A DNA stretch of 64,000 nt, from the NCBI RefSeq assembly GCF_014189855.1, contig NZ_BJFN01000001.1, positions 1,286,758-1,350,757 of the forward strand, given 5' to 3'. This stretch comes from Buttiauxella sp. A111 (lineage in GTDB: Bacteria > Pseudomonadota > Gammaproteobacteria > Enterobacterales > Enterobacteriaceae). The notes under the pieces were generated by a model, which was given only the letters and a program-made list of their open reading frames with translations, searched no databases and was not told the DNA's origin. The position numbers and the translations under genes were made by a program. Each line of letters begins with the position of its first letter. Position 1 is the first letter of the stretch. Below, one piece after another: positions 1 through 64,000 of this stretch.

Positions 1-1
1 T

Positions 2-769
2 CTGAACCATTTTGGTTGGTTTACCCGTGTGCTGGTTGATGGGGAAGACCGCCTGCCGGAATTGCGCCGTCATATCGCTAAGTTTGGTCTTCTGACCGAA
101 GACGCCGCGCAAACTGACCCGCAACATTCCGATCCGTCGTGGGTGAAAACCTGGCGTAATATCAAACCAATTATGGATAATTTCCCGGAATACCTGCCAA
201 ACCCTTATTTGCAGTATTACCTGATGCCAAACGAAATCGTAGAGCATCAAAACCCTGACTACACTCGCGCTAATGAAGTCATGGATGGGCGTGAGAAGAA
301 ACTGTTTGCCGCCGCCGAGGAATATAAAAACACGGGGATTTTGCCGGATGCATTCCACGTCGGTGTACACGGTGCGTTTATCGTTGATGTCGCCTGTTCC
401 CTGGCCTTTGATTTGCGCCAACGCCATCTGGTGATTGTGGAAAACAAAGGCGCGATTGCAAATCTGCCGTATGACGCAATGGTAGAAGTCCCTGCGTACA
501 TCACATCCGAAGGGCCGGAGCCGGTGCGCATGGGTGCAGTCCCTCTCTTCCACCAGACGTTGTTGATGCAGCAGTTAGCCTCAGAGCAATTGCTGGTTGA
601 AGCGACGATTGAAGGCAGCTACGAAAAGGCACTACAGGCGTTTACGCTTAACCGCACCGTGCCAACCATGCAGCATGCGAAAGCGATTCTTGACGATATG
701 ATTGAAGCTAACCGTGATTACTGGCCGCAGCTTCAACAGGCGTGGAAAGATGGCGAAGCGGTGAAATAG
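2..769 (+). CDS. 6-phospho-alpha-glucosidase, GH4 family (5' end outside window)
   Basis: The reading frame is open from base 2, so the N-terminal part (about 200 residues, including the NAD-binding fold) lies outside the window. The visible 255 residues begin with LNHFGWFT, a glycoside hydrolase family 4 motif carrying a probable metal-ligand histidine. They continue with NLPYDAMVEVPAYI, which is characteristic of 6-phospho-alpha-glucosidases of the GlvA/MalA/AglB type. These cytosolic enzymes use NAD+ and Mn2+ to split phosphorylated alpha-glucosides such as maltose-6'-phosphate delivered by a PTS permease. A permease gene would be expected upstream. An RpiR regulator gene lies one gene downstream, beyond sseA, which fits a glv/mal type operon. 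The family is certain; the exact substrate is inferred. Confidence 0.88.
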   Translation: MNHFGWFTRVLVDGEDRLPELRRHIAKFGLLTEDAAQTDPQHSDPSWVKTWRNIKPIMDNFPEYLPNPYLQYYLMPNEIVEHQNPDYTRANEVMDGREKKLFAAAEEYKNTGILPDAFHVGVHGAFIVDVACSLAFDLRQRHLVIVENKGAIANLPYDAMVEVPAYITSEGPEPVRMGAVPLFHQTLLMQQLASEQLLVEATIEGSYEKALQAFTLNRTVPTMQHAKAILDDMIEANRDYWPQLQQAWKDGEAVK

Positions 770-885
770 GCTTCTTTTTTCAAGAAATTCGAGACACCTC
801 GCGCACCTGGATATAGTTGCTTGTCGGTTTAGCTAAAAACACCGACAATCCGGTAATAAGCAATAAATCGGAGGCAACGGCAACT

Positions 886-1737
886 ATGTCCACTACTTTC
901 TTCGTTGCGGGCGACTGGCTCGCAGAACATGTTAATGATGCGAGTATCCAGATTATTGATGCTCGCATGGCTCCTCCTGACCAGGAACATCGTGATGTAC
1001 CTGGTGAATACCGCGCAGGCCATCTGCCCGGCGCTGTATTTTTTGATATTGAAGCTCTTTCCGATCACACCAGCCCCCTGCCGCATATGATGCCGCGCGC
1101 AGAAGCCTTCGCCGTCGCAATGCGCGAGTTAGGTATCAGCCAGGACAAACATCTGATTGTTTACGATGAAGGAAATCTGTTCTCTGCCCCGCGTGCATGG
1201 TGGATGTTGCGTACTTTTGGCGCAGAGAAAGTCTCGATTCTGGCCGGGGGTTTAGCCGACTGGCAGCGCGAAGAATTACCTCTCGAAAAAGGTGATGTTG
1301 AATTAGCGGAAGGTGAGTTCGATGTGAATTTCGATCCCCTCGTCATTAAACGTCTGACCGATGTCCTGCTGGTCAGCCATGAAGGCACCGCGCAAATCGT
1401 GGATGCTCGCCCTGCCCCACGCTTTAATGCACAAGTTGACGAACCACGTCCTGGTTTAAGACGCGGGCATATTCCGGGCGCACTAAACGTGCCGTGGAAC
1501 TCACTGGTAGAAAATGGCCAGTTGAAAACCACCGATGAGTTGAATGAAATTTTTACCCGCCAGGGTGTGAGTTTTGATAAACCCGTTATCGCCAGTTGTG
1601 GTTCGGGCGTCACTGCGGCGGTGGTCGTACTCGCATTGGCTACGCTTGGCGTCAACGGTGTTTCGTTGTATGACGGTTCCTGGAGTGAATGGGGTGCACG
1701 CCCTGATTTACCTGTCGAACCAGCACAATCTCAGTAA
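886..1737 (+). CDS. sseA: 3-mercaptopyruvate sulfurtransferase SseA
   Basis: This is a 283-residue protein with two rhodanese domains, close to the 281 residues of E. coli SseA. It transfers sulfur from 3-mercaptopyruvate to thiophilic acceptors in the cytoplasm. The C-terminal domain carries the active-site loop CGSGVTA around residue 238, the form expected for mercaptopyruvate rather than thiosulfate as donor. The frame can be extended upstream to 817, but the ATG at 886 has a GGAGG-type ribosome site about 10 bases before it and matches the known N-terminus (MSTTFFV). The stop codon TAA shares its last A with the ATG of the next gene, so translation of the two is probably coupled. Confidence 0.95.
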   Translation: MSTTFFVAGDWLAEHVNDASIQIIDARMAPPDQEHRDVPGEYRAGHLPGAVFFDIEALSDHTSPLPHMMPRAEAFAVAMRELGISQDKHLIVYDEGNLFSAPRAWWMLRTFGAEKVSILAGGLADWQREELPLEKGDVELAEGEFDVNFDPLVIKRLTDVLLVSHEGTAQIVDARPAPRFNAQVDEPRPGLRRGHIPGALNVPWNSLVENGQLKTTDELNEIFTRQGVSFDKPVIASCGSGVTAAVVVLALATLGVNGVSLYDGSWSEWGARPDLPVEPAQSQ

Positions 1738-2510
1738 TGGATAACCGCCTGGTCGGCCTGCTTGAGCGCGGGGAGTCTTTAACCCGCGCTGAGTATCGCG
1801 TTCTCTCGCACTTAACTAACCACCCTTTGCTGGTCGGCAACATCACGGTTCGCGAACTTGCACAAGAGACGTTTGTCTCCAGCGCGACCATTATGCGGCT
1901 GTGTCATAAGCTTGGTTTTAGTGGTTTCAGTGAACTTATCTGGCACTGCAAACAACTGCTTTCCAACGCGCCGCATATTTCTCAGCAACCCATGCAGCCC
2001 GCGACCACACTCCCGGTTTTGTTCGATGAGTTTGTTGCTAATTACCAGCAAACCTTCCGTTGGGTGACTCCCGGGTTGATGGAACAATTCGCGACATTGC
2101 TGCGCGAAAAAGAGAGCTTCTTTTTATACGGCGCGGGTTTTTCCTATCTGTTTGCTGAATATCTCACCAAGAAACTTCAGGTGCTGGGCAAAACTGCGTT
2201 TATCTCCGGGCCGGGCGATAGTCGGGGGATTTTCCTGAGCAATGCGTCCAAGTACCAGGTATTTATCGCCATTTCTCGGAGTGGCGAAACTGAACAGGTA
2301 TTGGATAAAGCGCGGATTGCACAGAATGTTGGAATGACGATTGTGGCATTTACTCGCGCATCGTCGAACAGTTTGTCCGAACTTGCGGATGTGCATTTTC
2401 AACTTTACGACGAGGCAATCCACTATGCAGCAGAAGCCGCAGGGATCACCTCGTTTGAGTCTAATCTGGTGATGCTGATAGATTTATTGCTGTTGCAGGC
2501 TACGAGCTAA
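1737..2510 (+). CDS. RpiR-family transcriptional regulator, probable regulator of the alpha-glucoside genes
   Basis: This 257-residue protein has an N-terminal helix-turn-helix of the RpiR type (about residues 20-75, including SSATIMRLCHKLGFSGFSE). It is followed by a SIS sugar-phosphate-binding domain (about 115-240, with GAGFSYLFAEYLTKKLQ and ISRSGET). Its length and layout resemble GlvR/MalR, the RpiR activator found in glvA-glvR-glvC operons of Bacillus. Here the GH4 gene lies upstream but sseA separates the two. Its start codon overlaps the sseA stop (TAATG), so it is likely translated from the sseA message. In E. coli this interval holds the sRNA ryfA instead. A role in alpha-glucoside control is inferred from context only. 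Confidence 0.75.
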   Translation: MDNRLVGLLERGESLTRAEYRVLSHLTNHPLLVGNITVRELAQETFVSSATIMRLCHKLGFSGFSELIWHCKQLLSNAPHISQQPMQPATTLPVLFDEFVANYQQTFRWVTPGLMEQFATLLREKESFFLYGAGFSYLFAEYLTKKLQVLGKTAFISGPGDSRGIFLSNASKYQVFIAISRSGETEQVLDKARIAQNVGMTIVAFTRASSNSLSELADVHFQLYDEAIHYAAEAAGITSFESNLVMLIDLLLLQATS

Positions 2511-2569
2511 TAACGCGGCTGTTTCTTAGAGATTCAGCCCCTACAGCTCGTGCTTGCTACAACCGCAAA

Positions 2570-3346
2570 TCAGATGATTCGATTGGTTTTGAAATCGCGC
2601 AAGAAGCTACCCCAGCGGCGTTCATAGAAGGGCGTAATATGCGCCATCATGAAATGGCTGATGCCCTTCTCACCTTCTACCACCTGGCAAATATCGACCG
2701 GCTCATCACCTGGTAAAGTGTCCGTTGCCACACTTCCCGCCTGGCGAATGATCGCTTCAATATCACCTTCCGCTTCAATACCAATCAGCAGATTTGGCTG
2801 TTCATCTGCACGTTCTTTGATCGAGCAAATAAAAGCACGTTTCACCGTTTTCAGGTTTTTAAACAGCGTAGTTAACGAATCGACCATTTGCGCTGGCGGC
2901 TCAGCCACTTCAGAAAGCAGCAACGATGTCCCACCATCCAGCACTTCTTGCTGGGTTAATGGATCACTTTCGTCGCTGATTAAATGAGTGATTTCACGCG
3001 GGGTAAACTCTTTACCCGACGGCAATTTAGCATTCAAAAACAGTGTTGCACCCTGCGTCATTTCAAACAGCGTGCGTACCGGCATCACGACAAACGCCTG
3101 CTCGTGGCTGATGGCCTGTTGCAGTGCTTCAACAGAGGTGAAGAATGGAATGACAGAAGTGCCATCATCTTTTTCCCAGTGCTGCAATTCGACTGCACTA
3201 TCGGCATCAATGGCTTCGCCTTCTGCGGCTGTGCCTGGCACCCAAACCGTAGACTCCAACAGTACGCGGAAAAATGCAGGGCGATGCGCAGGTTCAGTCG
3301 CTGCCTGCTCAAGCAGGGTTTCGAGTTCGTTTTTTGATTCTGACAT
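2570..3346 (-). CDS. sseB: SseB family protein (enhanced serine sensitivity)
   Basis: At 258 residues it has the same length as E. coli SseB and starts MSESKNELE. The protein has an N-terminal SseB domain (about residues 10-130) and a related C-terminal domain. It has no signal peptide or membrane segment, so it should be cytosolic. In E. coli it was named because extra copies make cells serine-sensitive; the molecular function is not established. It follows the RpiR gene tail to tail and lies downstream of pepB on the same strand, separated by 137 bases that hold two repeat copies. Confidence 0.92.
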   Translation of the reverse strand: MSESKNELETLLEQAATEPAHRPAFFRVLLESTVWVPGTAAEGEAIDADSAVELQHWEKDDGTSVIPFFTSVEALQQAISHEQAFVVMPVRTLFEMTQGATLFLNAKLPSGKEFTPREITHLISDESDPLTQQEVLDGGTSLLLSEVAEPPAQMVDSLTTLFKNLKTVKRAFICSIKERADEQPNLLIGIEAEGDIEAIIRQAGSVATDTLPGDEPVDICQVVEGEKGISHFMMAHITPFYERRWGSFLRDFKTNRII

Positions 3347-3373
3347 GGTCGTTCCAGATTATTCATATTTGAT

Positions 3374-3475
3374 CCCCTCTCCCATTGGGAGAGGGTTAGG
3401 GTGAGGGGATAAGCATAGATGGCAACCATCAAGCCTGGTCACCCTCATCCCGACCTTCTCCCCCAGGAGAAGGGG
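3374..3475. repeat. Inverted pair of GAGAGGG-type palindromic repeats
   Basis: Two copies lie between sseB and pepB. Copy 1 (3374-3409) is a CCCCTCTCCC / GGGAGAGGG hairpin with the tail TTAGGGTGAGGGG. Copy 2 (3441-3475) is in the opposite orientation, with CACCCTCATCCCG ahead of a CCTTCTCC / GGAGAAGG hairpin. The same unit occurs at 12251-12364, 28129-28203 and 32671-32700. Such REP-like units are common in intergenic DNA of Enterobacter, Klebsiella and relatives and can end or stabilise transcripts. Confidence 0.85.
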
Positions 3476-3483
3476 AAAAACAG

Positions 3484-4770
3484 TTATTTACCCACCAGCA
3501 GGTTAGCAATAGCACGAACACCAATGCCTGTTGCGCCAGCAGACCACTGTTCAACAGCACCTTTGCGGTAGGTTGCGGAACAGTCAATGTGCAGCCAGCC
3601 CTGGTGATAATTTTCCACGAAGTGGGACAAGAAGCCCGCTGCCGTACTCGCACCCGCCGGGAAGGAGGCGTTAGACGTGTTGTTCAACTCAGCAAAGTTA
3701 GAAGGCAACTGGTTGCGATGGAATTCGGCTAACGGCAGACGCCAGAATGGCTCGTTCTCAGCAGCCGCACTCGCCATCAGGCGGTTTACCAGCTCATCAT
3801 CAAAACTAAACAGAGCGTGGTAATCGTTACCCAATGCTGTTTTCGCCGCACCGGTTAACGTCGCGCAGTCGATGATCAGTTCAGGTTTTTGCGCACACGC
3901 ATCAATCAGGCCATCAGCCAGAACCAAACGACCTTCCGCATCGGTATTCATGATTTCAACGGTTTTGCCGTTGCGATACTTAATGATGTCGCCCAGTTTG
4001 AAGGCATTACCGCTAATCAGGTTGTCCGCACAACACAGGTACAATTTGACGCGTTTGTTCAGGCCACGAGTAATCGCGAAGGCCAGAGCACCAGTGATGG
4101 TCGCCGCGCCGCCCATGTCAGATTTCATCGAGTCCATGAACGCGCTTTGTTTGATGCTGTAGCCGCCGGAATCGAAAGTGATCCCTTTACCCACCAGGCA
4201 CGCATAAACCGGTGCTTCTGGGTTACCGGTTGGGTTGTAGTCCAGTGCCAGCAATACTGGCGGACGTTCGGAACCACGGCCAACGGTATGGATACCCATG
4301 TAGTTCTGCTCACGCAGATCTTCGCCTTTAGTGATGCGCCATGAAACGTTGTTGCATGCAACATCGCACAGCAGGTCAACAGCTCGTGAAGCGAGTTGTT
4401 CTGGGCCAAGTTCTTCTGCTGGGGTATTGATGGTATGACGAACCCAGTCGATGATTTTCAGACGGTTGTTAAGCTCTTTTTGCTCTTCTTCACTTAGCAC
4501 AGCCCAGTCAACTTTACGCGTGCCTTTTGGTGCACGATAGCCCTGCCAGAATGCCCAGCTCTTTTCTACATCCCACCCTTCACCCGCCAGTTCTACATGT
4601 TTCAGGCCCTGGCCGTCGATTTTACGCGCCGCACGTTGGATTAACCCCAGGTCATCTTTGCCTGTCAGGTGCAGGGTAATCCCTTCTTCGTTGATACTGT
4701 AAGCGGCATTCTCACCCCAACGCGCGTCAGCAGGCGTAGTAGAAAGGGTGATTTTCATGGCTTCTGTCAT
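3484..4770 (-). CDS. pepB: Peptidase B (leucyl aminopeptidase family M17)
   Basis: This 428-residue protein is one residue longer than E. coli PepB and shares its start ([11 protein letters not shown]). The M17 catalytic domain occupies the C-terminal two thirds. The family signature [13 protein letters not shown] is present, as is the upstream metal-binding stretch [14 protein letters not shown]. The enzyme is a cytosolic aminopeptidase using two metal ions (Mn2+ or Zn2+) that removes N-terminal residues from short peptides. It lies downstream of iscX, with a terminator hairpin between them, so it is probably expressed mainly from its own promoter. Confidence 0.96.
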
Positions 4771-4806
4771 TTTATTTTCCTTATACTTTTCAGCTCATGC
4801 TTCATA

Positions 4807-4834
4807 TAGAAAAGGCTGCCATAGGCAGCCCTTG
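4807..4834 (-). terminator. Terminator after the isc operon
   Basis: The hairpin GGGCTGCC-TAT-GGCAGCC, read on the minus strand and followed by TTTTCT, lies 16 bases past the iscX stop. It separates the isc-hsc-fdx-iscX operon from pepB. Confidence 0.75.
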
Positions 4835-4849
4835 TTCTAATACCCTAAA

Positions 4850-5050
4850 TCATTCTGCTTCATCTAACCAGACTAACAGAATAGCTTCCAGAATTTTTTC
4901 ATTGGATGCGTTTGGATCGTCATCAAAATCTTCCAGATCGCAGACCCATTGATGAAGATCGGTAAAGCGCACCGTCTTCGGGTCAAGATCCGGGCGACTA
5001 TCGTACAGCGCCTCGCCAATTTCGCGGCTATCGGTCCATTTCAGTCCCAT
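4850..5050 (-). CDS. iscX: Fe-S assembly protein IscX
   Basis: A 66-residue acidic protein, the same length as E. coli IscX (YfhJ). The sequence has the family's winged-helix pattern with the conserved [15 protein letters not shown] start and a patch of acidic residues ([10 protein letters not shown]) near the middle. In E. coli it binds IscS and iron and modulates cluster assembly. It is the last gene of the isc operon, 12 bases after fdx. Confidence 0.95.
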
Positions 5051-5062
5051 TTGCGGCTCCTG

Positions 5063-5398
5063 TTAGTGCTCACGCGCATGGTTGATGGTGTAGCGCGGCA
5101 TCTCAACGACCAGGTCTTCGTCAGTGACGCGTGCCTGGCAGCTTAAACGGCTTTCTGGCTCAAGACCCCAGGCTTTGTCCAGCATGTCGTCTTCGTCTTC
5201 CGTACTTTCAGCAAGGGAGTCGAAACCTTCACGCACGACACAGTGGCAGGTAGTGCAAGCACAGGACTTTTCACAGGCGTGTTCAATCTCGATACCGTTG
5301 CGCAGTGCAACATCAAGAATGGTTTCACCGACATTTGCTTCCAAAACTGCGCCATCTGGACACAAATCCTGATGAGGCAAAAATACAATCTTTGGCAT
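5063..5398 (-). CDS. fdx: [2Fe-2S] ferredoxin, isc type
   Basis: This 111-residue adrenodoxin-like ferredoxin has the cluster ligands visible as CEKSCACTTC (Cys42, 48 and 51 by count) and a later CQARV (about Cys87). Fdx supplies electrons during Fe-S cluster assembly on IscU. It starts one base past the hscA stop region and precedes iscX, which is the standard isc order. Confidence 0.97.
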   Translation of the reverse strand: MPKIVFLPHQDLCPDGAVLEANVGETILDVALRNGIEIEHACEKSCACTTCHCVVREGFDSLAESTEDEDDMLDKAWGLEPESRLSCQARVTDEDLVVEMPRYTINHAREH

Positions 5399-5399
5399 G

Positions 5400-7250
5400 T
5401 TAAACCTCGTCCACGGAGTGGCCTTTCAGCGCCTTACGGATTGATTCATCCATACGACGAGCGGCGAAATCCTGGGTTTGTTTGTCTACGTTTTTAATGG
5501 CTTGTTCAATCGCATCGATGTCGTCACCCGCAGCGGCAGCATGGAGTGCCACCATCGCAGCGTCGATATCAGCACGTTCAGCGGCACTTAACAGCGCGCC
5601 ATCTGAGGTCAACGCACCTTGCAAGCTTTCCAGCACGCGGGCCGCGTCAACTTTTTGCTCTGCGAGCATACGTGCTTTCACGTCATGCTCGGCAAAGCTC
5701 ATGGAATCCTGAATCATCGAGGCAATTTCACCGTCACTCAGGCCATAAGAAGGCTTCACCTGAATAGACGCTTCCACTCCCGTGGATTTCTCCATCGCGG
5801 TCACGCTCAGCAAGCCGTCAGCATCAACCTGGAAGGTCACGCGGATATGCGCGCCGCCAGCTGGCATCGCCGGAATGCCACGCAGCGTAAAGCGTGCGAG
5901 AGAACGGCAGTCCTGCACCAGCTCACGTTCGCCCTGCATGACATGAATCGCCATTGCAGTTTGACCATCTTTGAAAGTGGTGAAATCCTGCGCACGTGCC
6001 ACTGGAATGGTGGTGTTACGCGGAATCACTTTTTCCACCAGACCGCCCATGGTTTCAAGACCGAGCGACAACGGGATAACATCCAGCAGCAGCATTTCGC
6101 TGTCTGGCTTGTTGCCCACCAGAATATCGGCCTGAATCGCCGCGCCAATAGCGACAACTTTATCCGGGTCTATAGATGTCAGTGGGGTGCGGCCAAAGAA
6201 CTCGCCCACACGTTCACGCACTAATGGCACGCGCGTTGAACCACCGACCATCACCACTTCCAGCACCTCGTTAGCCTCGACACCGGCGTCTTTCAACGCA
6301 CGGCGACAGGCCAGCAAAGTACGCTTAACCAGGGCTGCAATCAGTTCGTTGAACTGATCGCGAGTAACGGTGCCTGTCCAGCCCGCCACTTCAACAGTGG
6401 TGCTTTGTGCATCGCTTAACGCAATTTTCGCAGCGATTGCGGCATCCAGTAACTGGCGTTGGACGCGATCGTCGCTACGGTCAGCAACGCCCGCTTGTTC
6501 ACGCAGCCAGTCGGCCAGCAGGTGGTCGAAGTCGTCGCCGCCCAGCGCAGAATCACCGCCGGTCGCCAGCACTTCAAACACGCCACGGCTTAAACGCAGG
6601 ATAGAGATATCAAAAGTGCCGCCGCCCAAATCGTAAACGGCGATCACACCTTCTTTACCGGAATCCAGACCGTAAGCGATAGCCGCTGCGGTCGGCTCAT
6701 TCAGCAAACGCAGGACATGCAGCCCAGCCAGACGCGCCGCGTCTTTGGTGCCCTGACGCTGTGCATCATCGAAATAAGCAGGAACGGTAATGACCACACC
6801 ATCAAGTTGGCCTTCGAGCGCTTCGGTCGCGCGTGCACAAAGAGCCTTGAGGATGTCGGATGAAATACGAATAGGGTTCAGCAGCCCGGCCGGGGTGTTG
6901 ATCATCGGCAGGCCATTTTCACTCGGCTGGAGTGAATAAGGCAGATGCGGATAGCGTGCCTGAATGTCAGCAAGCGAACGGCCCATCAGACGTTTTATCG
7001 AACTGATCGTGTTTGCTGGATCTGTTGCGGCTTGCGCACGCGCATCCCAGCCCACGTTCAAACCTTGTTGCTGATAGTGCACCACAGAAGGTAACAGGTG
7101 ACGCCCTTCATGGTCAGGCAGCGTTTCGGCTTGCCCACTACGAACTGTTGCAACCAGTGAATTGGTGGTGCCTAAATCGATGCCCACCGCCAGCTTGCGC
7201 TGATGGGGGGCCGCACTCAGACCCGGCTCACTAATTTGTAATAACGCCAT
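5400..7250 (-). CDS. hscA: Fe-S assembly chaperone HscA (Hsp66)
   Basis: This 616-residue Hsp70 homologue matches the E. coli length. The ATPase domain (about 1-380) starts with [15 protein letters not shown] and contains [15 protein letters not shown] and [10 protein letters not shown]. The substrate-binding domain and helical lid follow. HscA, with HscB, binds the LPPVK segment of IscU and drives cluster release to acceptor proteins. It sits between hscB and fdx with very short gaps, so it is part of the iscR operon. Confidence 0.98.
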
Positions 7251-7263
7251 ATTGAGCTTCCAG

Positions 7264-7779
7264 TTAAAAATCGAGCAGCTTTTCTTCGAGTTGTTCTATT
7301 TGGCTGCGCAGTTTATCGAGAAAACGCAGTTTACGCACAGTATCCGCCGCCTGCGTCCAATCCTGATTATCCAGCTGTTGCACCATTAACGCCATGCGGG
7401 TTTTCACCATCGCATTTACGTTGGCACTAAAGGATTCCAGGCGGTCGCTATCTTTGGCGTGCTCGATGTTATCAAGCTCTTCGCGCAATTCGAGTTGTTC
7501 CATCAAAAACGCGGTGTCGCGCACGGTATGCTGTTCATTCGCCAGATCAAAACCGTTGAGGGAGAGAATATACTCGGCACGCAGCAACGGATGACGCAGC
7601 GTTTGCCAGGCCTGGTTGATGGTCGCAGATTGTTGGACCGCCAGCAGTTGTTCCGCCTGAGGGCGGCTGGCGTATTTATCCGGATGGAACTGGCGTTGCA
7701 GCTCCTGGTAACGGGTCGCCAGCAGCTCAGTGTTGACAGTGAAGCCTACCGGTAACCCAAAGAGGGTAAAGTAATCCAT
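7264..7779 (-). CDS. hscB: Co-chaperone HscB (J-domain protein)
   Basis: This 171-residue protein has an N-terminal J domain carrying HPDK at residues 32-35 and a C-terminal three-helix bundle that binds IscU. The frame can be extended 14 codons upstream to 7821, but the ATG at 7779 gives [10 protein letters not shown], the known N-terminus and the exact E. coli length. HscB stimulates HscA ATPase and delivers loaded IscU to it. The stop is 13 bases before the hscA start. Confidence 0.96.
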
Positions 7780-7849
7780 AACAGACTCAGGGTTAACGTG
7801 GTAAAGCGCCATTCCCCGCAAGCCTTAGCTCGCGGGGAATGAGCTGAAA

Positions 7850-8173
7850 TCAGACGTGGAAGCTTTCGCCGCAGCCGCACTCATCTTTCACGTTCGGGTT
7901 AGTAAATTTAAACCCTTCGTTCAGACCTTCTTTGACGAAGTCGAGCTCAGTGCCGTCCAAAAATTGCAGGCTTTTACCATCGACGACCACTTTCACGCCT
8001 TTGTCTTCGAACACGGTGTCTTCATCCATCGGTTCATCAACAAATTCCAGAACATAAGCCATGCCAGAGCAGCCAGAGGTGCGAACGCCTAAGCGCAAAC
8101 CAAAACCTTTACCACGGTTGGCAAGAAAGGCATTCACGCGTGCAGCAGCACTGTCGCTAAGGGTAATCGACAT
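7850..8173 (-). CDS. iscA: Fe-S cluster carrier IscA
   Basis: A 107-residue A-type carrier with the three invariant cysteines at Cys35 (SGCSGMAY), Cys99 and Cys101 (ECGCGESF). It accepts clusters made on IscU and passes them, mostly as [4Fe-4S], to target enzymes. It lies between iscU and hscB in the isc operon. Length and cysteine positions match E. coli IscA. Confidence 0.97.
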
Positions 8174-8218
8174 ACAACGACCTCAACTCAAAGTATTCTA
8201 AAAAAGACTCACGCTTAC

Positions 8219-8605
8219 TTATTTAGCTTCACGCTTACTTTTGTAATCCGCAATTGCCGCTTTGATAGCGTCTTCTGCAAGGATTGAGCAGTGAATCTTC
8301 ACCGGTGGCAGTTCAAGTTCTTCTGCAATGTCGGTGTTTTTGATGGCTTGCGCTTCATCCAAAGATTTACCTTTAACCCATTCGGTTACCAGCGAGCTGG
8401 AAGCAATGGCAGAGCCACAGCCGTAGGTTTTGAAGCGAGCGTCTTCAATAATACCTTCATTGTTGACTTTAATCTGCAACTTCATCACGTCACCACAAGC
8501 AGGCGCACCCACCATACCGGAACCGACGCTGTCATCGCTGTTATCAAAAGAGCCAACGTTGCGTGGATTTTCGTAGTGATCTATTACTTTTTCGCTATAA
8601 GCCAT
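8219..8605 (-). CDS. iscU: Fe-S scaffold protein IscU
   Basis: This 128-residue scaffold has Cys37 (PACGD), Cys63 (YGCGSA), His105 and Cys106 (KIHCSI) as cluster ligands, and the LPPVK motif recognised by HscA. IscU receives sulfur from IscS and iron, builds a [2Fe-2S] cluster and hands it on. It lies 27 bases downstream of iscS. Confidence 0.98.
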   Translation of the reverse strand: MAYSEKVIDHYENPRNVGSFDNSDDSVGSGMVGAPACGDVMKLQIKVNNEGIIEDARFKTYGCGSAIASSSLVTEWVKGKSLDEAQAIKNTDIAEELELPPVKIHCSILAEDAIKAAIADYKSKREAK

Positions 8606-8632
8606 TTTTAATTCTCCTGAATTCGATACCGA

Positions 8633-9847
8633 TTAATGATGAGCCCATTCGATGGAATTAAGATCCACGCCCTGCTTGAACATTTCCCACAGTGGAGAAA
8701 GGTCGCGCAAACGGCCAATGGACTTACGTACCAATTCGATGGTGTAGTCGATCTCTTCTTCAGTAGTAAAACGACCTAAAGAGAAACGGATGGAGCTGTG
8801 TGCCAGTTCATCAGTCATACCCAGCGCACGCAGCACGTAGGATGGCTCAAGACTTGCTGAAGTACAGGCAGAACCAGAAGAAACCGCGAGGTCTTTGAGC
8901 GCCATGATCAGGGACTCACCTTCAACGTAGTTAAAGCTTACGTTCAGGATCGTTGGAACCCCATTTTCCAGGTCGCCGTTCAGATACACTTCTTCCATAT
9001 CTTTCACGCCGTTCCACAGACGGTTACGCAGCGCGCGCAGACGGGACATTTCTGTTTCCATCTCTTCTTTCGCGATACGGTAAGCTTCGCCCATGCCGAC
9101 AATCTGGTGAACAGGCAGAGTACCAGAACGCATGCCGCGTTCATGACCGCCACCGTGTACCTGTGCTTCGATACGAATACGTGGTTTACGGCGAACATAC
9201 AGCGCGCCGATCCCTTTCGGGCCATAGATTTTGTGACCAGAGAAGGACATCAGGTCAACTTTCAGCGTGCTCAGGTCGATAGGCAGTTTGCCTACACTTT
9301 GAGTCGCATCAACGTGATAGATAATGCCACGCGCACGGCACATTTCGCCGATTGCCGCGATATCTTGCACCACGCCGATTTCGTTATTCACGTGCATGAT
9401 AGAAACCAGAATGGTGTCGTCACGCATCGCAGCTTTCAGCACATTCAGGTCAACGATACCGTTGCTCTGTGGTGCCAGGTAAGTCACTTCAAAACCTTCA
9501 CGCTCAAGCTGACGACAAGTATCCAGCACCGCTTTGTGTTCGGTTTTTACCGTGATGATGTGCTTGCCTTTCTTCTGATAGAAGTTAGCGGCACCTTTAA
9601 TTGCGAGGTTATCAGATTCAGTAGCGCCGGAGGTAAAGACGATTTCACGCGGGTCTGCACCAACCAGTTCAGCGATTTGGTTACGGGCGATATCAACAGC
9701 TTCTTCCGCCTGCCAACCGAAACGGTGAGAACGAGAAGCCGGGTTACCGAAGGTTCCGTCCATAGTCAAACACTGCATCATTTTCTGCGCAACGCGTGGA
9801 TCAACCGGCGTAGTCGCAGAGTAATCGAGATAAATCGGTAATTTCAT
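8633..9847 (-). CDS. iscS: Cysteine desulfurase IscS
   Basis: This 404-residue PLP enzyme has the same length as E. coli IscS. The PLP lysine lies in [12 protein letters not shown] (Lys206), and the persulfide-forming cysteine lies in [10 protein letters not shown] (Cys328). IscS removes sulfur from L-cysteine and delivers it to IscU, ThiI, TusA and other acceptors for Fe-S clusters and tRNA thiolation. It is the second gene of the isc operon. The 106-base gap from iscR contains a stable hairpin. Confidence 0.98.
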
Positions 9848-9902
9848 TGCTCTTTAAGCTCCGTACATCACTACTTCAATGCAAAAAACCAAACCTGTTT
9901 AA

Positions 9903-9923
9903 CTGGGAGCGACGGGCTCCCGG
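9903..9923 (-). promoter_or_regulatory. Stem-loop between iscR and iscS
   Basis: GGGAGC and GCTCCC form a 6-bp perfect stem with a 5-base loop in the iscR-iscS spacer. In E. coli a structure in this spacer protects the iscR part of the mRNA when the sRNA RyhB triggers decay of iscSUA. The hairpin is seen directly; the same role here is inferred. Confidence 0.5.
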
Positions 9924-9953
9924 GTCTGATTCTAAAATTCGTTTTTGTTGTGC

Positions 9954-10442
9954 TTATGCGCGCAGTTTAACGTCGATAGCGTCTTGAGAGCGCGTACTGC
10001 GATGGTTTTCATTATGCTGGCGACCGGAGACATCCAACACTTCCTGGTTATTCACCAGTTCACCCAAGGTGATGTTATTTAAAAAACCGGTCAAACGATC
10101 GCTCAGATCGCGCCATAGTGCGTGAGTCAGGCACTTATCGCCGCCCTGACAACCACCTTTACCCTGGCAACGCGTCGCATCAACAGATTCATCTACGGCG
10201 CTGATAACTTCGCCTACCGCGATGCTGTTTGCTTCTTTACCTAACAGATAACCACCGCCAGGACCGCGTACGCTGGCAACCAGGCCATTTTTACGCAGGC
10301 GGGAGAATAACTGCTCCAGGTAGGAGAGAGAGATTCCCTGACGTTCTGAAATATCAGCCAACGGCACTGGACCTGATTCGGAGTTCAACGCAACGTCAAG
10401 CATTGCGGTCACGGCATAACGTCCTTTCGATGTCAGTCTCAT
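9954..10442 (-). CDS. iscR: Fe-S responsive regulator IscR
   Basis: This 162-residue Rrf2-family regulator has an N-terminal winged helix (residues 1-65) with the recognition segment [16 protein letters not shown]. The cluster ligands Cys92, Cys98 and Cys104 lie in [13 protein letters not shown], with His107 nearby. With a [2Fe-2S] cluster it represses its own operon; without the cluster it controls other promoters. It is the first gene of the isc operon. The upstream region carries two IscR-type sites. Confidence 0.97.
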
Positions 10443-10523
10443 GTCTTACTTAACCTCAAATCGCCCCTCGAACCGGGGGTTTTTTATAAATGTGATTGTC
10501 ACATAGCAGGTCGCAAGTCTGAC

Positions 10524-10573
10524 ATTCCTGAGTAAATTGGTCAACTATTTAACCCACCAATTTACTCAAGTAT
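10524..10573 (-). promoter_or_regulatory. Tandem IscR type 1 binding sites at the iscR promoter
   Basis: Read on the minus strand, 10524-10548 starts ATAGTTGACC and ends ACTCAGGAAT. Positions 10549-10573 start ATACTTGAGT. Both fit the 25-bp IscR type 1 pattern (ATA-box, GAC/GTC core) and closely resemble the E. coli iscR operator, where holo-IscR represses the operon. The distal site abuts the trmJ stop codon. Confidence 0.75.
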
Positions 10574-11313
10574 TATTTGCCTGATTTTTTCTCGTTATCA
10601 ATAGAAGAAAGCATGCCGCGTAGAATGTTAAGCTCTTGAGTTTCCGGGCGTGCACGGTTGTACAAGCGGCGCAATTTGCTCATTATCTGGCCCGGATGGC
10701 TGGTACGAATAAAGCCAGTTTTCAGCAATACTTGTTCCAGGTGAACGTAAAAACGCTCGAGATCGTCAGCCGATGGATACTGAGTCTGGTCTTCCACAAC
10801 GACGGTTTCTTTGCCTTCTTCTTGCGTGGCAAGCCAGGCAATTCGCACTTCATAGGCAAGGATTTGCACCGCCATCGCCAGGTTCAGCGAGCTGTATTCT
10901 GGGTTTGCCTGAATCGCAACGTGGTAGTGGCATTTCTGCAATTCGTCATTCGTTAAGCCTACACGCTCGCGGCCAAAAACAATGGCGACTGGCGCATGTT
11001 GCGCTTCGGAAATGCTCTTTAAACCACATTCGCGTGGGTCAAGCATCGGCCATGGCAGCGTACGAGAACGTGCGCTGGTGCCAACCACCAGGCTGCATCC
11101 CGCCAACGCTTCATCCAACGTGTCTACAATTTTAGCTTCACCAATAACATCACTGGCACCCGCAGCAAGGGCGATTGCCTGAGAGTCAGGTTTAACCAGC
11201 GGATTTACCAGCCAAAGATTGGTCAGCCCCATGGTTTTCATCGCACGAGCTACAGAGCCCATGTTGCCAGTATGAGAGGTTTCAACCAGCACTATACGTA
11301 CGTTTTGCAGCAT
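10573..11313 (-). CDS. trmJ: tRNA (cytidine/uridine-2'-O-)-methyltransferase TrmJ
   Basis: At 246 residues it has the same length as E. coli TrmJ. It is a SPOUT-superfamily (TrmH-like) methyltransferase: the N-terminus has [23 protein letters not shown], and the knotted SAM-binding region shows [15 protein letters not shown] and [10 protein letters not shown]. It methylates the ribose of nucleotide 32 in several tRNAs. It lies just upstream of iscR on the same strand and divergent from suhB, as in E. coli. Confidence 0.96.
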
Positions 11314-11362
11314 TCTTGACTCATAGCCTGAAAAGATTATCGCGATATCCTATCATAACCCT

Positions 11363-11391
11363 GGGACATATTCCGAACGCTCTGCTATACT
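11363..11391 (+). promoter_or_regulatory. Predicted suhB promoter
   Basis: An extended -10 element TGC-TATACT (11383-11391) lies 41 bases before the suhB start. A weak -35 (GGGACA) is 17 bases upstream of the -10. Confidence 0.5.
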
Positions 11392-11431
11392 CCGCCGCGT
11401 TTTCCGTTCTTTAACATCCAGAGAGAGACCG

Positions 11432-12235
11432 ATGCATCCGATGCTCAACATCGCCGTGCGCGCTGCGCGCAAGGCGGGCAATTTAATTGCCAAGAACTAC
11501 GAAACCCCAGACGCTGTAGAAGCGAGCCAAAAGGGCAGCAACGATTTTGTGACTAACGTAGATAAAGACGCTGAGCGTCTGATTATCGAAATTATCCGCA
11601 AATCCTACCCGCAACACACCATTATCGCTGAAGAATCAGGCGAACTGGCGGGTACCGAGCAGGATGTGCAATGGGTTATCGATCCTCTGGATGGCACTTC
11701 TAACTTCATCAAACGTTTGCCGCACTTCGCGGTATCAATCGCTGTTCGTGTTAAAGGCCGCACCGAAGTTGCTGTGGTTTATGACCCAATGCGTAACGAG
11801 TTGTTCAGTGCTGTTCGTGGCCAAGGCGCACAGCTGAACGGTTACCGTCTGCGCGGCAGCAATGCACGTGACCTCGACGGCACTATTCTGGCAACCGGCT
11901 TCCCATTCAAACTGAAGCAACACGCCACTCCTTATATCAACATCGTCGCTAAACTGTTCACCCAGTGTGCAGACTTCCGTCGTACCGGTTCAGCTGCGCT
12001 GGATCTGGCATACGTTGCGGCTGGCCGTGTTGATGGTTTCTTCGAGATTGGTCTGAAGCCTTGGGATTTTGCAGCAGGCGAACTGATTGCTCGCGAATCC
12101 GGTAGCCTGGTGTGTGATTTCACCGGCGGCCATAACCACCTTTTGACCGGCAACATCGTTGCAGGTAACCCGCGCGTCGTTAAAGCCATGCTGGCAACGA
12201 TGCGTGATGAGCTGAGCGAAGCGCTGAAGCGTTAA
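11432..12235 (+). CDS. suhB: Inositol-1-monophosphatase / rRNA antitermination factor SuhB
   Basis: This 267-residue member of the inositol monophosphatase family contains the metal-binding motifs IAEESGE, DPLDGTSNFIKRLPHFAVSI and KPWDFAAGELI. It hydrolyses inositol phosphates in vitro. In E. coli its essential role is in the rRNA transcription antitermination complex, where it binds RNA polymerase and Nus factors. It is transcribed divergently from trmJ. The start MHPMLNIAV matches E. coli and follows a GAGAGAG ribosome site. Confidence 0.97.
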   Translation: MHPMLNIAVRAARKAGNLIAKNYETPDAVEASQKGSNDFVTNVDKDAERLIIEIIRKSYPQHTIIAEESGELAGTEQDVQWVIDPLDGTSNFIKRLPHFAVSIAVRVKGRTEVAVVYDPMRNELFSAVRGQGAQLNGYRLRGSNARDLDGTILATGFPFKLKQHATPYINIVAKLFTQCADFRRTGSAALDLAYVAAGRVDGFFEIGLKPWDFAAGELIARESGSLVCDFTGGHNHLLTGNIVAGNPRVVKAMLATMRDELSEALKR

Positions 12236-12250
12236 TCTCTGATCGTTGTA

Positions 12251-12364
12251 CGCCCTCCCCCTAGCCCTCTCCGCCAGGAGAGGGGATGTTCTTTTCTCCC
12301 TTAGCTGGGGTGAAGAAATATTCGTTTCCCCCTCTCCCTCAGGGAGAGGGCCGGGGTGAGGGTT
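12251..12364. repeat. Inverted pair of GAGAGGG-type palindromic repeats
   Basis: One copy (12251-12287, CCCTCCCC then CTCTCC/GGAGAG hairpin) and one reversed copy (12328-12364, CCCTCTCCC/GGGAGAGGG then CCGGGGTGAGGG) fill most of the 152-base space between the convergent suhB and NicO-type genes. They form the same family as at 3374-3475 and may act as a bidirectional transcript end. Confidence 0.85.
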
Positions 12365-12387
12365 GTTTTAAAAGCAAAAAATTAACG

Positions 12388-13371
12388 CTAAAAAGGCCGA
12401 ATCCCGCGAACGACCGGTTGAGCACTCAGCCACATCACCACCGCCGCTAATACCAAAATCCCCCCGCCCGCTAACGCCAATGTTGCCCAGGCGACCTGTC
12501 GCCATAACACCGGTGCTTTGTTACCGCTCATGCGCACAGCTAAAGTACGGAATCCGTGTACCAAAAATGCCAACCCGGAAATAGTCATGGACGTTCCTGC
12601 CGCCATCGTCAACGCAGACAACATTCCCCAGCTATAGACGCCAATCACTTTGCTAAACAACAGCACCATAATGGCGCCAGAACACGGGCGCATGCCCATA
12701 GACAAAACGATCATGGCCCGGGCGCGCCAGTCCTCCCCTGCATCAAGCTGTTTTTCTGTCGGCAAATGCTGATGTCCACAACCGCATTTTTCATCATGCA
12801 CATGAAGTGGCGTGAACGAGGTAAAATGCTGAGGCTTTCTCAGAACGTGTAGTAATTTGCGTAAGGCGCGGCCACACAGCATCAGGCCCAAAATGCCCAC
12901 CAGCAAATAACTGCCTTTTTCCAGCCAGAAACTGCTCATATGCAATTGCCGCGACGGCAACGCCAATATTCCCAACACGACCGTCACCAGCCCAATCGCC
13001 ACCAGCCCTTGTAATAAGGACGCGGCAAAAGTCAGTTTAAGGCTGCTTTTCAAACGTGAAGTATGGGTTGCAAGCCAGGTGGTAATGACGACCTTGCCAT
13101 GTCCCGGCCCCAACGCGTGAAGTACGCCATAGACAAAACTAAATGACAGCAGCGACCAACCCGCTCGCGCTGGGTTTTCGGCAACCTCACGCAATAGCGC
13201 GCTCATTTGCTGGTTAATGGATTTCTGCCACATCGCACTATTAAGGATGATTTGCGGCCAGTAGTGCCACAGGCTGTAGAGCCCAATCGCACAGATAATC
13301 AGGAAAAACGCCAGCGGCCACAGCTGTAACCATCGGCGTGAATGGGGTGTGGAGGAAGGAATTACTGACAT
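12388..13371 (-). CDS. NicO-family metal permease, ZevB-like
   Basis: This 327-residue integral membrane protein has about seven predicted segments, beginning with LWPLAFFLIICAIGLYSLWH. It carries the NicO-family motif HALGPGHGK near residue 90 and SMGMRPCSGAIMVLLFS in the second half. A loop around residues 190-205 is rich in metal-ligand residues (HVHDEKCGCGHQH). NicO proteins move Ni2+, Co2+ or related ions across the inner membrane. The gene overlaps an upstream DUF1007 gene by 10 bases; this pairing is that of ZevAB, described in Haemophilus influenzae as a zinc system. Family is firm; the ion and direction are inferred. Confidence 0.85.
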   Translation of the reverse strand: MSVIPSSTPHSRRWLQLWPLAFFLIICAIGLYSLWHYWPQIILNSAMWQKSINQQMSALLREVAENPARAGWSLLSFSFVYGVLHALGPGHGKVVITTWLATHTSRLKSSLKLTFAASLLQGLVAIGLVTVVLGILALPSRQLHMSSFWLEKGSYLLVGILGLMLCGRALRKLLHVLRKPQHFTSFTPLHVHDEKCGCGHQHLPTEKQLDAGEDWRARAMIVLSMGMRPCSGAIMVLLFSKVIGVYSWGMLSALTMAAGTSMTISGLAFLVHGFRTLAVRMSGNKAPVLWRQVAWATLALAGGGILVLAAVVMWLSAQPVVRGIRPF

Positions 13372-14009
13372 TGCAGCGTCACCTGTTGAGCAAATTGTTT
13401 ACCCAGTTCCATATCTTCAGGTGGTGCATCGGCTTTATCTAATGACAAGGCAAACGCCTGCATATCCTCAGTGGGTTGCGGTGTTTTAACTGAGATTTTG
13501 CATTGCGACGCTAATGTTTTCGGCACACTGGCATCAGCGGGATGGTCGTAACTCATATCGACAAAATAGGTCGGGTCGAAGGTCGCTAACTGATAGGTTT
13601 GCCCTTTTAACGGTTGAGGATGCGCCAGCGGCAAAATAAAGGTTAACACTGCCTGATGCCCTACCCGTGCGAGCCCATACTCGGGAGGCAAATTGTTAAA
13701 CGTCACTTTCTGGCCGTTATGCCACAGTTCAGTGAAGTAATGTTGCCCTAAAACATTCGCCATAACTTCGGCAGCAAGCTTCTTCCAGACCGGTGAATCC
13801 GGCTTCGCGTCACCGGCGTCATACAGTAGATCCGCTGAAGTAATTTCATCCATCGTCCACTGCATTTTCAGACCGGTTAGCTGGTCGTTTTCGGCCATGA
13901 CCGTGGTCACGAGCGTGATAAAGCTGTGCGGATGAGCCAAAGCCATCGGGCTAAAGAGTGCCGTACATAGGGCAAAAAACGCAATTTTGTTACACATTTT
14001 CCCGCTCAT
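13362..14009 (-). CDS. DUF1007 periplasmic metal-binding protein, ZevA-like
   Basis: A 215-residue protein with a signal peptide (hydrophobic IAFFALCTALFSPMALA, likely cut after ALA near residue 25) followed immediately by HPHSF, so the mature protein would start with a His-Pro-His metal-binding end. The rest matches DUF1007. It is probably periplasmic and hands metal to, or receives it from, the NicO permease encoded by the overlapping next gene. A second start (MCNKI, at 13997) is equally possible. The counterpart in Haemophilus influenzae is ZevA. I see no clear Zur or RcnR operator in the 114 bases before it. Confidence 0.82.
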   Translation of the reverse strand: MSGKMCNKIAFFALCTALFSPMALAHPHSFITLVTTVMAENDQLTGLKMQWTMDEITSADLLYDAGDAKPDSPVWKKLAAEVMANVLGQHYFTELWHNGQKVTFNNLPPEYGLARVGHQAVLTFILPLAHPQPLKGQTYQLATFDPTYFVDMSYDHPADASVPKTLASQCKISVKTPQPTEDMQAFALSLDKADAPPEDMELGKQFAQQVTLQCQ

Positions 14010-14135
14010 TATTCTCTCGAACTTAAAATTCTGTGAGCCAGTCAGAATTCCGTAATTAAAAAGCTCAAATGTGACTCTCTACGACAAAAGGTTTAGCTAC
14101 TCTTAGCATTAATCACCTTTGACTTGGTTATGCGG

Positions 14136-15416
14136 ATGATGACACTGCTTTCCCCACCACCATCTGTACTCTCCAGTCCGCAGCGCCGCTGTCACCTGCT
14201 TTTGTTGCTTTATTTACCGGGCCAGACGGTCACCCCAGAGATCCTCGCGAGGCTCAACGGGGTTGATGACACCAAAGCCCTGCAAGATATAGCCGACACG
14301 GGCGATGAAATCCAGCGCTATCACCGGCTGAGGCTTATCACCCAGCAGGATGGAAGCTATCGGATTGAGGGCACGCCTCTGAATCGCCGCCTGTGTTTAT
14401 TGCACTGGTTGCGTCGTGCATTGCGCTTATGCCCGCACTTTGTGCAGCAGCATTTTACTCCGACGCTAAAAACCCAGCTTAAACAGCAAGGGATCTTGAC
14501 CGCGTTGTACGATGAAAAGAATCTCCATGCGTTGATTAGCCTGTGTGCAAGACGTTTGCAGCGGCAGTTTGACAGTCGTGATATGCAGTTTTTAACGCTG
14601 TTTTTGCAGTACTGCTTGCATCAGCATCATGCGGGGATTACGCCTGAATTTACCGAGGAGCAACGGGCATGGACTCAGACGCGCCCGGAGTTTTTAGCCG
14701 CGCTTGAGATTGCCCGCCACTGGAAACGTCGTGTTTTACAATCGGCCAATGAAAACGAGCAATTGTTCCTGGCACTGTTATTCCTTTTATTACGCATGCC
14801 CGACCCGATTCACGATAACCATCAACAAGACTTCCGGCTGCGTACTGCGATTTCAGGAATGATTGCGCGCTTTCGTGAACAAGCGGGCATGTCGTTTAGC
14901 GACGAACAAGGTTTGAGCGACCAGTTATATATTCATCTTGCTCAGGCGCTGGATCGCTGCCAGTTCTGTATCGGCATTGATAACAGTTTGCCGGAAGAAA
15001 TTACCCGACTGTATCCGCGTCTGATGCGCACCACGCGTGAAGTCTTCAGTGATTTTGAATCTCACTATGAAATGCGTTTTTCTGACGAAGAAGTGGGTCT
15101 GGTGGCGGTCATTTTTGGCGCGTGGTTAATGCAGGAAAATGACCTGCATGAGAAGCAGGTATTGTTGCTGACGGGTAACAATCTTGAACTTGAGCAAAAT
15201 ATTGAACAGCAGCTACGCGAGCTCACCTTGCTGCCGCTCAATATTAAACATCTGACGATACACAGCTATCAAAAAGAGGGAGCGCCAAAAGAGGTGGTGC
15301 TGGTGATCACGCCCTACTCCACCACGCTGCCACTCTACTCTCCGCCGCTGATTCACGTCACGCTGCCGCTGGGTGACCACCAGCAGCAGCAGATCCGCAA
15401 GATTATCGAGTGTTAA
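14136..15416 (+). CDS. csiE: Stationary-phase inducible protein CsiE
   Basis: This 426-residue protein matches the E. coli CsiE length when started at the ATG at 14136; TTG at 14124 and ATG at 14130 are alternatives. An N-terminal winged-helix-like region (SSPQRRCHLLLLL, YHRLRLITQQDGSYRIEG) is followed by a region related to PRD domains (about 170-310) and a C-terminal EII-like part. The gene was named as CRP- and RpoS-dependent in E. coli. Its molecular role is unknown; the PRD layout suggests a PTS-linked regulator. It is divergent from the ZevAB-like pair and convergent with hcaT. Confidence 0.93.
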   Translation: MMTLLSPPPSVLSSPQRRCHLLLLLYLPGQTVTPEILARLNGVDDTKALQDIADTGDEIQRYHRLRLITQQDGSYRIEGTPLNRRLCLLHWLRRALRLCPHFVQQHFTPTLKTQLKQQGILTALYDEKNLHALISLCARRLQRQFDSRDMQFLTLFLQYCLHQHHAGITPEFTEEQRAWTQTRPEFLAALEIARHWKRRVLQSANENEQLFLALLFLLLRMPDPIHDNHQQDFRLRTAISGMIARFREQAGMSFSDEQGLSDQLYIHLAQALDRCQFCIGIDNSLPEEITRLYPRLMRTTREVFSDFESHYEMRFSDEEVGLVAVIFGAWLMQENDLHEKQVLLLTGNNLELEQNIEQQLRELTLLPLNIKHLTIHSYQKEGAPKEVVLVITPYSTTLPLYSPPLIHVTLPLGDHQQQQIRKIIEC

Positions 15417-15422
15417 CGCAAG

Positions 15423-15620
15423 TTACCCTAAATAATTGAAGTTGCACCAAGGCGGCAAACTTATGATCCCCAGGAGCTTACTCAAGTAAGTGACTGGGGT
15501 GACAAATCTGTAGGGAACAGATTTGAACGCTGTTTACAGCGGCCCCGGAGGGGTGAGGCCCACGATGGGCCGAATAACAGTGAAGCCAACGCAGATGCAG
15601 CTTCAAATATGACGGGTATA
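15423..15620. repeat. ERIC element with an internal insertion
   Basis: The ends are inverted (TTACCC at the left, GGGTATA at the right). The core contains GATCCCCAGGAGCTTACTC and AAGTAAGTGACTGGGGTGA, which match the two standard ERIC primer sequences. The usual element is about 127 bp; this one is 198 bp, so about 70 bp are inserted inside. Longer ERIC copies with insertions of this size are known in enterobacteria. The right end overlaps the hcaT stop codon. Confidence 0.9.
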
Positions 15621-16751
15621 TGAGATGGGGCGCGGGCGAATGAATAATGCTGGAACGGCGACTAACGCCATAATCCAGAACACCCCGCCTTGCATATGCT
15701 GGTAAAGGTAGCCGGAGAACATGGTCATAATGGCAATACCACCGCCCATCGCCACTGCGGAATAAACGGCCTGCAACCGGATAACTTCGTTGCCTTCACG
15801 CGCGGAGATATAACGCATCGCCGCCAGGTGGCAAACGGTGAAGCTACCACAATGCAGGATTTGCGCGGCAATCAGCCACGGTAAATCGGTCGTATACGCC
15901 ATCAGGCTCCAGCGCAGAATACCGGTTACGCCAGAAAGCAGCAGTAAATCGCGGGCGCTCCATTTACGGAACAGCTTGTTACTGAGTGCAAAAATCACAA
16001 TTTCAGCGACCACGCCAAGCGACCACAAGTAGCCCACCACCGAAGCGGAATATCCCGCACCTTGCCAGTAAATCGCACTGAATCCGTAGTAAGCCGCATG
16101 CGCACCTTGTAGCAAAGTGACACAGGCCAGAAAACGCCACGAGCCGAGGACCAGTTTCTTCCAGGCAGGCCAACCCGCGCCTTCGCTATGACGGGCTTCA
16201 CCCTGCGGCATCACAGATGGGCGCAGCATCATGCCGATAAGCATCGATGCAACACCAATACTCAGCAGTACCAGAATCGCCTGATAGCTGAACAGACTGA
16301 CCAGTTTGCCGGTCATGGCAGAACCGATAACAAACGCCAGCGATCCCCATAGCCGCACGCGGCCGTAATCCATGGTGATTTGGCGCTGCCAGGTTCCGGC
16401 CAACGCATCAGTAAGCGGCACCAGCGGTGAGAAGAACAGGTTAAAGCCGACCATCACAATCAGCAGCCAGGTTGCGGTTTGCCCGAACCAGAAAGCGACA
16501 GCAAAAATGAAGGTAAGTAAGGCAAGTAACCGCAAGGCAAAAACAAGTCGGGAAGGATCGGTAACACGAGGAGCCAGGAGCAAACTGCCGAGGAAACGGG
16601 CGATTAACCCTGCGCCTAACAGCAACCCAATGGTTTCGGGTGCCAGGCCGACTCCAGCTAACCAAACACTCCAGAATGGTAGAAAAATCCCGTAGCTAAA
16701 GAAGTAGGTAAAATAACTGAGCGCAAGCCAGCGCGTTGAATGCAAAACCAT
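15603..16751 (-). CDS. hcaT: MFS transporter HcaT (3-phenylpropionate permease family)
   Basis: This 382-residue, 12-segment major facilitator protein is very similar to E. coli HcaT (379 residues) from MVLHSTRWLALSYFTYFF onward. The frame extends 19 codons upstream to 16808, but the ATG at 16751 is the conserved start. In E. coli HcaT is a putative 3-phenylpropionate importer beside the hcaEFCBD dioxygenase genes. Those genes are absent here, so the substrate is uncertain. The last residues (about SYTRHI) and the stop codon are encoded by the end of the ERIC element, which has replaced the usual C-terminus. Confidence 0.93.
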   Translation of the reverse strand: MVLHSTRWLALSYFTYFFSYGIFLPFWSVWLAGVGLAPETIGLLLGAGLIARFLGSLLLAPRVTDPSRLVFALRLLALLTFIFAVAFWFGQTATWLLIVMVGFNLFFSPLVPLTDALAGTWQRQITMDYGRVRLWGSLAFVIGSAMTGKLVSLFSYQAILVLLSIGVASMLIGMMLRPSVMPQGEARHSEGAGWPAWKKLVLGSWRFLACVTLLQGAHAAYYGFSAIYWQGAGYSASVVGYLWSLGVVAEIVIFALSNKLFRKWSARDLLLLSGVTGILRWSLMAYTTDLPWLIAAQILHCGSFTVCHLAAMRYISAREGNEVIRLQAVYSAVAMGGGIAIMTMFSGYLYQHMQGGVFWIMALVAVPALFIRPRPISYTRHI

Positions 16752-16860
16752 GATCCCTCCCGTTTTGGAGGCGTTAGTGTCGCCGAGCGGTGGCGAGCAC
16801 GCAAGCAATCATTAACAGACCAATAACACAGACAAACAAGCGTGTTTTTTCCTTCCAACA

Positions 16861-16903
16861 TTTTATCTAACTATTTATTTTTAAATTAAATAGTTAGATA
16901 AAA
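16861..16903. promoter_or_regulatory. Perfect 17-bp inverted repeat before the barrel gene
   Basis: Left arm 16861-16877 (TTTTATCTAACTATTTA) and right arm 16887-16903 are exact reverse complements with a 9-base loop. Each arm contains TATCTAACTATT or its complement. It lies 109 bases upstream of hcaT and 61 bases upstream of the outer-membrane barrel gene, between the divergent starts. A regulator operator or a transcript hairpin are both possible. Confidence 0.6.
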
Positions 16904-16964
16904 CCCAAATTCATTTCTATTAAAATCCCCCACCGTTAAATCGAATGAAAAGTTTATAGTTGTC

Positions 16965-18104
16965 ATGTCTAATACCAGTCTCTTCAGGGGCTTAACCCTG
17001 ATTTTGTCGATGCTCACGTTACCGGCTGCTGCCGCTGAGACATCCACTACTGAAGCAAAAAACGACATGATTGAAGAAAGTCATGAAGGAAGCGAGTCAG
17101 ACAAAAACAAAAAGGCTGCGCCCTCTCCCTGGTTGTTTGTTCCGCTATTCAGTTCCAGCCCAAAACTCGATACCGCAGCAGGCATGATGGTGGGCTACAT
17201 GCACCGCTTCGATGAGAAGTCACGTCCTTCTCTGTTCGGGATTTCGGCCAAATACACCACATCCGAATCACTTATTGCCAATGCTTTTGCCAAAACCTCT
17301 TTTGGTGAAGATCACCACCGTATTCTGGGTGGCATGATGGTCGGTGATATAAACAACGACTATGAAAACTATTTGGGATCCGGCAAGCCATTAAGCACCA
17401 ACGACAACTACAGTTTCGCCTTTTTACGTTATCTCTATCGTGTTGAGGGTGACTGGTTCATCGGGGGTCAAGGCGCTTATTCCAACTATGAATTGCAAGG
17501 GCAAGATCCCACCTCTAACGAAATCCTCGATGAAATGGGCCTGGTCGGTTACAAGTCCGGTGGGCTGGGTGCGGTCGTAATGCATGACTCCCGCGACAAC
17601 GACTTTAAAGCCACCAAAGGCTGGTATCTCAACGTCAATAACATGGCCTATCGGGAAGCGTTGGGTGGAGAACAAGACTTCGATATCTGGCGCGTCGATT
17701 ATCGGGGATATTGGCAACATGGCGATGGCAACGTTTTTGCCGTGCGTAGCCGCCACCAGTTCTCCAACAACGCGCCCGCGGGGGCTTATTCTCCGGTTTA
17801 TCTGCGTGGCTATACACCGGGTGAATATCTCGCTCAGCATATGTCTTCAATTGAAATTGAGGAGCGTTACAAACTGGCCGATCGCTGGACCGCAACGGTG
17901 TTTGCCGGTGCCGCCTGTCTTTACGGCGACTCGACCAGCGGGGAGCAACTCAACTGCGGGGACAGTGAAAACCTCTACCCTGCGTGGGGTGCTGGCATCC
18001 AGTATTTGCTCAAACCCGAAGCCGGTATTGTGGTCAATCTCGAGTACGCGATGGGGAAAGATGACAATCAGGGGATCTATTTAAAGATGGGATACAGTTT
18101 CTGA
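16965..18104 (+). CDS. BamA/TamA-like outer membrane beta-barrel protein without POTRA domains
   Basis: This 379-residue protein has a Sec signal peptide (LFRGLTLILSMLTLPAAAA, cut near residue 24). A charged linker of about 25 residues follows (EESHEGSESDKNKK), then a barrel region of about 320 residues that resembles the C-terminal surface-antigen (D15) domain. The typical VMHDSRDNDFKATKGWYL and LRGYTPGEYL segments are present. The protein ends in aromatic Phe (MGYSF), as barrel proteins recognised by BamA do. No POTRA repeats are present, so it is not an assembly factor of the usual type. Function unknown. In E. coli this site holds hcaR and the hca genes. Confidence 0.82.
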   Translation: MSNTSLFRGLTLILSMLTLPAAAAETSTTEAKNDMIEESHEGSESDKNKKAAPSPWLFVPLFSSSPKLDTAAGMMVGYMHRFDEKSRPSLFGISAKYTTSESLIANAFAKTSFGEDHHRILGGMMVGDINNDYENYLGSGKPLSTNDNYSFAFLRYLYRVEGDWFIGGQGAYSNYELQGQDPTSNEILDEMGLVGYKSGGLGAVVMHDSRDNDFKATKGWYLNVNNMAYREALGGEQDFDIWRVDYRGYWQHGDGNVFAVRSRHQFSNNAPAGAYSPVYLRGYTPGEYLAQHMSSIEIEERYKLADRWTATVFAGAACLYGDSTSGEQLNCGDSENLYPAWGAGIQYLLKPEAGIVVNLEYAMGKDDNQGIYLKMGYSF

Positions 18105-18137
18105 TCCCCGTGATTAAAGGTCCTTGCGTAAGACTGC

Positions 18138-18959
18138 TTACACAATCGCAATTTCCATTTTCATAACCGTTGATTGCTGACGTTCCAGTAGCACCAACCC
18201 CGGCTGCCCAGCCATATTATGGGCGTTCACTGGGTGGCTTTGCGGCTCCAGACAAATAAACGGTTCATCAGGCACCCGGAACACCATCAAATACGGCGTG
18301 GGGCATGTTAACTGGATACGCATGTCGTCGCGCTCAATCAGCGCGCTTCCGCTCCAGCCGGAATAACCCACGTTCAGCCACTGGTTATCCGGGATTTTGG
18401 GCTTGATGAAATTCGTTTGCGCTGTGAGCTCTCCATGCCATTCTTTCGGTAAATGGTTTTCACCTTCAGGCCAGAATCCGGTGGCCGAAAACTGCACATG
18501 GGTCGCTGGCGTGAGATGGAAAAAAGGGTGGAAACCCAGGCCGTAAACCATGGGTTTGTTAGCCAGGTGAGTCAACTCCAGCTCAGCCATAAAGTGCGGC
18601 CCTTTCAAGCGGTAAGTAAGCCTGGCCTGATAATCAAAACCGCAGGAGTGGCGGCTTTCAAGCGAGAGCGTGATTTGTGAAGCATCATGCGTTTCTTCCT
18701 GCCAGCTTTTCAGCCAGCCGTCCCCGTGGAGGAAGAATTGCGCATCAGCCTCGCTGTCAGGCAGTTCTATGTTTTCGCCATGAAGCATAAAAGCATTCCC
18801 TGCAACGCGATTTGCCAGCGGCAACATCGGGAACAACGCTTTTTCACCCGCATGCAGAATCGGCTGCTGATGTTTCTTCGAATCCAGACTGTGAATTGCC
18901 GCCCCTTGCGGGGCGACGGTTAAACGCAGATATTCATTTTCGAGTAACAAGGTTTCCAT
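18138..18959 (-). CDS. yphB: Aldose 1-epimerase-like mutarotase (YphB-like)
   Basis: A 273-residue galactose-mutarotase-fold protein with LPLANRVAGNAF, GLGFHPFFHL and FICLEPQSHPVNAHN. The His and Glu in these stretches are the usual catalytic pair of aldose 1-epimerases. Such enzymes interconvert alpha and beta anomers of a free sugar in the cytosol. It is the last gene of a minus-strand set (yphG-like, MFS porter, this gene), 3 bases after the porter stop. Position between hcaT and glyA beside yphG/yphH matches E. coli yphB; the symbol is given on that basis. Confidence 0.85.
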   Translation of the reverse strand: METLLLENEYLRLTVAPQGAAIHSLDSKKHQQPILHAGEKALFPMLPLANRVAGNAFMLHGENIELPDSEADAQFFLHGDGWLKSWQEETHDASQITLSLESRHSCGFDYQARLTYRLKGPHFMAELELTHLANKPMVYGLGFHPFFHLTPATHVQFSATGFWPEGENHLPKEWHGELTAQTNFIKPKIPDNQWLNVGYSGWSGSALIERDDMRIQLTCPTPYLMVFRVPDEPFICLEPQSHPVNAHNMAGQPGLVLLERQQSTVMKMEIAIV

Positions 18960-18962
18960 ATC

Positions 18963-20402
18963 TTAATGCGCCGTGCGTTGTGCACGGGCTTTCGCCTCAG
19001 CACCGAATTGATCCGCCATACGTTTTTCCAGCGCTTCGAGGCTGACACCTTTGGTTTCAGGCACATAACGACGCACATAAACAAAGCCCGCCGCACAAAT
19101 CACACCGTACAACAGGAAGCTGCCAGCAGCGCCCAGGCCCGCGTTCAACAACGGGAAGGTGTAAGTCAGCAGGAAGCACGCCACCCACAACGCCAGCGTC
19201 CCTAATGACATCGCAAGTCCTCGCACACGGTTCGGGAAAATCTCTGAAAGCAGAACCCAGGTCACCGGTGCCAGCGTCAGTGCATAAATCGCAATCGCCG
19301 CCAGAACGAGGATCAATACCGGGAGCCCCAAAATACCCAGGCCATATGCCGCACCGATTAGCGCATAGATAATGGTTAATCCCGCCGCGCCAAACAGCAT
19401 CAGCTTACGACGACCAATTTTGTCGACTAATGGCAATGCGGCGAGGGTGAAGATAAGGTTAATCAACCCGGTAGCCACAATGGATTTCAGGGTGCTGTTA
19501 ATATCAAATCCGGCGGAGGCAAAAATTTCCTGCGCATAGTTGAAGATAACGTTAATCCCGCACCACTGCTGGAACACGGCCAATACCATACCGATGATAA
19601 TGATCGGTTTGACCTGCGGCTGCCACAACGCACTCCAGGAGACTTTTTGCGTGTCTTTGTCCAGTGTTTGCAGGATGTCATTAAGTGTCTCATCGGCATA
19701 TTGCTGGTTACCGATGCGTTTAAGCATTTGGTGAGCACGTTCATTTTTACCGGCACGAGCCAGCCAGCGCGGTGATTCCGGCACAAAGAACATCAGCACT
19801 AAAAACACCAGTGCCGGCACCAGTTCTGCACCAAACATCCAGCGCCAACCGACCTGCCCATTCCAGCTTTCAGTGATTTGCTGCATCGTTGCCGCAGAGC
19901 TAACCGGTTCGGCAATCATCAGGTTAATCAGCTGCGCAGCCAGCACGCCCACAACAATAGTTAACTGGTTGATGGCAACAAACTTACCGCGTTTTTCTGC
20001 CGGGCTGACCTCCGCGATATACATCGGGCTTAGTGCCGAAGCCAGGCCGATACCCACTCCGCCAACGATACGGAACACCACAAACATGTCGAAGTTGCTG
20101 GCTATCGCCGTCCCCCAGGCCGATGCGCTAAATAAAATAGCCGACATAATCAGTGGGACTTTGCGTCCAAATTTGTCCGCACTCCAGCCAGAAATCAGTG
20201 CGCCAAAAACACATCCCGCCAGCGCGGAACTCATGGCCCAGCCGGACTGTGCAGGATCGGTAATTGAAAAATAGGCTTCGTAGAACGGTTTCGCGCCACC
20301 AATCACAACCCAGTCATAACCAAACAGCAAACCTCCACAGGCGGCGACCAGACAGATAGTCCAGACATAGCCCATGCGTAATTGTGTCTGCACAGTATTC
20401 AT
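18963..20402 (-). CDS. MFS sugar porter (GalP/XylE/AraE type)
   Basis: This 479-residue, 12-segment proton-sugar symporter family protein contains GGLLFGYDWVVIGG in segment 1, WSADKFGRK in loop 2-3, VPESPRWLARAGK before the central loop, DKIGRRKLM in loop 8-9 and VPETKGVSLE at the C-terminus. All are signatures of the sugar porter family. The central region FQQWCGINVIFNYA resembles the sugar-binding segment 7. It is co-transcribed with the mutarotase gene (3-base gap) and follows the yphG-like gene by 86 bases. In E. coli this slot holds yphC and the ABC transporter yphDEF. The sugar imported is unknown. Confidence 0.9.
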   Translation of the reverse strand: MNTVQTQLRMGYVWTICLVAACGGLLFGYDWVVIGGAKPFYEAYFSITDPAQSGWAMSSALAGCVFGALISGWSADKFGRKVPLIMSAILFSASAWGTAIASNFDMFVVFRIVGGVGIGLASALSPMYIAEVSPAEKRGKFVAINQLTIVVGVLAAQLINLMIAEPVSSAATMQQITESWNGQVGWRWMFGAELVPALVFLVLMFFVPESPRWLARAGKNERAHQMLKRIGNQQYADETLNDILQTLDKDTQKVSWSALWQPQVKPIIIIGMVLAVFQQWCGINVIFNYAQEIFASAGFDINSTLKSIVATGLINLIFTLAALPLVDKIGRRKLMLFGAAGLTIIYALIGAAYGLGILGLPVLILVLAAIAIYALTLAPVTWVLLSEIFPNRVRGLAMSLGTLALWVACFLLTYTFPLLNAGLGAAGSFLLYGVICAAGFVYVRRYVPETKGVSLEALEKRMADQFGAEAKARAQRTAH

Positions 20403-20488
20403 TGTGAATCCTCATTTGTACTTGTAGAGATACAGAGGGACGGGTGTGCCGTTTTTGAAATGCCACCCGCCATTTTTTATTTATTCAG

Positions 20489-23400
20489 TTATTGGATAAA
20501 CACACCGCGCTGCATGGCAAGCCTCAAGAGATGGGCTTTGTCATGAGCAGGGTTTTGCGACAACAAGGCTTTCAGTGCTAATTCAAACTCGGGATATTCC
20601 TCCAGTCCCAGATGCCCAAGCGCAGCAACAAACAGGCAATGCTGCTGATGAGCGGATTGACGGTCAGCGTCCAGCGCGACTAAATCAGGTAGCGAGACCG
20701 CGAAGAAGTCAGGTTCTGAGCGATCGTTAAAATGCTCATCTGCCCAGGTAATAAAGCTGCGGAATTTCTGCTGAGCTTGGGTCTTGTCGCCGATGCGTGC
20801 CAACGCCATCGCTTGATAGAACAGGTAGTCGACAGGCTGATCGTTGTAGTAACGCCCCGCTTCCAGCGTGGACCCGCCTTCCAGCGCGCGTTCGAAATAG
20901 TGCTGCGCACGTTCTGGCTGTTGCAGTTGCTGCGCACACCAGCCGAGCAGATACCAGATATCGTTATCGCTCTGACCCACTAAGCGCCCTTCGCCGAGGT
21001 TTTCGGGGTAGCTCAGCGCCTGCTGAAGTAACGCTTCCGCTTTGCCAAAGTGCTTATCGGCAATCGCCTCCAGTGCCCGACGTTGCAGGTTAATCAGATA
21101 CTGCCCGGTAACTTTGCCCTCCCCGCCTTCCCATGGGTGGAATTTACGTTGAGCCAACACCCGAGCTGCAGCATCAGTTTCACCATGAGTGTTCCATAAG
21201 CTAAGTAACTCAGCGGTCAGATCGTCGCGTTTGAGTACTACATCGCGGTGCGCAGCGAGGTTCGCCAGACGCTGCTCGGTTGAGCGCCCGGTGAGTTTTT
21301 GCAGGTAATCGAGTTCAAACAGGAAGCGGGCATTTTCCGGTTCACGCTCAACCGCCCGTTGCAGATACTGTTCCGCCATTTGCGCATCGTGTTGCTTATT
21401 CCAGGCATGGATCCCCAAAACACGCTGCACCGCACCAAACTCAGGCAACTGCTGCGCTGCAAATTCCCAACAAGCGACCGCTTCGGAATAACGACGTTTG
21501 CTGTACCAGAAACAGCCCAACAGATATTGCGCGAAGCCATCGTGCGGCAGACATTGCAACATCTGTACTTCATCGAGCGTGTTAGGGAAACGCACTTTGC
21601 GAGCAAAGCAGTCCTGCGCTTGTTTCACGAAAGCAAGTTGCTGTGCGTGGTCGCGTTCTAAAGCCGCTCGCCACAGCATTGGCATCGCTTCTTGTGAATC
21701 GAGAACGCTCAACATCTTTTTGGCGGCAGTGTCCAACCCCAGGCTCACCAGCCATCCCGCCAGAACACTGGCATTGACGCCACGCCGCCCGGTGACTCGC
21801 ACCAGTTCAGCTTTGTCAGTTTCGTTTTGCGTGATGGCCCAGCGGGCGTAATGCAGAACGTAGCTCAGCGGATACTCTTCAAGCTGCTGTGTAATCCACC
21901 GCTGTGCCTGCTGTGAAGCCCCTGTCTGGTTCAACACCAGAGCTTTCAGCCCCATTGCCAGATTATTACCGCCATTAAACTTCAGGCTTTGATTCACAAA
22001 CACCAGCGCCTGGGCCGCATCGCCTTTTCGCAAAGCCAGACGTGCCAGCGCGTAAAATGCAGCATCGCGGCAGTTACCACTCCAGCTTGCTTTGAAGTAA
22101 TCATCAAACGCCCCGTCGCAGTCCCCCTGTTTCTCTTTTGCTGCACCGCGCAGCATGCTGGCGTCACCATTTTGTGGGTTCTTGTTCAGGCGATGGGCAC
22201 GTTTCAACGCCGCATCCGCCAGCTGTTCAGCAAGCGCCCAGTTAGCACGGTTAAATTCAAGCTGTCCGAGTGCTACGTTGCAGCGGTAATCTTCGGGATC
22301 GAGCGCCAGCGCACGCTGGTAGTAATCGAATGCCGAGCGGCTGGCGTGCAGGTACTGCTCCAGGTGCTGACCGATAAAATACAGCTCGTCGCAGTTTGTG
22401 ATTTCATGCGGTTTAGCGGGAACGCAGGCCGGTTGTGGCAGAGGTAAATCTTCTGGAATGTGCTCGCAGTAACTGAGAATGAGGTTGCCGTGTGCGTCAC
22501 GAAGATTCAGCGTTAAACGCTGCGGCCAGTTGTCTTCAAGGGTATCTTGCCACGCCTGTGCCGGTTGCAGCGTCAGCGACGTTTTCCAGAGCAGGCTTCC
22601 AGCCGATTCAATTTCAAGCGAGGCGTCAGTCAGCGGCGCGATTGCATAGACACCAAGGTGCAGGTCACCACCGTGGCGCTCCAGTTTTATTGCCGCCTGG
22701 GTGTTGGCATTCTGCAATGTGCCAAGCTGGCTATATGGCAGGAAATTCTGTACGAAGATTTTCTCTTCATAGGGTGCAATCCAGGTGAAATCCGGCTGAT
22801 TGTCGGTGAACACGCCGGTCATCAGTTCGATATATGGGCCGTTCTCATCGGTCAAATTGCGGTCCCAGGCCTGGCCGAAATCGCAGTTACCCCATGTCCA
22901 CTGCTTTTTGCCAGGTGAAACATGGTGATCGGCGATGTGCAACAGTCCGCCCTGCTCGCCGTGATGGTATGCGCCGACAAAATCGTAATCTGATTTATCC
23001 GCCATGTACGACGTCGGAACGGGGATGTTTTTGTAGCGTGAGATGTCGACACCCGCGGAATAGTCGACTTTGTAGTACGTCCCCTGGGCAATCGGAAAGG
23101 CAGAAACATCGCGTTTGCCGTGATCAAATACCGCCGTGACATCCGGTGGGAACACGCTTTGGTGCTCATCGCCGCCTTTAACTGCGGGGTTCGCCCACCA
23201 CAAGAAATGACGTGGTGTCGCGTTGCCGTTGAACACTTTGCCGGTAATTTCGATCAGCGCTTTTTCAGGATACAGCGTAAAACCAGTCATCACCTGCAAG
23301 CCGCGCATGGGTTCCACTTCACCCAGCCAGACGGTCTGCGCACCGTTTTCATGTTTCTGGAACGTCACGTCGACCGGCATGAAGGTGGTTGGGCGGTGGT

Positions 23401-23767
23401 GCTGTGGCCAGTTAAATTCAATGCCGCCGGAAATCCATGGCCCCACTAACCCCACCAGTGCCGGTTTCACCACTTCGTTGTAGTAAACGAAGTCGCGCTC
23501 CATCACTTTGTCATATGCGCGGTGAATACGACCGCCTAACTCAGGCAGCAACATGACGCGGATAAAATCGTTTTCAATCCACACGGCTTTGTAATCACGC
23601 ATCTCACGCTGGCCGGTGAGAGTGTCAATGACACCGTAAGGATAAACGGCACCTGAAGATCCCTGATACACACGGTTTTCCAAAAACATCGGATTCGGGT
23701 CTTCCGCACCGGCAGTCCAGGTGGGTAAAGCAATGGTCTCTTGCCAGACGTTAACGGCTCCGTACAT
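20489..23767 (-). CDS. yphG: DUF5107-TPR protein, YphG-like
   Basis: A 1092-residue protein, close to E. coli YphG in size and position. Residues about 1-455 form the DUF5107 region, with VMLLPELGGRIHRAYDK and ISGGIEFNWPQHHRP. These resemble aldose-epimerase-type motifs, so a mutarotase-like sugar-binding fold is likely. Residues about 460-1092 are TPR-like helical repeats (ASRSAFDYYQRALALDPEDY and PERAQHYFERALEGG are clear units). There is no signal peptide or membrane segment, so it should be cytosolic. It is transcribed divergently from the ROK regulator gene and first in a set with a sugar porter and a mutarotase. Its activity is not established; sugar binding or glycoside processing is an inference. 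Confidence 0.85.
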   Translation of the reverse strand: MYGAVNVWQETIALPTWTAGAEDPNPMFLENRVYQGSSGAVYPYGVIDTLTGQREMRDYKAVWIENDFIRVMLLPELGGRIHRAYDKVMERDFVYYNEVVKPALVGLVGPWISGGIEFNWPQHHRPTTFMPVDVTFQKHENGAQTVWLGEVEPMRGLQVMTGFTLYPEKALIEITGKVFNGNATPRHFLWWANPAVKGGDEHQSVFPPDVTAVFDHGKRDVSAFPIAQGTYYKVDYSAGVDISRYKNIPVPTSYMADKSDYDFVGAYHHGEQGGLLHIADHHVSPGKKQWTWGNCDFGQAWDRNLTDENGPYIELMTGVFTDNQPDFTWIAPYEEKIFVQNFLPYSQLGTLQNANTQAAIKLERHGGDLHLGVYAIAPLTDASLEIESAGSLLWKTSLTLQPAQAWQDTLEDNWPQRLTLNLRDAHGNLILSYCEHIPEDLPLPQPACVPAKPHEITNCDELYFIGQHLEQYLHASRSAFDYYQRALALDPEDYRCNVALGQLEFNRANWALAEQLADAALKRAHRLNKNPQNGDASMLRGAAKEKQGDCDGAFDDYFKASWSGNCRDAAFYALARLALRKGDAAQALVFVNQSLKFNGGNNLAMGLKALVLNQTGASQQAQRWITQQLEEYPLSYVLHYARWAITQNETDKAELVRVTGRRGVNASVLAGWLVSLGLDTAAKKMLSVLDSQEAMPMLWRAALERDHAQQLAFVKQAQDCFARKVRFPNTLDEVQMLQCLPHDGFAQYLLGCFWYSKRRYSEAVACWEFAAQQLPEFGAVQRVLGIHAWNKQHDAQMAEQYLQRAVEREPENARFLFELDYLQKLTGRSTEQRLANLAAHRDVVLKRDDLTAELLSLWNTHGETDAAARVLAQRKFHPWEGGEGKVTGQYLINLQRRALEAIADKHFGKAEALLQQALSYPENLGEGRLVGQSDNDIWYLLGWCAQQLQQPERAQHYFERALEGGSTLEAGRYYNDQPVDYLFYQAMALARIGDKTQAQQKFRSFITWADEHFNDRSEPDFFAVSLPDLVALDADRQSAHQQHCLFVAALGHLGLEEYPEFELALKALLSQNPAHDKAHLLRLAMQRGVFIQ

Positions 23768-23882
23768 TTCGCCTCTCCAGTAAAAAATTAACAGTTAACC
23801 AGGATATGTTTGCAGTGTATTTGACTCGTCACGGCTTAAAATGCTTAATGCTCACGCAATATAGTTAACGGAGTTAAGTGAA
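23768..23882. promoter_or_regulatory. Divergent control region of yphG and yphH
   Basis: This 115-base AT-rich spacer separates the two divergent starts. AGTTAAC occurs twice (23793-23799 and 23863-23869), 70 bases apart, one near each gene, and AGTTAAG follows at 23872. TTGACT at 23821 could serve as a -35 for yphH. The repeated element is a candidate operator for the adjacent ROK regulator; no footprint can be inferred beyond that. Confidence 0.45.
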
Positions 23883-25079
23883 ATGCAGACTTCAGGGTTG
23901 AATAACCAACGGGTGCGACAGATAAATCGCCAGACCATGATGAAGCTGGTGTGGCAACATAAGCGGCTCAGTAAGTCACAGTTTTCCCAGTACACCGGTC
24001 TTTCGATCCCGGCGGTGAGTAAGATCCTTGAAGAGCTGGTCGCGGATGGAAAACTCAGCCATTCCCATGAAAATCTCAGCAATCGGGGGATCAACAGCGG
24101 CAGCTACCAAATCCCGCCCGACGGTGATTTCATTCTTTGCATGAATGTGACCCCGACCAGCATTGAGAGCCAACTATGCAACGCCCAGCTTTCGCCGCTC
24201 GGGGAATTTGAAACGATTCATACCCACGCCTCGACACCGCAAGCATTGCTGGCTGCCATAGAGAGTGTCTGGCGCAACCAGGGTAAAATCTGGCCGAAAA
24301 AGACTCTAAATTTGGCGTTGGGTATTCACGGGCAGGTCGACCCGATAACCGGCGTATCACAAACGATGCCGCAAGCGCCGTGGCGCGAACCGATAGAAAT
24401 TAAATATCTGCTAGAAGAAAAGCTTGGGATCTCAGTGCGGGTAGATAACGACTGTGTGATGTTGGCGTTGGCAGAGAAATGGCAAAACCCCAGGAGCCGC
24501 CAGGATTTTTGTGTCATCAACGTGGATTACGGTATCGGTTCTTCGTTTGTGATAAACGGGCAGATTTATCGCGGTAGCCTCTATGGCAGCGGCCAAATTG
24601 GCCACACGATTGTGGACCCCGACGGCATGGCGTGTGACTGTGGAAGATACGGATGCCTTGAGACTGTAGCCTCACTCACTGCGCTAAAAAAGCAGGCGCG
24701 CATCTGGCTAAAATCACAACCCATCTCGCCAAAACTCGACCCTGAAACATTAACTTCAACGCAGTTAATTACCGCCTGGCACGAAGGTAACGAGCAGGTA
24801 CGTCGCTGGGTTGAGAGTGCCGCCAACGCAATTGGACTGAGTTTGTATAACTTCCTTAACATCCTCAATATCAACCAGATTTGGTTTTATGGAAGAAGTT
24901 GTGGGTTTGGGGATGAGTGGCTTGCGACCGTCGCTCGGCAGATTGGCTTTAATCCATTTGATCACGGCGATGCGCTAAAAGTGAATGCCACCCAGATTAG
25001 CTTTGGGCAACTAACACGACCGCAGCAAGTGATGGGAATTGGCTATTTGTATGTAGAAGCCGCGCTAAGTGAGGAATAA
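23883..25079 (+). CDS. yphH: ROK-family transcriptional regulator (YphH-like)
   Basis: A 398-residue NagC/Mlc-type regulator. An N-terminal winged helix (about residues 10-70, VWQHKRLSKSQFSQYTGLS) is followed by a ROK domain with the zinc motif CDCGRYGCLE near residue 250 and an upstream HTIV histidine. The ATP-site motif of true ROK kinases is degenerate at the N-terminal side, as expected for a regulator. Length and location (divergent from yphG, next to glyA) match E. coli YphH. It probably senses the sugar or sugar phosphate handled by the neighbouring genes. Confidence 0.9.
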   Translation: MQTSGLNNQRVRQINRQTMMKLVWQHKRLSKSQFSQYTGLSIPAVSKILEELVADGKLSHSHENLSNRGINSGSYQIPPDGDFILCMNVTPTSIESQLCNAQLSPLGEFETIHTHASTPQALLAAIESVWRNQGKIWPKKTLNLALGIHGQVDPITGVSQTMPQAPWREPIEIKYLLEEKLGISVRVDNDCVMLALAEKWQNPRSRQDFCVINVDYGIGSSFVINGQIYRGSLYGSGQIGHTIVDPDGMACDCGRYGCLETVASLTALKKQARIWLKSQPISPKLDPETLTSTQLITAWHEGNEQVRRWVESAANAIGLSLYNFLNILNINQIWFYGRSCGFGDEWLATVARQIGFNPFDHGDALKVNATQISFGQLTRPQQVMGIGYLYVEAALSEE

Positions 25080-25082
25080 GAC

Positions 25083-25256
25083 ATGTACCAGGCAGCATTG
25101 ATTTTTTGTGGGCTTTTATTGGCAGGATGTGCAGCTCAAACCGTTAACACGCCTCCCCCTTTATCGCCGATGGATGAATGTATCCAGGCGACCAAAAACA
25201 ATGATACGGCCGGGGCGGCGAAGAACTGTAGTTTGGTGACGCGCGATCGGCGGTAG
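25083..25256 (+). CDS. Small lipoprotein, 57 residues
   Basis: The ATG lies 3 bases after the yphH stop. The product has a short hydrophobic stretch (LIFCGLLLAGC) ending in a lipobox LAGC with Cys16 as the lipidation site. The mature part is about 42 residues with two further cysteines (Cys33 and Cys49), which could form a disulfide in the periplasm. I do not recognise the family. It is probably co-translated with yphH. The ORF is short but the lipobox and spacing make it likely to be real. Confidence 0.65.
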   Translation: MYQAALIFCGLLLAGCAAQTVNTPPPLSPMDECIQATKNNDTAGAAKNCSLVTRDRR

Positions 25257-25267
25257 GACATAAAACA

Positions 25268-25294
25268 ACAAAGCCCACATAACGTGGGCTTTTG
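25268..25294. terminator. Bidirectional terminator between the small lipoprotein gene and glyA
   Basis: AAAGCCCAC and GTGGGCTTTT form a 9-bp stem with a 5-base loop. T-runs lie on both sides (TTTT on plus, TTTGTTG on minus), so it can serve both the plus-strand yphH unit and minus-strand glyA. Confidence 0.8.
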
Positions 25295-25314
25295 AAGATA
25301 TTACAAGCTAAGGA

Positions 25315-26568
25315 TTACGCGTAAACCGGCAAGCGGGCGCAGATATCCAGAACTTTCTTCTTAGTGCGTTCGATGACCGCTTCGTCGTTGATGTTATCTA
25401 ACACATCACACATCCAGCCAGCCAGCTCGCGAACGTCAGCTTCGGTGAAGCCACGACGCGTTACCGCAGGTGTACCGATACGGATACCTGAAGTCACAAA
25501 TGGGCTCTTCGGATCGTTTGGTACGCTGTTTTTGTTCACGGTGATGTTTGCGCGACCCAGAGCAGCATCGGCTTCTTTACCCGTCAGATTTTTATCAACC
25601 AAATCCAGCAAGAACAGGTGGTTGTCAGTACCGCCAGACACCACTTTGTAGCCACGATCCAGGAAGACGGCAACCATCGCTTTCGCGTTTTTGGCAACCT
25701 GCTGCTGGTAAGTTTTGAACTCTGGTTCCATCGCTTCTTTCAGTGCAACAGCTTTACCCGCGATGACGTGCATCAATGGGCCGCCCTGTGCGCCTGGGAA
25801 TACTGCGGAGTTCAGTTTTTTGTACAGTTCTTCGCTGCCGCCTTTAGCGAGGATTAAACCACCGCGAGGGCCAGCCAGCGTTTTGTGCGTTGTGGTCGTC
25901 ACAACGTGTGCGTGCGGAACTGGGTTCGGGTAAACGTCAGCGGCAATCAGACCGGCAACGTGCGCCATGTCCACGAACAGGTATGCGCCAACCATGTCTG
26001 CGATTTCACGCATTTTTGCCCAATCAACTACGCCTGAATAAGCAGAGAAACCACCGATAATCATCTTCGGTTTGTGTGCTTTGGCCTGTGCTTCCAGGTC
26101 TGCGTAATCGATATGACCAGTCTCATCAATACCGTAAGGAACGATGTTGTACAGCTTACCGGAGAAGTTTACCGGGGAGCCGTGAGTCAGGTGGCCACCG
26201 TGTGCCAGGTTCATACCCAGAACGGTATCGCCTGGTTCCAGCAGAGTGGTGTATACCGCGAAGTTAGCCTGTGAACCGGAGTGCGGTTGCACGTTAGCGT
26301 AATCAGCGCCGAACAGCTCTTTTGCACGGTCGATAGCCAGTTGTTCAACCACATCAACATATTCGCAACCGCCGTAGTAGCGTTTGCCTGGGTAACCTTC
26401 AGCGTATTTGTTGGTTAACTGAGAACCCTGAGCCTGCATTACGCGCGGGCTGGTGTAGTTTTCGGAGGCGATCAGTTCAATGTGCTCTTCCTGACGTACT
26501 TTTTCTTGCTCCATAGCCTGCCACAATTGGGCATCATAATCGGCAATGTTCATTTCACGCTTTAACAT
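25315..26568 (-). CDS. glyA: Serine hydroxymethyltransferase
   Basis: This 417-residue PLP enzyme has the E. coli length when started at the ATG at 26568 ([12 protein letters not shown]). The PLP lysine lies in [15 protein letters not shown] near residue 229. It converts serine and tetrahydrofolate to glycine and methylene-tetrahydrofolate, the main source of one-carbon units. It is divergent from hmp across a 341-base region that contains a MetR-type site and a PurR-like site, the known regulators of glyA. Confidence 0.98.
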
Positions 26569-26686
26569 CCGCATCTCCTGACTCAGCTAACAGTAAATAT
26601 TTAACAGCTTTAATGCTGCCATAAATACAACGGGCAACAGTGTAAACCGAAATACCGCTGGGTAATAGGCCTTGGCAGAGGTTTTT

Positions 26687-26702
26687 ACGCAAACGATTGG
26701 CT
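26687..26702 (-). promoter_or_regulatory. Possible PurR site upstream of glyA
   Basis: ACGCAAACGATTGGCT matches the left half of the PurR palindrome (ACGCAAACGTTTGCGT) well and the right half partly. PurR represses glyA in E. coli. Confidence 0.5.
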
Positions 26703-26769
26703 CAGCATGAAATAAGGGGTTGATGGCAAAAGCCCTACAGAAGCTTTCAGGAGTTTTCTTCATCGATGA

Positions 26770-26782
26770 TGAAGAAAATTCA
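26770..26782. promoter_or_regulatory. MetR binding site between glyA and hmp
   Basis: TGAAGAAAATTCA fits the MetR consensus TGAA-N5-TTCA exactly, including A at the central position. In E. coli MetR activates glyA and affects hmp from sites in this same intergenic region. Confidence 0.7.
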
Positions 26783-26856
26783 TGTTCTGTGAGCTACATC
26801 GACACGCCATGTACCCATTTACAAAGTAGTGCTTTTATTTAACATCGCACTCTTAT

Positions 26857-26880
26857 AAGATGCATTTAAAATACAACATT
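26857..26880 (+). promoter_or_regulatory. NsrR operator at the hmp promoter
   Basis: Two half sites, AAGATGCATTT (26857-26867) and AATACAACATT, form the NsrR-type pattern. It overlaps the probable -10 (TATAAG, 26854-26859). NsrR, a nitric-oxide-sensing Fe-S repressor, controls hmp in E. coli through the same arrangement. Confidence 0.75.
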
Positions 26881-26909
26881 AACTTTCAATGTTAAATCAA
26901 GGAGCCACC

Positions 26910-28100
26910 ATGCTTGACGCCCAAACCATCGCTGTCGTGAAATCCACCATTCCCCTACTCGCCGCCACGGGCCCAAAACTTACCGCACACTTTTACGATC
27001 GCATGTTCAGCCATAATCCTGAGCTAAAAGAGATCTTCAATATGAGCAACCAGCGCAATGGCGATCAGCGTGAAGCGCTGTTCAACGCAATTTGTGCCTA
27101 CGCCACCAATATTGAGAATCTTGCAGTACTGCTGCCTGCGGTAGAAAAAATCGCCCAAAAACATACCAGCTTCCAAATAAAACCTGAGCAGTACGACATT
27201 GTCGGCGGTCATCTGTTAGCAACACTGGATGAAATATTCAGTCCGGGCCAGGAAGTGTTGGATGCATGGGGTAAAGCGTACGGCGTGTTGGCGGGTGTAT
27301 TTATCAATCGTGAAGCAGAAATTTACCAGGATAACGCAGCGAAAAATGGCGGCTGGGAAGGCACTCGTGCATTCCGCATTGTGGCAAAAGAGCCGCAAAG
27401 TTCGCTGATCACCAGTTTTGAATTTGCCCCGATTGATGGCGAAGCCGTTGCTGATTATCAGCCTGGTCAATATCTTGGCGTGTGGCTAAAACCTGAAGGC
27501 TTCCCGCATCAGGAAATTCGCCAGTATTCACTTACCCGTCGTCCAGATGGCAAAACCTATCGTATTGCGGTGAAACGTGAAGATTTAGGTCAGGTTTCAA
27601 GCTGGCTGCACAACCACGCACAAGTGGGTGACGAAGTGCATCTTGCCGCACCGGCCGGTGATTTCTTTATGGACGTCGAAGCCCACACTCCGGTGACGCT
27701 GATTTCTGCTGGCGTCGGTCAAACACCGATGCTGGCGATGCTGGATACGCTGGCGAAAAAGGCCCATAGCGCGCAGGTAAACTGGTTCCATGCCGCTGAA
27801 CACGGCGATGTGCATGCGTTTGCCGACGAAGTGAATCAACTTGGTGAGCTGTTAACGCGTTTTGAGCGTCATGTGTGGTATCGCACGCCGAGTGAAAACT
27901 GCCGTGCACAGTCAAAATTCGACAGTGAAGGTTTGATGGATTTACTCGCACTGGAAAGCAAAATCAGCGCGCCAGATATGCAGTTTTACCTCTGCGGCCC
28001 GGTCGTCTTTATGCGATTTGCGGCGGAGCAGTTAGTGAAGTTGGGTGTTGCGCAGGACAAGATTCATTACGAGTGCTTTGGACCACATAAAGTGATGTGA
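26910..28100 (+). CDS. hmp: Flavohaemoglobin Hmp (nitric oxide dioxygenase)
   Basis: This 396-residue protein is the same length as E. coli Hmp when started at 26910 ([11 protein letters not shown], after AAGGAGCC). A globin domain (about 1-138) carries the haem-ligand histidine in [10 protein letters not shown] (His85). The FAD-binding barrel (RQYSLTR near residue 206) and NAD-binding domain ([23 protein letters not shown]) follow. It oxidises NO to nitrate using NADH or NADPH and oxygen. It is divergent from glyA with an NsrR site ahead of it, so induction by NO is expected. Confidence 0.98.
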
Positions 28101-28128
28101 TTTTGTAGCATATGGGATGGGGAGAACA

Positions 28129-28203
28129 ACCCTCATCCCGGCCTTCTCCCTGAGGGAGAAGGAGAATTTCCCTCTCCCTCAGGGAGAGGGTTAGGGTGAG
28201 GGC
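28129..28203. repeat. Inverted pair of GAGAGGG-type palindromic repeats
   Basis: A copy at 28129-28163 (ACCCTCATCCCGGCC then CTTCTCCC/GGGAGAAGG) faces one at 28170-28203 (CCCTCTCCC/GGGAGAGGG then TTAGGGTGAGGG). They fill the space between the convergent hmp and glnB genes. Same family as at 3374-3475. Confidence 0.85.
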
Positions 28204-28221
28204 AAGAGCAAACAATGCGAA

Positions 28222-28617
<396 letters not shown>

Positions 28618-28632
28618 TCAAATTACCACAGA

Positions 28633-29970
28633 CTACTCTTTAAAGTCATTGGCATCGAGTTCATGCCGCGAGAGTAATTTGTAGAATTCTGTGCGGTTAC
28701 GCCCCGCTACACGTGCCGCTTGCGTGACATTTCCTTTCGTCATTTGCAGCAATTTGCGTAGATAGTTCAGCTCAAACTGATTGCGAGCTTCGACAAAAGT
28801 CGGCAGCGCAGTATTTTCCCCTTCCAGCGCCTGTTGAACCAGCGCTTCGCTGATAACAGGAGCGGAAGTGAGTGCCACACATTGTTCAATCACATTGACC
28901 AATTGGCGCACGTTACCCGGCCAACTCGCCGCCATCAGGCGTTTCATGGCATCGGTCGAAAAACTGCGCACAAAGGGTTTATGGCGGTCAGCAGATTGCC
29001 GTAACAGATGATTGGCCAACAACGGCACATCTTCAGCACGCTCATGCAAAGCCGGGATCTTGAGGCTCACCACATTCAGGCGGTAGAACAAGTCTTCACG
29101 AAACTCGCCCCGCTCCATCGCTTTGGGCAAATCCCGGTGTGTTGCAGACAGAATACGCACGTCGATATCGAGGTCGCGATTGCTGCCCAATGGACGCACT
29201 TTACGCTCCTGCAACACGCGCAACAATTTGACCTGCAAAGGAATCGGCATATCGCCAATTTCATCCAGGAATAACGTTCCACCTTCCGCGGCCTGGAACA
29301 AACCTTCTCTGCTGCTGACCGCGCCGGTAAATGCACCACGCGAATGTCCAAACAGTTCGGACTCCAACAGTTGTTCCGGTAATGCACCGCAGTTGATGGC
29401 GATAAAGGCTTTTTTGTTACGCGGGCTGGCGTTATGAATCGCCTGAGCGAGGATCTCTTTGCCAGTGCCGCTTTGCCCGTTAATCAGCACGCTGACATCA
29501 GACTGCGACACCATACGGGCTTGTTCCAGCAAACGCTGCATGATGGGGCTGCGCGTGACGATAGTATCTCGCCACATGTCATCCCCGGCGATTTGCGAAT
29601 GTGACAGCGCTTCGTCAATGGCTTTGTAGAGCGCGTCTTTATCAACGGGTTTGGTCAGGAAGCTAAAAACACCCTGTTGCGTCGCGGCAACCGCGTCAGG
29701 TATGGAACCGTGAGCAGTCAGAATGATGACCGGCATACCTGGCTGCACTTTCTGGATTTCGGCAAATAATGCCATGCCATCCATTTCATCCATCCGCAGA
29801 TCGCTGATCACCAGGTCAATTTTTTCACGCCCCAGCAGACGCAACCCTTCTGCACCACTTTCCGCCGTTGAGACCGTGTAACCCTCGCTCGTCAGGCGCA
29901 TACCAAGGAGTTTTAACAGGCCCGGATCATCATCAACCAGCAACAATCTGGCGGGTTTACGCTGCGTCAT
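28633..29970 (-). CDS. glrR: Sigma54-dependent response regulator GlrR (QseF)
   Basis: This 445-residue regulator has a receiver domain (1-120, phosphoacceptor Asp57 in ISDLRMDEMDG), an AAA+ domain with Walker A (NGQSGTGKE) and the sigma54-contact motif GAFTGA (SRGAFTGAVSSREG). It ends in a C-terminal Fis-type helix-turn-helix (VTQAARVAGRNRTEFYKLL). Together with GlrK it activates the sigma54 promoter of glmY. Two boxes matching its target TGTC-N10-GACA lie upstream of glmY in this window. It overlaps qseG by 4 bases. Confidence 0.97.
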   Translation of the reverse strand: MTQRKPARLLLVDDDPGLLKLLGMRLTSEGYTVSTAESGAEGLRLLGREKIDLVISDLRMDEMDGMALFAEIQKVQPGMPVIILTAHGSIPDAVAATQQGVFSFLTKPVDKDALYKAIDEALSHSQIAGDDMWRDTIVTRSPIMQRLLEQARMVSQSDVSVLINGQSGTGKEILAQAIHNASPRNKKAFIAINCGALPEQLLESELFGHSRGAFTGAVSSREGLFQAAEGGTLFLDEIGDMPIPLQVKLLRVLQERKVRPLGSNRDLDIDVRILSATHRDLPKAMERGEFREDLFYRLNVVSLKIPALHERAEDVPLLANHLLRQSADRHKPFVRSFSTDAMKRLMAASWPGNVRQLVNVIEQCVALTSAPVISEALVQQALEGENTALPTFVEARNQFELNYLRKLLQMTKGNVTQAARVAGRNRTEFYKLLSRHELDANDFKE

Positions 29971-30686
29971 GGTTTCGCCTCCTGCGCGGGTTTGGTGTTG
30001 TCCGGTAATTCAGCAGTGGCTGGTTTACGGTTGGAAAGCTGGCGTTCAATATCCGTGAGGTTTTCCAGCTTTCGGGTGGTCAAACTTAACTGGCTTCTGA
30101 GGCGCTGCTGCTGCTCGCGCAGCGTATCGAGCTCATTATCAGAGCTTTGCTGTAATTTGCTGTAGCGTGTGCGTTCGTCAGAAAGCGCCAGCAATGAAGC
30201 CTGTCCATCGCGCCAGACCTGGAACAACGAACGCACTTGCGCCGGGACGTCAGCGGTCATGGCATCCAGCTTAGTCATGTAACGACGACGCTCGGTGGGC
30301 GTAATTTTGGCGTTAGAGAGCAAAATGCCGCGCTTGAAAGTGTCGCGCCAGTTATCGGATGGCCAGCGGCGGGCTTCCGCTCGCGCCTGAGCAGGTGCTA
30401 AACGTTCGGAGCAATCCATCGCACGTAGCCAGTACAGCGGGTTGGTGGTGGAGTCATGATTCTGGTTTTGCCAGATATCTTCACAATCCGTCGACAAGTA
30501 ATCAGCCAGTTGATGCTCCGGCTCTTCGACGATTTGTGGATGTTTTACGTCTTTCTGTGCCGTGTTTTGCACACAGCTCGCCAGTAATAACGGTACTAAC
30601 AACGCTGAGATTGGGCGAATCGAAACAGAGCTGCCAGGGCGAGATAACCAGCCGTTACGCAGCACGCTAAAAATTGTCACTTTCAT
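29967..30686 (-). CDS. qseG: Outer membrane lipoprotein QseG
   Basis: A 239-residue lipoprotein whose lipobox LLLASC places the lipidated Cys at residue 38. The long N-terminal segment before it is also seen in E. coli QseG (237 residues). The mature part is mostly helical with a coiled-coil stretch near residues 170-215 (YSKLQQSSDNELDTLREQQQ). QseG is known to interact with the sensor kinase GlrK (QseE) and stimulate it. It lies between glrK (3-base gap) and glrR (4-base overlap). Confidence 0.94.
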   Translation of the reverse strand: MKVTIFSVLRNGWLSRPGSSVSIRPISALLVPLLLASCVQNTAQKDVKHPQIVEEPEHQLADYLSTDCEDIWQNQNHDSTTNPLYWLRAMDCSERLAPAQARAEARRWPSDNWRDTFKRGILLSNAKITPTERRRYMTKLDAMTADVPAQVRSLFQVWRDGQASLLALSDERTRYSKLQQSSDNELDTLREQQQRLRSQLSLTTRKLENLTDIERQLSNRKPATAELPDNTKPAQEAKP

Positions 30687-30689
30687 TTT

Positions 30690-32129
30690 TTATTTTTTCT
30701 CGGGAAATACAGGCAACTCGATACGGAAGCAAACATCTGCCGTTTCATCGTCAATCAGGTGCAATTCGCCATGCATACGACGAATACAATCCAGGGCAAT
30801 ACTCAGACCCAGACCGCTACCTTTTACAGCACCTTTTCGCTGGTGGCTTCCCTGATAAAAAGGTTCAAAGATCATCTCTCGCTCAGCACGTGGAATGGGG
30901 TCGCCAGTATTTGCGACATCAATCTGGAGCATGTTACCCCTCTGCGAGCTTCGTAGATAAATGGTACCGGATTCAGACCCATAGTGCACCGCATTGGAGT
31001 AGAGATTATCCAGCACGCTCGCTAACAACATGGGTTCTGCCAGGCAAGCCATCGGGCTTAAATTGCACTCGGTACGCATCATTTTAGCCCGTGCTGGCAA
31101 ACTGTGAGCGGCAATAATCGCATCCATGAGTGGCCCGAGCTCAACTTTCTCCAGTTCGACCGGTACGTCTGCCAGCTTGCGGTTGTAATCCAATAATTGT
31201 TCGATCAATTTTTGTAAGTGACGGCTACTGCTATCCAGAATTTCTACGACTTCTTTTTGATCGTTCGTCAATGGGCCGACGACCTGATCGGCAAGCAGTT
31301 CGGTGCCTTCACGCATGCTGGCAAGTGGGGTTTTTAGTTCATGGGAAATATGGCGTAAAAACTCATGACGCTGGGATTCAAGCCACGAGAGGCGCTCGCT
31401 TAGCCAGACAATCCGCTGCCCCACCGAACGCAATTCGCGTGGCCCACCTTTGAATAACACCGTGTTGCCCAGTGAGTGCCCTTCCCCAAGCAAGTTAATC
31501 ATCCGTTCAATGCCTTTTACCGGGCCGATGATCATGCGCGTAAAGATAATGACCAGCGCGAAACTCAACAGGAATAACACCAGCGCCTGCCAGCCAAAGT
31601 ATTGTCCGCGCTCGGCAATTTCTTGCTGAAGTTGCTGCCCACGGGAAAAGACGACCGCCCGAGTGGCTTGCACCATCTCAGCATTTTTATTGGCAAAGGT
31701 TTCAAGATTTGCAGCGGCGGCGGTATCGGGCCCGCTATTTTTGCATTTTATGTCGGCAAGGTCGTTTAGCGACTTGCGCAGAACGTCATAAAGTTGATTG
31801 TCAGGCAAGACACCCGCATGGGCTTCAAGCATCTGCGCGTAACGCTTACGCTGGCCCTGGTAAAGCGTGGCGAGCGTGGCGTCATCCAGCACACAGTACT
31901 GCCGGTAGCTACGCTCCATTTCCAGTGCCACGTTCGTCATGGCCTGACTGCGACGTGCATCGACAAGCGTTGTGCGGTTGGTGAGCGCCGCTTGATCGCT
32001 TAACGCATTAAGGCTTTGCCATGCTTGCCAGGCCAGAACCAACAGCGGAACCAGCACCAACAAAAAAGCCATTATCACAAGCTGGCGTAAAGAGCGCGGG
32101 AAAAAGTGCCACTGGTTCAAAAGCTTCAT
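30690..32129 (-). CDS. glrK: Sensor histidine kinase GlrK (QseE)
   Basis: A 479-residue membrane kinase. Segment 1 (LRQLVIMAFLLVLVPLLVLAW, about 15-35) and segment 2 (YFGWQALVLFLLSFALVIIF, about 178-200) bracket a periplasmic sensor region rich in helices. HAMP, dimerisation domain with FLRHISHELKTPLASMREG and an ATPase domain with DNLYSNAVHYG and GSGLGLSIALD follow. It phosphorylates GlrR. It is the first gene of its set, about 60 bases after the end of the glmY transcript. Confidence 0.97.
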   Translation of the reverse strand: MKLLNQWHFFPRSLRQLVIMAFLLVLVPLLVLAWQAWQSLNALSDQAALTNRTTLVDARRSQAMTNVALEMERSYRQYCVLDDATLATLYQGQRKRYAQMLEAHAGVLPDNQLYDVLRKSLNDLADIKCKNSGPDTAAAANLETFANKNAEMVQATRAVVFSRGQQLQQEIAERGQYFGWQALVLFLLSFALVIIFTRMIIGPVKGIERMINLLGEGHSLGNTVLFKGGPRELRSVGQRIVWLSERLSWLESQRHEFLRHISHELKTPLASMREGTELLADQVVGPLTNDQKEVVEILDSSSRHLQKLIEQLLDYNRKLADVPVELEKVELGPLMDAIIAAHSLPARAKMMRTECNLSPMACLAEPMLLASVLDNLYSNAVHYGSESGTIYLRSSQRGNMLQIDVANTGDPIPRAEREMIFEPFYQGSHQRKGAVKGSGLGLSIALDCIRRMHGELHLIDDETADVCFRIELPVFPEKK

Positions 32130-32193
32130 CTCATTGGGATTGTGAGTTATTCGATGCTAGCGGGGATTGGAGGGAGTTTAAAGTTCAGAAACG

Positions 32194-32390
32194 ACAAAGG
32201 CAGAGAATAATCTCTGCCTTTGTTCTGGAATTAGGCGGCGCCTTACTCAACGTTTCGCCCGGAGCATGATAAAGCAGTACGAGACTGGCGATAATCAAAA
32301 GTCGGACGGCAGGCACCTTGTGTGCGTCATTCTAAGGTTTATGTAGCACAACCCTTGCGGGGGCTGACATAAGAGGGTGAATGAGCCACT
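32194..32390 (-). ncRNA. glmY: Small RNA GlmY
   Basis: The minus strand between glrK and purL reads AGTGGCTCATTCACCCTCTT at its 5' end (32390). It ends in a strong terminator hairpin (32194-32223, ACAAAGGCAGAGA with its complement). Sequence and position are those of E. coli GlmY, about 184 nt long there. GlmY sequesters the adaptor RapZ and so protects GlmZ, which activates glmS and thereby glucosamine-6-phosphate synthesis. The exact 3' end is approximate. Confidence 0.92.
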
Positions 32391-32400
32391 GCGCAGTATT

Positions 32401-32417
32401 ATGCAGCATGCGTGCCA
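32401..32417 (-). promoter_or_regulatory. Sigma54 promoter of glmY
   Basis: On the minus strand TGGCACGCATGCTGCAT contains the -24 GG and -12 GC of the sigma54 consensus with the required spacing. The -12 lies 12 bases before the predicted start of GlmY at 32390. The -10 region of a sigma70 promoter could overlap it (CATAATACT), as in E. coli. Confidence 0.85.
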
Positions 32418-32569
32418 TGTTTGCTATTAAGTTTATATATGAATGTTTTTATTATGTTTATTTACTGTATGGCTCATTTGTTGGATTGACTATTTTTCAC
32501 CCACAGCGTCGCCATTTAGCAACGGTTTAAACGCCTATTTTTTATATATCACAAAATCAATTAGTTAAG

Positions 32570-32620
32570 TGTCACCTATTTGAGACAGTTATATTTACCA
32601 TATGTCGGGAATCGGTGACA
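32570..32620. promoter_or_regulatory. Two GlrR activator boxes upstream of glmY
   Basis: TGTC-N10-GACA occurs exactly at 32570-32587 and again at 32603-32620. The sites lie about 180-230 bases upstream of the glmY start. This is the GlrR recognition sequence known from E. coli glmY, and the activator gene glrR is nearby in the window. Confidence 0.88.
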
Positions 32621-32651
32621 AAAAAATCCCCTCGGCTCAGCGAAGGGATTG
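32621..32651 (-). terminator. Terminator after purL
   Basis: Read on the minus strand, AATCCCTTCG and CGAGGGGATT pair around a short loop, followed by TTTTTTT. It lies 78 bases past the purL stop and directly abuts the distal GlrR box. Confidence 0.8.
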
Positions 32652-32670
32652 GGTTGTTAATGCCGGTCGC

Positions 32671-32700
32671 CTTCCCCCTCTCCCGCAGGAGAGGGGGAAA
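32671..32700. repeat. Single short GAGAGGG-type palindromic repeat
   Basis: TTCCCCCTCTCC and GGAGAGGGGGAA form a nearly perfect hairpin between the purL stop and its terminator. It lacks the GGGTGAGGG tail seen in the paired copies. Confidence 0.75.
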
Positions 32701-32728
32701 ATAGGCAGAGTCAGGTGTGGAGGATTAT

Positions 32729-35700
32729 TTAACCGAGTTGCTTACGCGCATTGCGGAAAATGCGCATCCACGGGCTATCCTCGCCCCAATCAAATGGGTG
32801 CCAGGAGTTGCTGACTGTACGGAACACACGCTCTGGATGCGGCATCATAATGGTGACGCGCCCGCTTTCGTTGGTAACCGCCGTTATGCCGTTTGGTGAA
32901 CCGTTCGGGTTAGCCGGGTAGTCCTGCGTGACTTTGCCGAAGTTGTCGATAAAGCGCAGCGCCACCAGCCCCTTGCTTTCCAGAGCAGCCAGATGCGCCG
33001 CATCGCGTACTTCAACGTGACCTTCACCGTGAGAAACCGCGATTGGCATATGTGAACCGACCATGCCCTGCAACAGTAAGGACGGGCTGGAGGTCACTTC
33101 TACCAGGCTGAAGCGTGCTTCAAAACGGTCGGAATGGTTACGCACAAAGCGTGGCCACAGGTCGCTGCCAGGAATAAGCTCACGTAAGTTCGACATCATC
33201 TGGCAACCGTTGCACACACCCAATGCCAGGGTTTGTGGACGATGGAAGAAGGTTTCAAATTCGTCACGCACGCGTGAGTTAAACAGAATCGACTTAGCCC
33301 AGCCTTCGCCCGCGCCCAAAACGTCACCGTAAGAGAAACCGCCACACGCCACCAGCGCCTGGAAATCTTCCAGACCGCGACGACCTTCCAGCAAATCACT
33401 CATGTGAACATCGATGGCATCGAAGCCCGCACGATGGAAGGCCGCAGCCATTTCAACGTGAGAGTTAACGCCCTGCTCACGCAGCACGGCAACTTTAGGG
33501 CGAGCACCTTTAGCGATGAACGGCGCCGCAATATCTTCTTTGATATCGAAGCTCAGTTTAACGTTCAGGCCAGGATCGTTGTCATTGGCTTTTGCTTCAT
33601 GTTCTTGATCAGCACAGGCCGGGTTGTCACGTAGACGCTGCATCTGCCAGGTGGTTTCTGCCCACCACATGCGAAGCTGAGTGCGGCTTTCGCTAAACAC
33701 GGCATGACCATCGGCTGTCAGCGTGAAACGGTCACCGGCAACGGCTTTACCGAGGAAGTGAACACACTCCGCCAGACCGTGGTCTGCCAGGGTTTTCTCA
33801 ACTGCTGCGCGATCCGCCGCTTTCACCTGAATCACCGCACCCAACTCTTCGTTGAACAGTGCTGCCAGATGATCGTTACCCAGCGTGGCGATATTCGCCT
33901 CCACGCCACAGTGACCGGCAAACGCCATTTCTGCCAGCGTCACCAACAGACCACCGTCGGAACGGTCGTGGTAAGCCAGTAATTTCTGTTCCGCCACCAG
34001 CGCCTGAATCGCATTAAAGAAGCCTTTAAGCTGTTCTGCGCTGCGAACATCAGCAGGCTTGTCGCCTAACTGACGGTAAACCTGAGACAGCGCCGTTGCG
34101 CCCAATGCGTTATGGCCAGCCCCCAAATCAATCAGCAACAGGGCGTTATCTTCGGTGTGCAGTTGTGGTGTCACGGTGCGACGTACATCTTCGACACGGG
34201 CAAACGCCGTGATAACCAGTGACAGTGGAGAGGTCATCTCGCGCTGCTCGTTACCTTCCTGCCAGCGGGTTTTCATCGACATTGAGTCTTTGCCCACTGG
34301 AATCGTCAGGCCAAGCGTCGGGCAAAGTTCTTCACCGACGGCTTTCACGGCTTCGTACAGACCTGCGTCTTCACCCGGATGGCCGGCTGCTGACATCCAG
34401 TTTGCTGAAAGCTTGATGCGATTGAGTGCGCCAATTTGCGTAGCAGCAATGTTGGTCAGCGCTTCACCGACCGCCAGACGGCCTGATGCTGCAAAGTCCA
34501 GCAACGCAACCGGTGCACGTTCGCCAAGAGACATCGCTTCGCCATAGTAGCTATCCAGGCTTGCGGTGGTGACCGCACAGTTAGCCACCGGAATCTGCCA
34601 CGGTCCAACCATCTGATCGCGAGCAACCATACCGGTTACTGAGCGGTCACCGATGGTCACCAGGAAGGTTTTTTCAGCCACTGTAGGCAAATGCAGCACA
34701 CGATTTACCGCATCAGCAATAGTAATATTGCGGCAATCCAGAGCATCGCCCTTCGCTTTCAGGGTTTCAACGTTACGTTCCATTTTCGGGGTTTTACCGA
34801 GCAGAACGTCCAGCGGCATATCAATCGGCTGGTTGTCGAAGTGGCTGTCGCTGAGCGTCAGATGTTTTTCTTCGGTGGCTTCACCGATAACGGCGTACGG
34901 CGCACGCTCGCGGCGGCAGAGTTCATCAAACAGTGGCAACTGGTCAGGTGCAACAGCCAGAACATAACGCTCCTGGGATTCGTTACACCACACTTCCAGC
35001 GGGCTCATGCCAGGTTCGTCGTTGAGAATTTTACGCAGATCGAAGCGCCCGCCTCGGCCACCGTCATTCACCAGTTCAGGCATCGCGTTAGAAAGGCCGC
35101 CCGCCCCCACATCATGAATAAACAGGATTGGGTTGGCATCACCTAACTGCCAGCAACGATCGATAACTTCCTGGCAACGACGCTCCATTTCTGGGTTGTC
35201 GCGCTGTACAGAAGCAAAATCCAGATCGGCATCTGACTGGCCGGACGCCATAGAAGAAGCCGCTCCGCCACCCAAACCAATGTTCATGGACGGGCCGCCG
35301 AGGACAATCAGTTTTGCGCCAACGGTGATGTCGCCTTTCTGAACATGGTCAGCACGAATGTTACCGATACCGCCTGCCAGCATGATGGGCTTATGGTAGC
35401 CACGCAGTTCTACGCCGTTATGGCTGTTGACTTGTTCTTCGTAAGTACGGAAGTAGCCCGTCAGCGCCGGACGACCAAATTCGTTGTTAAATGCTGCACC
35501 ACCCAATGGGCCGTCAGTCATGATATCCAGCGCCGTCACGATGCGGTCAGGCTTACCGAAATCTTCTTCCCACGGCTGTTCAAAGCCAGGAATACGTAAG
35601 TTGGAAACAGAGAATCCGACCAGACCCGCTTTGGGTTTAGCACCACGGCCTGTCGCACCTTCATCACGGATTTCACCACCGGAACCGGTCGCGGCACCCG

Positions 35701-36616
35701 GCCATGGAGAGATAGCCGTTGGATGGTTATGCGTTTCGACCTTCATCAGGATATGCGCATCTTCCTGGTGGAAGTCATAACGGTCTGCTTCGTGATCGGC
35801 AAAGAAACGCCCTACCACCGAACCTTCCATGACTGCGGCGTTATCTTTGTAAGCCGATAACACGTAGTCCGGGGTTTTCTCAAAGGTGTTTTTAATCATT
35901 TTGAACAGCGATTTAGGCTGCTCAACGCCATCAATAATCCAGTCGGCGTTGAAGATTTTGTGACGGCAATGCTCGGAGTTTGCCTGCGCGAACATATACA
36001 GCTCGATGTCGTTCGGGTTGCGTCCCAGTTTGGTGAACGCATCCTGCAAATAATCGATTTCGTCTTCTGCCAGGGCAAGCCCCAGACGAATGTTAGCTTC
36101 AACCAGTGCTTCACGACCTTGAGATAACAGGTCAACGCTTTGCACAGGTGCAGGCTGATGATGTGAGAACAGTTGCTGCGCATCATTAAGCGAGTCAAAC
36201 ACGCTTTCCATCATGCGGTCATGCAAAAGTGCGGCAACGTCCTGGCGCTGCGCCTGTGTCAGCGTGCTGCCAGTTACGTAGTACGCCACACCGCGTTCCA
36301 GTCGCTTAACATTGGCAAGCGCACAGTTGTGGGCAATATCAGTCGCTTTAGAGGACCAGGGTGAGATGGTACCAGGACGCGGCGTGACCAGAATTAAGTG
36401 GCCGGTCGGGGCGTGGTCGGCAAGGGTTGGACCATATTTCAACAACCGTTGCAGACGGGCGTGCTCTTCAGCCGTTAGCGGCGCATCGAGATCGGCAAAG
36501 TGAACATACTCGGCATAAATGTCGCTGACCGGAAGGTTGGCGTCATTAAAACGGGCCAGTAATTTGTTAATACGAAATGCCGATAAAGCGGGCGAACCAC
36601 GCAGAATTTCCATCAT
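32729..36616 (-). CDS. purL: Phosphoribosylformylglycinamidine synthase
   Basis: This 1295-residue large-type PurL has the same length as the E. coli enzyme when started at the ATG at 36616 ([14 protein letters not shown]). It contains the N-terminal PurS-like region, two ATP-binding synthetase repeats ([18 protein letters not shown] in the first) and a C-terminal glutamine amidotransferase domain. The nucleophile cysteine is in [12 protein letters not shown]. It catalyses the fourth step of purine synthesis, FGAR to FGAM, using glutamine and ATP. A clear PurR box lies about 90 bases upstream. Confidence 0.98.
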
Positions 36617-36705
36617 CAAAGATCTCTCGTCTTCGAAACGCCAGGGGGACGCTTCAGTGGGCGCAAGGGGAAAACGGGCGCCATTATAGATAATCCGCCG
36701 CCATG

Positions 36706-36721
36706 ACGAAACCGTTTGCGT
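36706..36721 (-). promoter_or_regulatory. PurR operator of purL
   Basis: ACGAAACCGTTTGCGT (plus strand) is the complement of ACGCAAACGGTTTCGT, which fits the PurR palindrome at nearly every position. It lies in the purL promoter region. Confidence 0.88.
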
Positions 36722-36886
36722 AGAAATATATGGATTAGTTTTCGTTGATGAAACATTAACCAGAAATGTTGAATAAGTTGCACAGTGGCGTTTTGTTAAG
36801 CAAAATGCGCCACACCTTATTGTATAACCTCCATTTTTGAAGCCTGTTGTTAGCTAAGACTCGACGCCTCATCGCAGATTAACTAT

Positions 36887-38992
<2,106 letters not shown>

Positions 38993-39020
38993 GAGAGATC
39001 TTATGTGAGGCGAAATAGCA

Positions 39021-39659
39021 TCATTCCAATTGCTGCAACTGCCCTTGCGGCGTGACGCGCCAGCGGTGTTGGCAGAAATAGAGCAAGGGGTTGTCCTGAT
39101 TGCTGTCGCTATACCCGCTGTAGAGTTGCAATGGTGTACCAATTTGCTGTTCGAGCTGTGATACTTTTTCATGCCCCAGGCAACGCAATGTGAGTACCCA
39201 CCCACCGTGGGAGCGCTTGATTTGGCTGGCGATAAGCTTAACTTTTGGCAGCCACGGCGTATCAAAATAAACCTGCTGCACCAGCGGTTGCGGAGAACCG
39301 GTAATCAACCACACATCAGCATCTGAACTGGTGAGGTAATCGGTCAGGCGCTGCTGTACCACGGGAAAAGCGGTAACGCGGTTGCGAAACCATGTCACAA
39401 AATTTGTTTCCAACTGCTTGAGGCGCGTTTCGCTGTGACCAAAGGTTGCGCCCCACAATAACAGGCTCATCGGCCAGCGAGCGGCGCGTCCTTTTATCAG
39501 CAACGCGCCACCTATCACCGGCAGGAGCGGCGCGACAAGTAACAGATTGAGGGGTTGATGGCGCAGCAGGTAGCGCAAGAAGCTGCCGAACATATCCTGC
39601 TGATGCAAGGTGCCATCTAAATCGAAAAAAACCACCCGACGCTCACTCTGAATTGCCAA
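39021..39659 (-). CDS. pgpC: Phosphatidylglycerophosphatase C
   Basis: This 212-residue HAD-superfamily phosphatase carries the nucleophile motif FFDLDGT (Asp13 and Asp15) and a later LITGSPQPLV segment. A hydrophobic region (NLLLVAPLLPVIGGALLI, about 38-55) anchors it in the inner membrane. It dephosphorylates phosphatidylglycerophosphate to phosphatidylglycerol. E. coli PgpC (YfhB) is 211 residues and starts similarly. The start is TTG, and its ribosome site GAGGAG is formed by the last two sense codons of the 28-codon ORF just upstream. Confidence 0.94.
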   Translation of the reverse strand: MAIQSERRVVFFDLDGTLHQQDMFGSFLRYLLRHQPLNLLLVAPLLPVIGGALLIKGRAARWPMSLLLWGATFGHSETRLKQLETNFVTWFRNRVTAFPVVQQRLTDYLTSSDADVWLITGSPQPLVQQVYFDTPWLPKVKLIASQIKRSHGGWVLTLRCLGHEKVSQLEQQIGTPLQLYSGYSDSNQDNPLLYFCQHRWRVTPQGQLQQLE

Positions 39660-39662
39660 ACG

Positions 39663-39749
39663 TTACTCCTCTGGATCATTAAAACCCATAAACCATGTAA
39701 ATAAGAACCCGGCGATTACCGCTATCAGAAAGCCTAACAGATAGAACAT
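39663..39749 (-). CDS. Possible 28-residue membrane protein coupled to pgpC
   Basis: An ORF of 28 codons starts at ATG 39749 with GGAAAAG 8 bases before it and stops 3 bases before pgpC. The product begins MFYLLGFLIAVIAGFLF and ends WFMGFNDPEE: one hydrophobic span of about 22 residues and a short acidic tail. The last codons GAG GAG also serve as the ribosome site of pgpC, so translation of the two would be coupled. I do not recognise a family. It could be a real micro-protein or only a leader ORF; the hydrophobic composition favours the former. Confidence 0.5.
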   Translation of the reverse strand: MFYLLGFLIAVIAGFLFTWFMGFNDPEE

Positions 39750-39910
39750 CACTTTTCCGGCAACATTAACCTGAAATGCTAAAGGTCATCACCATCGCCA
39801 CTTTCCAGTAACTGATTCGCACCGCCCAAGCATGCACCGATATCATGGCAAGCAAAATTTACGTTACTATGGCGTCGCTCACATAATTGCCCCGACTGAC
39901 TGGAGAGGAA

Positions 39911-40759
39911 ATGAACTGCTTACTGCGTATTCGAAGCCGCTACCCAACCCTGGCACAAAGCGACCGTAGACTGGCTGACTTTTTGCTGGAGAAGCCCGAC
40001 TACGCGCGTCATTTAAGTTCACAGCAACTCGCCGCCGAGGCAGGTGTGAGCCAGTCCAGCGTGGTGAAGTTTTCCCAAAAGCTGGGTTTCAAAGGCTTTC
40101 CAGCCCTCAAACTGGCAATCAGTGAAGCGCTCGCCAGCAATCCGGAACGACAATCCGTCCCTGTTCATAATTTGATTTTGGGTGATGACCCGCTGCGTTT
40201 AGTGGGTGAAAAGCTCATTAAGGATAATTTGGCGGCGATGCACGCCACGCTTGATGTCAACAGCGAAGAAAAGCTGCTGGCGAGCGTGGACATGTTGCGA
40301 AATGCACGACGCGTGCTGCTGGTAGGAATTGGCGCGTCCGGCCTGGTCGCTAAGAATTTTGCCTGGAAGCTGATGAAAATTGGCATTAATGCCGTGGCGG
40401 AGCAAGACATGCACGCATTACTGGCAACGGCACAATCCTCAAACAGTGACGATGTGCTGTTGGCGATTTCCTATTCTGGTGAACGGCGTGAGATAAATCT
40501 CGCCGCAGATGAAACCTTACGCACCGGGGCAAAAATCCTCGCCATTACCGGCTTTACCCCCAACGCATTACAACAACGTGCAACGCTGTGCTTGTATACC
40601 ATCGCCGAAGAACAAGCGACGCGTAGTGCGGCAATTTCATCGACCAGTGCGCAGATGATGCTGACCGATTTGCTATTTATGGCGCTGGTACAACGGGATC
40701 TGGAGCACGCACCGAAGCGTATTCGCCACAGTGAAGCCCTGGTAAAAAAACTGGTTTGA
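39911..40759 (+). CDS. yfhH: RpiR/MurR-family regulator YfhH
   Basis: A 282-residue protein identical in length to E. coli YfhH when started at the ATG at 39911, which follows GGAGAGGAA. An N-terminal helix-turn-helix (SSQQLAAEAGVSQSSVVKFSQKLG within residues 35-65) is joined to a SIS domain (about 120-250, GIGASGLVAKNFAWKLMKIG and AISYSGERREI). The sugar-phosphate effector and target genes are not known. It is unrelated in position to the RpiR gene near sseA. Confidence 0.93.
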   Translation: MNCLLRIRSRYPTLAQSDRRLADFLLEKPDYARHLSSQQLAAEAGVSQSSVVKFSQKLGFKGFPALKLAISEALASNPERQSVPVHNLILGDDPLRLVGEKLIKDNLAAMHATLDVNSEEKLLASVDMLRNARRVLLVGIGASGLVAKNFAWKLMKIGINAVAEQDMHALLATAQSSNSDDVLLAISYSGERREINLAADETLRTGAKILAITGFTPNALQQRATLCLYTIAEEQATRSAAISSTSAQMMLTDLLFMALVQRDLEHAPKRIRHSEALVKKLV

Positions 40760-40814
40760 TCAGAGATTGGGCGTATAATGCCCGCCCTGTTTCTGTTGTT
40801 TCTGAGATCTTCCC

Positions 40815-41075
40815 ATGGCGCTGCTCATCACCAAAAAATGTATTAACTGCGATATGTGCGAGCCGGAGTGCCCGAACGAAGCCATTTCCATGGGGGACAA
40901 CATTTATGAGATCAACGCCGATCGTTGCACCGAGTGCGTCGGACACTACGAAACACCCACCTGCCAGAAAGTTTGCCCGATCCCTAACACCATCATCAGC
41001 GATCCAGCGCGCATCGAAAACGAAGAGCAACTGTGGGATAAGTTTGTCCAGTTGCACCACGCCGACAAGCTTTAA
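40815..41075 (+). CDS. yfhL: [4Fe-4S] ferredoxin YfhL
   Basis: This 86-residue protein has two cluster-binding cysteine groups: [11 protein letters not shown] (residues 9-19) and [17 protein letters not shown]. The insertion in the second motif and the longer C-terminus place it in the Alvin-type (Chromatium) 2[4Fe-4S] ferredoxins. In E. coli YfhL acts in a tRNA hydroxylation pathway according to reported work; that role is not visible from sequence. Its stop overlaps the acpS stop by 4 bases (tail to tail). Confidence 0.95.
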
Positions 41076-41452
41076 TTCTCGATAATAACCGTCGCACAGG
41101 CATAGTGCCGTTCGTCGGCAAGTGTCACATGCACCGAACGGACACCCATTCTTTGCGCGACTCGCTCGGCCTCTTCCCAAAAGCGTAGCTGCGGTTTACC
41201 CAACGGGTCGTTAAACACTTCGAACTGATTAAACGCAAGACCGTTACGTATCCCGGTGCCAAAGGCTTTGGCCGCCGCTTCTTTTACAGCAAAACGTTTA
41301 GCAAGAAAGCGCACCGGTTGCTGGTGCGCCTGGTATTGCAGCCATTCGTTGGCACTGAGCACACGCTTCGCCAGTCGATCACCCGAACGTGAGATAACGC
41401 TTTCAATACGCGCTATCTCAACGATATCAGTGCCAAGGCCGAGAATAGCCAT
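41072..41452 (-). CDS. acpS: Holo-[acyl-carrier-protein] synthase
   Basis: This 126-residue phosphopantetheinyl transferase has [10 protein letters not shown] with the Mg2+ ligand Asp9 and [15 protein letters not shown] with Glu58. It attaches 4'-phosphopantetheine from CoA to acyl carrier protein, activating fatty acid synthesis. Its start shares one base with the pdxJ stop, making the two genes translationally linked as in E. coli. Confidence 0.97.
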
Positions 41453-42183
41453 TAGCTACGCGCTTCCTGCATCAGACGTTTCATTTCTGCCACAGCTTCC
41501 TTCAAACCGCTCATGACCGCACGGCCAATAATCGCATGGCCGATATTCAGCTCATGCATTTCAGGCAGGCGAGCAATGGCTTTAACATTGTGATAAGTCA
41601 GACCGTGTCCGGCATTCACTTTCAGGCCTTTACCTGCAGCATAGGTTGCGGCTTCAGCGATTCGAGCCAGTTCTTTCGCCTGAGTCTCTTCGTCTTTTGC
41701 ATCGGCGTAGCAACCCGTATGAATTTCGATATACGGTGCGCCAACGGCTACAGCGGCATCAATTTGTGCGTGGTCAGCATCAATAAACAGGGAAACCAAA
41801 ATATTGGCATCCGCCAGACGTTTGCAGGCATCACGCATTTTATCGAGCTGACCGGCGACATCCAGTCCACCTTCAGTCGTCACTTCCTGACGCTTTTCAG
41901 GCACCAGGCAACAAAAATGTGGTTTGGTTTCACAAGCAATGCCAATCATCTCTTCAGTGACGGCCATTTCCAGATTCATACGCGTATCGAGGGTCTGGCG
42001 CAGAATGCGGACATCGCGGTCGGTGATGTGGCGGCGATCTTCTCGCAGGTGAACCGTAATACCGTCAGCGCCTGCTTGCTCGCAGATAAATGCCGCCTGC
42101 ACCGGGTCTGGATATGCCGTGCCGCGTGCATTACGCAAAGTTGCGATGTGATCAATGTTTACGCCTAACAGTAATTCAGCCAT
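41452..42183 (-). CDS. pdxJ: Pyridoxine 5'-phosphate synthase
   Basis: This 243-residue TIM-barrel enzyme starts [18 protein letters not shown] and has [16 protein letters not shown] and [13 protein letters not shown], the phosphate- and substrate-binding loops. It condenses 1-deoxyxylulose-5-phosphate with 3-amino-2-oxopropyl phosphate to give pyridoxine 5'-phosphate. It lies between recO and acpS in the rnc-era-recO-pdxJ-acpS unit. Confidence 0.97.
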
Positions 42184-42260
42184 GACAATCCTCGAGTTCA
42201 GAATAGGTTTGAGTTCCGGCAGTTTACACCCGGTAAGGAAAGCATGGCTACGACCAGGCG

Positions 42261-42998
42261 TTATTGCGGGTCTTGAGGTGATTTAAGTGGTGGTTTTTTG
42301 GGCACAAACTGACGGAATAACTCGCGACTTTTGAGGGGTTTGCCACCCAGATAGGGTTTCAAAGCCATACGAGTAAAGCGTTTCGCAGCCCGTAAGGTTG
42401 CGATATCAGGAAATTCACGGTTCGCCAGAGCTTTTAATTCATGCCCGGTGAAACTGCGGTTATCCACCACCAGGCTTGCGATAAACCCTTTTTCTTCACG
42501 ATAGCGGTAAGTCATGGTGTCGCTGACTTCTTCCCCGCTACCTGCGCAGTGTAAGAAATCCACGCCATAACCCAGGTGCCCCAGCAACGCCAATTCAAAA
42601 CGGCGCAAAGCCGGTTCCGGTGAACCGCTGGTTCCCGCTAATGCCTGGATACAGTGGAGGTAGTCGAAGAATAATTCGGAAAAGCGCGTTTCATCTTCCA
42701 GCACGCGTGAAACCAGTTCATTCACGTACAGGCCGCTGTAGAGCGTGATACCACTAAGTGGGAGTGCCAGTGAGACAGCTTCGGCGCTTCGCAGTGTTTT
42801 AACTTCACCACGACCGCCCCAGCGAACCAGCAAGGGGGTAAAGGGTTGTAACGTCCCTTTGAGGTTAGAGCGGCGAGAACGAGCGCCTTTCGCGATGAGG
42901 CGAACACGCCCGGACTCTTCAGAAAAGAGGTCAAGTAGAAGGCTGGTTTCGCTCCAGGGGCGACTATGCAGGACAAAAGCCCTTTGCCAGCCTTCCAT
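42261..42998 (-). CDS. recO: DNA repair protein RecO
   Basis: This 245-residue protein has an N-terminal OB fold (about 1-80; [26 protein letters not shown]), then a helical domain ([18 protein letters not shown]). The C-terminus ([10 protein letters not shown]) is slightly longer than that of E. coli RecO (242). RecO acts with RecR to load RecA on SSB-coated DNA and anneals strands. It begins 4 bases after the era stop. Confidence 0.96.
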
Positions 42999-43002
42999 TT
43001 TC

Positions 43003-43910
43003 TTATTTCAAATCGTCGGTGTAACCCAGGCTACGCAGCGCGCGCTCGTCATCTGCCCATCCGGATTTCACCTTAACCCACAGTTCAAGGTGGATTTTGG
43101 CTTCGAACATCTCTTCCATGTCTTTACGTGCTTCGATACCGATGGTTTTGATCTTGGCGCCTTTGTTGCCAATCACCATCTTCTTCTGGCCTTCGCGTTC
43201 AACCAGAATCAGGCCGTTAATGTCATAACCGCCACGGGCGTTAGACACGAACTGTTCGATTTCAACAGTCACAGAATACGGCAGTTCAGCACCGAGGAAA
43301 CGCATCAGTTTTTCACGGATGATTTCAGATGCCATAAAGCGCTGTGAACGGTCGGTGATGTAATCTTCCGGGAAGTGATGGGTCGCTTCTGGCAGACGCT
43401 TACGAACGATGCTGGCAATAGTGTCCACGTTCATACCGTTTTCAGCAGAGATCGGTACGATATCGAGGAAGTTCATCTGGCTGCCAAGGAACTGGAGATG
43501 TGGCAGCAAAACGCCTTTATCCTGGACGTTATCAACTTTGTTGACCGCCAGAATAACCGGCGCACGAGCGTCACGCAGCTTGTTGAGCACCATCTCATCA
43601 TCTGCGGTCCACTTAGTCCCTTCAACCACAAAGATAACCAGCTCAACGTCACCGATAGAACTGCTGGCCGCTTTGTTCATCAAACGGTTGATAGCACGCT
43701 TTTCTTCCATATGCAGCCCTGGGGTATCAACGTAAATCGCCTGATACGGGCCTTCGGTATGGATACCCATAATGCGGTGACGAGTGGTCTGCGCTTTACG
43801 AGAAGTGATAGAGATTTTTTGCCCAAGCAACTGGTTTAGCAGCGTGGATTTGCCGACATTTGGGCGACCAACGATGGCCACGAATCCGCAAAAGGTTTGT
43901 TCTTCGCTCA

Positions 43911-43911
<1 letters not shown>
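43003..43911 (-). CDS. era: GTPase Era
   Basis: This 302-residue protein has a GTPase domain with GRPNVGKST (P-loop), DTPGLHME (G3) and NKVDNV (G4), followed by a C-terminal KH domain around [20 protein letters not shown]. Era binds the 3' end of 16S rRNA and is needed for 30S subunit maturation. Its ATG overlaps the rnc stop by one base (TAATG), so the two are translationally coupled. Confidence 0.98.
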
Positions 43912-44621
<710 letters not shown>

Positions 44622-44673
44622 TCAGCACACGGAACAGACCTGAAAAAAAGAACCAACGCTGTTTCGTTTGCCG

Positions 44674-44693
44674 TGGCTCCCTTTCGGGAGCCA
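44674..44693 (-). promoter_or_regulatory. Hairpin in the rnc leader
   Basis: TGGCTCCC and GGGAGCCA form an 8-bp stem with a TTTC loop (plus strand). No U-run follows, so it is not a terminator of lepB. It lies in the probable 5' leader of rnc, where RNase III cleaves the E. coli transcript. That function is inferred by position. Confidence 0.45.
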
Positions 44694-44712
44694 ACCTAAT
44701 ACGGGGGGATAT

Positions 44713-44741
44713 TCTATACGCAACGACAAGGTATGTCGTCA
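44713..44741 (-). promoter_or_regulatory. Predicted rnc promoter
   Basis: On the minus strand TGACGA (44736-44741) and TATAGA (44713-44718) are separated by 17 bases. They lie between lepB and rnc, about 120 bases before the rnc start. Confidence 0.5.
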
Positions 44742-44760
44742 CTTGAATGGATTTAATTGA

Positions 44761-45735
44761 TCAATGAATTCCGCCAATACGGCTTAAACGAACACCCGTT
44801 GGCCATTCACCCTCTTGTTTATCAAAACTCATCCAGATTGCAGTCGCTTTACCCACCAGATTCGCCTCAGGAACAAAGCCCCAGTAACGGCTATCAGCGC
44901 TGTTATCGCGGTTATCACCCATCATGAAGTAATGACCCGGCGGTACAATCCACGTCGCCAGTTGTTGACCAGGTTGCTGGTAATACATCCCCAGTTGGTC
45001 CTGTGCAATTGGCACGGTCAGAATGCGGTGAGACACATCTCCCAGTGTTTCTTTGCGCTCAGACAGGCGGATACCGTCTTCTTTGGTCTGGTTCAACGGC
45101 AACTGGAAGAAACCAGAGTTTGCTTCACCACCGTTACGACGCGCAAAAGTCTGCACAAAATCACTTGGCTCTACATGGCTATAAGTGATTGGCAGTGCGT
45201 TATCACACGCCTGACCAGAACTACAATTTGGCTGAACAGTCACTTCTTTAGCGACAGGATCGTAGCTGACACGATCACCCGGCAAACCGACTGCACGCTT
45301 GATGTAATCAAGACGTGGATCTTGTGGATATTTGAACACCACAATATCGCCACGTTTAGGATGACCCGTTTCAATTAGCGTTTTCTGGTAAATCGGATCT
45401 TTAATACCGTATGCAAATTTTTCCACCAGAATAAAATCACCAATTAATAACGTTGGCATCATTGATCCTGATGGAATCTGGAACGGTTCGTAAATAAACG
45501 AACGCACGATCAAGACAATAGCGAGCACCGGGAATACGGATGCCCCCGTTTCTAACCAACCTGGTTTCGGTGCGACTTTTTTTAGCGTTTTGCTATCAAG
45601 TGCATCGCCAGTGGCAGCTTGCGCTGCCGCCTGTTTTTCCCGACGCTTTGGCGCAAAGATAAATTTATCAATACACCATAGAAGACCTGTTACCAGCGTC
45701 GCTATCACGAGGATTAGCGCAAACATATTCGCCAT
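44761..45735 (-). CDS. lepB: Signal peptidase I
   Basis: A 324-residue inner membrane peptidase with the same length as E. coli LepB. Two N-terminal segments (FALILVIATLVTGLLWCIDK and ASVFPVLAIVLIVRSFI) precede the periplasmic catalytic domain. The Ser-Lys dyad is in PSGSMMPTLLIGDF (Ser91) and DYIKRAVGLPGDRV (Lys146). It removes signal peptides from exported proteins. It is 14 bases after lepA and 169 bases before rnc. Confidence 0.98.
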   Translation of the reverse strand: MANMFALILVIATLVTGLLWCIDKFIFAPKRREKQAAAQAATGDALDSKTLKKVAPKPGWLETGASVFPVLAIVLIVRSFIYEPFQIPSGSMMPTLLIGDFILVEKFAYGIKDPIYQKTLIETGHPKRGDIVVFKYPQDPRLDYIKRAVGLPGDRVSYDPVAKEVTVQPNCSSGQACDNALPITYSHVEPSDFVQTFARRNGGEANSGFFQLPLNQTKEDGIRLSERKETLGDVSHRILTVPIAQDQLGMYYQQPGQQLATWIVPPGHYFMMGDNRDNSADSRYWGFVPEANLVGKATAIWMSFDKQEGEWPTGVRLSRIGGIH

Positions 45736-45749
45736 GCCAACTCCTTAAT

Positions 45750-47549
45750 TTATTTGCTGTCTTTGCCAACATGCAGAATGGCGAGGAAGGCTTCCTGAGG
45801 CAGTTCGACGTTGCCGACTTGCTTCATACGCTTCTTACCGTCTTTCTGTTTCTGCAACAGCTTTTTCTTACGGCTTACGTCACCGCCGTAGCATTTTGCC
45901 AATACGTTTTTACGTAACTGTTTAACAGTAGAACGCGCAATGATATGTGCGCCGATCGCCGCCTGAATTGCAATGTCGAACTGTTGGCGAGGGATCAATT
46001 CTTGCATCTTCTCGACCAGCTGACGTCCACGGAACTGCGAATTTCCACGGTGAGTAATTAACGCCAGGGCATCAACGCGATCGCCGTTAATCAGTACATC
46101 AACACGCACCATGTCTGACGTCTGGAAACGCTTGAAGTTGTAGTCCAGAGAAGCATAGCCGCGGGACGTTGATTTCAGACGGTCGAAGAAGTCGAGTACC
46201 ACTTCAGCCATTGGGATTTCATAGGTCAGCGCAACCTGGTTACCGTGGTAAACCATATTGGTCTGCACGCCACGCTTCTCGATACACAGCGTGATAACGC
46301 TACCCAGATATTCCTGAGGCATCAGCATATGACACTCAGCAATCGGCTCACGCAGCTCAGCAATGTTATTCAATGCTGGCAGCTTGGATGGGCTATCTAC
46401 ATAAATCGTCTCACCACTGGTGGTTTCGACTTCGTAAACTACGGTAGGTGCTGTGGTAATCAGATCAAGATCGTATTCACGTTCCAGACGTTCCTGAATG
46501 ATTTCCATGTGCAGCAGACCCAGGAAGCCGCAGCGGAAGCCAAAGCCTAACGCGGTAGAGCTTTCTGGTTCAAAGAATAAAGACGCATCATTCAGGCTGA
46601 GTTTGCCCAACGCATCACGGAAGTTTTCGTAATCGTCAGAGCTTACCGGGAACAGACCCGCATATACCTGCGGTTTCACCTTTTTAAAACCTGGCAGCGC
46701 TTTTTCTGCCGGATTACGTGAAAGGGTCAAGGTATCGCCCACTGGTGCACCGAGGATGTCTTTGATTGCACAGACCAACCAGCCTACTTCGCCGCAACCC
46801 AGCACATCACGATCAACACGTTTTGGCGTGAAGATACCCAGACGGTCAGCGTTATAAACCTGGCCGGTACTCATCACCTTGATCTTATCGCCTTTCTTCA
46901 TGGTGCCGTTTTTAATACGCACCAAAGAGACAACACCAAGATAGTTATCGAACCAGGAGTCAATGATCAGTGCCTGCAGGGGCGCGTCCGGATCACCTTC
47001 AGGTCCAGGGATATCACGGACCAGACGTTCGAGAACATCCGTCACACCGAAGCCAGTTTTTGCCGAGCAACGCACAGCATCTGTTGCATCAATGCCAACG
47101 ATATCTTCGATTTCCTGCGCAGCACGTTCAGGATCGGCTGCTGGTAGGTCAATTTTGTTCAGGACTGGAACCACTTCCAGATCCATTTCCATGGCGGTAT
47201 AGCAGTTTGCCAGAGTCTGAGCTTCAACACCCTGACCAGCATCTACGACCAGCAAAGCACCTTCACAAGCAGCCAAAGAACGGGAAACTTCATAAGAGAA
47301 GTCAACGTGGCCTGGGGTGTCGATGAAATTCAGATGATAAGTTTCACCATCGCTTGCTTTGTAATCCAGCGTTACGCTTTGCGCTTTAATGGTAATACCA
47401 CGTTCACGCTCCAGATCCATGGAGTCAAGAACCTGGGCTTCCATTTCACGATCGGACAAGCCACCGCAAATTTGGATAATACGGTCAGACAGCGTCGATT
47501 TGCCGTGGTCGATGTGGGCAATAATAGAAAAGTTACGTATATTCTTCAT
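45750..47549 (-). CDS. lepA: Elongation factor 4 (LepA)
   Basis: This 599-residue translational GTPase has [14 protein letters not shown] (P-loop), [12 protein letters not shown] (G3) and NKIDLP (G4), followed by the domain order typical of LepA. The unique C-terminal domain ends [15 protein letters not shown]. It binds ribosomes and influences initiation and elongation. It is the first gene of the lepA-lepB pair. The 205 bases ahead of it, up to rseC, hold no gene that I can support. Confidence 0.98.
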
Positions 47550-47754
47550 AGTTAGAGGTTTTTATGCCTTACAAATCCGGGAAAGCTCGGCGCAATGCGC
47601 TGTACAGAGCGTGATGTCAATGGCTGTCTTTTGCCTGAAACGCCGCATTCTACACTACAACGAGAAAGCGAGGAAACAGGTCATCTTGCAAGCGTAGTTG
47701 AGAGATGAAAGACCTACGGAAAGTGTGTCTAAAAGATTGCGAGCAGCGTAGACG

Positions 47755-48234
47755 TCACTGGCTGTCCGCAGAAGTCGTCGTTTCGACTCTTAGAGCATTT
47801 GGCGGTAGCGCAACGCTGAGAATAACGGGTTGCCAGGTTTCACGGCGACTGAATTTCAATGAGAATTCACGCGCGATAAGAAAACCGCCCACTCCGCCTA
47901 TCAATGCCCCACAAATCGCCGCAAGGTTGGTACCAAACAGCGCCTGGAACAGGGCTGAGACCACAAATAAACCAACCAGCGGGGACATGTAAACCAGTAA
48001 CGCAGAACCTATCAGGCTACCTTCAGCAATACCCAACTCGACTTTTTGACCCGCCACCAGCGGTGTATCACAAGCAACCGATAAGGTGTGATTCGTTTGC
48101 GGACCGAGTTTGTTGAGAATACGGCTGCCACAGCCTGCGCGTGAAGCACAGCTACTGCATGACGCTTTTACGTCACAACTCAACAATGCTTCACCCTTTT
48201 GCCAGGAGATGACTGTTGCCCACTCCTTAATCAT
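47755..48234 (-). CDS. rseC: SoxR-reducing / sigmaE regulatory protein RseC
   Basis: This 159-residue protein has an N-terminal cysteine cluster (CDVKASCSSCASRAGC). Two membrane segments follow (LIGSALLVYMSPLVGLFVV and AAICGALIGGVGGFLI, about 75-125). It is the last gene of the rpoE-rseABC operon. In E. coli it also takes part in reduction of SoxR with the Rsx complex. It overlaps rseB by 4 bases. Confidence 0.95.
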   Translation of the reverse strand: MIKEWATVISWQKGEALLSCDVKASCSSCASRAGCGSRILNKLGPQTNHTLSVACDTPLVAGQKVELGIAEGSLIGSALLVYMSPLVGLFVVSALFQALFGTNLAAICGALIGGVGGFLIAREFSLKFSRRETWQPVILSVALPPNALRVETTTSADSQ

Positions 48235-49187
48235 TGCGCAGTCCTGAATTTGATGCTGTCAGCAATACGTTTTGCCGTTTGTGGCGGCAGCTCACCAACA
48301 ATAGTGATTTCAGTTTTATCCCGAATTTCAGAACTCACTGTGCGACGCCCAGTGCGCAGTATCTGATCGGTGCTATTGCTGGCAGCCCGACTAATGTTGA
48401 CCGAGAAGCTAAACAAACCGTCAGAGTAAAGGCGTGATTCAATTGGAACATCAACGGTCGGCAATGGACGGCGGCTGCTGGAGACTTCACTAAAACCTTG
48501 CGGCAACCAAGTAGGTGCCCAGGTAAAATTGATTTTCTCTGCACCAGGCACTGACAGCAAAGGTGGTAAATTTGCCTTCGCCAGACTTTGCATCATGCCA
48601 TTAGCTTCTTTGCTGACGTTAAAAGAGATAACGCGGAATTGCTCCAGCGTCTCACCATCACGGTCCAGCAAATCAACACGCAGCGGTAATTTCGTTTCCG
48701 AGTCCATCCACACCATATAGCTGTATCGGGTGCCATCTCGTGCCACGACTCGAATGACTTCGCACAGACGATCGGCAATACGCGTCCGTCCGACAGAAAT
48801 GAAGTCGTAATAAGGCGTCAAGCGTTTGAAGTCGGTGTAGACGATTGATGGAAGCGAATCAACGATGTAGTCCCCCGTGAGCGTAAATGGCTCAAGTCCA
48901 GGTTCAAAATAGCTGATTTCACTGCCACGCTGGACAACTTCTCGGCGTGGGCCATCCATCTGAAGCAATTGCGCAAGTGGACGATTATCAAGCCTTGCAT
49001 GGCGATAGCGTAAGGACTCTATCCCTTGCTTATTAATGCTGATAAATGCCAACTCATAATTGAGTGACTGACTCGCCTGGTTCATCTGCTGCAACAATGC
49101 CCCGGACGAAACAGTGTCCGCCGAGGCATTTGAGCTGAACAACAGGCTGCTTGTCATAAGAGACAGTGCATACCAAAGTTGCTTCAT
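48231..49187 (-). CDS. rseB: Periplasmic sigmaE regulator RseB
   Basis: This 318-residue periplasmic protein starts with a signal peptide (LWYALSLMTSSLLFSSNASA, cut near residue 23). A MucB/RseB fold follows: an N-terminal lipoprotein-like domain and a smaller C-terminal domain from about residue 215. RseB binds RseA and shields it from DegS cleavage until lipopolysaccharide intermediates signal stress. It overlaps the rseA stop by one base and rseC by 4. Confidence 0.95.
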   Translation of the reverse strand: MKQLWYALSLMTSSLLFSSNASADTVSSGALLQQMNQASQSLNYELAFISINKQGIESLRYRHARLDNRPLAQLLQMDGPRREVVQRGSEISYFEPGLEPFTLTGDYIVDSLPSIVYTDFKRLTPYYDFISVGRTRIADRLCEVIRVVARDGTRYSYMVWMDSETKLPLRVDLLDRDGETLEQFRVISFNVSKEANGMMQSLAKANLPPLLSVPGAEKINFTWAPTWLPQGFSEVSSSRRPLPTVDVPIESRLYSDGLFSFSVNISRAASNSTDQILRTGRRTVSSEIRDKTEITIVGELPPQTAKRIADSIKFRTAQ

Positions 49188-49834
49188 TACTGCGATTGAG
49201 TTCCTAACGTTTGGTTACCTGGCACTTGTACCGCAGCTTGCTGGGTTTGTGCCTGTTCAAACTGGAGTTGCTCGGCGTGTAAACGACGCTGCAATTCATA
49301 ATCTTGCAGCATTGCATTGATACGTCGACGTTGTTCCTGTACCTGCTGCTGACCAGTGCTTGCAGTACTGTCAGAAGGAACACCCAAGCTGACCGGGCTC
49401 GCTTTACCCATCATAGGTAAAGTATTGAACACAGGTGCTTCAGGCTGTGCAGGATTGTCAGATTGGCCATTATAGTGCTGCACGCCAACAATTACCGCAA
49501 GCGATACGCATGCAGCAACACCCACTTGGGTTAATTGGCTGGCCCAAGGACGTACCTTTTTCCAGAACGACATTTTTTGCCATTGTTGAGGTTCAGGCTG
49601 TTGTTCTGTAATAAGTGGCGTGACATGACGCACTGGTTCATTTTCGATCGCCGCCATGACATTGGCTGCAATATCAAAATGAAGCAATTCACTGGTATCG
49701 CCGCGCATAGTGTCGCGGATTAGGTGGTAGCTCTCCCAGCGTTGCTGCAATGATTTGTCTTGTGATAAGACGCTTAGCAGCTCGCTATCCAGAGTTTCCC
49801 CATCCATTAAAGCGGAAAGCTGTTCTTTCTGCAT
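49187..49834 (-). CDS. rseA: Anti-sigmaE factor RseA
   Basis: This 215-residue single-pass inner membrane protein has an N-terminal cytoplasmic part (about 1-95) that binds sigmaE, starting MQKEQLSALMDGE. A transmembrane segment (VGVAACVSLAVIVGVQHY, about 102-120) and a Gln-rich periplasmic tail follow (about residues 160-215). DegS and RseP cut it on envelope stress, freeing sigmaE. It follows rpoE by 31 bases. Confidence 0.95.
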   Translation of the reverse strand: MQKEQLSALMDGETLDSELLSVLSQDKSLQQRWESYHLIRDTMRGDTSELLHFDIAANVMAAIENEPVRHVTPLITEQQPEPQQWQKMSFWKKVRPWASQLTQVGVAACVSLAVIVGVQHYNGQSDNPAQPEAPVFNTLPMMGKASPVSLGVPSDSTASTGQQQVQEQRRRINAMLQDYELQRRLHAEQLQFEQAQTQQAAVQVPGNQTLGTQSQ

Positions 49835-49865
49835 GCCTAATTACCCTTCCAGTAACCCGCTATCG

Positions 49866-50441
49866 TCAACGCCTGATAAGCGGTTGAACTTTATTATCAA
49901 TAGCTTCCCGTGCACGGAAAATACGAGAACGGACAGTCCCTACCGGGCAATCCATGATGGCGGCTATTTCTTCATAGCTCAAACCATCCAACTCCCGCAG
50001 CGTAATTGCCATGCGTAAATCTTCCGGGAGTGACTCAATAGTACGGAAAACTATTTGTCTCAGTTCTTCAGACAACATTAAGTTCTCAGGGTTCGAAATT
50101 TCTTTCAATGCACTGCCACTTTCGTAGTTTTCCGCATCAATTGCATCCACATCGCTTGATGGAGGACGACGACCCTGAGCAACCAGATAATTTTTTGCCG
50201 TGTTGACCGCTATGCGGTACAACCATGTATAAAACGCACTATCGCCACGGAATGAATCCAATGCGCGATAAGCTTTGATGAATGACTCCTGCACCACGTC
50301 AGGAACATCTCCTGATGGTACATAGCGGGAAACCAGGCTCGCCACTTTATGCTGATAGCGAACCACCAGTAAATTAAATGACTTCTGATCTCCCTTCTGG
50401 ACCCGTTCGACGAGGACCTGATCCGTTAACTGCTCGCTCAT
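49866..50441 (-). CDS. rpoE: RNA polymerase sigmaE factor
   Basis: This 191-residue ECF sigma factor is nearly identical to E. coli RpoE. Region 2 has DVPDVVQESFIKAYRALDSF, and region 4 has LSYEEIAAIMDCPVGTVRSRI. It controls outer-membrane stress genes. The frame is open 21 codons further upstream (to 50504), but the ATG at 50441 is the conserved start and gives the known length. It is the first gene of rpoE-rseABC. A sigmaE promoter lies about 80 bases upstream. Confidence 0.97.
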   Translation of the reverse strand: MSEQLTDQVLVERVQKGDQKSFNLLVVRYQHKVASLVSRYVPSGDVPDVVQESFIKAYRALDSFRGDSAFYTWLYRIAVNTAKNYLVAQGRRPPSSDVDAIDAENYESGSALKEISNPENLMLSEELRQIVFRTIESLPEDLRMAITLRELDGLSYEEIAAIMDCPVGTVRSRIFRAREAIDNKVQPLIRR

Positions 50442-50522
50442 CCGAGGTAATATCTCCCCAAACCTATTTCCACGCGTAATTGAAAAGCCATCCGAACTCT
50501 GCATAAATGAGCAAGTTCACGG

Positions 50523-50550
50523 TTGGAGCGCTCGATTTGAGCAAAGTTCC
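50523..50550 (-). promoter_or_regulatory. SigmaE-dependent promoter of rpoE
   Basis: On the minus strand GGAACTT (50544-50550) and TCCAA (50523-50527) are 16 bases apart, matching the sigmaE consensus (GGAACTT, TCNAA). This is the autoregulatory promoter known from E. coli. Confidence 0.85.
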
Positions 50551-50854
50551 ATTACGCCATTGTTTTCCTGATCTGTTCCACGAATTATCTCTTCTTGATT
50601 ATAAGTTTCATGGCACAAACGGTGACACCTTTTTTGTCCTAAAAGGCGATCGCTATATTCATGCAGAGTATCGCATGAATCATGATTTTTCATTAGAAAA
50701 TCTGCCACTAACGGTGAGCTGGCACGAAAAAGTGCTTATTAACGCTATTATTCGGATGAAACTGAATAAAACCCTCCTCATGTTTAGTTGATATAACACT
50801 GGTTTAAAAAAAGCGTGTTACAGCCCACATCGGGTGATATGCTGGCCCAACCTT

Positions 50855-50872
50855 TGTTTAGTAAATTAAACA
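50855..50872. promoter_or_regulatory. NadR operator of nadB
   Basis: TGTTTA-N6-TAAACA is a perfect NadR box. It ends 2 bases before the nadB start codon and lies downstream of a probable extended -10 (TGA-TATGCT, 50835-50843), so NadR bound here would block the transcript. Confidence 0.85.
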
Positions 50873-50874
50873 CG

Positions 50875-52491
50875 ATGAACGCAAATTCCGAACTCGCTTG
50901 TGATGTATTAATCGTCGGTAGCGGAGCTGCTGGCCTCTCTCTGGCTTTACGGCTTGCCGAAAACTGCAAAGTTATTGTTCTGAGTAAAGGGCCAATAAAT
51001 GAAGGCTCGACTTTCTATGCTCAGGGTGGCATTGCCGCAGTGTTTGATGAAACGGATAGCATCGATTCACATGTCGAAGATACGCTGATTGCAGGCGCCG
51101 GAATTTGCGATCGAGAAGCGGTAGAGTTTGTCGCCAGTAATGCACGCCATTGTGTGCAGTGGTTAATCGATCAGGGTGTGTTGTTTGATACTGAGATCCA
51201 GGAAAATGGCGCCGAAAGCTACCATTTAACTCGTGAAGGTGGACATAGCCATCGCCGCATTCTCCATGCTGCAGACGCCACGGGTAAAGAGGTTGAGACT
51301 ACGCTGGTCGGCAAAGCGTTGAGTCATCCAAACATTCGTGTCATCGAGCGTAGTAACGCAGTCGACCTTATTGTTTCAGATAAAATCGGTCTACCCGGCA
51401 CGCGACGTGTCGTGGGGGCCTGGATCTGGAACCGTAACCGAGAGAAAGTGGAAACTTGCCGTGCGAAAGCCGTGGTTTTAGCCACTGGTGGTGCGTCGAA
51501 GGTTTATCAATATACGACCAACCCAGATATTTCCTCCGGTGACGGTATTGCCATGGCATGGCGTGCTGGTTGCCGTGTTGCCAATCTGGAGTTTAATCAG
51601 TTCCATCCCACAGCCCTCTTCCATCCACAGGCACGTAATTTCCTGTTAACCGAAGCATTGCGCGGTGAGGGTGCTTACCTCAAGCGCCCGGATGGCAGCC
51701 GCTTTATGCCTGATTTTGATGAGCGCGGCGAACTGGCTCCGCGGGACATCGTTGCGCGTGCAATTGATCATGAGATGAAACGTCTGGGTGCCGATTGCAT
51801 GTATCTGGATATCAGCCACAAGCCAGAAGAGTTTGTGCGCCACCATTTCCCAACCATTTACGAAAAACTTATGGGGCTGGGTATCGATCTCACAAAAGAA
51901 CCCGTACCCGTGGTGCCCGCTGCCCACTATACCTGCGGCGGTGTGATGGTCGATGAAAATGGTCGTACTGACGTTGATGGCTTGTACGCTATTGGAGAGG
52001 TCACTTATACCGGTCTGCATGGCGCAAACCGTATGGCATCGAATTCGTTATTAGAATGTCTGGTTTATGGCTGGTCCGCTGCGGAAGATATAATGAAGCG
52101 CATGCCATACGCTCGCATTTCCAGGTCGTTGCCTGACTGGGATGACAGTCGGGTCGATAACCCAGATGAGCAGGTGGTTATCCAGCATAACTGGCATGAG
52201 CTTCGTCTGTTTATGTGGGATTACGTCGGGATTGTACGTTCCACGCGCCGCCTGGAAAGAGCATTGCGCAGAATTACCATGTTGCAGCAGGAAATCGACG
52301 AGTACTATTCCCACTTCCGTGTGTCGAACAATTTACTGGAACTGCGCAACCTGGTGCAGGTTGCAGAGCTAATTGTGCGCTGTGCCATGATGCGAAAAGA
52401 AAGCCGGGGTTTACACTACACGCTGGACTACCCGGACTTGGACGAAAACTCCGGGCCAAGCATTCTTTCGCCGCTTTACATAAACAAATAG
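50875..52491 (+). CDS. nadB: L-aspartate oxidase
   Basis: This 538-residue flavoprotein of the succinate dehydrogenase family has an N-terminal FAD motif ([17 protein letters not shown]). [18 protein letters not shown] and [24 protein letters not shown] match L-aspartate oxidase and lie around the substrate site. It oxidises aspartate to iminoaspartate, the first step of NAD synthesis. I chose the ATG at 50875, which gives a length close to E. coli (540); an upstream GTG start at 50815 would place the NadR box inside the gene. It overlaps the trmN stop by 16 bases. Confidence 0.96.
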
Positions 52492-53213
52492 AAGTCCTGG
52501 GTCAGGCCACAGTAACCTTCGGAATATTGCTGGTCTGGCCCACGAATAATCAAACGATCGGTAAAATACTCCCCGTCAGTCGGCGAAAGCGCCAACATCA
52601 CACGATGGGGCAACCGCGTTTCATTATCTGCAATATCAGTACGATAACGAACAAACCATCCTTGTGTTTTTGCCAGCTCAGTAAAAGCCGTTCCCGACGT
52701 TTCAGGCATAATCACACAGAAAAAACCGTCTTCAGTAATCAATTGCGTGGCACTGCTCAACAACGCTTGATGGTCAAGTGTCGTGGTATATCGAGCCTGC
52801 GCACGTTCAGGGGATGCACAATCACTGCCCTGTGAAAAAAAGGGTGGATTGCTTACAATCAACGAATAGCGTTGTGTAGCTTGTTGCGCCCACTCACGAA
52901 TATCAGCGCAATGAACATTGATACGTGAAGCCCATTTGCATCCTGCGGCATTTTCTGCGGCTTGCTCAGCGGCAAGAGGATCAAGTTCTACGGCATCAAC
53001 AGTGACATTCTCAGGCGTACGTTGCGCCAGCATCAACGCCAGCAACCCACTACCCGTGCCAATATCCAGTACATTTTTAACTTTAGCGACGGGGACCCAC
53101 GCGCCCAACAACGTGCCATCGGTACCGACTTTCATTGCGCATCGATCGTGCGCGACAAAGAACTGTTTAAAGGTGAATCCATCACGACGCAAAACTACTT
53201 TTTGACTGCACAT
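52476..53213 (-). CDS. trmN: tRNA1(Val) (adenine37-N6)-methyltransferase
   Basis: A 245-residue SAM-dependent methyltransferase (YfiC). The SAM motif [15 protein letters not shown] (about residues 48-62) and the catalytic NPPF motif (near residue 120) are clear. It methylates A37 of tRNA-Val(UAC). The frame extends 11 codons upstream, but [18 protein letters not shown] at 53213 matches the known start. It is convergent with nadB, with a 16-base overlap of the ends. Confidence 0.93.
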
Positions 53214-53346
53214 CTTAGCTACCCTGTAGAGAAACTGGAGTAGCATAGGGGAAACTTGCTGCCAGGAAAAGCGTCAGTTACCCACACAAACAGATGAAGA
53301 TCGCAGCCATAACGTCTATAATCGGCGCCCTACATAGAGGAAGACC

Positions 53347-54669
53347 ATGACTGTAACCACTTTTTCCGAACTGGAACTTGACGAGAGCTTGTTGCTCGCG
53401 CTCCAGGACAAGGGCTTTACCCGCCCGACAGCTATTCAGGCTGCCGCCATTCCACCTGCACTTGAAGGGCGTGATGTCCTCGGTTCCGCTCCAACCGGTA
53501 CCGGTAAAACAGCCGCTTATTTGCTGCCTGTGTTACAGCATTTGGTCGATTTCCCGCGTAAGAAATCTGGCCCACCACGTATTTTGATCGTCACGCCAAC
53601 GCGTGAACTGGCAATGCAAGTGGCCGATCACGCTCGTGAACTGGCAAAACATACTCATCTTGATATCGCAACAATCACAGGTGGCGTGGCTTATATGAAC
53701 CACGCTGAAGTGTTTAGCGAAAACCAAGATATCGTTGTTGCAACGACGGGTCGCCTGCTGCAATACATCAAAGAAGAAAACTTTGATTGCCGTGCGGTAG
53801 AGACACTAATTCTTGATGAAGCCGATCGCATGTTGGATCTGGGCTTTGCGCAGGATATCGAAACCATTGCTGCAGAAACTCGCTGGCGCAAACAAACCAT
53901 GCTGTTCTCCGCGACGCTTGAAGGCGATGCGATTAAGAATTTCGCAGAGCGTTTGTTAGAAGACCCTGTTGAAGTTTCTGCAACATCTTCAACGCGTGAG
54001 CGTAAGAAAATTCACCAGTGGTACTACCGTGCGGACAACGTTGAGCATAAAACTGCACTACTGGTGCATTTGCTACAACAGCCGGATACCACGCGTTCAA
54101 TCGTGTTTGTACGTAAACGCGATCGTGTGCATGAGTTAGTGGCATGGCTGCGTGAAGCGGGTATCAACACCTGTTATCTCGAAGGCGAAATGGTGCAGAT
54201 GAAGCGTACCGAAGCTATCAAGCGTTTGACTGATGGCCGCGTTAACGTGTTGATTGCTACCGATGTTGCCGCGCGTGGTATTGATATTCCAGAAGTGAGC
54301 CACGTGTTTAACTTCGACATGCCGCGTACCGCTGATACCTATCTGCATCGTATCGGGCGTACGGGTCGTGCTGGCCTTAAAGGTACCGCTATTTCTCTGG
54401 TTGAAGCGCATGACCATTTGCTGCTTGGCAAAGTCACTCGCTACATGAAAGAACCGATGAAATCGCGTGTCATTGATGAGCTGCGCCCTACAACGCGTGC
54501 GCCGAGTGAGAAACTCACTGGTAAGCCGTCGAAGAAAGTACTCGCGAAGCGCGAAGAGAAGAAAAAAGACGACAAAGAAAAGCCGCGTGTGAAAGTCCGT
54601 CTGCGCGATAAAAAGAACGTCGGTAAGCGCCGCAAACCAAGCAGTGCAAAAAACGAATCAGCTGAATAA
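53347..54669 (+). CDS. srmB: ATP-dependent RNA helicase SrmB
   Basis: A 440-residue DEAD-box helicase: Q motif TFSELELDESLL, Walker A APTGTGKTAA, LDEADRMLD, SATLEG, RGIDIPEVSHVFNFD and HRIGRTGRAG. A basic, lysine- and arginine-rich C-terminal tail (about 385-440) binds RNA. It assists early assembly of the 50S subunit. A strong terminator follows its stop. Confidence 0.97.
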   Translation: MTVTTFSELELDESLLLALQDKGFTRPTAIQAAAIPPALEGRDVLGSAPTGTGKTAAYLLPVLQHLVDFPRKKSGPPRILIVTPTRELAMQVADHARELAKHTHLDIATITGGVAYMNHAEVFSENQDIVVATTGRLLQYIKEENFDCRAVETLILDEADRMLDLGFAQDIETIAAETRWRKQTMLFSATLEGDAIKNFAERLLEDPVEVSATSSTRERKKIHQWYYRADNVEHKTALLVHLLQQPDTTRSIVFVRKRDRVHELVAWLREAGINTCYLEGEMVQMKRTEAIKRLTDGRVNVLIATDVAARGIDIPEVSHVFNFDMPRTADTYLHRIGRTGRAGLKGTAISLVEAHDHLLLGKVTRYMKEPMKSRVIDELRPTTRAPSEKLTGKPSKKVLAKREEKKKDDKEKPRVKVRLRDKKNVGKRRKPSSAKNESAE

Positions 54670-54685
54670 TTCGTCAGCGAATATA

Positions 54686-54714
54686 AAAACCGTCTCAATT
54701 GAGGCGGTTTTTTT
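54686..54714 (+). terminator. Terminator after srmB
   Basis: AAACCGTCTC and GAGGCGGTTT pair around AATT, followed by seven T residues, 17 bases past the srmB stop. Confidence 0.85.
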
Positions 54715-54768
54715 ACGATCAGAGTCAGTGTTTTAACTGTTTCATAATAGTTACTGAATCAAACCCAT

Positions 54769-54802
54769 AAAAAAAGCCGGTGCATCTGCCACCGGCTTTT
54801 TT
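54769..54802. terminator. Bidirectional terminator after grcA
   Basis: AGCCGGTG and CACCGGCT form an 8-bp stem around a 7-base loop, with A-runs on the left and T-runs on the right. It ends grcA on the minus strand and could back up the srmB terminator. Confidence 0.85.
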
Positions 54803-54830
54803 CTATATTTTGAAAACTACAGTTTAAAAA

Positions 54831-55214
54831 TTACAGGCTAGCAGTGAAAGTACGAGCAATCACGTCACGCTGTTGTTCTGGAGTCAATGAGTTGAAACGT
54901 ACCGCATAGCCAGACACACGGATGGTCAGCTGTGGGTATTTTTCTGGATGTTTAACAGCATCTTCCAAAGTTTCACGACGCAGAACGTTCACGTTCAGAT
55001 GCTGACCACCTTCTACACGAACTTCAGGTTTTGCTTCAACTGGGATTTCACGATACTCAAACTCACCCAATTTGCTCACTGCTACAACTTCGTCTTCTGC
55101 AAAATCGGCTTTAGCACATACACAACGCGCTTCGCCTTTCTCGCTGTCCAGCAACCAGATAGAGTTCAGGAGTGAATCATTTGCAGCTTTAGTAATTTGG
55201 ATACCAGTAATCAT
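54831..55214 (-). CDS. grcA: Autonomous glycyl radical cofactor GrcA (YfiD)
   Basis: This 127-residue protein has the same length as E. coli GrcA. It is homologous to the C-terminal end of pyruvate formate-lyase, including the radical glycine in RVSGYAVRF near residue 102. It can replace the damaged C-terminal part of PflB after oxygen exposure. The frame extends 35 codons upstream, but [13 protein letters not shown] at 55214 is the known start. Two FNR sites lie ahead of it, so expression should rise in micro- and anaerobic conditions. Confidence 0.97.
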
Positions 55215-55298
55215 TATATTTCTCCCTATGGATAATTTTGTGATTCTATTTCGGGCCATAAACTGGCTCATTGGTAAAACCATTGTTGCGTTACTGAT

Positions 55299-55341
55299 CT
55301 TTATACTAGCCAAACACACGCCAAACTTTGATTTAAATCAA
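55299..55341 (-). promoter_or_regulatory. grcA promoter with proximal FNR site
   Basis: TTGATTTAAATCAA (55328-55341) is a perfect FNR palindrome. On the minus strand a -10 (TATAAA, 55300-55305) lies where a start near 55294 would put the site centre at about -40.5, the class II position. Confidence 0.88.
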
Positions 55342-55380
55342 TTAATCCCATACCACTGATGTGGCTATCATATCATTTAT

Positions 55381-55394
55381 TTGTTTTACATCAA
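55381..55394 (-). promoter_or_regulatory. Distal FNR site of grcA
   Basis: TTGTTTTACATCAA differs from the FNR consensus at one position. Its centre is 53 bases upstream of the proximal site, the same spacing reported for E. coli yfiD (-40.5 and -93.5). Confidence 0.75.
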
Positions 55395-55532
55395 CTTAGC
55401 TCATTTCACAGAAGTTAAAAATTATGTAAATTTTCAACTTTTTTTAGGTTTACCTTTTATCAGTAGCTCATTCATTTGCTTAGAAGAAAGAAGCCGTTAA
55501 GCTAGTCGCATTTCGAATCGCAGGAGAGCGAG

Positions 55533-56213
55533 ATGACGACCCACCTCACCTGGCACGATGTGCTGGCACAAGAAAAGCAACAACCCTATTTCACAAATGC
55601 GCTGGCAACCGTTGCTGAGCGTCGTGCTGCCGGGGTCACTGTATACCCACCTCAGAAAGACGTCTTCAATGCGTTCAGATTTACTGAGCTTGGTGATGTG
55701 AAAGTCGTCATCCTTGGACAAGACCCCTATCACGGCCCAGGACAAGCACACGGTCTGGCATTCTCTGTTCTGCCTGGGGTTGCTGTGCCACCCTCTTTAA
55801 AGAATATGTACAAAGAGTTGCAAAGCGACATTGCTGATTTTGTGCAGCCCAATCATGGTTATCTCGAAAGCTGGGCGCGTCAGGGCGTGCTTTTACTCAA
55901 CACAGTATTAACTGTCGAGGCGGGTAATGCGCATTCGCATGCGAAATTAGGCTGGGAAACATTCACTGATAAGGTGATTGCGCTGATTAACGAGCACTGT
56001 GAAGGCATCGTCTTTTTACTGTGGGGATCGCATGCGCAGAAGAAAGGCAGTTTTATTGACAGGAGCCGCCATCACGTTTTACAAGCTCCTCATCCCTCGC
56101 CTTTATCGGCACATCGTGGTTTTCTGGGGTGTGGGCACTTCTCTAAAACCAATCAGTATCTGACTGAACGCAACCAACCCACGATTGACTGGACGCCCGT
56201 TCTGCTAGAATAA
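55533..56213 (+). CDS. ung: Uracil-DNA glycosylase
   Basis: A 226-residue family 1 uracil-DNA glycosylase. The water-activating motif [13 protein letters not shown] (catalytic Asp64) and the minor-groove loop [11 protein letters not shown] (His near 187) are intact. It removes uracil from DNA to start base excision repair. It is divergent from grcA and convergent with yfiF, with a terminator hairpin between them. Confidence 0.98.
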
Positions 56214-56220
56214 AAAGACA

Positions 56221-56246
56221 AAAAAGCCAGCTTGCGCTGGCTTTTT
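56221..56246. terminator. Bidirectional terminator between ung and yfiF
   Basis: AAAAAGCCAGC and GCTGGCTTTTT pair almost without a loop, with A-runs upstream and T-runs downstream. It can serve both converging genes. Confidence 0.85.
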
Positions 56247-56270
56247 ATATCGGTCGGTTATTCTCAAAGC

Positions 56271-57332
56271 TTACGCTTTGTTTTGACGCCACCATTCTGC
56301 CAACAACACACCTGTCGCGACAGATACGTTCAGGCTTTCGACATTACCGGTACCATCAATGGCAACGCTCATGTCGGCATTTTCAAAGGTCGCATCGGAA
56401 ACGCCTTCGCGCTCCTGACCTAACACCAGAACCATTTTCTTCGGCAGCTCAGCTTTGAAAAGCGGAGTCCCTTTATGGCTTGATGTGGTGACAATCGCAT
56501 AACCTGCTTTGCGGAATTGCTCCAGACCTTCTTCGAAAGTCTCGCCGCTAATGGCTTCAACGTGCTCCGCACCGCCTTCGGCAGTACGAACCGCAGCGCC
56601 AGACTCCAGCATTGCTGCATCTTCCACCAGCAAACCTTTCACACCGAAGTGCGCGCAGCTACGCATAATGCCGCCGAGGTTGTGCGGGTTAGCGACGTTT
56701 TCCAGCGCCAGCACGCAATCGTCTTCAGCAGCTTTTGATAGCCAGCTTTGAACGGTAATACCGCGACGTTTTTTGATGATGAAACAAACGCCACCGTGGT
56801 GTTCTGTACCAGATGCTTTAACTAATTCAGCATCGTCGACCACGTGGTAGGCTTTGCGGTTTGCTGCCATCCAACGCAATGCTTCTTTGAAACGCGGCGT
56901 CACGCTCTGGACAAACCAGGCACGTACGATGCAGTCAGGACGGCTCAGGAAAAGAGCCTGACAAGCATTTTCACCATAAACACGCGTTTCTTCCGCACGT
57001 TGGCGGCGAATCACTTCAGGGTCAACAATAGGTCTGCCGTTGGCACCCATTTGCTCGCCTGCTTCAACTACTTCTTCTCTTGGTGGCCGTGAAACCGTTC
57101 TCCACGGGTTATCACCGCGATCGTCACGATCGTCACTACGATTCCGCTCGCGCCCTGCGCCAGGTTTATCATCGCGACGTGGACCACGACGGCCCTCACC
57201 CCGTGACGGTGCTGCAGGACGCCCACCGCCTTTACCTGTACGCGGGTTTTGGCTGCGTTTTTCGCTGTCATCGTCACCGCGGACATACATCACTTTGACC
57301 TTGCCGCTTTTACCTTTAAATTCGTCGTTCAT
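56271..57332 (-). CDS. yfiF: TrmH-family RNA 2'-O-methyltransferase YfiF
   Basis: A 353-residue protein (E. coli YfiF 345). A long charged, disordered N-terminal part (about 1-105, rich in Gly, Arg and Asp) precedes a SpoU-type substrate-binding domain. The C-terminal knotted SAM-binding domain shows [35 protein letters not shown] and [18 protein letters not shown]. Its RNA target is not established. The ATG at 57332 ([18 protein letters not shown]) is the conserved start. The N-terminal tail is somewhat longer than in E. coli. Confidence 0.93.
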
Positions 57333-57543
57333 GCTTTTCTCCACCTGGCTGAGCGCGTGGCGCGCAGATTACCCGATGTGGCACTGGTTAGCCATTAACT
57401 TTGGTCAAAAGCCAATAACTATTATATTCATCGAATAAATCACTTTGCTGGCACTCGACTAATCGCTGATAATATTTAACATATAAGAAACATCATCTGT
57501 GAATTTCACCATTTTTGGACAACAGATCTTTTAGAGGTTAGCT

Positions 57544-57963
57544 ATGAATACCGTTTGTGCCGCCTGCCAGGCGATTAATCGCATTCCTGATGAGCGTATT
57601 GACGACGGTGCCAAATGTGGCCGTTGTGGTCATGATCTTTTTGATGGTGAAGTGATTAATGCCACCAGCGAAACCCTGGATAAACTGCTGCAAGACGACC
57701 TGCCTGTCGTAGTGGATTTCTGGGCGCCATGGTGCGGCCCTTGCGTCAACTTTGCGCCAATTTTCGAAGATGTTGCTGAAGAACGCAGTGGCAAAGTACG
57801 CTTCGTTAAAGTGAATACTGAAGTAGAAACCGCGCTTAGCGCACGTTTTCGCATCCGCAGTATTCCCACCATTATGGTGTTCAAAAAAGGTGAGATGGTC
57901 GACATGCTTAACGGGGCAATGCCGAAAGCACCGTTTGATAGCTGGCTGAACGAAAATCTCTAA
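57544..57963 (+). CDS. trxC: Thioredoxin 2
   Basis: This 139-residue protein has an N-terminal zinc-binding domain with CAAC (Cys5 and Cys8) and CGRC (Cys25 and Cys28), and a thioredoxin domain with WAPWCGPC. It reduces protein disulfides in the cytosol and is part of the OxyR oxidative response in E. coli. A small hairpin without U-run (57968-57991) separates it from tapT. Confidence 0.97.
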
Positions 57964-58036
57964 GTTCACGGGTACGTTTCTTTGTACCCGTACGCTTCAT
58001 CTACGTTAGAATGGCGTTTTTAAGCTTGTTTATCTG

Positions 58037-58738
58037 ATGACTGAAAACGCCGTCTTACGTCTTCGTGCCGAACGCCTGGCGCGCGCAACTCGCCCTTTCC
58101 TTGCTCGTGGTAATCGCATTCGCCGTTGCCAGCGTTGCTTACTGCCGCTAAAACAGTGCATATGTGAAACCCTGCAACCACAGAATGCTCGCAGCCGTTT
58201 CTGTTTAGTCATGTTCGACACTGAACCGATGAAGCCAAGTAATACCGGCAGACTGATTGCAGATATTCTTCCCGATACCGAAGCATTCCAATGGTCACGT
58301 ACCGAACCACCGAAAGCCCTGCTCGATTTAGTCAGCTCTCCTGATTATCAAGCGATGGTTGTATTCCCTGCTTCATATGCAAGCGCTGGGCGTGAAGTGC
58401 TGACGATGCCACCAAAAAGTGGCAAACCACCGCTGTTTATTATGTTAGATGGCACCTGGACTGAAGCACGTAAGATGTTCCGCAAAAGCCCTTATCTTGA
58501 TCAACTGCCCGTCATTTCGGTGGATTTGAGCATTGTCTCTGCTTATCGGTTGCGGGAAGCCCACGCGGATGGGCAATACTGCACAGCCGAAGTGGCCGCC
58601 GCGTTGCTCGCACTTGCCGATGATGAAAATGCTGCGATAGGTCTAACAGAGCATTTCACGTTGTTCCGTGAACGATATCTGGCTGGTAAACCTCATCATC
58701 AATCCAGTATCACAGCAGCGGAGCCAGAAAGCGTTTAA
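58037..58738 (+). CDS. tapT: tRNA-uridine aminocarboxypropyltransferase TapT (YfiP)
   Basis: A 233-residue DTW-domain protein. The N-terminal cysteines (CQRCLLPLKQCIC, near residues 31-43) likely hold zinc. The DTW signature is in LDGTWTEARKMFRKSPYL. It adds the aminocarboxypropyl group from SAM to U47 of several tRNAs. It is 32 bases ahead of patZ and probably co-transcribed. Confidence 0.93.
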   Translation: MTENAVLRLRAERLARATRPFLARGNRIRRCQRCLLPLKQCICETLQPQNARSRFCLVMFDTEPMKPSNTGRLIADILPDTEAFQWSRTEPPKALLDLVSSPDYQAMVVFPASYASAGREVLTMPPKSGKPPLFIMLDGTWTEARKMFRKSPYLDQLPVISVDLSIVSAYRLREAHADGQYCTAEVAAALLALADDENAAIGLTEHFTLFRERYLAGKPHHQSSITAAEPESV

Positions 58739-58770
58739 ACTCACTGGGTTAATTCTCAGGGGAGAGAGCA

Positions 58771-61431
58771 ATGAGTCAACGTGGGCTGGAGGCGCTGCTG
58801 CGTCCCAAATCAATCGCTGTTGTCGGAGCTTCTGCGAAAACAGATCGCGCCGGTTATTTAATGATGCGCAATCTATTGGCAGGAGGCTTTAATGGCCCGG
58901 TAATGCCAGTGACACCGAGCCATAAAGCGGTATGCGGAGTCCTTGCCTGGCCTGATATCGCAAGCCTTCCTTTCCCACCCGATCTCGCAATAATTTGTAC
59001 CAACTCAAAACGAAACCTCGAATTATTGCAATCACTTGGTGAGAAAGGTTGTAAAGCTTGCATCATTCTCTCTGCTCCCCCAGAACAACTCCCTGAATTA
59101 CTGGCTACAGCCACCCAATGGCAAATACGTCTACTTGGGCCAAACAGCCTCGGTTTGCTTGCACCGTGGCAAGGCCTTAATGCGAGTTTCTCACCCGTAC
59201 CAATTCAGAAAGGGAAACTGGCATTTATTTCGCAATCAGCAGCAGTATCCAACACGATTCTCGACTGGGCACAGCAACGAGAAATGGGCTTCTCGTGGTT
59301 TATTGCTCTGGGCGACAGCCTCGATATTGATGTTGATGAACTGCTGGATTATCTGGCTCGAGATACAAAAACTAGCGCCATCTTGCTTTACCTCGAGCAC
59401 CTGAGCGACGCACGACGTTTTGTCTCGGCTGCCCGAAGTGCTTCACGTAACAAACCCATTCTGGTGATTAAAAGCGGACGCAGTGCCAAAGCCCAGCAGC
59501 TGCTTAAAACACATCTTGGGCTTGATGCCGCATGGGACGCAGCCATTCAACGTGCCGGTTTGTTACGCGTCCAGGACACTCACGAGCTTTTTTCGGCTGT
59601 AGAAACGCTAAGTCACATGCGTCCACTGCGTGGCGAGCGTTTGATGATTATTAGTAATGGCGCGGCGCCCGCTGCCCTGGCACTAGACGAGTTGTGGTTG
59701 CGAAACGGTAAGCTCGCGACTCTGAGTGATGAAACCCTTAATAAGCTAAAGAGTGCTTTGCCAATCAGTGTTGAAAGTGGCAATCCGTTAGATTTACGCG
59801 ACGATGCGACGCCAGAGCGTTATCTACGTGCAGTGGAAATTCTGCTTGATTGCCAGGATTTTGACGCATTAATGATTATTCATGCTCCTAGTGCCGCGGC
59901 ACCTGGCACCGAAAGTGCCACCGCATTAATTGAACTATTACGTCGGCACCCGCGCAGCAAATACATCACGTTAATCACCAACTGGTGCGGCGAATTCTCT
60001 TCCCAGGAATCGAGGCGGTTTTTCAGTGAAGCGGGTATTCCCACTTACCGAACGCCTGAAGGTGCAGTAACTGCCTTTATGCATATGGTGGAGTATCGCC
60101 GAAACCAGAAACAACTGCGTGAAACACCGGCATTACCCACCAATTTGAAAGCCAATGCCAGCGAGGCTCACCTTCTTCTCCAGCAGGCATTAAGCGATGG
60201 GGCAACGTCGCTCGATACTCATGAAGTACGCCCTATTTTGCAGGCGTATGGGCTGAATACACTTCCAACCTGGATTGCGGGCGATAGTGCGGAAGCCGTG
60301 CATATTGCTGAACAAATCGGCTATCCCGTCGCGCTGAAATTACGCTCCCCGGACATTCCACATAAGTCTGAGGTTCAGGGGGTTATGCTGTATTTGAGAA
60401 CCGCCACGGAGGTTCAGCAAGCCGCTGATGCAATTATAGATCGCGTGAAAATGGCGTGGCCACAAGCTCGGATTCATGGATTGTTGGTACAAAGCATGGC
60501 TAACCGTGCAGGTGCTCAGGAGCTCCGAATCGTAGTTGAACATGATCCGGTATTTGGCCCACTGATTATGTTAGGCGAAGGTGGTGTTGAATGGCGACCA
60601 GACCAGCAGGCTGTCGTGGCTTTGCCGCCGCTCAATATGAATCTCGCCCGCTACCTGGTTATTCAGGCAATCAAAAGCGGTAAGATTCGTGGGCGCAGCG
60701 CATTACGTCCGTTGGATATTCCCGGTATTAGTCAGATCCTGGTGCAGGTTTCAAACTTAATTGTAGATTGTCCAGAAATTCACCGCCTCGATATTCATCC
60801 CCTTCTGGCTTCGGGTAATGAGTTCACGCTGCTGGACGTCACTTTACAGCTCAATAAGTTTGATGGTGATCCGGAAAGCCGCCTTGCAATACGCCCTTAT
60901 CCCTATCAACTGGAAGAAAATATCATTCTCCGGAATGGTGAGCGATGCTTGTTCCGCCCTATCCTCCCGGAAGATGAACCGTTGTTGCAGCAGTTTATTT
61001 CACTGGTAACCAAAGAGGATCTTTACTATCGATATTTCAGTGAGATCAACGAATTTACCCACGAAGATTTAGCCAATATGACCCAGATCGACTACGATCG
61101 AGAAATGGCTTTTGTGGCTGTCCGTGAACAAAACGGATCACAGGAGATAATCGGTGTCACACGCGCAATCTCAGATCCCGATAATATTGATGCCGAGTTT
61201 GCCGTGTTGGTTCGTTCCGATTTGAAAGGGCTCGGGCTTGGGCGGCGTTTGTTGGAAAAGCTGATTAGTTACACCGGCGATCATGGCCTGCAAAGGTTGA
61301 ATGGTATTACTATGCCAAATAACCGCGGTATGGTGTCTTTAGCTCGAAAGCTTGGATTTGATGTCGATATACAATTAGAAGATGGCATCGTAAGCCTGAC
61401 TCTTCCATTGATAAAAAGCATAGATTCGTGA
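58771..61431 (+). CDS. patZ: Protein lysine acetyltransferase PatZ (YfiQ/Pka)
   Basis: At 886 residues it is identical in length to the E. coli protein. The N-terminal 450 residues form a CoA-binding domain related to NDP-forming acyl-CoA synthetases (SIAVVGASAKTDRAGYLMMRN; GPNSLGLLAP). Residues about 480-700 are ATP-grasp-like (GYPVALKLRSPDIPHKSEVQGV). The C-terminal GNAT domain (about 730-886) carries the acetyl-CoA loop LKGLGLGRRLLEKLI. It acetylates lysines, including on acetyl-CoA synthetase, and is under CRP control in E. coli. Confidence 0.97.
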   Translation: MSQRGLEALLRPKSIAVVGASAKTDRAGYLMMRNLLAGGFNGPVMPVTPSHKAVCGVLAWPDIASLPFPPDLAIICTNSKRNLELLQSLGEKGCKACIILSAPPEQLPELLATATQWQIRLLGPNSLGLLAPWQGLNASFSPVPIQKGKLAFISQSAAVSNTILDWAQQREMGFSWFIALGDSLDIDVDELLDYLARDTKTSAILLYLEHLSDARRFVSAARSASRNKPILVIKSGRSAKAQQLLKTHLGLDAAWDAAIQRAGLLRVQDTHELFSAVETLSHMRPLRGERLMIISNGAAPAALALDELWLRNGKLATLSDETLNKLKSALPISVESGNPLDLRDDATPERYLRAVEILLDCQDFDALMIIHAPSAAAPGTESATALIELLRRHPRSKYITLITNWCGEFSSQESRRFFSEAGIPTYRTPEGAVTAFMHMVEYRRNQKQLRETPALPTNLKANASEAHLLLQQALSDGATSLDTHEVRPILQAYGLNTLPTWIAGDSAEAVHIAEQIGYPVALKLRSPDIPHKSEVQGVMLYLRTATEVQQAADAIIDRVKMAWPQARIHGLLVQSMANRAGAQELRIVVEHDPVFGPLIMLGEGGVEWRPDQQAVVALPPLNMNLARYLVIQAIKSGKIRGRSALRPLDIPGISQILVQVSNLIVDCPEIHRLDIHPLLASGNEFTLLDVTLQLNKFDGDPESRLAIRPYPYQLEENIILRNGERCLFRPILPEDEPLLQQFISLVTKEDLYYRYFSEINEFTHEDLANMTQIDYDREMAFVAVREQNGSQEIIGVTRAISDPDNIDAEFAVLVRSDLKGLGLGRRLLEKLISYTGDHGLQRLNGITMPNNRGMVSLARKLGFDVDIQLEDGIVSLTLPLIKSIDS

Positions 61432-61545
61432 GTAAGGTACTGGAAAACTTACTCACTTTACGGGTCAGTAGTGGTATTATCAGCAAGTTCTGACGTCTGG
61501 ATTTTGCAGAAGGCCATCCAATGAATAGAGAAGATACGCACTGTG

Positions 61546-62901
61546 ATGTTGTCTAAATTTAAACGTAATAAACATCAACAACACCTTGCCCAATTGCCGA
61601 AGCTTTCTCAGTCAGTTGATGATGTAAAGACCCTTTTCTCCCCAGCGGATTTCCGTGAAGCTCTGCTGCAAAAAATTGCCAGTGCAACTCGCCGCATCTG
61701 TATCGTCGCACTGTATCTTGAGCAGGATGACGCCGGTAAAGCCGTGCTTCATGCTCTATATCAGGCAAAACAACAGCGTCCGGAGATTGAAGTAACCATT
61801 CTGGTTGACTGGCATCGTGCTCAACGAGGCCGTATTGGTGCAGCTGCTACTAACACCAATGCCGACTGGTATCATCGTATGACCGAGGAGTATTCCGGCA
61901 TAGATATCCCGGTCTATGGCGTACCAGTAAATACGCGTGAAGCATTGGGCGTGCTGCATTTCAAAGGTTTCATAGTTGATGATTGCGTGATTTATAGCGG
62001 CGCGAGTATTAATGATGTTTACCTGCATCAGCAGGATAAATATCGTTACGACCGCTATCAGGTTATTTGCAACCCTCAGCTTTCCGACATCATGTATAAC
62101 TGGATGCAAGACAATCTGGTTCGTGGTCGTGCGGTACATCGATTAGACAGACAACACAGGCCAAAAAGCCCAGAAATCAAAAACGACATTCGCCTATTCC
62201 GTCAGGAGTTACGCGATGCCAGTTTCCATTTCCAGGGCAATGCTGATAACGAGCAACTAGCCGTTACGCCGCTAGTAGGCCTGGGCAAAAGCAGTCTGTT
62301 AAATAAAACTATCTATCATTTAATGCCGTGTACCGAGCGTAAACTGGTTATCTGCACGCCTTATTTCAACCTGCCAGCGGTGCTGGTGCGCAGTATTATC
62401 CAACTGTTACGCGAAGGGAAAGAAGTTGAGATTATTGTCGGTGATAAAACAGCGAATGACTTTTATATTCCAGAAGATCAACCGTTTAAAATAATTGGTG
62501 CGTTACCTTATCTCTATGAAATTAATCTTCGCCGATTCCTGAGCCGCTTACAATATTACGTTGACAGCGGTCAGTTGGTTGTACGTCTTTGGAAAGATGA
62601 CGATAACAGCTACCACCTCAAAGGGATGTGGATTGATGATGAGTGGATGTTGCTGACAGGCAATAACCTTAATCCGAGAGCATGGCGACTGGATCTGGAG
62701 AATGCACTTCTTATTCATGACCCTAAACAAGAACTGGCAGTTCAGCGTAACCACGAATTAGATCTGATCCGCACTCACACAACGGTAGTTCAACACTATC
62801 ATGATTTACAGAGCATTGCGGATTACCCTGATAAAGTGCGTAAGCTTATTCGCCGACTGCGTCGTATCCGTATCGATCGTTTGATAAGTCGTATTCTGTA
62901 G
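61546..62901 (+). CDS. pssA: CDP-diacylglycerol-serine O-phosphatidyltransferase
   Basis: A 451-residue phospholipase-D-superfamily enzyme, the same length as E. coli PssA from MLSKFKRNKHQQHL. Two HKD-type motifs are visible: LHFKGFIVDDCVIYSGASIND and YHLKGMWIDDEWMLLTGNNL. It makes phosphatidylserine from CDP-diacylglycerol and serine, the first step to phosphatidylethanolamine, and associates with the membrane through a basic surface. GTG at 61543 is a possible alternative start. A terminator follows. Confidence 0.97.
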   Translation: MLSKFKRNKHQQHLAQLPKLSQSVDDVKTLFSPADFREALLQKIASATRRICIVALYLEQDDAGKAVLHALYQAKQQRPEIEVTILVDWHRAQRGRIGAAATNTNADWYHRMTEEYSGIDIPVYGVPVNTREALGVLHFKGFIVDDCVIYSGASINDVYLHQQDKYRYDRYQVICNPQLSDIMYNWMQDNLVRGRAVHRLDRQHRPKSPEIKNDIRLFRQELRDASFHFQGNADNEQLAVTPLVGLGKSSLLNKTIYHLMPCTERKLVICTPYFNLPAVLVRSIIQLLREGKEVEIIVGDKTANDFYIPEDQPFKIIGALPYLYEINLRRFLSRLQYYVDSGQLVVRLWKDDDNSYHLKGMWIDDEWMLLTGNNLNPRAWRLDLENALLIHDPKQELAVQRNHELDLIRTHTTVVQHYHDLQSIADYPDKVRKLIRRLRRIRIDRLISRIL

Positions 62902-62916
62902 TTCATCGCTATACTG

Positions 62917-62942
62917 AAAAGCCCTGCTTGCAGGGCTTTTTT
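62917..62942 (+). terminator. Terminator after pssA
   Basis: AAAAGCCCTG and CAGGGCTTTT pair around CTTG, followed by T residues, 16 bases past the pssA stop and before yfiM. Confidence 0.85.
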
Positions 62943-62961
62943 GTAGCCAGAGGATCATTGA

Positions 62962-63285
62962 ATGCTGCGTCTTTTACTTCCCTCAATATTAATTCTCAGC
63001 GGTTGCAGCCATATGGCTCAAGACCAATGGCATGGTCAAGATAAAGCGCAACACTTCATAGCATCAGCAATTTTATCTGCTGCAGGTAATGAGTATGGCC
63101 AACATCAAGGATGGAGCGATACTCGCAGTGCAAATTTTGGTTTCTTATTTTCTGTCAGTCTTGGCGCGACGAAAGAGCTCTGGGATAGCCGAACAGCTGG
63201 AAGTGGATGGAGCTGGAAAGATTTCACCTGGGATGTAGCCGGTGCCGCCACCGGCTACGCTATCTGGCAACTCGCCAAATATTAG
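62962..63285 (+). CDS. yfiM: Lipoprotein YfiM
   Basis: This 107-residue lipoprotein has the lipobox ILSGC with Cys15 lipidated and the same length as E. coli YfiM. The mature part has [20 protein letters not shown] and [20 protein letters not shown], both strongly conserved. Its function is unknown. The stop codon overlaps the stop of the kgtP remnant on the other strand by 4 bases. Confidence 0.92.
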
Positions 63286-63413
63286 AGTTTGATTCCCTTC
63301 CCTTTGCGGTGCAGCAACAGTAAAACCAGGAATGCCAGAACTACCATTCCTGAGACATACCAGAAAAATGCAGTTTCCATTCCTATCGATTTCACTGAAA
63401 GCGCGACGTATTC
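63282..63413 (-). pseudogene. kgtP: 3' remnant of kgtP (alpha-ketoglutarate permease)
   Basis: The minus strand reads, in frame, [18 protein letters not shown] followed by a hydrophobic stretch and [11 protein letters not shown] before the stop. This is the last 43 codons of KgtP (432 residues in E. coli), an MFS importer of 2-oxoglutarate. Upstream of the Glu codon (63411-63413) the frame meets a stop within a few codons and the sequence no longer resembles KgtP. About 90% of the gene is missing. The tail-to-tail overlap with yfiM is the same as expected for an intact kgtP. Confidence 0.88.
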
Positions 63414-63485
63414 TTTACCTTATATGCCACGGGTTGACTTGCGTGAGAGCGGATATGCAGGGGCGGTTCGGGTAAATTGCAGACA

Positions 63486-63517
63486 GCAAAAAGCCCTGTA
63501 CGTCAGTACAGGGCTTT
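63486..63517 (-). terminator. Terminator of the rRNA operon
   Basis: AAAGCCCTGTAC and GTACAGGGCTTT form a 12-bp stem with a 4-base loop and a minus-strand run TTTTTGC. It lies about 12 bases past the 3' end of 5S. Confidence 0.88.
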
Positions 63518-63528
63518 CCACTTATTTG

Positions 63529-63648
63529 GAGCCTGGCAGTTCCCTACTCTCGCATGGGGAGACCCCACACTACCATCGGCGCTACGGCGTTTCACTTCTG
63601 AGTTCGGCATGGGGTCAGGTGGGACCACCGCGCTACTGCCGCCAGGCA
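63529..63648 (-). rRNA. rrf: 5S ribosomal RNA
   Basis: The minus strand starts TGCCTGGCGGCAGTAGCGCG at 63648 and ends CTGCCAGGC near 63529, giving 120 nt. It matches E. coli 5S rRNA almost throughout. Confidence 0.97.
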
Positions 63649-63760
63649 TATTCTGTTTCATTAACCGTCATGTTATTCACATAACCATTAACGTAAAATC
63701 TGAGAATCAAGCTGAAAATCAAATGTCTTCGTCTCTCAACCAAAACACCTTCGGTGTTGT

Positions 63761-64000
63761 AAGGTTAAGCCTCACGGATCATTAGTACTGGTTAGCTCAA
63801 CGTATCGCTACGCTTACACACCCAGCCTATCAACGTCGTAGTCTTCAACGTTCCTTCAGGGGAATCAAGTTCCCAAGGAGAATTCATCTCGGGGCAAGTT
63901 TCGCGCTTAGATGCTTTCAGCGCTTATCTTTTCCGCATTTAGCTACCGGGCAATGCCATTGGCATGACAACCCGAACACCAGTGATGCGTCCACTCCGGT
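63761..64000 (-). rRNA. rrl: 23S ribosomal RNA, 3' end (continues past the window)
   Basis: Minus-strand 23S sequence from the window edge to the 3' end at about 63761 (GAGGCTTAACCTT). It includes the universally conserved terminal helix region and lies 112 bases upstream of 5S in transcription direction. The gene continues beyond 64000. Position after yfiM/kgtP matches the E. coli rrnG locus. Confidence 0.96.

Follow-up and report, generated by a model that had tools for sequence, protein, structure and literature searches.

The yph-type locus of Buttiauxella sp. A111 is predicted, from gene content and gene neighborhoods, to deliver galactose to the cytoplasm, where YphG would act on the free sugar; we give this reading an even chance of being correct. 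YphG likely works on galactose because, in some relatives, genes for galactoside uptake and galactose release surround it. What is new with respect to the first-pass annotation of this DNA is that the delivery module varies and yet points to galactose. YphG and the yph locus belong to the uncharacterized genes of E. coli K-12, and the function of YphG can now be tested in ordinary laboratory strains. The starting points are the class of substrate, a partner porter whose pocket is recognizable, two natural variants with permeases of the LacY and MelB types, and a list of invariant residues.

Organization of the locus

The window, i.e., the whole 64,000-nucleotide stretch of DNA that was analyzed, contains four genes of interest between hcaT and glyA. 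The mutarotase, XylE-type porter, DUF5107-TPR protein and divergent ROK regulator that had been listed there were all verified, and an Omp85-like ORF omitted from that list was added. The features are as follows.

15603-16808, hcaT (flank)
16965-18104, plus strand, Omp85-like ORF between hcaT and the mutarotase gene
18138..18959, minus strand, aldose 1-epimerase (mutarotase) with PF01263 and active site, no YphB orthologue
18963..20402, minus strand, XylE-like sugar porter of the SP family (PF00083, TIGR00879), with Asn298 and Leu415 in XylE numbering
20403..20488, minus strand, 86-base yphG-porter gap with a stable RNA hairpin (RNA fold)
20489..23767, minus strand, YphG, DUF5107 domain (PF17128, galactose-mutarotase fold) and TPR solenoid
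23778..23798, no strand, partly conserved block near the yphG start, predicted YphH operator (56 intergenic regions aligned)
23852..23882, no strand, most conserved intergenic block, predicted YphH operator or promoter, TCACGCAATA.AGTtAAcGGaGTTtAGTGaa
23883..25079, plus strand, YphH-like regulator of the ROK/NagC type (PF00480, NagC model)
25315-26574, glyA (flank)

Identities to E. coli K-12 by blastp are 55% for yphG, 66% for yphH, 74% for hcaT and 94% for glyA. A DUF5107 gene is present in 11 of 12 Buttiauxella genomes, the window's own included, and the same arrangement was found again in relatives, so that it is no assembly accident. The K-12 locus yphA-yphH (b2543-b2550) shares the YphG and YphH orthologues, their divergent order and the position beside glyA. 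In contrast, the porter and the window-type mutarotase are missing from K-12, whose locus includes yphB, yphC and the ABC transporter yphDEF. The hairpin in the yphG-porter gap has a folding energy of -23.7 kcal/mol (z -3.5), with no U run behind it.

The sugar porter

The porter belongs to the SP family of the MFS, as it scores above the cut-offs of both PF00083 (377 bits against 22.3) and TIGR00879 (365 bits against 237.8). It resembles the sugar:H+ symporters XylE, AraE and GalP in family, length and pocket- or coupling-aligned residues, but is only 37%, 34% and 32% identical to them, respectively, and remains under the equivalog cut-off of the XylE D-xylose transporter model NF007484 (395 bits against 608). 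The porters of B. agrestis and B. noackiae are 95% identical to that of the window, and blastn at E 1e-5 returned zero matches to the gene in 5,426 E. coli genomes.

Residues aligned with XylE Asp27, Arg133, Gln168, Gln288, Gln289, Asn294 and Trp392 are kept, all of which we take to have binding or coupling roles in sugar:H+ symport. Those aligned with Asp27 and Arg133, presumably the H+-coupling residues, are kept throughout the porter family. On the other hand, Asn replaces Tyr298 and Leu replaces Gln415. Both substitutions occur in 103 of 105 porter matches, a set that includes the window's own porter and represents some species twice; the remaining two are paralogues in one locus (L086), 31-38% identical. 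Among 20 control SP porters, Asn298 was found in none and Leu415 in three. Asn298 is thus an unusual pocket residue common to the YphG-linked porters.

The mutarotase

The window mutarotase matches Aldose_epim (PF01263, 101 bits), and its His78, His144 and Glu238 do not vary across 14 aligned sequences, GalM and YphB of K-12 among them. Family match and intact His/His/Glu site identify it as an aldose 1-epimerase, these being the residues that we take to be catalytic in enzymes of the GalM/YphB type. It shares them with GalM and YphB but is only 21% and 32% identical to these proteins, respectively, and lies under the equivalog cut-offs of GalM and PRK15172. In one genome (L079), a YphB 70% identical to that of K-12 adjoins a mutarotase of the window type (55% to the window's). 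Judged by sequence, the window mutarotase is not the YphB orthologue. The view that it is yphB-like and that yphB belongs to the conserved core was thus abandoned, and the core is reduced to yphG-yphH, two genes that, as the same annotation had proposed, indeed belong together in enterics; the intergenic gap that separates them is conserved.

Transport modules in related loci

The porter-YphG pair is found in Gammaproteobacteria, Bacteroidota and some Planctomycetota. Among the 62 of 80 porter loci with at least 4.5 kb of retrieved DNA on either side, the gammaproteobacterial set (L053-L094, in which L078 is labelled Chryseobacterium and L090 Martelella) has yphG within that DNA at 38 of 39 loci, and the remaining loci have it at 20 of 23. 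Porters without yphG in the retrieved DNA, named earlier as what would speak against the proposed association, therefore do occur, as few exceptions (Pantoea dispersa, L089, in the first set and three loci in the second). When short regions are included, the counts for all 80 loci are 40/42 and 25/38. A sample drawn independently of the porter gave 7 YphG-type loci out of 7 with a porter. Nine loci were examined for planctomycete DUF5107 matches, and one of the five YphG-type loci among them (L195, L196, L197, L200, L201) shows a porter. In a Bacteroidia bin (L204), no porter adjoins yphG, and the porter lies on another contig.

Among 20 gammaproteobacterial yphG loci (from 16 of 21 full-domain genomes and four Buttiauxella genomes), 15 have the porter, two the ABC module and three neither. 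Two of these three are readable: L033 encodes MelB (636 bits against an equivalog cut-off of 456), a GH36 protein and a RafY-type porin, and L051 a LacY-type galactoside permease (447 bits against 429) and a GH35 protein; the third (L038) lies on a short contig and its yphG is broken. In addition, L093 carries the porter together with a GPH symporter and a GH36 gene beside yphH, and L047 has GH2, yphG and porter together. Both porter and ABC module are present in L079, L078 and L087, and the first, window-type mutarotase is largely deleted in L078. These genomes record a change of importer in one sugar locus with the core protein unchanged. The notion of an exchangeable transport module is thus borne out, by porter, ABC module, both, MelB with GH36, or LacY-type permease with GH35, and carriers of such kinds imply that the sugar enters unphosphorylated, as had been suggested.

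The direction of the exchange must however be reversed relative to the initial description of a porter standing in place of yphC and yphDEF. In the YphG tree the ABC form is nested within the rest, a group in which some proteins (L033, L196, L197, L200, L204) have no porter in reach. Because of this nesting, the three genomes with both modules and the distribution of the porter-YphG pair over the three groups, the porter form does not derive from the E. coli form, and the E. coli yph locus is probably a later, altered one.

Galactosidase neighborhoods

An ORF of GH2, GH35 or GH36 lies within 8 kb of 16 of 17 porter-YphG loci of Bacteroidota. For other SP porters, sampled from 14 of these 17 genomes, the count is 4 of 20 loci. 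Among the neighboring ORFs within the same 8 kb that encode 350-1400 residues, galactosidase families account for 19/75 near porter-YphG and 4/125 near control porters (Fisher 3.5e-6), with HMMs built in part from the target loci; weak matches (36-128 bits) make up one of the target hits (L191) and three of the control hits. Pfam GH2_N behaves similarly (13/75 near porter-YphG against 2/59 in one set of control neighbors), and in a second control set, of 66, it is not among the 25 commonest families. The GH2 proteins lie under the model cut-off (775-1187 of 1500, two having been scanned; 803 for L047). Galactosidase neighbors thus exceed those of matched porters, in Bacteroidota. Taken as sequence evidence, these neighborhoods point to galactose, whereas the first-pass annotation had proposed no particular sugar.

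It is unlikely, but conceivable, that the sugar is not galactose, the galactosidases being part of composite polysaccharide loci or there by chance, and that YphG acts on L-arabinose, L-fucose, an anhydro sugar or a like aldose. Genes for alpha-L-rhamnosidase, GH97, GH31 and GH88 also lie near YphG, as do GH30_2, sulfatases and GDSL esterases, and the porter is unlike GalP at both signature positions. A galactosidase ORF was found in 4 of 63 gammaproteobacterial regions, counted without a control set, and not in the retrieved DNA of the other 59, the window's included. Furthermore, YphF is among the proteins raised on levoglucosan, together with MglA and YtfQ, according to an excerpt of one report (PMC8753852), possibly by plain derepression. 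Against this stand the enrichment over matched control porters, whose neighbors are GH43 and GH32, and the two readable loci devoid of porter and ABC module, each of which encodes a MelB or LacY-type permease along with a galactosidase.

For Buttiauxella sp. A111 a galactose-importing porter would be redundant, since galK, galT and a gene for GalP (91% identity to K-12 GalP) are also present in the genome. This redundancy would be explained if YphG itself were the glycoside-cleaving enzyme, with the porter importing a small galactoside, YphG freeing galactose and the mutarotase readying it for galactokinase, an idea that we consider quite unlikely. This idea would fit the two Glu residues conserved in every member, a further conserved Glu in the solenoid and, by comparison with the sulfoquinovose (yih) operon, the adjoining mutarotase. 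That operon differs by its sugar, its own downstream enzymes and its glycosidase YihQ, which is of another family, presumably GH31. It is similar in importing a sugar or glycoside and in having a mutarotase among its early enzymes, the glycoside being cleaved and then mutarotated according to the part of the source available (PMC5902678). Galactosidase activity was the function first favored for YphG, but GH36, GH35 or GH2 proteins already adjoin it in L033, L051, L093 and L047, in some cases with galactoside permeases. In Bacteroidota, 26 of 27 GH2 enzymes look exported by a crude test. The need for yet another galactosidase is thus not obvious. The known galactosidases and permeases beside YphG therefore turned cleavage into a rival proposal and raised our confidence in the action of YphG on free galactose slightly, from just short of even to even.

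The co-occurrence of kinases was also considered. Galactokinase is encoded in all 39 YphG-bearing genomes tried, and in 17/17 YphG-positive against 7/20 YphG-negative Bacteroidia. As a marker it was dropped and lends no support, because xylulokinase-type kinases split alike (17/17 against 6/20 with strong matches, 9/20 with any); none of the xylulokinase-type matches in 37 genomes exceeds the family cut-off. The same non-specificity affects GalT (10/17 against 3/20).

YphG

YphG has 1092 residues, with a DUF5107 domain (PF17128, 173 bits) and TPR repeats; no signal peptide was seen. At 55% identity over 1083 residues to K-12 YphG, it belongs to the YphG type of DUF5107 proteins. Relatives are numerous, at least 7995 having been scored in one search, and one genome (G524) has a second DUF5107 copy.

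Fold searches assign the DUF5107 domain to the galactose mutarotase fold, and no glycosidase with the same two-domain build is listed among their matches. The DUF5107 part is matched by the structure 5cd6, a TPR-domain protein (BDI_1685) from Parabacteroides distasonis that has about 580 residues and 18% identity; no paper on it was found in the open-licence literature searched. A profile-profile comparison with GalM aligned just 30 and 43 N-terminal columns, and the equation of Glu314 and Asn193 with the catalytic Glu and His of mutarotases is therefore a motif reading. By that reading, Asn193 occupies the position of the mutarotase 'HP' histidine, which would not suit plain mutarotation.

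Glu117, Asn119, His124, Asn193, Lys288, Glu314, Glu880 and Glu883 are invariant in 59 YphG-type proteins, and the first six also in seven distant DUF5107 proteins. These data bear on the possibility, which we regard as decidedly improbable, that YphG has no enzymatic role and serves as a TPR scaffold or sensor, binding galactose and regulating or assembling the proteins of the pathway. In its favor, protein contacts are a common role of TPR solenoids, another enzyme is not strictly required because galK and galT lie elsewhere in the genome, and the mutarotase histidine may be missing. The dense invariant Glu, His, Lys, Asn and Trp residues of 59 proteins from three phyla, retained in part by distant members at 23-31% local identity, argue against a scaffold. 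So does the signal-peptide-like N-terminal stretch of three distant Bacteroidota members, two of which adjoin a GH123_N protein, as it indicates that the domain works in two compartments. As a clue to the enteric substrate the distant type is of no help, its neighbors being GH123_N proteins (L193, L205) or unrelated (L194).

The regulator and the intergenic region

The ROK protein (PF00480, 122 bits) is covered by the NagC model over residues 10-340, with a score below the equivalog cut-off. It has a ROK domain, an N-terminal HTH region and the motif CDCGRYGC, of the form CxCGxxGC, and DxGxT, the kinase ATP motif, is absent at the start of the domain, a combination that we take to denote a repressor of the NagC/Mlc type and not a kinase.

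The block at 23852..23882 is kept in porter-type and ABC-type loci alike among 56 intergenic regions. An operator pattern composed after inspection of their alignment matches at least once in 47 of the 56 and twice in 18; since it was written after the alignment had been viewed, only the conserved blocks themselves count as evidence for the predicted operator. The perfect palindrome TTAACAGTTAA beside yphG was discarded, as it occurs in 0 of the 55 other regions. Promoter and terminator scans gave chance-level results (4 against 5.8 expected and 7 against 9.2 expected, respectively).

A model for the yph locus

In the proposed mechanism, the porter would carry galactose or a close relative with H+. 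YphG would act on the freed galactose, a placement suggested by the ordinary galactosidases that already stand upstream of it in several loci, most likely as a cofactor-free enzyme interconverting anomers, ring forms or epimers, as suggested by the mutarotase fold. The product or the remainder would go to the Leloir enzymes and the separate mutarotase, and YphH, acting from the conserved gap, would keep both transcription units repressed as long as neither the sugar nor a product is present. The E. coli lineage probably gained, between the yphG and porter genes, an ABC module that included the yphC dehydrogenase and the yphB mutarotase, and subsequently lost the first mutarotase as well as the porter.

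A more far-reaching version, rather unlikely as a whole, makes YphG a new kind of sugar-converting enzyme. Its mutarotase-fold domain and TPR solenoid would form one composite active site, made up of Glu117, His124, Lys288, Glu314 and, in the WEGGEG loop, Glu880. By converting free galactose it would open a metabolic entry beside galactokinase. The E. coli yph locus would then also be one for galactose, its original porter and mutarotase having given way to the ABC module, and four unlike delivery modules would serve one YphG core.

Mentions in the literature

No function for YphG or DUF5107 was found in the open-licence literature searched; tetratricopeptide is not mentioned in PMC11036162 or PMC6262041, nor DUF in PMC11036162. 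In the excerpts available of the following sources, DUF5107 is mentioned once, as of unknown function (PMC8163842), and YphH is listed as a NagC-family factor of unknown function (PMC9308461). In those same excerpts, yphG serves as a PCR marker for K. pneumoniae (PMC10569728, PMC4361152) and is one entry in expression lists (PMC5584328, PMC1599756), interaction QTLs map to yphH (PMC10657823), and a yphF mutant was tested in mice (PMC11032443).

Organization of the yph Locus

The yph cluster of the window comprises four genes flanked by hcaT and glyA, as the first-pass annotation had it, and the assigned families agree with Pfam and NCBIfam. A further ORF lies on the hcaT side:

16965-18104: ORF of 379 aa for an Omp85-like outer-membrane protein, separating hcaT from the mutarotase gene
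18138-18959, minus strand: mutarotase (Pfam and NCBIfam)
18963-20402, minus strand: sugar porter (Pfam and NCBIfam)
20489-23767, minus strand: yphG, DUF5107-TPR protein (Pfam and NCBIfam)
23883-25079, plus strand: YphH-like ROK regulator (Pfam and NCBIfam)

Since only 86 bases separate yphG from the porter gene and 3 bases the latter from the mutarotase gene, the three are likely to form a single transcript. A stable hairpin (z -3.5) that lacks a U run occupies the yphG/porter gap (20403-20488) and may separate the expression of these two genes. The Omp85-like ORF looks like an insertion, because hcaT directly adjoins the mutarotase gene in all six Buttiauxella relatives fetched (loci L045, L046, and L048-L051). 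Within the genus, the porter is 95% identical to those of B. agrestis and B. noackiae, and a single genome of 12 (G004) is devoid of any DUF5107 match.

Relationship to the E. coli Locus

At the same place, E. coli K-12 harbors yphB, yphC, yphD, yphE, yphF, and yphG, followed by the divergent yphH. The YphG and YphH proteins of the window are 55 and 66% identical to their K-12 counterparts, respectively. The porter is 37% identical to XylE, 34% to AraE, and 32% to GalP, and blastn found no match to its gene in 5,426 E. coli genomes. The genome of the window also encodes GalP (91% identical to that of K-12), galK, and galT, a set beside which galactose uptake by the porter would be redundant. 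Released galactose is toxic to cells that lack GalT.

The porter had initially been viewed as standing in place of yphC and the yphDEF ABC transporter, a direction of exchange that now appears to be reversed. Six YphG proteins from loci with the ABC module (the E. coli-like form, with yphDEF, yphC, and yphB) are nested within a large gammaproteobacterial clade in a tree of 52 proteins, built by a quick method with SH-aLRT support only and rooted on six distant sequences (three of Planctomycetota, two of Bacteroidota, and L047) whose long branches join in the outgroup. The porter-type L034 and L036 are placed among the ABC-type sequences. In addition, three genomes possess both modules. The gene order is yphG-F-E-D-C-B-porter-mutarotase-hcaT in L079 and the same in L078, where only 23 N-terminal and 39 C-terminal residues of the mutarotase are left, while in L087 the porter gene follows yphG through yphB. 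The L078 mutarotase gene (11429-11704), with its large internal deletion, adjoins an intact porter gene and a complete ABC module, and the record is labeled Chryseobacterium, yet the locus is enterobacterial.

The genomes with both modules, together with K-12 and L035, which lack both the porter and the window-type mutarotase, argue from gene content that YphB belongs with the ABC module and is not descended from the mutarotase of the window, to which it is just 32% identical. YphB was thus wrongly counted among the core genes.

Exchange of the Delivery Module

Of the earlier interpretation, what stands includes the exchangeable transport module, the direction of exchange and the core status of YphB having been abandoned: a porter, an ABC importer, MelB with a GH36 protein, and a LacY-type permease with a GH35 protein are all found beside yphG. 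Among 20 gammaproteobacterial yphG loci, 16 fetched from a DUF5107-based sample of the order and four more from Buttiauxella, 15 have the porter, two the ABC module, and three neither; one of the latter, L038, is a short contig on which yphG is broken.

In L033 (843-12460), yphG stands within an α-galactoside locus of order yphG-GH36-mutarotase-ROK, with divergent genes for MelB, which at 636 bits exceeds its equivalog cut-off (456), and for a porin of the RafY type. The Buttiauxella locus L051 exemplifies a naturally exchanged delivery module. There, yphG directly abuts the mutarotase gene where the porter is expected, and between yphH and glyA (12078-15622) stand a GH35 gene and the gene for a galactoside permease of the LacY type, which scored 447 bits against a cut-off of 429. 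In the Cedecea locus L093, which has kept the porter, genes for a GPH symporter and a GH36 protein adjoin yphH, and L047 has the order sulfatase-GH2-yphG-porter. The galactosidase link is telling but not common in Gammaproteobacteria, since GH2, GH35, or GH36 genes were found in these four only of the 63 regions scanned.

Distribution of the Porter-YphG Pair

The porter-YphG pair is widespread. A porter-based scan with one genome per species supplied the best 80 loci. Among those flanked by 4.5 kb or more on both sides, the fetched region includes yphG in 38 of 39 loci of the gammaproteobacterial set (Enterobacterales, Aeromonas, and Photobacterium) and in 20 of 23 others (Bacteroidota, and Rubripirellula of the Planctomycetota). 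Sampling by DUF5107 gave matches in 24/394 genomes from the GTDB order to which the window belongs, in 12/247 from the class that includes Polaribacter, and in 22/149 from the phylum Planctomycetota. When loci of the Polaribacter class were chosen by DUF5107 and not by the porter, all seven YphG-type loci fetched had the porter; in Planctomycetota only one of five did. In the Bacteroidia bin of L204, the porter is not beside YphG but on another contig.

In Pantoea dispersa (L089), a porter with the same pocket signature adjoins a ROK gene, with no yphG within 9.9 kb; its neighbors encode a GMC oxidoreductase, short-chain dehydrogenases, and another MFS protein. In L193 and L205, a GH123_N protein (PF19543) is encoded beside a distant DUF5107 protein that seems to carry a signal peptide, which suggests a periplasmic counterpart of YphG.

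The window-type porter appears from its residues to be a distinct subfamily. At XylE-aligned positions, Tyr298 is replaced by Asn and Gln415 by Leu in all 103 members (at least 44% identical to the window porter). By comparison, 20 other SP porters, drawn from 14 Bacteroidota genomes that also encode a member, invariably retain Tyr298, and three of them have Leu415. The family keeps Asp27, Arg133, Gln168, Gln288, Gln289, Asn294, and Trp392.

Galactosidase Genes in Bacteroidota

In Bacteroidota, the pair is found in polysaccharide loci with GH2, GH36, GH35, GH30_2, sulfatase, and esterase genes and AraC regulators. Seventeen porter-YphG loci, each from a different genome, were compared with 20 control loci, which surround other SP porters encoded by 14 of the 17 genomes. 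ORFs of galactosidase families occurred in 16/17 vs. 4/20 loci (Fisher 6.9e-6) and made up 19/75 vs. 4/125 ORFs (Fisher 3.5e-6), with HMMs partly built from the target proteins and weak matches (36-128 bits) for one target and three control ORFs. An independent Pfam tally agrees, with GH2_N in 13/75 porter-YphG ORFs vs. 2/59 control ORFs; GH2_N is not among the commonest Pfam families listed for the other 66 control ORFs. The control loci contain GH43 and GH32 genes. Against an exo-β-1,4-galactosidase model, two of the GH2 proteins scored 775 and 1187 bits, below the cut-off of 1500.

Galactokinase was present in 39/39 YphG-bearing genomes tried vs. 7/20 YphG-free Bacteroidia. This co-occurrence was rejected as support for galactose and merely marks sugar-eating genomes, because xylulokinase-type kinases split likewise (17/17 vs. 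6/20 strong matches).

Proposed Role of YphG

The literature searched yielded no function for YphG or DUF5107. We propose galactose as the substrate class of the yph locus. The four unlike delivery modules, namely the SP porter, an ABC importer of the MglBAC family (YphE is 38% identical to MglA), MelB with GH36, and the LacY-type permease with GH35, would have galactose as their common end. As known galactosidases already release the sugar, YphG would act on free galactose, and a mutarotase fold would suit this. The rise of YphF, from the ABC form, along with MglA and YtfQ on levoglucosan (PMC8753852) fits this proposal but may also reflect general derepression. A rival reading, modeled on the sulfoquinovose operon (PMC5902678), is that YphG itself cleaves a small galactoside.

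Regulation

YphH would control the yph locus. In the window, the yphG/yphH gap spans 115 bases, and an alignment of 56 such gaps, from loci of the porter type, the ABC type, and the double type (ABC module plus porter), shows it to be conserved in part. The block TCACGCAATA.AGTtAAcGGaGTTtAGTGaa (23852-23882) stands out 5' of yphH, and a second, weaker one (23778-23798) lies 5' of yphG; the natural inference is a shared predicted YphH operator.

Elsewhere in the window, the antisense RNA AsrC (RF02746) has a full-length match at 47431-48270, and further RNA matches correspond to GlmY (32232-32390) and rncO (44537-44705).
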